IMG/VR virus record: IMGVR_UViG_3300030107_005200 | Location: 1-25,072 of that record | From: a virus | Length of the DNA stretch: 25,072 nucleotides | Strand: one strand, 5' to 3' | In this document: in pieces, positions 1-25,072 of the stretch | Layout: every line of letters begins with the position of its first letter | Position numbering within the stretch: position 1 is the stretch's first letter | The notes under the pieces: generated by a model | Databases searched by the model: none | What the model was told of the DNA's origin: nothing | Seen by the model: only the letters and a program-made list of their open reading frames with translations | Translations under genes and position numbers: made by a program

Positions 1-180
1 GCTACGCCAATAGCAAAGCCTGAGCCAAAGCCACAACCGAAGGTTGTACAACCAAGTGCAAATGCGGGTAAGACAATCCGTGTGAATGCAGATGCATTAG
101 CAGCTACGCTGTCAGCATTGACCGATGCTTGTATTGTATCGAACGACGGTACTGTATTCACGGTTCAATACCGTGCTTGA
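1..180 (+). CDS. C-terminal part of an unrecognised protein with a Pro/Lys linker
   Basis: Reading frame 1 is open from the first base and stops at TGA 178-180, giving the last 59 residues of a protein that begins outside the window. It opens with a low-complexity segment of alternating Pro, Lys, Glu and Gln (about residues 3-18), typical of an interdomain linker, followed by a compact tail of about 40 residues with a hydrophobic helix (LAATLSALTDA) and a strand-like end (GTVFTVQYRA). I do not recognise a family. It runs in the same direction as the small genes that follow, and is separated from them by a hairpin at 214-238. The amino-acid pattern (helix then strands, no stop) supports it being coding; function unknown. 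Confidence 0.7.
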   Translation, partial: ATPIAKPEPKPQPKVVQPSANAGKTIRVNADALAATLSALTDACIVSNDGTVFTVQYRA

Positions 181-213
181 GTATATCGTAGATATAATCA
201 ATACATGTGTAGT

Positions 214-295
214 CCTCGCCATTGTAATGATGGCGGGGATTTCCATTATCACTGACCTATAAACCTCATGCAAAGCATGACAAGGAACATAAACC
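214..295 (+). promoter_or_regulatory. Structured leader A (hairpin, then CAAAG-loop hairpin, then AAGG)
   Basis: Two hairpins precede the ATG at 296. The first pairs 214-222 with 230-238 (CCTCGCCAT with ATGGCGGGG, one T-G wobble, 7-base loop). The second pairs TCATGC (266-271) with GCATGA (275-280), so the apex reads CAAAG, and AAGGA follows one base later as ribosome-binding site. It is the first of six leaders with the same layout (others at 951-1034, 1737-1821, 2871-2936, 4805-4902, 7246-7303). There is no convincing CAATCA box in this copy; ATTATCA at 245-251 is the nearest. Confidence 0.55.
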
Positions 296-514
296 ATGTG
301 TAAATACACTATTACAATCGAACGATATAAGAGGCTGCGTCCACCTATGAGAAAGCCGTGGTATTGGCCACGTATTGTAATGCAATCGGAGATTGTGCAC
401 TCGGATAGCATTGATGAACTGTACACAATGAAGGAGCATATTGAACGAACAGAGCAAACGTCTGGAAGACGATGGCTGAATATACAAATTCAAGAAAACG
501 TGGAGCAATCATGA
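296..514 (+). CDS. Small phage protein of the MCKY family (copy 1)
   Basis: The 72-residue protein begins MCKYTITIER and has no recognisable catalytic motif. It is a paralogue of the 73-residue product at 1035-1256: both start MCKY-x-x-TIE, share RIV-x-x-x-E-x-V-x-SDSI in the middle and a K-x-x-IE-x-T segment after it, so the fold is probably a short beta hairpin followed by helices. The start is set by AAGGA ten bases upstream in leader A. The stop TGA overlaps the ATG of the next gene (ATGA at 511-514), a sign of translational coupling. Trp, Arg and Pro are clustered in residues 10-26 (RYKRLRPPMRKPWYWP), giving a basic patch that could contact nucleic acid; that is inference only. Confidence 0.75.
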   Translation: MCKYTITIERYKRLRPPMRKPWYWPRIVMQSEIVHSDSIDELYTMKEHIERTEQTSGRRWLNIQIQENVEQS

Positions 515-606
515 CGTTTCACGACGTATTCAGCCTTATGGTCCCGTTTCTTATGGCCGGACCATACATCTACATATTCACAATGCAATCACGGGAGCAA
601 TCATGA
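511..606 (+). CDS. Single-membrane-segment micropeptide, 31 residues
   Basis: ATG 511 to TGA 604-606 encodes 31 residues, mostly one hydrophobic stretch (VFSLMVPFLMAGPYIYIFTM, about residues 6-25) that fits a single transmembrane helix. Support that it is translated: GGAG lies six bases before the ATG; its start overlaps the stop of the gene before (ATGA) and its stop overlaps the start of the gene after (ATGA at 603-606), so removing it would break a coupled chain. The same 13 bases, GGAGCAATCATGA, occur at its start and at the start of the next gene. Function unknown; small phage membrane peptides can be host-takeover or superinfection-exclusion factors, but nothing here shows which. Confidence 0.6.
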   Translation: MTFHDVFSLMVPFLMAGPYIYIFTMQSREQS

Positions 607-941
607 GCACATATAAACCCGAATACATAGCAGGACTAATAAACTCACAACTATCTCTGATAGTTGAGAAGGTACAGCAGGGTATCATTACACATAGTCA
701 GGCTATATACACAATGGCGCTAATACAGGACGGGGTATCCGAAGCGCTTGCTGATATACGTACACACCTTGAAGCCAATACCCCTACTGTAAAGGTGGAC
801 GAGTACCGCATAGAAGAACACAATACATGCGTACAATGTAGTGGCAAGGGACGTGTATGGCACCCTGGATGCGGCGATACAGACGAGTCATGCATTGAAT
901 GTGAAGGGACTGGATTCAATCTCGATATGAGAGTGTATTGA
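603..941 (+). CDS. Small protein with DnaJ-like CxxCxGxG zinc motifs
   Basis: The 112-residue protein has an N-terminal helical part (residues 8-57) and a C-terminal Cys-rich part with C76-x-x-C79-S-G-K-G and C97-x-x-C100-E-G-T-G, the paired motif of the DnaJ zinc-binding domain, here with only two of the usual four repeats. In known families this module binds one zinc ion and contacts proteins or RNA. The J domain is absent, so it is not a chaperone of the DnaJ class. The start is coupled by ATGA to the upstream 31-residue peptide and has the GGAG ribosome-binding site. It is the last gene before leader B. The zinc motif is clear; its partner is unknown. Confidence 0.8.
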   Translation: MSTYKPEYIAGLINSQLSLIVEKVQQGIITHSQAIYTMALIQDGVSEALADIRTHLEANTPTVKVDEYRIEEHNTCVQCSGKGRVWHPGCGDTDESCIECEGTGFNLDMRVY

Positions 942-950
942 GTGTATAGG

Positions 951-1034
951 ATATATACCGGGCCACATTGTCCGGTGTATATACTCTGCAATCATGCAGC
1001 ATAACAGCCTTCAAAGCAGGGCAAAGGAAACACA
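951..1034 (+). promoter_or_regulatory. Structured leader B
   Basis: An 11-bp hairpin pairs 951-961 with 972-982 (arms ATATATACCGG and CCGGTGTATAT, one T-G wobble, 10-base loop). CAATCA follows at 989-994, itself in the loop between CTGCA (986-990) and TGCAG (995-999). A short hairpin then pairs GCC 1007-1009 with GGC 1020-1022 (plus T-G), loop TCAAAGCA, directly followed by AAAGGA 1023-1028 and ATG 1035. Same plan as leader C, with near-identical bases between hairpin 2 and the start codon. No gene fits in this 93-base gap, and no -35/-10 pair is apparent. Confidence 0.6.
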
Positions 1035-1256
1035 ATGTGTAAGTATGTTTTAACAATAGAAACACGAAGAAAGGAAGACTGTCGTGGTTGGCATGGACCA
1101 TTTGGCTCATCACGTATTGTAATAGAAACAGAATCAGTCTATTCGGATAGCATCACATTACTTAGAACGTTGAAGGGGAACATAGAGCATACTGTTTGGG
1201 GTCACTCTGCTACGGCTACAATCCAAAGAGTAGAGGAAGCACAATGCACTATATAA
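1035..1256 (+). CDS. Small phage protein of the MCKY family (copy 2)
   Basis: This 73-residue protein is the paralogue of the product at 296-514 (MCKY start, TIE, RIVIETESVYSDSI, then a helix with IEHT). The middle parts differ: copy 1 has a Trp/Arg/Pro-rich stretch, this copy has an acidic-basic turn with GWHGPFGSS. Both copies sit first behind a structured leader, so the leader and the gene were probably duplicated together. AAAGGA gives the ribosome-binding site and the stop lies inside the next gene (13-base overlap). No function can be assigned; a shared regulatory or inhibitor role in early infection is only a guess. Confidence 0.75.
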   Translation: MCKYVLTIETRRKEDCRGWHGPFGSSRIVIETESVYSDSITLLRTLKGNIEHTVWGHSATATIQRVEEAQCTI

Positions 1257-1555
1257 ACGATGAGTTTAAGCGGCGACCGTCAACGGGTATACTAATGACG
1301 TTCAAGGATGCAATACGTAAACCATATACGACCATTGGTGGCTATACAATAGCGCTATACCTATACGATGGTCAGCGTATATGTAATGAATGTGTAGTCG
1401 ATTGCTGGAAGGAGATATGCCATGACACTATACATGGATGGGACAGCCAATGGCGGGCTGGCTTCGCCGGTATACATTGGGAAGGACCGGACGAATACTG
1501 CGTACATTGTAGTAAGGCTATGCCAAGTGAGTATGGTGAGGTAAGCTGTGGATAA
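1244..1555 (+). CDS. Phage protein with two CxxC pairs (IGGYxI...C..C...W.DP/GPDxYC..C type)
   Basis: The 103-residue product carries C47-x-x-C50 and C86-x-x-C89, which would make one zinc site. The pattern IGGYTIALYLYDGQRICNEC, then W(E)GPDEYCVHCSKAMPSEYGE matches a recurrent family of unknown function that I recall from many tailed phages, where the usual wording is GGYP...LCPDC...VNWEDP..YCDHC...I.SAYGE. The frame opens at an ATG at 1196, but the start chosen is ATG 1244 because GAGGAAG lies seven bases before it and homologous proteins begin near here. It overlaps the end of the MCKY gene by 13 bases and ends GGATAA over the start of the next gene. Confidence 0.75.
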   Translation: MHYINDEFKRRPSTGILMTFKDAIRKPYTTIGGYTIALYLYDGQRICNECVVDCWKEICHDTIHGWDSQWRAGFAGIHWEGPDEYCVHCSKAMPSEYGEVSCG

Positions 1556-1727
1556 CCTCAAAGAACTATTGCAAGAAGCTATACAGGACGTGCGTGATGC
1601 AGAGGATAGAATGGCATTTGAGTTTGTAAACGATAATGACGGAAGCTATTCGCTTGCAAAGTATGAATACAATGAGGCTGTATCCAGAGCCAATAGTTTG
1701 TTCCTGAAGTTAAACAAACAAGATTGA
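1548..1727 (+). CDS. Small helical protein, 59 residues, GTG start
   Basis: GTG 1548 to TGA 1725-1727 encodes a 59-residue acidic helical protein (DNLKELLQEAIQDVRDAEDR...). Heptad-like spacing of Leu, Ile, Val and Ala suggests a coiled coil of two helices joined near residue 30. The start GTG is supported by GAGG seven bases upstream, by overlap with the stop of the previous gene (eight bases) and by uniform codon use to the stop. It is the last gene before leader C. No family recognised with certainty; similar short helical proteins are common in phage early regions. Confidence 0.65.
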   Translation: MDNLKELLQEAIQDVRDAEDRMAFEFVNDNDGSYSLAKYEYNEAVSRANSLFLKLNKQD

Positions 1728-1736
1728 TTGTAAAGG

Positions 1737-1821
1737 GTATTGCATGGGGTCCATCGCTCCATGTAATACACTGTGCAATCAAGCACATAAACCGCTCTCA
1801 AAGCAGAGCAAAGGCAATACA
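1737..1821 (+). promoter_or_regulatory. Structured leader C
   Basis: This is the clearest copy. An 11-bp hairpin pairs 1737-1747 (GTATTGCATGG) with 1759-1769 (CCATGTAATAC). A 5-bp hairpin follows, TGTGC 1772-1776 with GCACA 1783-1787, whose loop holds AATCAA. A third pairs GCTCT 1794-1798 with AGAGC 1805-1809, loop CAAAGC, directly followed by AAAGG 1810-1814 and ATG 1822. Relative to leader B the stem bases differ but pairing and the CAAAG loop are kept. Confidence 0.65.
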
Positions 1822-2154
1822 ATGAACGAACGAAACGAACTTGAAGCGCTTGGTATAGTAGAACCACGTGATACACCACCGGAGTTATTGACTGGCGGTA
1901 TTGTATTGACACGTGAGTCTATGATTACAGGTACACGACGTGAGAAGTTTATTCCTGGCCTCACTATTGGTATGCTAAAAGCATGGGAGTCTGGGGAGTT
2001 AATCCAAGACGCCATGCCTAATGTATCACATGAAGACCGTGAGTTTATTATGACTGGCATTGTACCTACTGAATGGGGCGAAGCTTTCCCTGAGTTTCTC
2101 GATGATGAAGATATAGAATGGGATACTGAAGACACATACAGTGAGCGTATGTAA
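1822..2154 (+). CDS. Phage protein of the LTRxSMxTG...DREFIxTGI.P.EW family
   Basis: The 110-residue acidic protein holds LTRESMITGTRREKFIPG, a helix ending LKAWESGELIQDAMPN and the segment SHEDREFIMTGIVPTEWGEAF. I recall this order (Arg-rich N-terminal strand, Trp-x-SG-x-LIQ-x-A-x-P, then DEREFI.TGI.PEEW...F) from a frequent phage and plasmid family of unknown function. The last 18 residues are almost all Asp, Glu, Thr and Ser, an acidic tail. The frame opens at 1744 inside leader C, but ATG 1822 is preferred because the AAAGG of the leader lies seven bases before it. The next gene starts within its stop (TAATG). Confidence 0.75.
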   Translation: MNERNELEALGIVEPRDTPPELLTGGIVLTRESMITGTRREKFIPGLTIGMLKAWESGELIQDAMPNVSHEDREFIMTGIVPTEWGEAFPEFLDDEDIEWDTEDTYSERM

Positions 2155-2330
2155 TGGAAGCAGAACAAACCATTGTATTCTATAAGTTGTTTGCAGATAT
2201 AGGTGATGAGTTGGGCAATATGATTGAATGCTTTGAACATAATGCTCAACACAGTAGCGAAGAAGCCGACGTAATACGTAAAGCAACGGCTATATATGAC
2301 CTATATATTCAATGGGTTGAATCTGAATAG
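2154..2330 (+). CDS. Small acidic helical protein, 58 residues
   Basis: ATG 2154, in TAATG overlap with the stop of the previous gene, to TAG 2328-2330. The product is acidic and helical (EAEQTIVFYKLFADIGDELG...), with one Cys and a C-terminal helix IYDLYIQWVESE. Translational coupling and lack of any other frame here support it; there is no strong separate ribosome-binding site. It is the last gene of this plus-strand block: the bidirectional terminator at 2354-2396 follows 24 bases later. Family not recognised. Confidence 0.6.
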   Translation: MEAEQTIVFYKLFADIGDELGNMIECFEHNAQHSSEEADVIRKATAIYDLYIQWVESE

Positions 2331-2353
2331 AACCTAAACAGTTTTATTAAACA

Positions 2354-2396
2354 ATAAAAAACCCCGCTCGGCGCAAGCCGGACGGGGTTTTCTTTT
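2354..2396. terminator. Bidirectional rho-independent terminator between convergent operons
   Basis: AACCCCG (2360-2366) pairs with CGGGGTT (2383-2389), and CGGC (2369-2372) with GCCG (2377-2380) around a GCAA tetraloop. A run of A lies on the left (2354-2360) and T-rich bases on the right (2388-2397), so either strand gives a GC-rich hairpin followed by a U-tract. It separates plus genes ending at 2330 from minus genes ending at 2413, exactly where a two-way terminator is needed. Confidence 0.9.
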
Positions 2397-2412
2397 ATCT
2401 ACTATTTACGTA

Positions 2413-2640
2413 TTAAAATAGTGGACTGTATTTAGGTATGGTTGTTCTACCTGGCTGTCCCTCAGTGAATACATATACGTCCTCAATAAACTGTTCACTG
2501 TATAGTTTATCACGCATTCTGTCTGATATATTAGACTTTCCATTAACGGTTAGCGCTACCTCAATAGCATCACTAAACCACATACCTTTAACTATGAGTC
2601 TACCAACAGCCTCAACGTAGTTTCTATATGTCATACGCAT
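2413..2640 (-). CDS. Small unrecognised phage protein, 75 residues
   Basis: The protein (MRMTYRNYVEAVGRLI...) has two predicted helices with a VNGKSNISDRMRDKLYSEQF segment between them and a polar end. No known motif. The start ATG 2640 is supported by GGAGG six bases upstream, in the junction GGAGGCATCATG, which recurs at 5452-5465 of the same strand and encodes the EAS residues of the gene before. It overlaps that gene by ten bases and is the last gene of the minus-strand block, 17 bases from the shared terminator. Confidence 0.7.
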   Translation of the reverse strand: MRMTYRNYVEAVGRLIVKGMWFSDAIEVALTVNGKSNISDRMRDKLYSEQFIEDVYVFTEGQPGRTTIPKYSPLF

Positions 2641-2870
2641 GATGCCTCCAATGGTTCACCCCATATATATTCAATGTGTTCACCACTAAGGAATACAGAC
2701 CGTGCCTCTATTGGTGGAGCAAAGCATACCCGAGTTTGTAAGCGATGCCTTCCCATTCCGCGCAACATAAAATGCCAAGCATTTGAGCCAATGCTTTTCA
2801 CTCCATACACTGTATACTTTCGGTCATTGATTATGACTGCGACGGGTAATGCAAATGGGTAATGTGCCAT
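2631..2870 (-). CDS. Small unrecognised phage protein, 79 residues, beta-rich
   Basis: The sequence alternates hydrophobic and charged residues (VAVIINDRKYTVYGVKSIGSNAWHFMLRG...), suggesting a small all-beta or SH3-like fold: four short strands with a basic turn (RGMGRHRLQTR). A single Cys lies at VCF and another in the C-terminal EASCV. It is the first gene behind leader D, with AAAGGAG ten bases before ATG 2870. It overlaps the next gene. Function unknown; the basic turn allows nucleic-acid contact, but this is inference. Confidence 0.7.
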   Translation of the reverse strand: MAHYPFALPVAVIINDRKYTVYGVKSIGSNAWHFMLRGMGRHRLQTRVCFAPPIEARSVFLSGEHIEYIWGEPLEASCV

Positions 2871-2936
2871 GTGTATTCTCCTTTGCCTGTCTTCGCAGGC
2901 TGATTGTAAATGGACGGGCCCAGTATGGACCCGCCC
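2871..2936 (-). promoter_or_regulatory. Structured leader D
   Basis: On the minus strand a 10-bp hairpin pairs bases 2927-2936 with 2912-2921 (arms GGGCGGGTCC and GGGCCCGTCC, two G-T wobbles, loop ATACT). CAATCA follows (2906-2901), then GCCTG (2900-2896) pairs with CAGGC (2889-2885) around CGAAGA, directly followed by AAAGGAGAATA and ATG 2870. Same order as leaders B and C on the other strand, but with CGAAG in place of CAAAG. Confidence 0.6.
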
Positions 2937-2942
2937 TATTGA

Positions 2943-3014
2943 TTACTGCCTTGCCATTAAACTACAAAGCATTCCTATACCAAACATGATTACGAATATC
3001 GTAAAGTCATCCAT
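2943..3014 (-). CDS. Possible membrane micropeptide, 23 residues
   Basis: ATG 3014 to TAA 2945-2943 encodes 23 residues consisting of a short acidic start and a hydrophobic run (FTIFVIMFGIGMLCSLM) that fits one transmembrane helix. It begins three bases after the stop of the 595-residue gene, as expected for a coupled cistron. There is no good ribosome-binding site, so translation would depend on reinitiation. A random frame of this length is possible; the strong hydrophobicity and the exact placement in an otherwise empty gap are the arguments for it. Confidence 0.35.
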   Translation of the reverse strand: MDDFTIFVIMFGIGMLCSLMARQ

Positions 3015-3016
3015 GC

Positions 3017-4804
3017 TTATGCGATAGCAGTAGCTTGCTGCGCCAATACAGGTACAAGCAACCCAGCCTCACGTTCCAATGTATCCCGAGCACAATCGTT
3101 GACGAGGTTCTGATGAGCCATACGTGTTATTGCATTGATTACATCTTGAACACTATCGCCACCACCCTGGTCTGCATACGAGTCGAACATCATTTGTACG
3201 GCAGCATCACGTCCAATACCAGAAGCAACTTTACCTTCCGCAACAAGCTTCTTAATAAGAATGTGTGGTGATGTATCACCGCCCGTTGCATAGTCGTCTA
3301 TGTCTTTATTGCTAATCATAGAACGAGCAGATGCATGTGCAAGAATACCCCAATGCTGTGCAAAGCGTTCCATAGCAGGACGAGCAGCGTTCATAGCCTC
3401 ACGTATTGCATTCATCTTCTCAGCCATGTTGCCCTTATGAATAGCACGCATGATCTCTTTCTTTTGTGAATGCAGAATAATCATATTCAAACACTCATTC
3501 CAAAACGCAATAGCACTACCGTTAATGGAGCCACCGCCTCGGTCATTACTCTTGAAGCGAAAGCCCACTTCATATAGATCACCTGCACTAAAGTCCACAA
3601 GGTCTTCCGGTGCGTGCATTGTAATGTCCATCATAAGGTTGGTGGTGTCTGCATTGTATTTAAGTTCAGCCTTGAACGGCATATCAGATACAGCGTTAGC
3701 AACCATACAAGCCACCTTATCTGCGTCGAATGACTTGTAGTTTTCACCGACTACACCGAAGATACTACGCTTGTTTACGTTCTTACGAGTACGGAACATC
3801 ATCGCTTTGTCGTAACTACAGTGTCGCTTCATGTGCTCATTAAATACATAGGCTCTAACGTCAGGGTCAAGCGCCTTCATGGTTTCAAATGCACGAGGAA
3901 ACAGTGGCCCAGCAGTTTGCGACCTGTCATTATGTGAACCAAAACGTGTGGCTGCAAGCAACTGCTTTAGTCCATGTTCTTCAAACACAAAGCCTTCGCC
4001 GTTCTTACCAGTAGTAAGAGAACCATCGTCTTGCATACGCAACTCACTTAGTTCTAATACAATATCCTCACGTTCTTCTTTCTTAATACAGTTGAAGAAG
4101 TCGGTTGCCGCAGTAGCAGCATCCGGCTTGTTGTCCCATGTAGTACGGGCAACTGCAAGGTTATCGTATCCAAGGTCAACTACCGCAGTACCACGCTCAT
4201 ACCCTGCCTTTGTAATAGATATGTTTGCAGTGGGCCGAGCCAGTCCAAGTTCTGCAAGCCACGTATCATGTAGTTCTTGCCGCTCTTTGGCTACCTCGCT
4301 GACCTCACCGTAGTTAACTGTACGCTTGTCACTATGGTTACTTACACCATTGTTACCAGAGCCCCATCCACCTTGAAATGTAGGCTTCTCATCTTCACTA
4401 TGCAAAGGCGTATCTCCATTGTCAGCAAACTTTACCTTATCGAATGGTTCGTTTGTACCTACAGGAATAGCGTTCATGTTTTCACTAAGCATATCCATGA
4501 TGCTTGTAGTGTTGTCATACTCTGAAGACATACCCTCAACATCTGCTGGCTCATCGTCACTACATACGTCTTGCATAAAGGCAGTGTATTCATCAACAAC
4601 TTCTTCAATGACTTCGGTAATGCTTTCTTCTTGTGTTGGCTCGGGGCCTTCCATAATACAACCTGAAGAATCTACTCCAGCCCAGTTGCCTGCTTTATAA
4701 TCCGCAAAGAAAGCGGCTTGTGCTTGGTCCCTTGCATCCTCTTTTACGTGATGCTTAAACTCTTGGAAGTCTCCATCGGGGTTGCAATAAATAAATGTAA
4801 ACAT
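3017..4804 (-). CDS. DUF932-like protein, 595 residues
   Basis: The central part (about residues 335-485) resembles the DUF932 family of phage and plasmid proteins: FRTRKNVNKRSIFGVVGENY (337-356), GDLYEVGFRFKSNDRGGGS (408-426) then a conserved Ala/Phe-rich segment with N-x-C (WNECLNMI), and a basic helix R-x-IHKGNM. The family has no proven activity; some members sit in mobile elements and near anti-restriction or repair genes. Here it has an N-terminal 60-residue module, an acidic low-complexity region (60-140) and a C-terminal 110-residue helical tail, which makes it longer than the domain alone. It has its own structured leader (E) with AAGGAG before ATG 4804 and large size among tiny neighbours, which suggests an abundant early or middle product. 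Domain call is from residue pattern only. Confidence 0.7.
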   Translation of the reverse strand: MFTFIYCNPDGDFQEFKHHVKEDARDQAQAAFFADYKAGNWAGVDSSGCIMEGPEPTQEESITEVIEEVVDEYTAFMQDVCSDDEPADVEGMSSEYDNTTSIMDMLSENMNAIPVGTNEPFDKVKFADNGDTPLHSEDEKPTFQGGWGSGNNGVSNHSDKRTVNYGEVSEVAKERQELHDTWLAELGLARPTANISITKAGYERGTAVVDLGYDNLAVARTTWDNKPDAATAATDFFNCIKKEEREDIVLELSELRMQDDGSLTTGKNGEGFVFEEHGLKQLLAATRFGSHNDRSQTAGPLFPRAFETMKALDPDVRAYVFNEHMKRHCSYDKAMMFRTRKNVNKRSIFGVVGENYKSFDADKVACMVANAVSDMPFKAELKYNADTTNLMMDITMHAPEDLVDFSAGDLYEVGFRFKSNDRGGGSINGSAIAFWNECLNMIILHSQKKEIMRAIHKGNMAEKMNAIREAMNAARPAMERFAQHWGILAHASARSMISNKDIDDYATGGDTSPHILIKKLVAEGKVASGIGRDAAVQMMFDSYADQGGGDSVQDVINAITRMAHQNLVNDCARDTLEREAGLLVPVLAQQATAIA

Positions 4805-4902
4805 CTTATTCTCCTTGTAGCCGGACTTCGCCGGACTGGTTCTGATTGATGGTAGGGACGTTTCCCCTACCCTTCACTTTGTTCAGGGTAGGGAAACGCC
4901 CC
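4805..4902 (-). promoter_or_regulatory. Structured leader E with a long hairpin
   Basis: On the minus strand, bases 4886-4901 pair with 4855-4872 in a stem of about 16 bp with two bulges (TACCC/GGGTA and GTTTCC/GGAAAC cores; 13-base loop), the strongest hairpin of the early region. CAATCA lies at 4848-4843. Two CCGG blocks (4831-4834 and 4821-4824) can pair around CGAAGT; on the plus strand they belong to a direct repeat CCGGACT (4821-4827, 4831-4837). ACAAGGAGAATA then leads into ATG 4804, and AAGGAGAATA is shared with leader D. Confidence 0.6.
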
Positions 4903-4917
4903 ACCCAAAGGTTTCGC

Positions 4918-5265
4918 CTATTCTTCAACGACTTTAATGTAGGCATTAGCAATAATATCTTTCATCTTCCATAGTGGTAACTCTACATGTGAGCCGACTG
5001 GCTTAATGCGAGAACCGGTATCCTCAAAGAACCCACAAGAATCTAATCCCATAAGTATTTGTGGAGTAAGTTCATACCAAGGAACAAAAAACTCTCCATC
5101 ATCTATGTCTATAGATGGAATGTTCTTTGACACCACAGCAAAAGGTAGTCCCTCGTTTGTATGTAACATGACTGCTGTTCTTCCGTTCATGTATGAGCCC
5201 AAAGATAAAATATATTTTTCATCTTCAATCTCCACATGACCGATTGGCTTAGGAGGACTTAGCAT
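4918..5265 (-). CDS. Phage protein resembling the DUF4313 family
   Basis: The 115-residue protein opens with GHVEIEDEKYILSLGSYMNGRTAVMLHTNEGLPFAVVS and continues with DIDDGEFFVPWYELTPQILMGLDSCGF. I recall this order (a strand, then NGR-x-A-x-x-L, GLP-(F/Y)-A-x-x-(S/T)-x-N(L/I)P, an acidic D-E-F stretch, then a helix ending with a G-(V/F)) from a widespread phage and conjugative-element family annotated DUF4313, with no known function. GGAGGTG lies six bases before ATG 5265. It overlaps the previous gene by 17 bases and is last in the chain that starts at 7245, before leader E. Confidence 0.65.
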   Translation of the reverse strand: MLSPPKPIGHVEIEDEKYILSLGSYMNGRTAVMLHTNEGLPFAVVSKNIPSIDIDDGEFFVPWYELTPQILMGLDSCGFFEDTGSRIKPVGSHVELPLWKMKDIIANAYIKVVEE

Positions 5266-5455
5266 TAAGCACCTCCATAGCTTTTTCTACACGGGACAAA
5301 GCCCCATCCAGATTATTACGTACTTGGTAACTATCCCAGTCGTCCCATAGATCCCTACCGCATCCACTACATGATGACTTCGTAAGTTTTATGGAGTACC
5401 TAATGTCAGATAGTATAGCGCGTGCAGTTGCAAGGTCTTCATACATGTTGGTCAT
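5249..5455 (-). CDS. Small helical protein with one CxxC, 68 residues
   Basis: The product is mostly helical (YEDLATARAILSDIRYSI, then a C-terminal helix LSRVEKAMEVL) with one C29-x-x-C32 knuckle followed by GRDLWDDWDSY between the helices. One CxxC pair alone could bind metal only as a dimer or with a partner. The start ATG 5455 sits in GGAGGCATCATGA, overlapping the stop of the previous gene. Family not recognised. Confidence 0.7.
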   Translation of the reverse strand: MTNMYEDLATARAILSDIRYSIKLTKSSCSGCGRDLWDDWDSYQVRNNLDGALSRVEKAMEVLNAKSS

Positions 5456-5808
5456 GATGCCTCCATATTTTCTGATAGATTATCCGTAATCTTTGATGCA
5501 TCTAAAGGTCTTACACAAAGAACAGTTACATCGTTCCAAACAAAAGAACACTGCATAGACCTTGGAGACACAGCGATTACAGTTACGCCAAGAGGATCAC
5601 AACCATAATCAAATACTATCTTTGGGTTTTGTATTACTCTATCAAACGCTTCGTCGTTTAAATGTATTGATGCACCAAAGGCACCTACGTCTACAGATAT
5701 AACCGCAGTTAAATACTTCTCGTATGGCTGGCTCTCTAATACATCTTTATGATACTTCAGAAAGTCTGATATAGATTGCATTTGTTTTTCTGAGTCTTCT
5801 ATATTCAT
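5452..5808 (-). CDS. Unrecognised phage protein, 118 residues
   Basis: The product begins MNIEDSEKQMQSISDFLKYH and holds strands such as YLTAVISVDVGAFGASIHL and VTVIAVSPRSMQCSFVW, suggesting an alpha/beta domain. The frame opens at ATG 5823, but ATG 5808 is chosen because GGAGG lies eight bases before it and because it overlaps the stop of the upstream gene as ATGA, like other junctions here. The gene ends with MEAS, encoded by the ribosome-binding site of the next gene. No motif points to a function. Confidence 0.7.
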   Translation of the reverse strand: MNIEDSEKQMQSISDFLKYHKDVLESQPYEKYLTAVISVDVGAFGASIHLNDEAFDRVIQNPKIVFDYGCDPLGVTVIAVSPRSMQCSFVWNDVTVLCVRPLDASKITDNLSENMEAS

Positions 5809-6017
5809 AGAGCCGCCCTCCATGTTCCAGAATCTTCTTCAAATAGTTCCACAGTAATGTTGTCTGTTACTCGACACAGCCAAACACGCATTGTTCCTGT
5901 ATCTATTTTTAAATCATCTGCTTGAGCACAGCACAGCGTTGGCATTTCATCCAACTCATCAACTGTATAGTTACAAATCTTTGCAACATCTTCAACGGTA
6001 ATAGTATATTTACTCAT
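5805..6017 (-). CDS. Unrecognised phage protein, 70 residues, MSKYTITVED start
   Basis: The N-terminus MSKYTITVEDV is close to MCKYTITIER of the product at 296-514, but the rest does not match; DVAKICNYTVDELDEMP looks like a short helix-turn-helix-like segment and CCAQ carries two adjacent Cys. Start ATG 6017 is preferred over the GTG at 6020: GGGAGGTGAGTGATG gives a Shine-Dalgarno six bases away and a TGATG overlap with the stop of the gene before. Role unknown. Confidence 0.65.
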   Translation of the reverse strand: MSKYTITVEDVAKICNYTVDELDEMPTLCCAQADDLKIDTGTMRVWLCRVTDNITVELFEEDSGTWRAAL

Positions 6018-6280
6018 CACTCACCTCCCATTATGTCAAAGCCTATGATATTTGCTTTGCTATTTGGACACCCAAACATATGTCCCAAATCAGTAGGAGC
6101 ATTACAGCATTTGTAATGTCCATCCTCTATCTTTGCGTTACAGCCTTCACCTTCCATGCAGTACCACTCTCCATAGCCAGTACCACAACGGCGCATAGCT
6201 TCTTCCATTACGTATCTGTCACCTTCCCTTCCACAGTTTGCACATGTAAACGTGTCGTTCATGCTGAATGAATTAGGCAT
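6017..6280 (-). CDS. Cys-rich putative zinc-binding protein, 87 residues
   Basis: Eight Cys in 87 residues: C13-x-x-C16 (TCANCGREGD, a classic zinc-ribbon knuckle), C32, C41, C47, C58-C59 and C71 with H55 and H67. That is enough for two zinc sites. GGAGG lies ten bases before ATG 6280; the gene overlaps the previous one by eight bases and ends with GGE, encoded by the ribosome-binding site of its follower. Zinc binding is inferred from spacing; the partner, nucleic acid or protein, is unknown. Confidence 0.7.
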   Translation of the reverse strand: MPNSFSMNDTFTCANCGREGDRYVMEEAMRRCGTGYGEWYCMEGEGCNAKIEDGHYKCCNAPTDLGHMFGCPNSKANIIGFDIMGGE

Positions 6281-6614
6281 AAGGATATACCCTCCTAATC
6301 ATCTTTCTTTTGCCATCTATTACTTCCCAAACAGTACCGTTGTATAGATTGATACCGTCTGCGTGTCTTGCATTGGCTGTTACTATCTTGAACCGCTTTC
6401 CATTACGGTCAACACCAGTCACATGATACATTCGGTCAGTTAGTTTGTAGCCCAACTGTGATGCTGCATAGTTAATGTGCTTGGCTGTAGTAGTTGACCA
6501 CCACCCAAGAGGTACGACAGCTTTCTGTTCGTGGTATATCTCTGCTACATTTGTATCGTAACTGACAATGTAGTTGCCTTGAATACATAGGTTCTTTTTA
6601 TACTTATTAAGCAT
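6273..6614 (-). CDS. Recurrent phage protein (NVAEI...STTTAKHINYAASQLG type), 113 residues
   Basis: The pattern NYIVSYDTNVAEIYHE...LGWWSTTTAKHINYAASQLGYKLT matches a short conserved block that I recall from many hypothetical phage proteins, where it reads YS.TT.KHINYVA.ELGL. Basic residues cluster in the second half (DRNGKRFKIV, GKRKMIRRV). The ORF begins at GTG 6617, but ATG 6614 has the better spacing from GAAGG and overlaps the previous stop as TGATG. No biochemical role is known; the conserved block and its place in early operons suggest a host-directed or regulatory protein, an inference. Confidence 0.7.
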   Translation of the reverse strand: MLNKYKKNLCIQGNYIVSYDTNVAEIYHEQKAVVPLGWWSTTTAKHINYAASQLGYKLTDRMYHVTGVDRNGKRFKIVTANARHADGINLYNGTVWEVIDGKRKMIRRVYPYA

Positions 6615-6838
6615 CACTCACCTTCCAATAAAACTGATACGTCCTCTTTAGTAGGAACACCGTCGCCGTTGTCGTACCAAGGGTCGCCAGGGTTTAGTAG
6701 TCGGCCCGTGTGTGAACAAAACATGTCGTAGTATTTGTTAGGGTCGTCCTCGGCACGCATACCGAAAGTCCAGTTAAGCACCACGTTTACGCGGCGACTG
6801 TATGGATACCTGTATCGTATGACTACTGCGCTTGGCAT
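6614..6838 (-). CDS. Unrecognised phage protein, 74 residues
   Basis: The product (MPSAVVIRYRYPYSRRVNVVLNWTFG...) is Arg- and Tyr-rich at the start and ends acidic (EDVSVLLEGE). The middle DMFCSHTGRLLNPGDPWYDNGDG has loop-rich composition. Start and stop are tied to neighbours: TAATG with the previous gene, TGATG with the next. GGAGGTGAG lies six bases before the ATG. Family not recognised. Confidence 0.65.
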   Translation of the reverse strand: MPSAVVIRYRYPYSRRVNVVLNWTFGMRAEDDPNKYYDMFCSHTGRLLNPGDPWYDNGDGVPTKEDVSVLLEGE

Positions 6839-7245
6839 TACTCACCTCCTTCATCGTCGAGTCCCATCATCGCAGAGTCTTCCTCGAATGCGTTAGGATC
6901 TGTTTTGTATCGTTCAAGGTTTTGAAAGATAAACTGTTCACGTATTGCGTCGAGACTTAGCGAATCCCAAATAGCCTCGGACAACTGCAATCGGTTTACT
7001 TCACTGTTTTCTATTACTTCAACCTCCCTTTCGTTAAGTATTTCCTTACTTGTATTGACCAACCACTCCAGACGTTCGTTGTCCAGGTCCATTAAGTCAC
7101 GCATTCTTATTACTACATTGACTACAGCAGTGAAATCATCCACATCAATACTGGTTGTCGTACCGTTGACGTCAATGTCAACGTGTGCAGTATCTATATA
7201 CAACTCTTGTCGATACGATATTTGCGTTAATGGTTTGCGTTCCAT
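6838..7245 (-). CDS. Unrecognised phage protein, 135 residues, first gene of an early operon
   Basis: The first half is beta-like (ELYIDTAHVDIDVNGTTTSIDVDD), the second half helical and acidic (DNERLEWLVNTSKEILNEREVEVIE..., AIREQFIFQNLERYK) and the end is DDEGGE. No known motif. It is the first gene behind the promoter at 7314-7342 and leader F, with AAAGGA eight bases before ATG 7245, so it should be strongly expressed early. Its tail GGE is produced by the GGAGGTGAGTAATG junction. Confidence 0.7.
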   Translation of the reverse strand: MERKPLTQISYRQELYIDTAHVDIDVNGTTTSIDVDDFTAVVNVVIRMRDLMDLDNERLEWLVNTSKEILNEREVEVIENSEVNRLQLSEAIWDSLSLDAIREQFIFQNLERYKTDPNAFEEDSAMMGLDDEGGE

Positions 7246-7303
7246 TTGTTTTCCTTTGCGGCACTTTGTCCGCTGCTATTTTCACCGTTCCAAAATCGGC
7301 ACG
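7246..7303 (-). promoter_or_regulatory. Structured leader F
   Basis: Minus-strand reading: a first hairpin pairs CCGT (7303-7300) with ACGG (7287-7284), with an inner CC/GG pair across a G-A mismatch. A second pairs GCGG (7273-7270) with CCGC (7261-7258) around ACAAAGTG, directly followed by AAAGGA and ATG 7245. Unlike the other five, this leader has a clear upstream promoter, whose predicted start near 7307 would put both hairpins at the very 5' end of the transcript. No CAATCA box. Confidence 0.55.
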
Positions 7304-7305
7304 GC

Positions 7306-7342
7306 TTGACCCCAAGTTAACGGAGCGGGAAAACCCTGTCAA
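7306..7342 (-). promoter_or_regulatory. Promoter with overlapping operator-like repeat for the 7245 operon
   Basis: On the minus strand TTGACA (7342-7337) is a perfect -35, followed by a 17-base spacer and TAACTT (7319-7314) as a poor -10. On the plus strand TTGACC (7306-7311) and TTAACG (7317-7322), 11 bases apart, repeat the layout of TTGACC and TTAACC at 8552-8568 by the divergent regulator. The overlap of -10 and repeat fits a repressor site. The promoter call rests on consensus only. Confidence 0.55.
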
Positions 7343-7355
7343 GTCCAGGCGGCAG

Positions 7356-7399
7356 CTACTCCGTAGGAGTAGAAAGTTTTCTACGCGCACGTGACGCGC
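7356..7399. other. Overlapping palindromes after the 296-residue gene
   Basis: Bases 7356-7372 form a 7-bp palindrome (CTACTCC with GGAGTAG, loop GTA). Bases 7369-7384 form another (GTAGAAA with TTTCTAC, loop GT) that shares GTAG 7369-7372 with the first, so only one can fold at a time. A GCGC-flanked CACGTG block follows (7385-7399). They lie between the stop at 7403 and the promoter for the next operon; a weak terminator or an upstream protein-binding site is possible. There is no long U-tract. Confidence 0.5.
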
Positions 7400-7402
7400 A
7401 GG

Positions 7403-8293
7403 CTACTCGCGCAGGTCAGGCTCGGATTCGAGCAGGTTCCGAAGCACCAAGCCACCCGCTGTCTCAAACTGTGTGTTGTTATCAAATGCATCTTCAAGCA
7501 TACGAATATATTGAGCGCGGAAAATACGGTCTATGTCTCCAACCATTTCCCATCTACATGTATAGCCTTGGTTCCACCATTGAGGACACAATCGCGCGAG
7601 TAATGATACAGCTTGTTGATACACTGCCAATGCAGCTTCCCGAGACACAAACGGTATACGCATTTCTATTAATGCAGCCAACTCTATAAGCTGTGCTGCT
7701 TTGTCTGCTTCTAATGCTAATACAAGTGCAACAAGTGTGGCATGTCTTATAGTTGCATGACGTGGGTATAGTAAGTCGTGGTCAGTCCACTCTGTTGAGA
7801 TACCTCTTGCATAGGACAGTGCTGTACATTCGTATCCGATTGCTGCCGCGTCCAGTATTCTTTGGTTAACCAATGCATGTACGATCTTTCTGTATCTGTA
7901 GTTAGACTTCTCTGAAACCTTTGATTCATTCCGTGGAGATAGCCTATCAATAACAGCCCTCGCACCCGCGTCTGCCCACGCAACCAGATCCTCGCGGTCC
8001 AAACCCAATACATTTTGGACGGGCGCTGGCAGTAACGCATTGGGATACCTCCAAAGTTTTCCGTTTCTACCTATGAATATCTCACATCTACCAGGGCATA
8101 GTCCAAGCACATGATTGTTAATACCAATCTGTATCATGCCTGCGTTTAGTATTTCCCACTTGGTTCTTTTACCTTCTTTCTTGTAGTAGTTACCTATAGG
8201 TACACCAAGTCTGTTTAGATTTAGTCTGCCTTCATAGAAAGATTTGCTTGGATAAACGTCAGTTTTCCTGGTCTTTATCTTCTTGCTCGCCAT
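7403..8293 (-). CDS. Unrecognised protein, 296 residues, partner of the HTH regulator
   Basis: A basic N-terminus (MASKKIKTRKTDVYPSK) leads into a first domain (residues 20-110) with GRCEIFIGRNGKLWRYPNALLP, then a mainly helical, Ala/Leu-rich part (LVALVLALEADKAAQLIELAALIEMRIPFVSREAALAVYQQA), and a C-terminal DNNTQFETAGGLVLRNLL. No signal peptide or membrane helix. I find no catalytic motif that I can name. It overlaps the HTH gene by 35 bases with GAGG ten bases before ATG 8293, so the two are co-expressed and may act together, for example as regulator and effector. That pairing is the only clue to its job. Confidence 0.7.
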   Translation of the reverse strand: MASKKIKTRKTDVYPSKSFYEGRLNLNRLGVPIGNYYKKEGKRTKWEILNAGMIQIGINNHVLGLCPGRCEIFIGRNGKLWRYPNALLPAPVQNVLGLDREDLVAWADAGARAVIDRLSPRNESKVSEKSNYRYRKIVHALVNQRILDAAAIGYECTALSYARGISTEWTDHDLLYPRHATIRHATLVALVLALEADKAAQLIELAALIEMRIPFVSREAALAVYQQAVSLLARLCPQWWNQGYTCRWEMVGDIDRIFRAQYIRMLEDAFDNNTQFETAGGLVLRNLLESEPDLRE

Positions 8294-8540
8294 TACTGAT
8301 GGCCTCTATAATGTTAATACAATCCCTTATTGAAAACTCAAGAACATTCTTGATCTTCATTAGTGTAGCCATAGATGGCATACGCTTTCCGCTTTCGTAG
8401 TAGCAGACGGATGCTGGTGTCACGCCTAAGTGACCCGCAAGCACCCGCTGAGACATGCCCGCTTGCTCCCTCCTGGCACGGAGAATCTGAGAAACTTCCA
8501 AGGCTTCGCCTTGGAACGTGGTCGGTTTTGAGCGATTCAC
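8259..8540 (-). CDS. XRE/Cro-CI type helix-turn-helix regulator
   Basis: The HTH_3 fold is plain: SQILRARREQAGMSQRVLAG is helix 1 to 2 and HLGVTPASVCYYESGKRMPS contains the recognition helix, followed by LMKIKNVLEF; an acidic C-terminal tail of about 15 residues follows. Start is uncertain. GTG 8540 has AAGGGGG upstream and gives 93 residues; TTG 8501 has AAGG seven bases before it and gives 80 residues, starting right at the domain; ATG 8451 has AGGAGG but would drop helix 1. A frame also opens at 8588. The gene is divergent from the helicase operon, next to repeats at 8541-8568, so it probably represses that promoter and the 7306-7342 one, which has the same repeat. No peptidase or RecA-cleavage domain is present. 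Confidence 0.8.
   Translation of the reverse strand: MNRSKPTTFQGEALEVSQILRARREQAGMSQRVLAGHLGVTPASVCYYESGKRMPSMATLMKIKNVLEFSIRDCINIIEAISNGEQEDKDQEN
8496..8516 (-). promoter_or_regulatory. Perfect hairpin at the start of the HTH gene
   Basis: TTCCAAGGC (minus 8516-8508) and GCCTTGGAA (8504-8496) pair perfectly over 9 bp around GAA, so the apex is GGCGAAGCC. AAGG in one arm and an in-frame TTG in the other (8501) sit seven bases apart: folding would hide both a ribosome-binding site and a possible start codon. If GTG 8540 is the true start the hairpin is inside the coding part. The C-GAA-G apex resembles the loops of leaders D and E. Confidence 0.55.
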
Positions 8541-8569
8541 TTGACACCCCCTTGACCAGAGGTTAACCC
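8541..8569 (+). promoter_or_regulatory. Promoter/operator array for the helicase operon
   Basis: Three six-base blocks lie exactly 11 bases apart: TTGACA (8541), TTGACC (8552) and TTAACC (8563). The first also serves as a -35 with a 17-base spacer to TAACCC, a poor -10, giving a start near 8576, 50 bases before the helicase ATG. Blocks one helical turn apart next to an HTH gene suggest an operator. The pair TTGACC-N4-GTTAAC recurs exactly at 7306-7321. Confidence 0.55.
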
Positions 8570-8626
8570 CCTCCAACCGGCAGAGCAACCGGTCACCGAA
8601 AAACTACTTCCCAAAAGGGCGACAGC

Positions 8627-10024
8627 ATGGATCTACAACCTATTGATACCGAGAAGATGGTTCTTGGTACACTACTAGTATCAAGTGGTACTAAACTAGT
8701 ACTCATTGATGATGTACTAAAAGTTAATTTCTTTTCTAATGAGTACAATAAGAACATTTATAAATGGGTACTCAAGAGATTCTCTGAAGGTAAACCAGCA
8801 GATATAATCTCACTTGTTGAAACTGTTGGACCTACTACTATTAAAAAGTTTGGTGGTCCTGCTTATGTGTGTGGTCTTGGAGACAACACAATAATCACAG
8901 ACGAGAGACTTAGACAATACGCACAGAGGATACATTCACACTACAGGCTTAGAAAGCTAAAGAGTGCGGCACAGCAAATACTCGGCCACCTTGAAGACTT
9001 AGACTTACCTCCAGAAGAAATCATACGTATTGCAGAAACAAGCGTACTTGATGTAAGTGGCGGTGTAGATTCAATACAAAGCATACTTTCTATGAAGGAG
9101 GCAGCGGCAGAACGTAAGGCTTCATGGAAACGAATCATGGATGGTCAGGAGGTAGAGTATGTACCTACTGGATTCGGTAGCTTTGATGACCATTATGTTG
9201 GATGGCCTAAAGGATACATGACTATTATTGGTGGTCGTCCTGAGATTGGTAAGACAATGTTTCTTGTATCTGCTGTATTGAGAGCAGCACAATCTGGAAT
9301 ACCTCAAGGTGTATTGTCTATTGAAATGCCACGATGGAAGCTGATTGACCGAATGGCTTCAATCATAGCAGGCGTACCTATTACTGGATTACATGAAAAG
9401 AGTGAGTCCGATGCACAGTCTGTAATGGATGCAGCCGACCAGCTAATGAAAGAGCCTATCTATTTAGATGACGCATCATCTACTGCTGATTCTGTTGAGT
9501 CTTCTATACGTAGGATGGCAAGGCAGCATGGTTGCCAGGTAATATGGGTAGACTACTTGCAGTTGATAAGGCCACCATCACACTTGCCAAGCAATCGTAA
9601 TCGCTCATGGGAAGTAGATGAGATTAGCGAAACATTACGTAGATGTGCAAAACAAGAGAACGTAGCAATCATTTCGTTAATGCAGTTGAACCGTGGTACA
9701 GAAGAAACGTTTACTGAAGGGCGTAAAGGTGTACCAGGGTCGCATCACTTTAGGGGATCGGACAAACCTTTACATGATTCTGCGTTGGCGTTTGGTTTAT
9801 ACAGGCAATTCCAATACAAGAAACCAAAGAAAGACTACGGTGACGAATACACAAATGAGGAAGTTGCTGACATGTTTCAGCCGCTTGAACTTATATCGCT
9901 CAAGAGCAGGGACCATGCTAAAAAGAACATTACGTTGTGGTCGAGATTGAAGCTACAAAGAGTCTACGATGAGACAGACGAAGGCTTCCGGTGCCCCGAT
10001 TGGGGTTCTAACTTTCAGCATTGA
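8627..10024 (+). CDS. dnaB: Replicative DNA helicase, DnaB type
   Basis: This 465-residue protein should unwind DNA at the phage fork as a hexamer. It has a short DnaB N-terminal domain (residues 1-110; KMVLGTLLVSS, then EGKPADIISLVE and the GGPAYVCGL loop), a linker helix, and a RecA-like C-terminal ATPase. Walker A is GGRPEIGKT (202-210), Walker B VIWVDYLQL (305-313), followed by motif 3-like LMQLNRGTE (351-359) and a GSDKPLHDSALAFGLYR segment (377-393) where DnaB has SG..I.QDAD.V..LYR. Glu206 in Walker A replaces the usual Gly, Ser or Ala, and the QD of the later motif reads HD. Length is normal. The start ATG 8627 has AAGGGC seven bases upstream. First gene of the replication operon. Confidence 0.92.
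   Translation: MDLQPIDTEKMVLGTLLVSSGTKLVLIDDVLKVNFFSNEYNKNIYKWVLKRFSEGKPADIISLVETVGPTTIKKFGGPAYVCGLGDNTIITDERLRQYAQRIHSHYRLRKLKSAAQQILGHLEDLDLPPEEIIRIAETSVLDVSGGVDSIQSILSMKEAAAERKASWKRIMDGQEVEYVPTGFGSFDDHYVGWPKGYMTIIGGRPEIGKTMFLVSAVLRAAQSGIPQGVLSIEMPRWKLIDRMASIIAGVPITGLHEKSESDAQSVMDAADQLMKEPIYLDDASSTADSVESSIRRMARQHGCQVIWVDYLQLIRPPSHLPSNRNRSWEVDEISETLRRCAKQENVAIISLMQLNRGTEETFTEGRKGVPGSHHFRGSDKPLHDSALAFGLYRQFQYKKPKKDYGDEYTNEEVADMFQPLELISLKSRDHAKKNITLWSRLKLQRVYDETDEGFRCPDWGSNFQH
8666..8701 (+). repeat. Two 15-base direct repeats inside the helicase gene
   Basis: GGTAC-N3-ACTAGTA occurs at 8666-8680 and 8687-8701, a 21-base period (two helical turns). Each holds the palindrome ACTAGT. They encode GTLLVSS and GTKLVLI, so partly a seven-residue peptide repeat. 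A replication origin inside a replication gene is known in other phages, but two copies without an AT-rich region is weak evidence for an origin. Confidence 0.35.
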
Positions 10025-10048
10025 CAGTGTATTGACTTGTTGTTAAGG
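10021..10048 (+). promoter_or_regulatory. Second 11-base-phased TTGACA array
   Basis: TTGACA (10021), TTGACT (10032) and TTAAGG (10043) are again 11 bases apart, as at 8541-8568. The array covers the stop codon of the helicase gene and ends in the ribosome-binding site of the next gene (AAGG 10045-10048, seven bases before GTG 10056). If it were a -35/-10 pair, transcription would start at the GTG itself, so a protein-binding site that could also block translation start or transcription is as likely. Confidence 0.45.
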
Positions 10049-10055
10049 TACTACA

Positions 10056-10355
10056 GTGGGAAGGAAACGGAAGACAGCAGACATTAGCGCTGCATCATTT
10101 AGGTATAGGCTACAACTAGTAGCAGAAGCGAAGAATAAATCGATAAAACAAATACATGAAGAAGCTGGTGTGGACCCCCGTCATACCAGGGACATTATAT
10201 CTCGGGGAAAGAGCCCAACATTCCGCCTCTTACAGAGGCTATTAACTCCGCAAGGAATAGGGATCTCCAGATTCACTGGAGACATAAAGAGCCTTGCAGT
10301 ATTTCTCATAAAGGAGAGTAAAAATGGACAGAACATGGGAACAAGTTTGCCGTAA
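10056..10355 (+). CDS. Small HTH protein, XRE-like
   Basis: A 99-residue product from a GTG start with AAGG seven bases upstream. FRYRLQLVAEAKNKSIKQIHEEAGVDPRHTRDIISRGKSPTFRLLQRL has the order of an XRE-type HTH: helix 1, S-x-x-Q-(I/L)-...-AG, then the recognition helix and R-x-SP-x-x-x-x-L-x-x-L. The first ten residues are very basic (GRKRKT). The C-terminal part (ISRFTGDIKSLAVFLIKESK) is short. Its start lies in the array at 10021-10048, so it may control itself. It overlaps the Rad52-type gene by 32 bases, suggesting joint expression. It could be a second regulator of the switch; target unknown. Confidence 0.7.
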   Translation: MGRKRKTADISAASFRYRLQLVAEAKNKSIKQIHEEAGVDPRHTRDIISRGKSPTFRLLQRLLTPQGIGISRFTGDIKSLAVFLIKESKNGQNMGTSLP

Positions 10356-11085
10356 GCTGGCAGAACCATTCAATGATGAGGACGTATTCTGGCGTGTAGA
10401 CCGGTCGTTTGGAGACTGGGCCAGGGTGCTATGCTATCTCGATGCACGTGCTGTAATGGATAGGCTGGATGCTGCGGTTGGTCCGCAAAACTGGCAGGAT
10501 GAATACTACGAAACAGCAAGCGGTAAGAATGTATGTAAGCTTTCTATCCGTGTTGGTGATGATTGGGTCACTAAGTCTGATGGTGCTGGCAATACAAACA
10601 TTGAAGGCGATAAGGGTGGACTATCCGATGCTTTCAAACGTGCCGGTGTAAAGTGGGGTATTGGTCGTCACCTATATTCTTTGGGTGATACCACTGTAAA
10701 CCTCTCAACAAACAAGCCGGACTGCCCAAAGCATTACCTTGTTGTTGCATCTAAGCGTGGTGAGAAAACTAAGTATGGTGTTGCACCATCAATACAGAAA
10801 CTACAGAAGCATCTGTATCCAAGAGAACGTAGGCTTGAACGTATTCGTGAAGTACTTCGTAAGGAGATGGTAGATAAGGGAGATATTTATCTAATCATTG
10901 AGGCTGCTACAGCTATCTATAAGGATGGAAAGCTTGTAAAGAATGGCCTTAAAGAGTTGGACCCCAACACACTTAGCGATGAGCGATTGAAGATACTGTC
11001 TCAAAGGCTGTCTAAGTGGAACCGTGATGGTGTATTTAGGGAGAAGGTTCAAGCATATATCTCTGATACAAAAGGAGGTGAGTGA
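10324..11085 (+). CDS. Rad52/Rad22-type single-strand annealing protein
   Basis: The protein (253 residues) matches the Rad52/22 fold used by many phages to anneal complementary single strands during recombination. Recognisable blocks: YLDARAVMDRLDAAVGPQNWQDEY (38-61), VCKLSIRVGDDWVTKSDGAG (69-88) and KGGLSDAFKRAGVKWGIGRHLYSL (97-120), the last being the most conserved helix of the family. A C-terminal 90-residue helical part follows, probably for binding SSB or the oligomer. AAGGAG lies nine bases before ATG 10324. The neighbouring nuclease and SSB genes make the usual annealing-plus-exonuclease set. It ends in GGE, through the GGAGGTGAGTGATG junction. Confidence 0.9.
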   Translation: MDRTWEQVCRKLAEPFNDEDVFWRVDRSFGDWARVLCYLDARAVMDRLDAAVGPQNWQDEYYETASGKNVCKLSIRVGDDWVTKSDGAGNTNIEGDKGGLSDAFKRAGVKWGIGRHLYSLGDTTVNLSTNKPDCPKHYLVVASKRGEKTKYGVAPSIQKLQKHLYPRERRLERIREVLRKEMVDKGDIYLIIEAATAIYKDGKLVKNGLKELDPNTLSDERLKILSQRLSKWNRDGVFREKVQAYISDTKGGE

Positions 11086-11267
11086 TGATGATCTATGTAC
11101 TGGACGATGGAGAGACTTGGACCCTGACAGAGCCAACACCAGTTGCAGTCACGCCAGAGCAACTGACGCGCATTGAAGGCGGTGAGAAAGTATACAGTGT
11201 GGTTCCGAACTGGAGCGACAACCCCGAACCTGATTGGGAGCAAATGGAATCCAAGGGAGGTGAGTGA
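11085..11267 (+). CDS. Small phage protein, MIYVLDDGETW type
   Basis: This 60-residue acidic protein begins with two or three Met and then IYVLDDGETWTLTEPTPVAVTPEQLTRIEGGEKVYSVVPNW. I recall that pattern (DDGETW, then a helix with L-x-(R)-(I/L)-x-x-GEKV(Y)-x-V-(V)P) from many short hypothetical phage proteins. Start ATG 11085 is preferred to GTG 11082 and ATG 11088 by spacing from GGAGG (six bases), and it overlaps the stop of the annealing gene as TGATG. Function unknown. Confidence 0.7.
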   Translation: MMIYVLDDGETWTLTEPTPVAVTPEQLTRIEGGEKVYSVVPNWSDNPEPDWEQMESKGGE

Positions 11268-11608
11268 TGTCTTTTAAACACAAGTTTCCAACAAGTGTAA
11301 TGCTTATTGGATACTTGGAAGGTGCAAAGAAAATGGCCCCTTCTAAGGGGTCAGGCTTTAAGGTTACTGCAAAGCTGTATAATCCAAGTGAACAGTACAG
11401 AAAGTATGACCTTCGTATCCCATTGCTTGCGATGGGTAAGCCAGCCAAGATGTTGTCTGATCTATGTAGAACAGGTGACTTAGTAACTGTAATTGGCCGT
11501 ATGGCTATGGTAAGCAGCCCAAATGGGTTGCATTTATATGTTCTCGCAGAGCACGTAAGGTCGCTCGACGATGAGGAAAATGATTATGGAATGGAACCAA
11601 ACAAGTGA
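11267..11608 (+). CDS. Putative OB-fold single-strand DNA-binding protein, 113 residues
   Basis: The strand pattern SVMLIGYLEGA, GFKVTAKLYN, YDLRIPLLAMGKPAKMLSDLCRTGDLVTVIGRMAMVSS, GLHLYVLAEHV is that of a bacterial-type OB fold, with the helix (GKPAKMLSDLC) and the GD-x-V-x-V-x-GR turn in the places found in SSB. A true acidic tail is not present (end EENDYGMEPNK). With the SSB at 12541-12978 this makes two OB-fold proteins in one operon, so this one may be specialised, for example a recombination accessory. Start ATG 11267 overlaps the previous stop as TGATG with GGAGG six bases upstream. Confidence 0.65.
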   Translation: MSFKHKFPTSVMLIGYLEGAKKMAPSKGSGFKVTAKLYNPSEQYRKYDLRIPLLAMGKPAKMLSDLCRTGDLVTVIGRMAMVSSPNGLHLYVLAEHVRSLDDEENDYGMEPNK

Positions 11609-12539
11609 TAAGTTCGGTACACCTATATGGTTACCTGATATTGCAAAACTAATAGAGAAGCGTCTTTGTAGTCCAAAGAAACTAAAGAGTAATAAGCATT
11701 CGGCAAAGGCTATTGGTGAATCAATACTTCGCCAAGTGTCTGAAGTTAGGGAAGGTACAGGAGGGCTACGGTTATCTCAAAGCGGTGCTTGTATTAGGCA
11801 GCTTGCCTACCAGTACCACCATGCAGAAGAAAACGGTATGTCTATTGATGCTGCATCTAAGATTGCATTTACAATCGGTGATGCAACAGAAGCCATTCTT
11901 GTTGCAGCGTTGCTGGAAGCATTTGAGGACGGGTCAAACGGTGTGTTGTATAACGCAGGTTCAGATCAAGAGACTGTGACTATAAATGTACCACTTAGTA
12001 CGGGGTACTCTGCGGAAATAACAGGGCATCCCGATGGTTCAATGCTTCTTCTTACACAAGATAACAAGCAAATAAACTGCATTCTTGAGGTTAAGTCTAT
12101 GTCTGACTATGGCTTTAAGAAGTTTCGCAAAGAAGGTCTTGGTCCAGATGATTCATACTACAGCCAAGTGCAATCATACATGCACGCAAAGGGCTTTAGT
12201 TGGGCCTACCTTGTTGCATACAATAAGTCAGCAGGAGCAAAGGACGCGGAGATACTGGATGATGGTTTGTATCAGCCTATCTCACCGCTACATGGTCAAT
12301 GGATTCCATACGACCAGGAACACGTAGAAGAAATAAAAACTAAGTTTAGAACCGTTATACAAAGTAACGGTCCAGAAGAAATAGATAGACCACACGGACC
12401 AAACAAAAAGGGACAGATTGCTTTTCCTTGCGACTATTGCAAGTACTACAAAACGTGTTTCCCTTTTGCAGAAGAACAGGCAGTTGAATCCAAATGGCTA
12501 CAAAGAACCACCAAGATCAAGGTGTTTACAGGAGAGTAA
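11586..12539 (+). CDS. PD-(D/E)XK nuclease, Cas4/RecB-like, with a likely 4Fe-4S site
   Basis: The nuclease core motifs are seen: GHPDG with D150, ILEVKS with E168 and K170, and QVQSY with Q194 and Y198 (QxxxY), as in RecB and Cas4 exonucleases. Four Cys fit the iron-sulfur variant: C69 in SGACIRQLAYQYH, and C282, C285, C291 in PCDYCKYYKTCF at the end, the one-plus-three layout of Cas4 and AddB. It should resect 5' or 3' ends to give the single strand used by the annealing protein. Start is ATG 11586 (GAGGA eight to nine bases upstream); an ATG at 11571 opens the same frame but lacks the spacing. It overlaps the OB-fold gene by 23 bases. No CRISPR array or other cas gene is near. Confidence 0.85.
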   Translation: MEWNQTSDKFGTPIWLPDIAKLIEKRLCSPKKLKSNKHSAKAIGESILRQVSEVREGTGGLRLSQSGACIRQLAYQYHHAEENGMSIDAASKIAFTIGDATEAILVAALLEAFEDGSNGVLYNAGSDQETVTINVPLSTGYSAEITGHPDGSMLLLTQDNKQINCILEVKSMSDYGFKKFRKEGLGPDDSYYSQVQSYMHAKGFSWAYLVAYNKSAGAKDAEILDDGLYQPISPLHGQWIPYDQEHVEEIKTKFRTVIQSNGPEEIDRPHGPNKKGQIAFPCDYCKYYKTCFPFAEEQAVESKWLQRTTKIKVFTGE

Positions 12540-12540
12540 A

Positions 12541-12978
12541 ATGATCAATAAAGTAATGTTAGTAGGAACAGTTAAGAGCGAGCCACAGCAGAAAGGGGCC
12601 GCTATTTCATTTAGAATAGGGACGTGGCGAATCATACATGATGGCCGAAGGTTTGATACTACTCATAGTGTTGAAGCGTTTGGAAAGAATGGTGAAATTG
12701 CTTCATCATTAAAGGAGGGTGAACTTGTTGCAATCGAAGGTTCGATTAAACATTCTTCGTATGAAAAAGAAGGCAGAAAAGTTTGGTTCACAAGTATTGT
12801 TGCATCCTCTGTCGGTCGTGCAGGAGAGCCAGATTCTCAGGGCGGTTCGCAAGGGAATAGCAGGCCACAAGAAAGCAATGGGTCGGCGCCACAATCCTAT
12901 CCTCCGAATCAGTCTCAGTCCGGAAATGGCTCAAACACTGCAAGCTACCCAGGATACGATAAAGATGTTGGATTCTAA
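12541..12978 (+). CDS. ssb: Single-stranded DNA-binding protein
   Basis: MINKVMLVGTVKSEP is the typical first strand of SSB, followed by FRIGTWRII, SVEAFGKNGEIASSLKEGELVAIEGSIK and WFTSIVASSVGR, an OB fold of about 95 residues. A Gly/Ser/Gln/Asn/Pro-rich linker (100-138) leads to the tail DKDVGF, close to the DDDIPF peptide that recruits partners, but without the Pro-Phe end. Length (145) is near normal. AGGAG lies seven bases before ATG 12541. It coats single strands made by helicase and nuclease. Confidence 0.88.
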   Translation: MINKVMLVGTVKSEPQQKGAAISFRIGTWRIIHDGRRFDTTHSVEAFGKNGEIASSLKEGELVAIEGSIKHSSYEKEGRKVWFTSIVASSVGRAGEPDSQGGSQGNSRPQESNGSAPQSYPPNQSQSGNGSNTASYPGYDKDVGF

Positions 12979-13204
12979 AGATGCTGATACTGTTGGAAAG
13001 ATTGCAGTAATACCTCATACACCAGGGGCTATGAGTAAAAGTGTTTGTCGTGTAGTTGAAGAAGGCATAACCATTGTCTCGATAAATCCATTGGGCAATG
13101 TAATGGGCGTACTGTTCAGCGACGGCAAAGAAAGTTTGTTCTGGTACAGGTCAGGACAACCGGGCTCAGACTTTGGATTGTATGACGGTGCAGAAGCACG
13201 ATGA
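12965..13204 (+). CDS. Unrecognised small protein between SSB and RuvC-like genes
   Basis: The 79-residue product runs MLDSKDADTVGKIAVIPHTPG and continues with strands VVEEGITIVSINPLGNVMGVLFSDGKESLFWY, a small beta-rich domain. The frame extends back to 12719 inside ssb, but upstream codons there are a shadow of the ssb reading; ATG 12965 (AGGA ten bases before) or ATG 12926 are the realistic starts. It overlaps ssb by 14 bases and ends ATGA over the RuvC-like start. Role unknown; place in the operon suggests DNA metabolism. Confidence 0.55.
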   Translation: MLDSKDADTVGKIAVIPHTPGAMSKSVCRVVEEGITIVSINPLGNVMGVLFSDGKESLFWYRSGQPGSDFGLYDGAEAR

Positions 13205-13713
13205 TGAAGAACATATACCTTGGTATTGATCCTGGTAAGGATGGTGCATTGGTCGCTATTAATGATGATGGTGCTGTTGCGGGAAGCTTTCTCACTTCCC
13301 GTGACTTCACTACCACTATAGGTAAGTCATCTAAACGCGAGTACCTTGCTTCGAGAATGTCCTATGCAATAAAATGCTTAGGTGGGAAACATAATATAAA
13401 GCTTGCTGTTGTTGAAAAACAATCAGCGAGGCCAGGACAAGGTGTATCTTCTACATTTAGTACGGGGTTTGGTTACGGTCTTTGGGTTGGCATACTAGCA
13501 GCACATGGAATACCGTTTGTTGAGGTACGACCTAAGACGTGGACAACACATATTCTTAGGGACGTACCAGGAGAGGGTAAAAGCCGTTCAGTTTACGCTG
13601 TAATGAATCGTATGCCTGACCTTGACCTTACCCCTGGACTAAAGAGAAAACCCCACGACGGCCTTGCTGACGCAGGTTGTTTAGCACTTTACGCATATCA
13701 TCTTGAGGTGTAG
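13201..13713 (+). CDS. RuvC-like Holliday-junction resolvase
   Basis: 170 residues with the RNase H-like core of RuvC: YLGIDPGKDGALVAI gives acidic D10, AVVEKQSARPGQG gives E72, and PHDGLADAGCLALYAY gives D153 and D157, so all four metal-binding acids are in place. QGVSSTFSTGFGYGLWVGIL is the helix seen in phage RuvC families, and FVEVRPKTWT the next strand. It would cut branched DNA left by recombination or replication before packaging. Start ATG 13201 overlaps the previous stop (ATGA); a second ATG follows directly. Its last codons and stop are part of the tRNA gene that follows. Confidence 0.85.
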   Translation: MMKNIYLGIDPGKDGALVAINDDGAVAGSFLTSRDFTTTIGKSSKREYLASRMSYAIKCLGGKHNIKLAVVEKQSARPGQGVSSTFSTGFGYGLWVGILAAHGIPFVEVRPKTWTTHILRDVPGEGKSRSVYAVMNRMPDLDLTPGLKRKPHDGLADAGCLALYAYHLEV

Positions 13714-13776
13714 TTCAATTGGAAGAACGCCTGACTGTTACTCAGGAAGTTGTTGGTTCGAGTCCAACTGCCTCAG
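13704..13776 (+). tRNA. tRNA-Asn (anticodon GTT)
   Basis: A complete cloverleaf folds from 73 bases. The acceptor pairs TGAGGTG with TGCCTCA (two G-T wobbles) with G73 as discriminator; the D arm is GTTC/GAAC with GG in the loop; the anticodon stem is CCTGA/TCAGG around CTGTTAC, anticodon GTT at 13737-13739 after T33; the T arm is GTTGG/CCAAC around TTCGAGT. No CCA is encoded. It overlaps the RuvC-like gene by ten bases. A lone phage tRNA usually supplements a codon used more by phage than host; AAC/AAT use was not counted here. Confidence 0.95.
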
Positions 13777-13791
13777 TACCTCCCCTTCCTT

Positions 13792-13834
13792 CAAGACCAC
13801 ATTGTATTCCTGTATACAATTCCTACCGGTCTTG
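13792..13834 (+). other. Nested hairpin after the tRNA
   Basis: CAAGACC (13792-13798) pairs with GGTCTTG (13828-13834), and inside it ATTGTAT (13801-13807) with ATACAAT (13814-13820). A weak T run (13846-13849) follows. It lies 16 bases after the tRNA and 28 before the next start codon, so it may help 3' processing of the tRNA, act as a weak terminator, or be an RNase III site. Confidence 0.5.
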
Positions 13835-13861
13835 TTGGTTGGGGCTTTTATGGAGAAAACT

Positions 13862-14101
13862 ATGGCAATAAGATCAAACGGAAGACCTTGGAAAGTACTT
13901 AACTATGTAGTGTGTGAACCAAATGAATGGACAACAAGGCAGATATTTGAAGACCTTGAAGACCAAAAGCACGCTATAGTTAATACAGTTATTAATCTAA
14001 AGAAGCTTGGATACATAAAGACTGGCCGAGACATTGGTAAAGCAAAGGCTCTTATACCAACAGAAGCAGGCGTTCGAGCCTTTGAGGAAGCGCTACGATG
14101 A
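13862..14101 (+). CDS. Winged-helix-like small protein
   Basis: A 79-residue protein: GRPWKVLNYVVCEPNEWTTRQIFEDLEDQKHAIVNTVINLKKLGYIKTGRDIGKAKALIPTEAG. The order of helix, W-(T/S)-x-x-(Q/E)-(I/L), a helix with V-x-x-x-I-x-x-LKKLGYI and a beta wing ending in T-x-x-G fits a MarR/winged-helix DNA-binding fold. The frame opens within the tRNA gene (13703), which would give a false N-terminus; ATG 13862 is used, with GGAG six bases upstream. It is the first of three coupled small genes (ATGA to the next). A regulator of late transcription is possible, but not shown. Confidence 0.7.
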   Translation: MAIRSNGRPWKVLNYVVCEPNEWTTRQIFEDLEDQKHAIVNTVINLKKLGYIKTGRDIGKAKALIPTEAGVRAFEEALR

Positions 14102-14313
14102 GTATTGCAACTACGTATGTTCGGTGTGATGGATGCAAGAAACGTTATCCAGTGGTTGTTGTATTGCGTGAGGACAACTACTTTATGCCGCGTGGTTGGA
14201 CTAGAAATGGAACAGGTATAAACTGTAAAAAATGCTCATCTAAAAACAGTTCTTCACAAGTTAAAGTAATAAAGAACAGCCTTATACAGAGCCTAAAGAA
14301 TGCCAATATATGA
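14098..14313 (+). CDS. Small zinc-ribbon protein, 71 residues
   Basis: C10-x-x-C13 (RCDGC) and C43-x-x-C46 (CKKC) frame a 30-residue loop with FMPRGW, the usual order of phage zinc ribbons. A basic Ser/Lys/Asn-rich tail follows (SSKNSSSQVKVIKNSLIQSLKN). The start overlaps the stop of the winged-helix gene (ATGA). Such ribbons bind nucleic acid or RNA polymerase in known cases; which applies here is unknown. Confidence 0.7.
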   Translation: MSIATTYVRCDGCKKRYPVVVVLREDNYFMPRGWTRNGTGINCKKCSSKNSSSQVKVIKNSLIQSLKNANI

Positions 14314-14485
14314 GTTTGAATGTAGGGAATGCGGAGACTTTGTTCAAAAGATTCAAAAGTATTCGGACCCGTTTCCAGTATGCGAAGCCTGCAAGAAAGA
14401 AATGAAAAAGCTTATATCTAAAACTAGCTTCTCATTAAAGGGGCTTGGTTGGGCAAAAGATAACTACGGTTTAAAGAAACGATAA
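14300..14485 (+). CDS. FmdB-type zinc ribbon protein
   Basis: MPIYEFECRECGDFVQKIQKYSDP...VCEACKKEMKKLISKTSFSLKGLGWAKDNYG is the FmdB/regulatory zinc-ribbon signature: MP-x-Y-(E)-(F/Y)-x-C-x-x-C, a second C28-x-x-C31, then (M/L)-x-KL(I/V)S-x-(T/P)-SF-x-LKG-x-GW. The family is common in bacteria and phages and is often annotated as a putative regulatory protein. 61 residues, normal length. It overlaps the zinc ribbon before it by 14 bases and is the last gene of the plus-strand block. Confidence 0.85.
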   Translation: MPIYEFECRECGDFVQKIQKYSDPFPVCEACKKEMKKLISKTSFSLKGLGWAKDNYGLKKR

Positions 14486-14511
14486 GTCCGTTGCTTTGGT
14501 GTTGTTCACTC

Positions 14512-14536
14512 TCACACTTGGATGGTCCAGGTGTGA
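14512..14536. other. Long stable hairpin before the terminator
   Basis: TCACACTTGGA (14512-14522) pairs with TCCAGGTGTGA (14526-14536), 11 bp with one G-T wobble, three-base loop. No U-tract follows on either strand. It stands between the FmdB stop and the terminator at 14561 and may protect the 3' end of one transcript or act with the terminator. Confidence 0.6.
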
Positions 14537-14560
14537 AATAAACCTACTGGATTTTCGTTA

Positions 14561-14601
14561 GCCCACTTGGGATTAAAACCCTGAGTGGGCTTTTATTTTT
14601 T
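14561..14601 (+). terminator. Rho-independent terminator of the replication operon
   Basis: GCCCACT (14561-14567) pairs with AGTGGGC (14584-14590), continued by GGG with CCC, loop about 7 bases; a T-rich tract (14591-14601) follows on the plus strand. It overlaps the stop of the convergent minus-strand gene ending at 14593. On the minus strand the bases after the hairpin are not T-rich, so the structure works mainly for the plus strand. Confidence 0.88.
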
Positions 14602-14901
14602 AACTTCAAGAATACGTTCCAGCTTTGCAACAATATCGTTGTGAACCTTTGTCCTGGTAATCAGAAAGTCTTTAGACTGAGCATCTATTTGTCCACGGTA
14701 CTCGTCAATTACACGATCATACCGTTCTCGCATCTTCTCAGACCGACCATCATACTCTTTACGTATTTCATCTAGTTGCTCTTGAAAGCCTTCTACAAGC
14801 TTATCTAAGCGTTTTTGCATAGCCATAAATTGATACACAAGGAACGCAGCGAAAAGTCCAAGGTGGCCCCCAGCAAGCAGTGTATCTATTAAGGTTTGCA
14901 T
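14593..14901 (-). CDS. Membrane-anchored coiled-coil protein, lysis region
   Basis: The first 28 residues hold one hydrophobic helix (HLGLFAAFLVYQFMAM), the other 70 form a charged coiled coil (KRLDKLVEGFQEQLDEIRKEYDGRSEKMRERYDRVIDEYRGQID). A single N-terminal anchor with a long helical tail is the layout of inner-membrane spanins and of some holin-like proteins. It lies directly after the L,D-transpeptidase-like gene (TAATG overlap) as last gene of the late block. The type is inferred from layout, not from homology. Confidence 0.65.
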   Translation of the reverse strand: MQTLIDTLLAGGHLGLFAAFLVYQFMAMQKRLDKLVEGFQEQLDEIRKEYDGRSEKMRERYDRVIDEYRGQIDAQSKDFLITRTKVHNDIVAKLERILEVKK

Positions 14902-15476
14902 TAAAACTCTGGCTCTTCTATTAATGTGTAACTAAAAGAGTTGCCCCACTTAGACCTTGCAGCGTAGCAGATAGACATAAACTCTTCAAAGTCTGCACTA
15001 TGAGAAAAGACCTGGCAACCAGCAGACCATTTATCTACTTGCGTAGACGCTGATCCAGCTTTGTGAATATTGATTCCGTAATAGCCTTCAGTAATAGACT
15101 GTACATCAAGATCAATAACGTCGTCTTTATTGCTGTCCCTGTAAGTTTTGACCGTACCGTTCCTTTGGCAGAGCGCATCATACTTTCCTTGATGTTTGTC
15201 AATCTTCCATACACCACGGTATTGACCAGGAACAAGTATAGCAGTGCCTTCCACGCGGCTTGGGTTCTCAAGCCAATACTTTCCTGGCTCTGTAGTACAT
15301 TCCCATGTACGAGTTATCCAGCCCTGCTCATCACGAAACACCATACACATTCGGTCATCGAACCGGTTTGCTTGATGGTTCTTACTACGAATACCAATAA
15401 TGTTTACGTTGTAAATACCGTCTTCAAATACAGTATGACCAAGAGACTCTACGTAATCTAAAAGAATGGGTCGCAT
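14901..15476 (-). CDS. L,D-transpeptidase (YkuD)-like protein, possible peptidoglycan-active lysis enzyme
   Basis: The segment GINIHKAGSASTQVDKWSAGCQVF (about 134-157, here split for length: GINIHKAG, then DKWSAGCQVF) has H138, S151, G153 and C154 of the H-x(12-17)-S-x-G-C motif of YkuD-fold L,D-transpeptidases, whose Cys attacks peptidoglycan stem peptides. 191 residues, no signal peptide; the earlier part has PGQYRGVWKID and LCQRNGTVKTYRD strands of a beta-rich fold. It stands among small membrane proteins at the end of the late block, where a phage keeps its endolysin, so a role in cell-wall cutting or modification is likely. No other lysozyme or amidase is seen in the window. Confidence 0.7.
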   Translation of the reverse strand: MRPILLDYVESLGHTVFEDGIYNVNIIGIRSKNHQANRFDDRMCMVFRDEQGWITRTWECTTEPGKYWLENPSRVEGTAILVPGQYRGVWKIDKHQGKYDALCQRNGTVKTYRDSNKDDVIDLDVQSITEGYYGINIHKAGSASTQVDKWSAGCQVFSHSADFEEFMSICYAARSKWGNSFSYTLIEEPEF

Positions 15477-15763
15477 TAGTCACAGTCTGCATTCGTAGCA
15501 GAACAAATCTTAGCTTGGTTAATGGCTTGCTGTTGCTGTACTTCCAACATCTTAGCCATTAGGTCTTCCATCTTATCCAGGCGCTTTTCTACGCCTTCAA
15601 TCTTAATATCTACAATCTCTTGATTGCCTGACTTAGATTCAAGAACTTCAACACGCTTGTCTATTTCTTGTACGTCTTGTGCAGCAGACTCAAGAGAAGC
15701 AAAACAAATGCCGGCAGCAAATACTACAGTAACGCTTGGAACTACCCATTCTTTAATGCTCAT
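15476..15763 (-). CDS. Single-pass coiled-coil membrane protein
   Basis: One N-terminal hydrophobic helix (WVVPSVTVVFAAGICFASL) and then heptads (VQEIDKRVEVLESKSG..., IKIEGVEKRLDKMEDLMAKMLEVQQQQ). A C-terminal tail holds two Cys (CSATNADCD). The layout is like the 102-residue protein downstream; the two may be a pair such as holin plus spanin or antiholin. The start overlaps the stop before it (ATGA). Confidence 0.65.
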   Translation of the reverse strand: MSIKEWVVPSVTVVFAAGICFASLESAAQDVQEIDKRVEVLESKSGNQEIVDIKIEGVEKRLDKMEDLMAKMLEVQQQQAINQAKICSATNADCD

Positions 15764-16203
15764 CGCGATGCTCCTGAACTATAATAATATGTAGCACCTA
15801 ATCCAGCACTAACAACTGCGACAACTGCTAACGTTTCTATTCTACCAAGCCAACGCTGTGTTGCGGGCCTTTCTAAAAAAGGTTTCTGTTTTGTTTCTTC
15901 TTCCAGCTTAGACTTATACCAATCTATGTCTTGCTGTAATGAAGCAATGTCTAACTTATACCTGCTTTCTAAAGCCTTCGCCCACTGCTCTGTTGCAAGT
16001 AAATCACTGTAATCGGAAAGGGGTACAGCCACTGCAGAACAAGCAGCATGGACAGATGGAATCGCTATCTCATCCGGCAGTGACTGACCCCTGCTAATTG
16101 GGAAATTAGAACTACATTCACCTTCTATTTTTTCTGGTGGTGCAGGGCGCTCTGGCATTGGGGATAGTGCCATAGCTGAGCCAACCAGAAATAGCATTAT
16201 CAT
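15760..16203 (-). CDS. Exported protein with C-terminal membrane helix
   Basis: A hydrophobic N-terminus (MIMLFLVGSAMALSPM) looks like a signal sequence cleaved after Ala; a Pro-rich linker, two Cys (CSSN, AACSA), a coiled coil with LQQDIDWYKSKLEEETKQK and a C-terminal hydrophobic helix (TLAVVAVVSAGLGATYYY) follow. Periplasmic body with both ends at the membrane fits a spanin-like role, though no lipobox is seen. GGAGCAGAAG precedes ATG 16203. Not recognised by family. Confidence 0.6.
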   Translation of the reverse strand: MIMLFLVGSAMALSPMPERPAPPEKIEGECSSNFPISRGQSLPDEIAIPSVHAACSAVAVPLSDYSDLLATEQWAKALESRYKLDIASLQQDIDWYKSKLEEETKQKPFLERPATQRWLGRIETLAVVAVVSAGLGATYYYSSGASR

Positions 16204-16448
16204 CTTCTGCTCCGCGCATTTCCCAAAGCAGCTAACTTTTTAGAAGGGTCATCACTTTCTGTTGCCTTTTTAATTACGTCTAAGTTTTCACTAAGGTCGT
16301 TACTTATCTTTTCGACCATAACTTCAGTTACTTTATTCTTAGGTGGCTCAGTTGGTGATTTTTTCTTTTGTTTTGTTTTAGATAAAAAGAAAAACGCAGC
16401 CGCTATAGTAGCGACTACGCTTAAAAACCATTTCCAAAAAGACTTCAC
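16200..16448 (-). CDS. Small membrane protein with basic tail
   Basis: N-terminal helix FWKWFLSVVATIAAAFFFL, then a very basic strip (KTKQKKKS), a Pro linker and a polar helix (KISNDLSENLDVIKKATES). 82 residues. Positive charges right after the helix place the tail in the cytoplasm. The start has an ATGA-type tie with its neighbour. One of the five small membrane proteins in this cluster; holin or antiholin are possible roles. Confidence 0.6.
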   Translation of the reverse strand: MKSFWKWFLSVVATIAAAFFFLSKTKQKKKSPTEPPKNKVTEVMVEKISNDLSENLDVIKKATESDDPSKKLAALGNARSRR

Positions 16449-16636
16449 TTCTTAGAAATAGCAGACATGGCTTTTTCTGCAGAGTCTCCAGCTATATATG
16501 CTAAGCCAAGGTATAGCCATTGCTCGGATTCAAGCATACCTGTAGCCAGTAGCCCCGTTCCAAGGACTAGTACAGCAAGACGGCGCCATGAAAGACGTTG
16601 TTGAGAACAAAAAAGTTTATTGATAAAGGCGACCAT
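16445..16636 (-). CDS. Holin-like small membrane protein
   Basis: 63 residues with a basic N-terminus (CSQQRLSWRR) and two hydrophobic stretches (LAVLVLGTGLLATGML and WLYLGLAYIAGDSAEKA). The W-L-Y-(L/V)-(A/G)-LAYI-(G/A)-G-x-(A/S)-AEKA end is one I recall from short phage membrane proteins annotated as putative holins. GAGG lies six bases before ATG 16636. It is the first of the cluster to be transcribed after the tail genes, which suits a holin. Confidence 0.6.
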   Translation of the reverse strand: MVAFINKLFCSQQRLSWRRLAVLVLGTGLLATGMLESEQWLYLGLAYIAGDSAEKAMSAISKK

Positions 16637-16644
16637 GTTTTACC

Positions 16645-17034
16645 TCAGAACGTGCAAAGAATCTTTACTTTAACGTTGCTTGTTGGGCTCTGGTTAGCGT
16701 TTGCATTGTTGTTTGTTGATGCATTTGCACTAGTAACAGTCCAAAAACTAAGAGAACCTACAGCAAAACCACCACCAACAATGTACGTTTCTTTTAATCC
16801 AGCACCAACTTTAAATTGTAAGTCTGGAGAGGTTGTACCAACAGTAGGGTTAGTGCTCTGGTAAAGCTTTGTATATACAGGAACAGAAGTATTTGATGTA
16901 TTATCAATTTCTATAGCGTATACAGTGCCTGCCGCACCAGAAGTAACATTACTTTCAGCCGTAGCATTTGAATCAGCATCAATAATAAGTTTTGTGCCAA
17001 TAGGATCTGGAATTGTGCCTACAGTTACAGCCAT
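16645..17034 (-). CDS. Beta-rich structural protein, paralogue 1
   Basis: 129 residues with alternating Thr, Ser, Gly, Val (AGTVYAIEIDNTSNTSVPVYTKLYQSTNPTVGTTSPDLQFKVGA...). It is a tandem paralogue of 17043-17423: shared blocks are D-N-(T/K)-S, V/I-Y-x-(K/R)-L, PT-x-G-(T/S)-(T)-(S/P)-D-x-x-F-x-V-x-A, and G-(A)-x-F-x-x-G-L-x-(F/L)-W-T. This suggests a small beta-sandwich, as in head-decoration or fibre-associated proteins. GAGG six bases before ATG 17034. Exact role unknown. Confidence 0.65.
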   Translation of the reverse strand: MAVTVGTIPDPIGTKLIIDADSNATAESNVTSGAAGTVYAIEIDNTSNTSVPVYTKLYQSTNPTVGTTSPDLQFKVGAGLKETYIVGGGFAVGSLSFWTVTSANASTNNNANANQSPTSNVKVKILCTF

Positions 17035-17042
17035 TTTTTACC

Positions 17043-17423
17043 TCAAGAACAGACTACGGTTACGGTGCAGCCACCTGATGCGGGCGGGTTGTTATCTAAT
17101 GGGCTTTCATTTAATGTTGTCCAAAGATTAAGACCTTCTGTAAATGGTGCGCCACCAGGGATTTCAAACTTATATACAGTGTTTGCTTTAACCCAAAAAG
17201 TCCAATCACTAGGAGTGCTTCCAAGTGTAGGGGTAGGCCCATCAGAAAGACGAGCGTAAATCTTGTCTCCTGATTTATTATCAACTGTTATTGAATACCA
17301 TTTACCCGAACTACCGGTAACATTTTCTTGAATCGCAGCGGTAGGAGACTGTTGGTTATTAAAATAAATAATTTTATAATCAAGAGCAGCGCTGCTAAAT
17401 CCAGATACTTTAATCTCAGCCAT
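17043..17423 (-). CDS. Beta-rich structural protein, paralogue 2
   Basis: 126 residues, same fold as the paralogue downstream: YSITVDNKSGDKIYARLSDGPTPTLGSTPSDWTFWVKANTVYKFEIPGGAPFTEGLNLWTTL. It ends with a Cys-containing beta strand (GGCTVTVVCS), where paralogue 1 has VKVKILCTF. The pair probably arose by gene duplication. AAGGA is before ATG 17423. It lies directly after the beta-propeller gene and is likely a virion or tail-tip accessory protein. Confidence 0.65.
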   Translation of the reverse strand: MAEIKVSGFSSAALDYKIIYFNNQQSPTAAIQENVTGSSGKWYSITVDNKSGDKIYARLSDGPTPTLGSTPSDWTFWVKANTVYKFEIPGGAPFTEGLNLWTTLNESPLDNNPPASGGCTVTVVCS

Positions 17424-17468
17424 TGGTTAATTCCTTATATGAGTAAGTATACATCAAATGATGTAACA

Positions 17469-18671
17469 TTAAAGAGGTAAAGGTACGTCGTGGCAGATAC
17501 ATTCAGCTTTTTTACTGCCGCTAAAGCCATCAACAATATGTGTCCACGTTACACCATTGTCTGTTGATCTAATAATGTCTCCATTATTGTTGCCATCACG
17601 CACTCCCCACCAATTACCATTACCATCACCGATAATGTAGTTTAGGTTTCCTGTCCCTGCGGGAATATCGTTGTAGTCACCAGCAGAACCAGCAGGGCGA
17701 GTTAGTGTTTTACCGTTTACGTCGTATAAAATAATCCCGTCTTGGGCTGCATCATTTACGATAACCCTACCGCCTGCAGCAGCAATATTATTATAGTTGT
17801 AGGTAGAAAGGTGAGTACCGGAATTTCCTGTTGCCCTTTGCTCTGTGCCCCAGTCGGTTGTGTCGCTGGCTGCTGCTGAACTAAGGTATACGTCGTCGCT
17901 GCTTGTAGTGAGGTGAAACAGCGCGATTAACGAGTTGTTTGTGTATGCAAGATCCTTGATATGGTATGCATTGCTTTGTGCTGTAAATGTGTGGTGAAGC
18001 GACCAACTACTCGCATTATCTGTAGACCTATACAGTTTATTGGCAAACCCAAACCACCACGTACCAATGCCGTTTGTAGTTAAAGCATATATTCCTTTTT
18101 GATTTGTAACTGCTGTATACGCTGCATCAATATCAGTCAGTCCAGTTAAATCAATTGCAGACCAATTAGAACCGTCGGTAGACCGGTATAAATTTTTAAC
18201 CGAACCACTAAACATTCCAGCCGTAACCCAAACATTGTTTCCCCAGGCTACAGTTCGTTGCCTAAAGTTACCAGCGGGTTGGCCGGATGCACCGAGATTG
18301 ACGCTTCCCCACGTATCACCGTCTGTAATATCTCCATCATCATCTAACAAAATTTCTGGAGCGTTGCTCATAATAACGGCAACATACATAAGATTACCAG
18401 ACCCGTCTTTGCCTGCCGCAATTTCTACAAAGTCTCCATTAGTATTAAAAGCATCGTATTTATTGTCTTGCCACGTTTGTTTTGTTGCGGCGTCTCCTAC
18501 CGGCGCGTAGGAAAGTAAACCGTCCATACAACCAACTACAAGTGTAGTAACGCTAGCTGCTCCAGAGGGACACGTAAGACCGTCAATGGTTTCAATACTT
18601 GCATACGCAACACCATCGACCTTTTCGATGCTTGCGGTAGCTACACCATTAACTTTCTCAACATCAGCCAT
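17469..18671 (-). CDS. Tail-associated beta-propeller protein with Asp-boxes
   Basis: 400 residues. The start has three short repeats of the type (V/I)E-(K/T)-(V/I)-(N/D)-G-(V/L) (residues 4-31), a coupling segment often seen at the start of marine phage tail proteins. The body has sialidase-type Asp-boxes S-T-D-x-(x)-x-x-W at 164-170, 216-223 and 369-376, plus blocks such as WGNNVWVTAGMF, which point to a six- or seven-bladed propeller. No complete sialidase active site can be read. It would sit at the fibre end and bind or cut a host glycan. It overlaps the fibre gene by one base (TGATG). Confidence 0.8.
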   Translation of the reverse strand: MADVEKVNGVATASIEKVDGVAYASIETIDGLTCPSGAASVTTLVVGCMDGLLSYAPVGDAATKQTWQDNKYDAFNTNGDFVEIAAGKDGSGNLMYVAVIMSNAPEILLDDDGDITDGDTWGSVNLGASGQPAGNFRQRTVAWGNNVWVTAGMFSGSVKNLYRSTDGSNWSAIDLTGLTDIDAAYTAVTNQKGIYALTTNGIGTWWFGFANKLYRSTDNASSWSLHHTFTAQSNAYHIKDLAYTNNSLIALFHLTTSSDDVYLSSAAASDTTDWGTEQRATGNSGTHLSTYNYNNIAAAGGRVIVNDAAQDGIILYDVNGKTLTRPAGSAGDYNDIPAGTGNLNYIIGDGNGNWWGVRDGNNNGDIIRSTDNGVTWTHIVDGFSGSKKAECICHDVPLPL

Positions 18672-20464
18672 CAGGCAACCTCAACCAAGTTGAAGCTTGG
18701 TGAAAAATAAACCATATCCGCTGTCACGGCAAAGCCAAGTACTTGAACAAGATCACCGTCATCAGAGGGTGCAGTGCTTGTTGGTGGCCCTTCAGATTCT
18801 GGACCATAAATAGGCTCACCGATTGTAAAGCTTGGGAAGGTAGCCGCATCCCGACAGAACCCCTGCATTAAAAACGAACCGCTGGCGTCCTGGCTAATAT
18901 CTGCTGCCGCCATAGCAACAATCAGTTTTTTATGCTGCCCTGTCGCGTGGTTCGCCTTCATCATCTTGTTGTTGGTTGAGTCAAAGAAGCAGACGTCGCC
19001 TCGATTCATCGCTTCACCCGCAGTAAATATCGCAGTGATACCCGACACGTTTTCGTCTGCTAAAGTAGATTGATTAAACTCTACAGTGTTTGCTACAACA
19101 GTGCTGCTTAGAGCGAAATCAAGCGTATTGTCGCTGTCATCGTAGGTAACTGAAATACCTTGCTCAGTATTACTACTGACCATTGCTCCTACAGTATCAC
19201 TAATGACTTCTGCAAGTGCAACACCTCCAACTGTAATAGCATCAGCCTCAAGCGTGCCATCAAAGTCACCATCTACTGCATCGATGTTGCCCTTGAATAC
19301 CGTAGCTGTGACAGTGCCGCTGCTTGGGTTGTACGAAAAGTCACCGTCTGACTCAAGACCAACGTTACCGGTAGCAGAAGCATCCTCGATGAACGGGATG
19401 AGGTTTTCTTCATTCGTACTTTCGTTGTCTGTAACCGTAACGTGAGTTGCATTGGTAGCGTTCGTAGCGTTCGTAGCGTTTGTTGCATTGGTCGCATTCG
19501 TGGCGTTTGTGACTGTTACACCAGCAATTACTGTGTTTAATGCAGTACCGTTTACGGTAATAGCATCAGCCTCAAGAGTGCCGTCAATATCTGCATCACC
19601 GCTAATATCTAGTGCGGTACAAGCAAGTGTTCCACTGGAAGAATTAAATGTAAGGTTTGCTCCACTTTTCGGTGATTGGTTACCCGTAGCACCTGTAGCA
19701 AACAATGGAAAACAAGTTGTGTCCGAAGACTCATCAGCAACCACAACGTTTGTTGCGTTGGTTGCGTTGGTTGCGTTTGTCGCATTTGTAGCGTTTGTTG
19801 CAGTTGTAACAGTCGTATTAGCAATAACAGTTGCAAGTGCTGTACCGTTAACAGTAATGGCGTCTGCTTCGAGTGTGCCGTCAATGTCAGCGTCACCACT
19901 AATATCTAGTGAACCAGCGTCTAACTCACCTGTAAGTGTAACGTTACGAAAGCCTGTAATGTCTTTGTTTGTGTCAACAGTAACTGCTTTAGAGGCTACA
20001 ACAGTTCCTGCGGTTGAGCCGTCCAACTTGTTAAGTTCAGCCGTGCTAACAGTAGCGCCATCAAGAATCTCAAGTTCAGTTTCAGTAATTGCTGCACTAC
20101 CAATAGTAAAACCTGTAGCAGTAACAACGCCTGACGAAGTAATTGCACCAGTCTTTATAGCAGCATCTGTAAGTGAAAGATCTCCAGTGCTAGCGCCTGT
20201 AAATGAACCTGTAGCAACCGTTACCTTATCTTCGCTTTCGTCCCAACCAATAAATACGTTGGTGTCGTTACCGCGTTCAATAACAATACCTGCATCACCT
20301 GAAGCCGAACCTGTTGAACCATTAGCCAACTCAAGCAGCTTATCGGATACAACAGTATTTGTAGTTGAAACTGTAGTTGTTGAACCATTAACAGTAAGGT
20401 TTCCATCTACCGTAGCATTACCATTAGCGTCAACCTTAATGGTGTTTTCCCATACATTAGCCAT
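18671..20464 (-). CDS. Tail fibre protein with TNA repeats and an internal duplication
   Basis: 597 residues of Thr/Ala/Gly/Asn/Asp-rich beta sequence. N-terminus NTIKVDANGNATVDGNLTVNGSTTTVST is the common fibre entry repeat. Later, LDISGDADIDGTLEADAITVNGTAL occurs at 186-210 and 285-309 (given here in parts: LDISGDADIDG, TLEADAITVNG), followed by TNA repeats at 223-239 and 319-340; a third, looser copy (DGDFDGTLEADAITVGGVAL) is near 398-417. The C-terminal part (460-597) has FTAGEAMNRGDVCFFDSTN, a domain found at fibre ends. The fold is likely a trimeric beta-helix shaft. No chaperone gene is recognised beside it. Confidence 0.82.
   Translation of the reverse strand: MANVWENTIKVDANGNATVDGNLTVNGSTTTVSTTNTVVSDKLLELANGSTGSASGDAGIVIERGNDTNVFIGWDESEDKVTVATGSFTGASTGDLSLTDAAIKTGAITSSGVVTATGFTIGSAAITETELEILDGATVSTAELNKLDGSTAGTVVASKAVTVDTNKDITGFRNVTLTGELDAGSLDISGDADIDGTLEADAITVNGTALATVIANTTVTTATNATNATNATNATNATNVVVADESSDTTCFPLFATGATGNQSPKSGANLTFNSSSGTLACTALDISGDADIDGTLEADAITVNGTALNTVIAGVTVTNATNATNATNATNATNATNATHVTVTDNESTNEENLIPFIEDASATGNVGLESDGDFSYNPSSGTVTATVFKGNIDAVDGDFDGTLEADAITVGGVALAEVISDTVGAMVSSNTEQGISVTYDDSDNTLDFALSSTVVANTVEFNQSTLADENVSGITAIFTAGEAMNRGDVCFFDSTNNKMMKANHATGQHKKLIVAMAAADISQDASGSFLMQGFCRDAATFPSFTIGEPIYGPESEGPPTSTAPSDDGDLVQVLGFAVTADMVYFSPSFNLVEVA
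19313..19912 (-). repeat. Duplicated fibre module, about 100 residues per copy
   Basis: Two neighbouring copies of about 300 bases (19613-19912 and 19313-19612) encode a DADIDGTLEADAITVNG block, a TNA run, an acidic/Ser segment and an SSGT block. Within each copy the TNA run is itself a short tandem repeat of 9-12 bases (19748-19798 and 19445-19510). The two runs differ in length (about 17 and 22 residues), so this is a likely length-variation site. Confidence 0.7.
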
Positions 20465-20910
20465 TATCGTCTCCAGTTGACCCGAATGTTTGCTTTGGGT
20501 GATCCAGTAGCATCATCCACTTTAGCCATTACGTAAATTGAACCTTGCTTTATATTGGCTACACTGTTATCGTAGTTGTAGTCATTGTCTACAATAAAGA
20601 CGCCACTAGCTGTAGTACCTGTTCCAGCCGTTAGGTTTTCTGTAGAACCACTAGCAGTGCCAGAGGTAATAGCACAGTTACCATTAGAGTCTCTTGCTAA
20701 GTACATTGTTACCGATGACGCAGAACCCTTTACAGTAAAGTCAAACTCTACAGTTTCAATGTGTCCAGAATCAGGAAACAGGTTTGAATTTGTATTGTTT
20801 GTGGTATCTTGCGTAACTTCAAAAGCTTGAAAGCTAGTAGTAAGCGACGTGGGCGCCGTTGTATTGTGGTGGTACGAATAGCCTGTTTGACTCCATGAAC
20901 GAATACCCAT
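20464..20910 (-). CDS. Beta-rich structural protein, 148 residues
   Basis: The product (MGIRSWSQTGYSYHHNTTAPTSLTTSFQAFEVTQDT...) is Thr/Ser/Asn-rich with aromatic strands (SSVTMYLARDSNGNCAITSG, VFIVDNDYNYDNSVANIKQGSIYVMAKVDD) and ends WRR. It fits a beta-sandwich virion protein, perhaps at the base of the fibre. The stop overlaps the fibre start (TAATG). It follows the giant protein by one base. No family recognised. Confidence 0.65.
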   Translation of the reverse strand: MGIRSWSQTGYSYHHNTTAPTSLTTSFQAFEVTQDTTNNTNSNLFPDSGHIETVEFDFTVKGSASSVTMYLARDSNGNCAITSGTASGSTENLTAGTGTTASGVFIVDNDYNYDNSVANIKQGSIYVMAKVDDATGSPKANIRVNWRR

Positions 20911-20911
20911 C

Positions 20912-23900
20912 TTACTGATCCTTTAAAGTTTGTATATCAAATGTTCTGGAAACACCAGACCTACGGAACATTTCATCTTCCCGTTGTTTTATATCATAAT
21001 CTATACGACGTTTTCTTGCGGCTTCATTCTCAGCAATAATACGAATTCCCGTCATAGCATCAAGAAGTTTCCACGAATCAGACAACGGATCTACATTCAT
21101 TTCAGAATATTCTTTCCTAAGTTCTTCTGGCATTTTATCTAAATAGGTCATGTTATACATCATGGATGCAGCAGAAGCATCCTTTAAGACGCGGGACCAA
21201 GGCATAGACATAAGAGCATAGTTTGCGTGACCGTTAATATATAGATCATCAGTCCAAGAACCCCGCTTGGCATTAATGTATTGGTTTGGCCCAAAACCAG
21301 TAATGTTGGTCAGCATATCTGCAATGCCATCACCAGCGCCGGGAACCTTCCTAACGGTAGACATTAATTGAGCAGCGAATCTTGAACTAGTCATATCTGA
21401 AATAGGCTGATCATAAAAAAGATTATAATTAGAAGCCATTTCACCTATTGCCTTCAATAAGAAATGTGTTTGACCGGCAATGCGAAGACCACGTTTTTTA
21501 TTATCGTATCTTCTATAGTTTACAGGTTTAGCTGCATCAGTAATCATGGTCATTTGATCAAAGAAAGCTTCTTGTGGAAGACCAAGGCCTTCTACATAAA
21601 ACCCAGGCTTACCAGGAACAGGAAAACGAATATAGTTTCGTGCGTGATAGTCTCTAAAAGCAAGAGAGTTCTTAGATGCTCCGTACTTTGGTACATAGGG
21701 AACACCTGCTTTCTCTGCATTGTACTGCTCAATAAGTTCTGGACCCTGGTGGATTAAAAGCTTGTTGAAGTTTGAATAAAAGTACGGGCTTTTCAACATC
21801 ATGTCTAGTTGAAGGCCAACGTTCTTCTGTGTCCACGTAAAGAATGGAACAAGAAGCCGCATCCAGTCTTTCTGTACTGCGGTCAGGTCATTGTAGTTAA
21901 ACAAAAACTTATTTGAATGTTCTGCAGCTTTATCGTAACTTTTTGTTTTTTTAACGTTACCAATAAAGTTGGTAATGCGAGCCTGGTTCTCAGTCATTCT
22001 ACCAACGCCACGACCAATGCTTTTTGGTAGACCAATTGGAAGTATTGTTCCCGTCATTAGTGCGGGCAAGCCTAAGATTGCTCCATCTTCAACTGCACTA
22101 ACAAATTTAAGTCCCTTATCTAACTTCTTTGATAGCCCAGCAGAAGCATATATTTCGGATAAGTTACTTTCAAAGTCACCAATATCAACGAATTGCTGCA
22201 TGTTTCCAGACAATACGTTTCTTTCTTTTAAAATACTTAATGCTTCATCTGCGGTATATGGAATACCATCACCTAAATCATAAGTAGCATTGGGAGTATC
22301 TATAGAATTAATAAGCTTTAACTGTGCTTTTCTTCTATTAAACGCAAGCGCAGACTCATTAACACCACGCTTCATTCCATATATTTTTCGTGCGTTTTTT
22401 AGTGACCCAAAGCGATCATAAAATGCAGTTAATGATGAAAGTCGAGCAGCCTCAAACTGAACCAATGGATTTAAAGAACCAATCCCAAGATCCAACATGT
22501 TTGTAAACTGGTTTGATACTGCATTTCTAGAATGAAAAGCAGCAGCAATAATTGTTACTCGAAGCTTCCAAAAGTTATTAAATTTTCTTAATACATCTAT
22601 AGGCCAAGAAGACTTCTCATTAAACACAAACAAGTCTTCCATAGACTGTTTAACGGTGCCTGGAACGTATAGGTTCCACAACTCAGCATCTTGAGCATAG
22701 AAGTTTTTAAGGGCTTCTCCACCACGAACACGATGACCACTTAGCCCAGCCTCTGCAGCTAAAGCATTCATATCTGCAGCTACAGCATTCCAAGCCCTTT
22801 CTTCAATTCGAGAAGACTGTTTATTTATGCCGGAAAGAATTTCTTCAGGTGTCTTACCCTTCTTAGATAGCATTCGAGCAAGCTTTATTTTTTCATCTTC
22901 AACAATTTTATTGTAAGCAGCAATAGCATCAAACAGCGGTTCATTTCGTTCAAAGTTTTTAGCTTTAATTGTAGCAACAACACTAATGATTTCATCAGCT
23001 TGGCGAAGAGTAACAGAATCTCTAGAGAATTTAGCAAATTTATCTTCACGAACCTTTGTGGGATATTCTTGAGCCTCTTTAATAAGGTCATCCATTTGAG
23101 CAGGGAGCAGACCTTCGTCTGCCCACGACTGAGCGTTACCATTAACAAGAGTATCATTGCTTAGATTTTTAGATGCTCTTTGAAAAAGAGGTACGTATCC
23201 CTTATCTGCTGCCCTTCTTGCCCCATCAACAACATCAGTACTTAATTTAAACTCATCAAGTTTTGTTCTTTCTGCATTCGTAATGCTTTGAGATATAAGC
23301 TGCTCAAGTCTAACCGCTGAAGTCTTATCAATTTCTTCTTCTGGAAGAACCTTGTATTTATTAGCAAGTGACTCAAGGTAATCATCATACACAGACTTTG
23401 AACCAATAGGCTTTAATACACCGCCAGCCAAAAGAGAATACATAAACTCTTGAGTTGATATTGCTTTAGATGCTTTATAGTAGCGAGCCAATAGTGTTAC
23501 CGGCTCAATACCAAACTCTGTTCCTTTTGCAGATTTAAGAGCGTTTACCTCTTTCATTGTGCCTGCAATAAGTCGTTTTTTTCTTTGGTCCATTTTAGAA
23601 CTAAGTGCATTATCTAAAGATGAACTAAATGCTTCAAAACCAGATTTAGTTGTAACTGCTTCTGAATAACCATCGCGTATTTCTTTTGGAGATACAGGCG
23701 TATGTGGAACATAATCAACAACACCCCAAAAACGAAGCATTTCTTCGGGAGTTTTAACGAATGTCATTCCATACTTTATGTATAGATCTTCGTAGTGTTT
23801 AATTAATCCCTGAAACGCCTCTTTAGTGTCTTTTAATTCTTCCGGTAACTTACCCATTCGACGACCAACAAGGGCGCCGTACCTAGATTTAAGAGCGTTG

Positions 23901-25072
23901 TAGTGGTCTTCTCCAACAGTCTTTGCATTAATAATTGTAGGTGAGTCTGCAAGTGCAGAAAAAGCAACCATTATAGTTTCTTCATCTGAAAGATTGCTAG
24001 TAATCTTACCAAACTCATCCCATACTTTAAGTTCCCAATCTTTTAGTGGAACAACAACATCTTCACCAGACTTAATATCTGGTATTTTCATCTTAGGTAC
24101 TTCTTCTTTAAGTTCATTAACTAACTTATTGTATTCTTTCTTTAGTAGCTTTCGACCTGCTTTTTTGCTTTTCTCAACAGCAGCCGTCAAGCTGTAATTG
24201 TTGTTGTATGCAAACTTAGCAAGCGTGTCAGCCATCTTATCTTTCATTGATACAAAGATGGGGTCGTCTGGAACGTCCAGCAACTCATCAAAGGCAGCAC
24301 GAATCTTAACTGTTGCGTCTTCTACGCTTGCAGAATCATTGATTAGATTTTCAAGAACATTAGCAACCCGAGACTTTTTAAGCTTGGCAGCATCTTTCTT
24401 TATCTTGCTTTGTCTAAGCGGTGATATTTCTCTTGGTCCGCCAAGCCTTTTACGTGCTTTTTCTAGTTTTTGAAGTCTATCTAATGCTTCTGATGTTGTG
24501 TCTTTACTTATAAGAGCCCAGCCGCTAACAAACGGAGCAATATCTTTTTCAGTTATAGAGTCTGGAATTTCATAACGAGATCTATAATCATCCAACCATT
24601 CTTTTGGTGTTCTAGATATTCTTGAATTGTCTGCGCGAGAACGAAGTGGAACCCCATTAGGATACTCAGAAGAAAGCCAGTCGTGTAGGTCATTAACCCA
24701 AACCTTAGCAATTTCATACACATCATCTTCTACTGCAATTACATCTTCATAATGTTTTTCAACAAAAGATTGAACTTTGTCTTCAAATTTAACGTTGTAA
24801 AGTTTAGCCTTTAAAGAAATTTCTTTACCAAGAATATCTATAGGAAAACTTTCTGTTACCCCTTCCCTGAATTTTTTGACCTCATAAATCGCTGTTTGGG
24901 TGTCAAGCTTTTTGTCTTTGATGGCTTGCTTGATTCTATTTCTGAGAAGATTTCGTTCAACTGTTGCATCAGCCCCTTGTTGAACTCTTGTAATAGGCGG
25001 TTTTCCAGAATACCTACCTGGAGAAACAATTCTGTATGGCCGTGCGCCGGTAATTTCTTCATAGTACTCTAC
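20912..25072 (-). CDS. Giant phage protein, C-terminal 1386 residues, 5' end outside the window
   Basis: The frame is open with no stop from the right edge (25072) to TAA 20914-20912. A GTG at 24719-24721 has been a tempting start, but 117 further in-frame residues lie upstream, among them YYEEITGARPYRIV and VEKHYEDVIAVEDD, so the gene begins outside. The protein is helical and Lys/Glu-rich, with coiled-coil parts and no signal peptide. Two blocks resemble conserved segments of giant phage virion or polyvalent proteins: FWKLRVTIIAAAFHSRNAVSNQ and RLLVPFFTWTQKNVGLQL (about 820-850 and 1060-1080 of the visible part). Place before the fibre genes suggests an internal virion protein, ejected with DNA, but no enzymatic motif is seen. 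Confidence 0.75.
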   Translation of the reverse strand, partial: VEYYEEITGARPYRIVSPGRYSGKPPITRVQQGADATVERNLLRNRIKQAIKDKKLDTQTAIYEVKKFREGVTESFPIDILGKEISLKAKLYNVKFEDKVQSFVEKHYEDVIAVEDDVYEIAKVWVNDLHDWLSSEYPNGVPLRSRADNSRISRTPKEWLDDYRSRYEIPDSITEKDIAPFVSGWALISKDTTSEALDRLQKLEKARKRLGGPREISPLRQSKIKKDAAKLKKSRVANVLENLINDSASVEDATVKIRAAFDELLDVPDDPIFVSMKDKMADTLAKFAYNNNYSLTAAVEKSKKAGRKLLKKEYNKLVNELKEEVPKMKIPDIKSGEDVVVPLKDWELKVWDEFGKITSNLSDEETIMVAFSALADSPTIINAKTVGEDHYNALKSRYGALVGRRMGKLPEELKDTKEAFQGLIKHYEDLYIKYGMTFVKTPEEMLRFWGVVDYVPHTPVSPKEIRDGYSEAVTTKSGFEAFSSSLDNALSSKMDQRKKRLIAGTMKEVNALKSAKGTEFGIEPVTLLARYYKASKAISTQEFMYSLLAGGVLKPIGSKSVYDDYLESLANKYKVLPEEEIDKTSAVRLEQLISQSITNAERTKLDEFKLSTDVVDGARRAADKGYVPLFQRASKNLSNDTLVNGNAQSWADEGLLPAQMDDLIKEAQEYPTKVREDKFAKFSRDSVTLRQADEIISVVATIKAKNFERNEPLFDAIAAYNKIVEDEKIKLARMLSKKGKTPEEILSGINKQSSRIEERAWNAVAADMNALAAEAGLSGHRVRGGEALKNFYAQDAELWNLYVPGTVKQSMEDLFVFNEKSSWPIDVLRKFNNFWKLRVTIIAAAFHSRNAVSNQFTNMLDLGIGSLNPLVQFEAARLSSLTAFYDRFGSLKNARKIYGMKRGVNESALAFNRRKAQLKLINSIDTPNATYDLGDGIPYTADEALSILKERNVLSGNMQQFVDIGDFESNLSEIYASAGLSKKLDKGLKFVSAVEDGAILGLPALMTGTILPIGLPKSIGRGVGRMTENQARITNFIGNVKKTKSYDKAAEHSNKFLFNYNDLTAVQKDWMRLLVPFFTWTQKNVGLQLDMMLKSPYFYSNFNKLLIHQGPELIEQYNAEKAGVPYVPKYGASKNSLAFRDYHARNYIRFPVPGKPGFYVEGLGLPQEAFFDQMTMITDAAKPVNYRRYDNKKRGLRIAGQTHFLLKAIGEMASNYNLFYDQPISDMTSSRFAAQLMSTVRKVPGAGDGIADMLTNITGFGPNQYINAKRGSWTDDLYINGHANYALMSMPWSRVLKDASAASMMYNMTYLDKMPEELRKEYSEMNVDPLSDSWKLLDAMTGIRIIAENEAARKRRIDYDIKQREDEMFRRSGVSRTFDIQTLKDQ

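What the first reader, a model, noticed from the sequence alone, without database searches (positions are those of the whole stretch)
214..7303. Six copies of a structured leader with a conserved CRAAG loop, on both strands, just before AAGG ribosome-binding sites
Leaders at 214-295, 951-1034, 1737-1821 (plus) and 2871-2936, 4805-4902, 7246-7303 (minus) share a small hairpin ending one or no base before AAGG. Stems differ and stay paired (TCATGC/GCATGA, GCC/GGC, GCTCT/AGAGC, GCCTG/CAGGC, CCGG/CCGG, GCGG/CCGC) while the loop keeps CAAAG or CGAAG. A longer hairpin of 9-16 bp lies upstream in most copies (weaker in the last), and CAATCA or AATCA between the two in four. Stem change with kept pairing across six sites is the mark of an RNA element. 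It could be an RNase processing and mRNA-protection site, or the binding site of a phage or host protein that switches early translation. The protein families behind it are unrelated, so this is not a by-product of coding sequence. None is seen before replication or late genes.
Basis: partly seen in the sequence, partly recalled or inferred. Interest (0 to 1): 0.75.

Follow-up and report, generated by a model that had tools for sequence, protein, structure and literature searches.

The report
Repeated phage RNA leader with CRAAG hairpin
A family of uncultured bacterial viruses places the same small RNA hairpin, with stems that differ but always pair and a fixed CRAAG loop, just before the ribosome-binding site of many early genes, which points to a shared RNA element that controls their translation.

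Summary
All six leaders exist, and the pattern is far above chance. In eight related phage genomes, 34 CRAAG motifs lie in non-coding leader context; 17 have at least 4 of 5 flanking bases paired (13 all five), against 3.7 expected and at most 10 in 5000 shuffles. CAAAG leads all 1024 pentamers, 14 paired sites against at most 4.

A covariance model finds the hairpin in the nine nearer relatives examined and in a more distant one. It usually sits 10-21 nt (median 14) before a start codon, in sense orientation, and was not found in two sister-clade genomes. Anatomy: a GC-rich hairpin, an A/C-rich linker, a 5-bp covarying stem with CRAAGN loop, then Shine-Dalgarno and start. The module fills the larger gaps of the window's early operons and, after apparent early promoters, the whole 5'UTR. 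Rfam has no match.

Best reading: a repeated cis-acting translation-initiation element, probably an operator read by an unidentified factor. Position favours translation over RNase processing or antitermination. The nearest described kind is the SAS/ESAS start-associated repeats of Cluster K mycobacteriophages; this is a different RNA, with real covariation. The partner, the host and the sign of regulation are unknown.

The parts
266..280 (+). copy 1, core hairpin TCATG-CAAAG-CATGA, SD AAGGA at 282-286, start codon 296
   Evidence: read directly; model R1 16.4 bits, weak because the loop has 5 nt
212..242 (+). copy 1, upstream GC-rich hairpin
   Evidence: RNAfold z -3.35
952..985 (+). copy 2, upstream hairpin
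   Evidence: RNAfold z -3.74
986..999 (+). copy 2, possible middle hairpin CTGC-AATCAT-GCAG
   Evidence: sequence; stem differs from copy 3, loop nearly kept
1007..1022 (+). copy 2, core hairpin GCCTT-CAAAGC-AGGGC, SD AAAGG 1023-1027, start codon 1035
   Evidence: R1 33.6 bits
1737..1769 (+). copy 3, upstream hairpin
   Evidence: RNAfold z -6.45
1773..1786 (+). copy 3, possible middle hairpin GTGC-AATCAA-GCAC; the same letters stand in the leaders of the orthologous gene in G003 and G004
1794..1809 (+). copy 3, core hairpin GCTCT-CAAAGC-AGAGC, SD AAAGG 1810-1814, start codon 1822
   Evidence: R1 32.1 bits
2885..2900 (-). copy 4, core hairpin GCCTG-CGAAGA-CAGGC, SD 2878-2884, start codon at 2870
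   Evidence: R1 31.8 bits
2912..2936 (-). copy 4, upstream hairpin
   Evidence: RNAfold z -4.89
4821..4834 (-). copy 5, core hairpin CCGG-CGAAGT-CCGG, SD 4811-4816, start codon at 4804 (595-aa gene)
   Evidence: 16.7 bits with R1, 24.6 with R2; orthologous leader in G004 reads TTCGG-CAAAGT-CCGAC
4851..4905 (-). copy 5, long upstream hairpin whose own apex carries A-C(AAA)G-U
   Evidence: RNAfold z -6.53; apical triloop AAA, GAA or GTA in relatives
7258..7273 (-). copy 6, core hairpin GCGG-A-CAAAGT-G-CCGC, SD 7253-7257, start codon at 7245
   Evidence: R1 32.0 bits
7285..7304 (-). copy 6, weak upstream hairpin CCGTGCC-GATTTT-GGAACGG
   Evidence: RNAfold z -0.52; position kept in G006 (GTGCC-atcttc-GGCAC)
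7315..7342 (-). apparent early promoter TTGACA-N16-TTAACT just upstream of copy 6
   Evidence: inferred: similar TTGAC..GTTAA arrangement before the hairpins in G001, G004 and G006; not listed by the consensus scan
2357..2395 (.). terminator at the meeting point of the two convergent early operons
   Evidence: inverted repeat with T-run

Best explanation
It is a repeated cis-acting mRNA leader that serves as the translation-initiation region of selected early genes in this phage lineage. A GC-rich hairpin seals off the upstream RNA, an A/C-rich linker stays single-stranded, and a 5-bp hairpin with a fixed C-R-A-A-G-N loop stands at a nearly fixed distance from an open Shine-Dalgarno. The stem only has to pair; the loop, perhaps a C-G-closed RAA triloop with the last base flipped out, is read by a trans-acting factor, most likely an RNA-binding protein of the phage, possibly one of the host. 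Bound there, it would lie at the ribosome entry site and set translation of all marked genes together. Shown: hairpin, covariation, loop conservation, position, restriction to the early side. Inferred: that the RNA is made, the pseudo-triloop, the factor, and whether it represses or stimulates.
For: Pairing test without preselection: 17 of 34 CRAAG sites in leader context have at least 4 of 5 pairs, null mean 3.67, maximum 10 in 5000; CAAAG is first of 1024 loops, 14 against at most 4. Pair counts on 26 sequences: 93% of cells paired, all 5 pairs change on both sides, covariation 1.03 against 0.24 shuffled and at most 0.20 slid (part of these sequences were gathered by pairing). Model R1 from 14 copies finds copies not used to build it: G006:4249-, G017:44945+, G003:14792+, G004:9656+ and 9929+, G001:58722+. 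Sense orientation 19, reverse-complement loop 4. Stem end to start codon 10-21 nt, median 14; SD more accessible than at other genes, 0.58 against 0.39, p = 0.0009. Upstream hairpin: mean z -2.9 over 26 leaders; linker 44% A, 31% C, 11% G.
Against: No partner was found: a conserved 296-aa early protein gives no significant fold match, and the other early proteins have no RNA-binding domain match. The hairpin is missing or altered in some orthologous leaders (595-aa gene: absent in G006, G008 and G017), so it is not indispensable at each gene. No transcript or binding data exist. The loop might be kept for folding alone.
Confidence: 0.5

Rival explanations
1. Passive leader: the two hairpins only insulate the ribosome-binding site from upstream RNA and protect the 5' end of the message. 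No factor reads the loop, which is kept because C(RAA)G closes a good small loop.
For: SD is more open than at other genes; strong upstream hairpins without sequence conservation; stems vary freely; orthologous leaders can lose the CRAAG hairpin.
Against: If only stability counted, UUCG and GNRA loops should appear in the core hairpin too (some upstream hairpins have UUCG); instead A4 and G5 are invariant in 26 core loops, with C1 and A3 in at least 90%.
Confidence: 0.25
2. Antitermination site of the put or nut kind: the two-hairpin RNA, alone or with a phage protein, modifies RNA polymerase so that it reads through terminators in the early operons.
For: Copies stand near the start of both early operons, some just after apparent promoters, as nut and put sites do; the two-hairpin layout recalls HK022 put (from memory).
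Against: Several copies within one short operon; near-fixed distance to the start codon; the scan shows no strong intrinsic terminator inside the window's left operon before its end near 2357-2395; only one boxA-like word in 21 leaders.
Confidence: 0.12
3. mRNA processing site: an endonuclease cuts the A/C-rich linker; the upstream hairpin then protects the 3' end of the upstream message and the CRAAG hairpin the 5' end of the downstream one.
For: In the window the upstream hairpin often starts within about 10-20 nt of the previous stop codon, and the core hairpin ends directly before the SD; the linker is unstructured.
Against: The same module is the whole 5'UTR after apparent promoters in G000, G001, G004 and G006, where there is no upstream message. 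The linker is poor in U, unlike typical RNase E sites, and many upstream hairpins are short for RNase III (general knowledge).
Confidence: 0.1
4. DNA-level repeat, such as a repressor operator or part of a promoter, that happens to be palindromic.
For: Repeats upstream of genes are often operators; the ESAS repeats of Cluster K phages were read that way by their authors (PMC3203893).
Against: Arms vary while pairing is kept, including 4 G-U pairs of 130, which a DNA operator would not need; the asymmetric loop, not the arms, is conserved; orientation to the gene is fixed.
Confidence: 0.03

Closest known systems
Start-associated and extended start-associated sequences (SAS/ESAS) of Cluster K mycobacteriophages, and similar motifs in Microbacterium Cluster EF phages (PMC3203893, PMC7302621)
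   Same: Many copies per genome, just before start codons of varied non-structural genes, in larger intergenic gaps; a core element at the ribosome-binding site plus an upstream inverted repeat; function unknown, translation initiation suspected.
   Different: SAS is a fixed 13-base sequence that contains the SD; here the stem varies and covaries, only the loop is fixed, and the SD is outside in most copies. The authors found little support for RNA pairing in ESAS; here RNA pairing is supported.
T4 and RB69 gp43 translational operator (PMC3014915)
   Same: Small hairpin with a conserved loop next to the ribosome-binding site of a phage gene.
   Different: One target (autoregulation), different loop (UAAC), known binder; here many targets and no known binder.
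T4 RegA regulon (PMC3014915)
   Same: One phage factor sets translation of many early mRNAs, the role proposed here.
   Different: RegA sites lack RNA structure; here there is a defined hairpin.
Eukaryotic iron-responsive element, CAGUGN hexaloop with a pseudo-triloop (PMC9966554)
   Same: C-N-N-N-G-N hexaloop on a short stem in a 5' leader; likeness of shape only.
   Different: Other loop bases, no conserved bulged C, no link with iron or IRP; no homology is proposed.
HK022 put and lambda nut antitermination RNAs (from memory)
   Same: Hairpins early in both early operons.
   Different: No boxA or boxB; tied to start codons; several copies per operon.

Membership tests
SAS/ESAS of Cluster K phages | 13-base core GGGATAGGAGCCC containing the SD | tested here: not met
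   core is a CRAAGN loop on a variable stem, SD outside in most copies; definition from PMC3203893
SAS/ESAS of Cluster K phages | several copies just upstream of non-structural gene starts | tested here: met
Rfam families | match to any of 4227 covariance models | tested here: not met
   window 1-9000: best hits far below gathering scores at E up to 5; only a tRNA in two relatives' segments
gp43-type translational operator | hairpin bound by the downstream gene product, repressing it | not testable with these tools
   no binding data
lambda nut sites | boxA followed by boxB | tested here: not met
   one boxA-like word in 21 leaders; loop is not a boxB pentaloop
HK022 put RNA | acts on RNA polymerase to antiterminate | not testable with these tools
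   needs a read-through assay
iron-responsive element | CAGUGN loop | tested here: not met
   loop is CRAAGN

The most novel reading that the evidence does not exclude
A phage-wide post-transcriptional regulon: one factor, not yet known, recognises the CRAAGN pseudo-triloop hairpin before several early genes and switches their translation together, with the hairpin moving from gene to gene as a portable module in an uncultured phage lineage.
Probability: 0.4. Interest if true: 0.78.

Novelty: new variant of a known kind. Interest (0 to 1): 0.62.

Why it matters
Repeated start-associated motifs have been described in several phage groups without a known function, and in the best-described case RNA structure was not supported. 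Here the structure is supported by compensatory changes in several genomes, so the question of what such motifs do becomes a simple binding and reporter test. If one factor reads the loop, it would be a new phage RNA-binding specificity and a portable translation switch.

Tried and rejected
1) A conserved 296-aa early protein (window 7403-8293 minus) was considered as binder because of a weak KH_6 hit (E 0.007, below the cut-off). Its model (pLDDT 69) has an N-terminal beta-barrel-like part and helices but no significant PDB match, and the protein also occurs in the sister clade, where no hairpin was found; not favoured. 2) The 595-aa protein: DUF932-like at best (E 0.09-0.18); model too poor to use. 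3) Host search through prophages: no relative of the 595-aa or 296-aa proteins in 84,980 species genomes, no close cultured phage; host unknown. 4) Loop as ribosome standby site: CRAAG could pair with CUUUG, but the fit with the 16S tail is only about 4 bases; not pursued. 5) genome search with the RNA model missed a copy in G017 that cmsearch found, so its negatives were not used. 6) L061:9760 (R2, 19.3 bits) lies in a coding stretch and was not counted; L018:18901 and L012:11317 lie inside called genes and were left out. 7) Literature searches found no paper on this motif, within an open-access library only.
Full report
What was checked. The window is a whole virus record of 25,072 bases, probably a partial genome since relatives have 48-59 kb. 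It holds a Cro/CI-like HTH gene at 8259-8540 minus, a leftward early operon from about 8.5 to 2.4 kb, a rightward run from position 1 to 2330 that meets it at a terminator at 2357-2395, a replication block rightward from 8.6 kb (DnaB helicase, exonuclease-like gene and others) and further genes leftward from 25 kb. The six leaders all lie on the early side. All six same-strand gaps over 90 nt between 0.2 and 7.3 kb carry the hairpin; the gaps before the helicase, the HTH gene and the late genes do not.

Is it more than chance? A hairpin search finds hairpins, so loop and pairing were tested apart. In eight related genomes I took every CRAAG that lies outside called genes and is followed by a Shine-Dalgarno and a start codon with an open frame of at least 40 codons, without asking for pairing. 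Of 34 such sites, 17 have at least 4 of 5 flanking bases paired in the hexaloop register and 13 have all five. Dealing the 3' arms among the sites gives 3.67 on average and never more than 10 in 5000 trials. Run over all 1024 pentamers, CAAAG gives 14 paired sites and the next pentamer 4. An earlier scan with other rules gave 15 against 5. The reverse-complement loop in the same context gives 4 against 19.

Relatives. They were found through the 595-aa, helicase, 281-aa and 296-aa proteins in viral contigs. A covariance model of 14 copies (R1) has matches in the window and nine nearer relatives and a clear one in G017, including copies not used for the model. Nearly all lie in non-coding leaders. 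With a second model from 26 sequences (R2) the leaders score 19.6 bits or more and other hits 17.6 or less; R2 was trained on those leaders, so this describes the set and does not test it. Two sister-clade genomes of 47 and 54 kb (helicase 54% identical) give no hit. Pair counts: 93% of cells paired, all five pairs changed on both sides, 52 cells with double changes against 16 in shuffles, covariation score 1.03 against at most 0.20 for slid partners.

Anatomy, 5' to 3'. (1) A GC-rich hairpin of about 7-19 bp, without a terminator-like U-run; z averages -2.9 over 26 leaders and is below -1.5 in 17. In the window it often starts shortly after the previous stop codon. (2) In a subset (window copies 2 and 3, relatives in G001, G003, G004) a conserved stretch around AATCA that can form a small hairpin, GTGC/GCAC or CTGC/GCAG, or pair with bases before hairpin 1. 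(3) An A/C-rich linker. (4) The core: five pairs and a loop C-R-A-A-G-H; A4 and G5 are invariant, C1 and A3 nearly so. Variants are CATAGC, CCAAGT and GAAAGT. Some copies have an A-G or A-A mismatch next to the loop (GCGGA/GCCGC, ACCTA/RAGGT), and in the ACCTA/RAGGT copies the 3' arm itself may serve as SD. (5) SD and start codon, 10-21 nt after the stem, median 14. The SD is more accessible than at other genes of the same genomes (0.58 against 0.39, p = 0.0009). C1-G5 pairing with N6 flipped out would make a pseudo-triloop; this is inferred from base conservation only.

Place in the transcripts. In window copy 6, G001, G004 and G006 the module directly follows a recurring TTGAC-N16-17-GTTAA arrangement that I take for an early promoter, so that hairpin, linker, hairpin and SD make up the whole 5'UTR. 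The generic promoter scan does not list it, so this rests on recurrence. Elsewhere the same module fills an intercistronic gap. A module that works in both settings and keeps its distance to the start codon is best read as a translation-initiation leader of the gene behind it. Orthologous genes keep, alter or lose it: for the 595-aa gene it is present in G000, G003 and G004, altered in G001, G002 and G007, absent in G006, G008 and G017. It stands before many different genes, so it behaves like a portable module.

Mechanism. The loop is the fixed sequence, the stem is free, and the SD is open: the usual design of an operator read by a protein or an RNA. A trans-acting factor is therefore taken as most likely, with repression by blocking the ribosome and stimulation by recruiting it both open. 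The factor was not found. A passive leader is the main rival; antitermination and processing are possible but fit the position less well.

Known relatives. No Rfam family matches. The SAS/ESAS elements of Cluster K mycobacteriophages are the closest in genome distribution, but there the core is a fixed 13-mer and the authors found little support for hairpins in ESAS. The T4 gp43 operator is closest in proposed mechanism.

Limits. Relatives are metagenomic contigs and few, about ten independent genomes, and some copies are near-duplicates. Part of the 26-sequence alignment was gathered with pairing as a criterion; one search is the test free of that bias. Gene calls used there were made by a simple script. 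There are no expression or binding data, and the host is unknown.

Noticed in passing
7303-7320 and 8540-8570: Recurrent palindromes of the TTRACC-NNN-GGTYAA kind (TTGACCAGAGGTTAA, TTGACCCCAAGTTAA) at the apparent early promoters, also in G001, G004 and G006; perhaps operators of the HTH repressor at 8259-8540 minus.
   Followed up: partly
4851-4905: The long upstream hairpin of the 595-aa gene leader ends in its own A-C(RNA)G-U apex after tandem G-A mismatches; relatives read AAA, GAA and GTA there. It could be a second copy of the recognised loop.
   Followed up: partly
1-180: The window's left end is the 3' end of an early gene whose relatives (281-301 aa, CVKTG motif, no Pfam match) carry the CRAAG leader in several genomes.
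   Followed up: partly
7403-8293: 296-aa protein, 60-81% conserved through the lineage and 42% in the sister clade, without any significant family or fold match; a core early protein of unknown function.
   Followed up: partly
13703-13777: A tRNA-Asn gene next to the RuvC-like gene; not compared with hosts.
   Followed up: no
18671-20464: A 597-aa protein with runs of TNATNATNAT on the structural side; probably fibre-like.
   Followed up: no

Follow-up and report, generated by a model that had tools for sequence, protein, structure and literature searches.

A predicted YkuD-fold peptidase as the probable endolysin of a phage lysis cassette

A cassette of six overlapping genes

The window, that is, the whole stretch of DNA analysed here, is the entire 25,072-base IMG/VR contig of virus record IMGVR_UViG_3300030107_005200. 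It is probably a piece of a larger genome, and the absence of a second lytic enzyme therefore had to be checked elsewhere. Six overlapping open reading frames on its minus strand are read from position 16636 to position 14593 in the order E63, D82, C147, B95, a 191-aa enzyme and A102, with successive overlaps of 4, 4, 4, 1 and 1 nt (Table 1). The cassette is preceded by F129 and G126, a paralogue-like pair, and by large tail-fibre-like genes. An earlier note on this DNA, made from the sequence alone, had described six coupled genes here and read them as a lysis region; all six frames were recovered on the minus strand, their order recurs in related phages, and the reading as a lysis cassette is supported by the results below.

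Table 1. Features of the cassette, in reading direction (positions in the window)
Feature	Position	Strand	Basis or reading
E63, small membrane protein	16445..16636	-	hydrophobic segment at about residues 20-38; putative holin
D82, N-terminal TM helix, Lys-rich tail, GTG start	16200..16448	-	hydrophobicity scan
C147, signal-like N-terminus, conserved C30 and C55, helical part, C-terminal TM helix	15760..16203	-	unimolecular-spanin-like layout, without lipobox
B95, N-terminal anchor, coiled-coil-like helix, C-terminal cysteines	15476..15763	-	putatively inner-membrane-spanin-like or antiholin-like
191-aa YkuD-fold cysteine enzyme (phrog_3000), H138/S151/G153/C154	14901..15476	-	predicted endolysin
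A102, N-terminal anchor, long charged helix	14593..14901	-	holin/antiholin-like candidate

We compared the cassette with 80 related IMG/VR loci, in which the enzyme is 77-98% identical, and limited neighbour counts to loci with enough flank. A homologue of B95 adjoined the enzyme gene in 76 of 77 loci and one of A102 lay downstream of it in 69 of 75. Homologues of C147 and D82 were found near the enzyme in 40/75 and 31/74 loci, respectively, and one of E63 was within reach in 40/61. Since the neighbourhood recurs among relatives of the enzyme in this way, it is not due to chance.

In a Kyte-Doolittle scan, a hydrophobic segment was present in all five small proteins and none was present in the enzyme, which confirms the previous description of five small membrane proteins with one or two hydrophobic helices. 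E63, D82, B95 and A102 each have a single such segment in the N-terminal half, and C147 has a signal-like N-terminal stretch together with a C-terminal helix; a C-terminal TM helix was found in all 30 unique C147 homologues. Read by eye, A102 and B95 have a similar layout, an N-terminal anchor followed by a charged, coiled-coil-like helix, and are the two partners of one layout that the note had picked out. Single-sequence family searches gave only weak matches for the small proteins, including XhlA for B95 (E 0.053) and an Rz-like spanin for A102 (E 0.054). Judged by size and hydrophobicity only, E63 and A102 are holin candidates, and the helical parts of B95 and C147 would face the periplasm. 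No lipobox was detected in the unique homologues of C147 (0/30) and B95 (0/59) or in A102 homologues, nor, apart from one fragment of 10 aa, in the frames that the cassette has on the minus strand. As no lipoprotein was found, we do not name B95 and C147 spanins, and a classical Rz/Rz1 two-component spanin pair inside the cassette was rejected for lack of a lipobox lipoprotein partner.

A divergent cysteine enzyme with a predicted YkuD fold

Sequence searches of Pfam, NCBIfam and the PDB returned nothing usable for the 191-aa enzyme, which is too divergent to be detected in this way. In PHROGs it matched phrog_3000, a family of 'unknown function' (E 2.1e-36, profile positions 41-201 of 209), and its core matched the C-terminal part (295-433) of phrog_33083, 'endolysin' (E 5.6e-15); the latter, of 456 aa, shares the domain but is a longer protein with a further N-terminal part. 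We aligned 79 members of the family, the window enzyme and 78 relatives picked from a non-redundant list of 82. N25, G28, R30, H95, R113, D114, N136, H138, S151 and G153 were invariant (79/79), and C154 was kept in 78/79; in a Polaribacter copy Thr takes its place. The spacing from H to C, 16 residues, equals that of a set of YkuD domains (H119-C135), and the S-x-G-C core is likewise the same. An hhalign comparison with 16 YkuD domains was not significant (probability 0.57%), yet it placed H on H and S-x-G-C on S-x-G-C. The window enzyme had no match to Pfam YkuD (PF03734) at the cut-off, the best value among the 79 members being E 0.0091 (1/79), and two of the 79 matched Tlde1_dom (PF10908) below the cut-off (best E 0.05). 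No TM helix, signal or hydrophobic N-terminus was seen in the enzyme.

The AlphaFold model of the enzyme (positions 14901-15476), which the earlier note had proposed as a check, had a pLDDT of 96.1 and a pTM of 0.92. Foldseek found no PDB match at E 0.001, the first entry being Pgp2 (E 0.047, probability 0.90). We then ran VIA-align on the top 1000 Foldseek matches and obtained Z scores of 9.3 for Pgp2, 8.9 for Csd6, 8.8 for Bd1075, 8.1 for Ldtfm, 8.0 for a 1,3-L,D-transpeptidase, 7.8 for DpaA and 7.7 for YkuD, where, by the tool's own warning, a Z under 8 may reflect a common arrangement. Rows 1-42 of 45 were all YkuD-type enzymes by title, with Z from 6.4 to 9.3, and the next row dropped to Z 2.1. 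On this clean gap in Z and on the H/S/G/C core we accept a YkuD (L,D-transpeptidase) fold for the modelled enzyme. Thus the YkuD-like protein with H138, S151 and C154 that had been described from the sequence holds up: the positions are confirmed, the fold is predicted and H/S/G/C are conserved. Among the YkuD-type rows, 4xxt carries the title fused amidase/peptidase.

The best structural matches, Pgp2, Csd6 and Bd1075, are YkuD-fold L,D-carboxypeptidases, cellular enzymes that serve in cell shape or trimming. They have the Cys/His core in common with the enzyme, but identity over the alignment is 10-15%, and here the protein is encoded by a phage, lacks an export signal and lies in a lysis cassette.

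Several relatives carry the domain together with others. Three are fused to PG_binding_1 over the cut-off (L134, L140 and L156) and two just under it (L146 and L160), and one more (L155) is fused to Amidase_2; these fusions point to peptidoglycan as the substrate. They also bear on the alternative that the protein, though YkuD-fold and still active in lysis, has another chemistry, as a glycosidase, an amidase or an esterase of another envelope polymer. Such a change would agree with the active-site motif, SAGCQV, which does not meet the full YkuD motif SHGC(I)(R/N), and with the invariance of H95, R113 and D114 in all 79 members, residues that to our knowledge are not YkuD landmarks. However, the identical H-to-C spacing and S-x-G-C core, as well as the fusions to peptidoglycan-binding domains, make a different chemistry very unlikely.

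The lysis slot in crAss-like and P2-like phages

The strongest evidence for the role of the enzyme is synteny. By tblastn, relatives of the enzyme were found in 26 phage records, and for crAss-like phages we compared 11 of 34 records that hold the nuclease described below (the 34 include RefSeq duplicates). In crAss002, the family gene lies between a PD-(D/E)XK nuclease gene and two overlapping small membrane-protein genes ahead of terL. The same arrangement was seen in Rudgehvirus, cr8_1, cr271_1 and ctcc615; the annotation of ctcc615 shows just one of the two small genes, and the Rudgehvirus record stops short of terL. In cr127_1 (Crevaviridae), further genes lie between the small pair and terL. 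In Carjivirus (p-crAssphage), cr11_1, cr3_1, ctbg_1 and cr110_1, the slot is filled by a gene annotated as lysozyme, GH108 or secretion-activator/glycosyl hydrolase. Searches of the whole records gave a complete exchange: phrog_3000 was found in 6/6 carriers and 0/5 non-carriers, GH108 in 5/5 non-carriers and 0/6 carriers. The downstream small pair is related across carriers and non-carriers (blastp 2.8e-5 to 1e-3 against a very small database).

A second exchange was seen in P2-like phages, where the slot follows the tail tube and lies ahead of the assembly chaperone or the tape measure. We compared five of the 75 records with an HP1-type tail tube, ACA1 included. The slot holds hol and lys in HP1, a pesticin-like muramidase in C5a, a putative endolysin in K139, hol...lys in phiO18P and, in ACA1, gp35, a member of the phrog_3000 family. 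The ACA1 authors could not identify an endolysin in that phage. The same order as in ACA1 is shown by prophage-like bacterial loci, and among 146 neighbours of bacterial relatives 14 were HP1-type tail tubes (HP1 Orf24) and 12 were tail assembly chaperones. Enzymes of the family and the GH108, GH24 or pesticin-like muramidase endolysins of crAss-like and P2-like phages thus share the slot, are soluble and have holin- or spanin-like gene neighbours, but the muramidases are unrelated glycosidases whereas phrog_3000 comprises predicted cysteine peptidases.

These gene orders also bear on whether the enzyme is instead carried in the virion and opens the wall at entry. In the window, as in phi1422, the gene adjoins tail-fibre-like genes, and in ACA1 it lies among tail genes, as such a role might lead one to expect. 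In ACA1, however, it occupies the place of the HP1 lysis genes, and the GenBank note of gp35 does not mention detection by mass spectrometry, which some other products' notes do, among the notes listed; in the window the gene is coupled to five genes for membrane proteins. We regard a virion-borne enzyme as the least probable of the readings considered here.

For the lineage of the window itself, the slot argument is indirect, and what marks the locus as a lysis slot is only the company of membrane proteins. No known phage close to the window by DNA was found; a DnaB search reached matches under 60% identity only, the best of those listed being 28%. This lineage yielded no sister phage in which a lysozyme occupies the place of the enzyme.

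Proposed role of the enzyme in lysis

The earlier note had seen no lysozyme, amidase or transglycosylase, and this was borne out: neither the proteins scanned from the window nor G018, a relative of genome length, yielded a canonical endolysin. With 59,469 bases, G018 is longer than one genome. About 8.5 kb of genes at one end recur at the other, in blocks of 72-94% identity, and it therefore looks like two strains joined together; even so, it contains a complete gene complement of about 51 kb. We scanned 59 of its 66 picked open reading frames, seven short or antisense frames being omitted and the homologues of C147 and B95 lying outside the picks. A canonical endolysin elsewhere in the genome, against which the note had set its reading, was sought here and not found: at E 0.001 the 59 proteins matched 18 Pfam families, with no peptidoglycan hydrolase among them, and in PHROGs at E 1e-10 the sole lysis label was that of the enzyme itself. 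G018 also gave a weak match to YkyA, a putative cell-wall-binding lipoprotein (E 0.00068).

We extended the search to 30 IMG/VR records of relatives, which may be fragments. GH24 and Amidase_2 had no match among the 30, and nothing exceeded the cut-off for GH108, M15_4 or SLT among 25 of them. Matches under the cut-off were single ones, for SLT in a 2584-aa frame (G009), for GH108 in an 885-aa frame (G025) and for M15_4; GH24 had one such match in a 1188-aa frame of cr8_1. The GH19 profile was uninformative, as it matched nowhere, controls included. Among 12 named phage records, Amidase_2 was over the cut-off in two huge phages only, and GH24 in one of these.

The family also occurs in bacterial loci of other kinds. 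An Amidase_2 gene adjoins the family gene in Bacteroidia loci (8 of 146 neighbours), which are phage-like in having DNA methyltransferases and amidases by PHROGs; several of the copies end in a TM helix. Together with the amidase and lysozyme of the two huge phages, these neighbours indicate that the family is not always the sole lytic enzyme. Flavobacterium loci have two-component, LytTR and DUF2589 neighbours, and Prevotellaceae loci have PASTA and pseudouridine-synthase neighbours; both look chromosomal.

Such contexts, the Amidase_2 neighbours and the chromosomal loci alike, would suit an enzyme that remodels the wall, whether by L,D-transpeptidation or by trimming, or that protects it up to lysis, while another, unrecognised enzyme lyses the cell, and the fold is indeed that of cross-linking and trimming enzymes. 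We nevertheless consider this unlikely. In two unrelated phage groups, phrog_3000 stands at the lysis slot where others have GH108 or muramidases, no other peptidoglycan hydrolase family was over the cut-off in the tested IMG/VR relatives, and the enzyme lacks a hydrophobic export signal. Protection of the wall until lysis, which the earlier note had offered as one option, is unsupported and ranks low because the family takes the place of the lysozyme in these two groups. For the same reason, and a better one than the note had given, the note is likely to be right in reading the protein as a lytic enzyme of an unusual kind.

We therefore favour the reading in which the cassette serves this marine phage as its lysis module, with the 191-aa protein as endolysin: a soluble peptidoglycan peptidase of YkuD fold that depends on a cysteine. 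This is probable on the present evidence, and the phrog_3000 family most likely consists of holin-dependent endolysins. The enzyme would accumulate in the cytoplasm, pass through the inner membrane once this is opened by E63 or A102, and then hydrolyse peptide stems at the L-centre of diaminopimelate, thereby cutting the mesh. B95 and C147, via their periplasmic helical parts, would then help to break the outer membrane.

Our best guess for the activity is that of an L,D-endopeptidase cleaving after diaminopimelate. The bonds attacked would be mDAP-D-Ala in 4-3 cross-links and mDAP-mDAP in 3-3 cross-links. Action on 3-3 or Lpp cross-links, as proposed before, stands as one option but is too narrow, since the mesh would equally be cut if mDAP-D-Ala were hydrolysed in ordinary 4-3 cross-links. 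The nearest folds of the enzyme include carboxypeptidases; a carboxypeptidase alone is not expected to lyse a cell. YkuD enzymes work at the L-centre of diaminopimelate, according to a review (PMC12729407), and Tlde1a, a toxin that acts on the mDAP-D-Ala bond, shows what the fold can turn into (PMC9638812). Tlde1, a type VI secretion effector, is an L,D-transpeptidase fold turned antibacterial and peptidoglycan-damaging (PMC9638812). It differs in being injected rather than released by a holin, and it acts by trimming and D-amino acid exchange.

More broadly, we propose tentatively, and at somewhat less than even chances, that phrog_3000 is an unrecognised endolysin class of cysteine-dependent YkuD-fold L,D-endopeptidases, a host cross-linking fold turned lysis enzyme. 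Exchange with muramidases would have happened independently among crAss-like gut phages, with GH108, and among P2-like phages, with an HP1-type lysozyme or a pesticin-like enzyme, and a large group of marine phages would have no other endolysin. We found no description of the family as an endolysin in the literature searched, and the phage lytic proteins listed in PhaLP include no more than ten with YkuD. If the proposal is true, it gives a function to an unannotated family that occurs in gut phages of the crAss-like type, in marine phages and in the prophages of several Gram-negative genera, fills the gap of the 'unidentified endolysin' in phages such as ACA1, and adds to endolysins a further chemistry, that of a Cys peptidase at diaminopimelate. 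In the annotations of named phages, members of the family are labelled hypothetical protein and, in one, peptidoglycan-binding protein; in BFVD, five viral models matched at E up to 0.001, one of which, from an uncultured marine phage, is named 'Lysin'.

Genes ahead of the cassette and ends of a related genome

The cassette of six overlapping genes is preceded by two tandem, paralogue-like genes, F129 and G126. Genes of this type occur in extra copies in relatives, where they frequently flank E63, the small membrane protein gene that opens the cassette, on both sides. At its two ends the contig of G018, a genome-length relative of the window, carries one set of genes twice (loci L191 and L193), with 72-94% identity between the two, as if two strains had been merged during assembly.

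Neighbours of bacterial phrog_3000 genes

Genes of phrog_3000, the family of the predicted YkuD-fold enzyme, were also found in bacterial loci. In the Flavobacteriia and Fulvivirga loci the gene is adjoined by DUF2589, and in several by LytTR/histidine kinase genes as well; here it is apparently put to a non-phage use. Copies from Prevotellaceae/Bacteroidales are adjoined by genes about 367 aa long, and most of these loci also have an N-terminal TM protein beside the copy; in the neighbour scan, PASTA (5) and pseudouridine synthase (5) were matched beside them. Several of the Bacteroidia copies end in a C-terminal TM helix. The Bacteroidia copies are adjoined by a small protein, which in some of these loci, at least, is an Amidase_2; at L155 a single protein combines Amidase_2 with the YkuD-like domain.

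Altered and doubled copies

In a Polaribacter relative the putative catalytic Cys is replaced by Thr with the remaining motif intact, and this copy is possibly inactive. On two contigs the enzyme gene is present twice, the copies lying near each other.

Features and loci discussed in this section
Feature	Locus	Coordinates
F129 and G126	window	16645-17423
phrog_3000 gene, Flavobacteriia and one Fulvivirga chromosome	L098-L102, L105, L110-L112	
phrog_3000 gene, Prevotellaceae/Bacteroidales	L123, L133, L138, L150, L152, L164	
phrog_3000 gene, Bacteroidia	L149, L157, L163, L165, L168, L169, L171, L173	
Polaribacter copy	L153	5935-6498
Doubled enzyme gene	L144	5298-6636
Doubled enzyme gene	L137	96-1895
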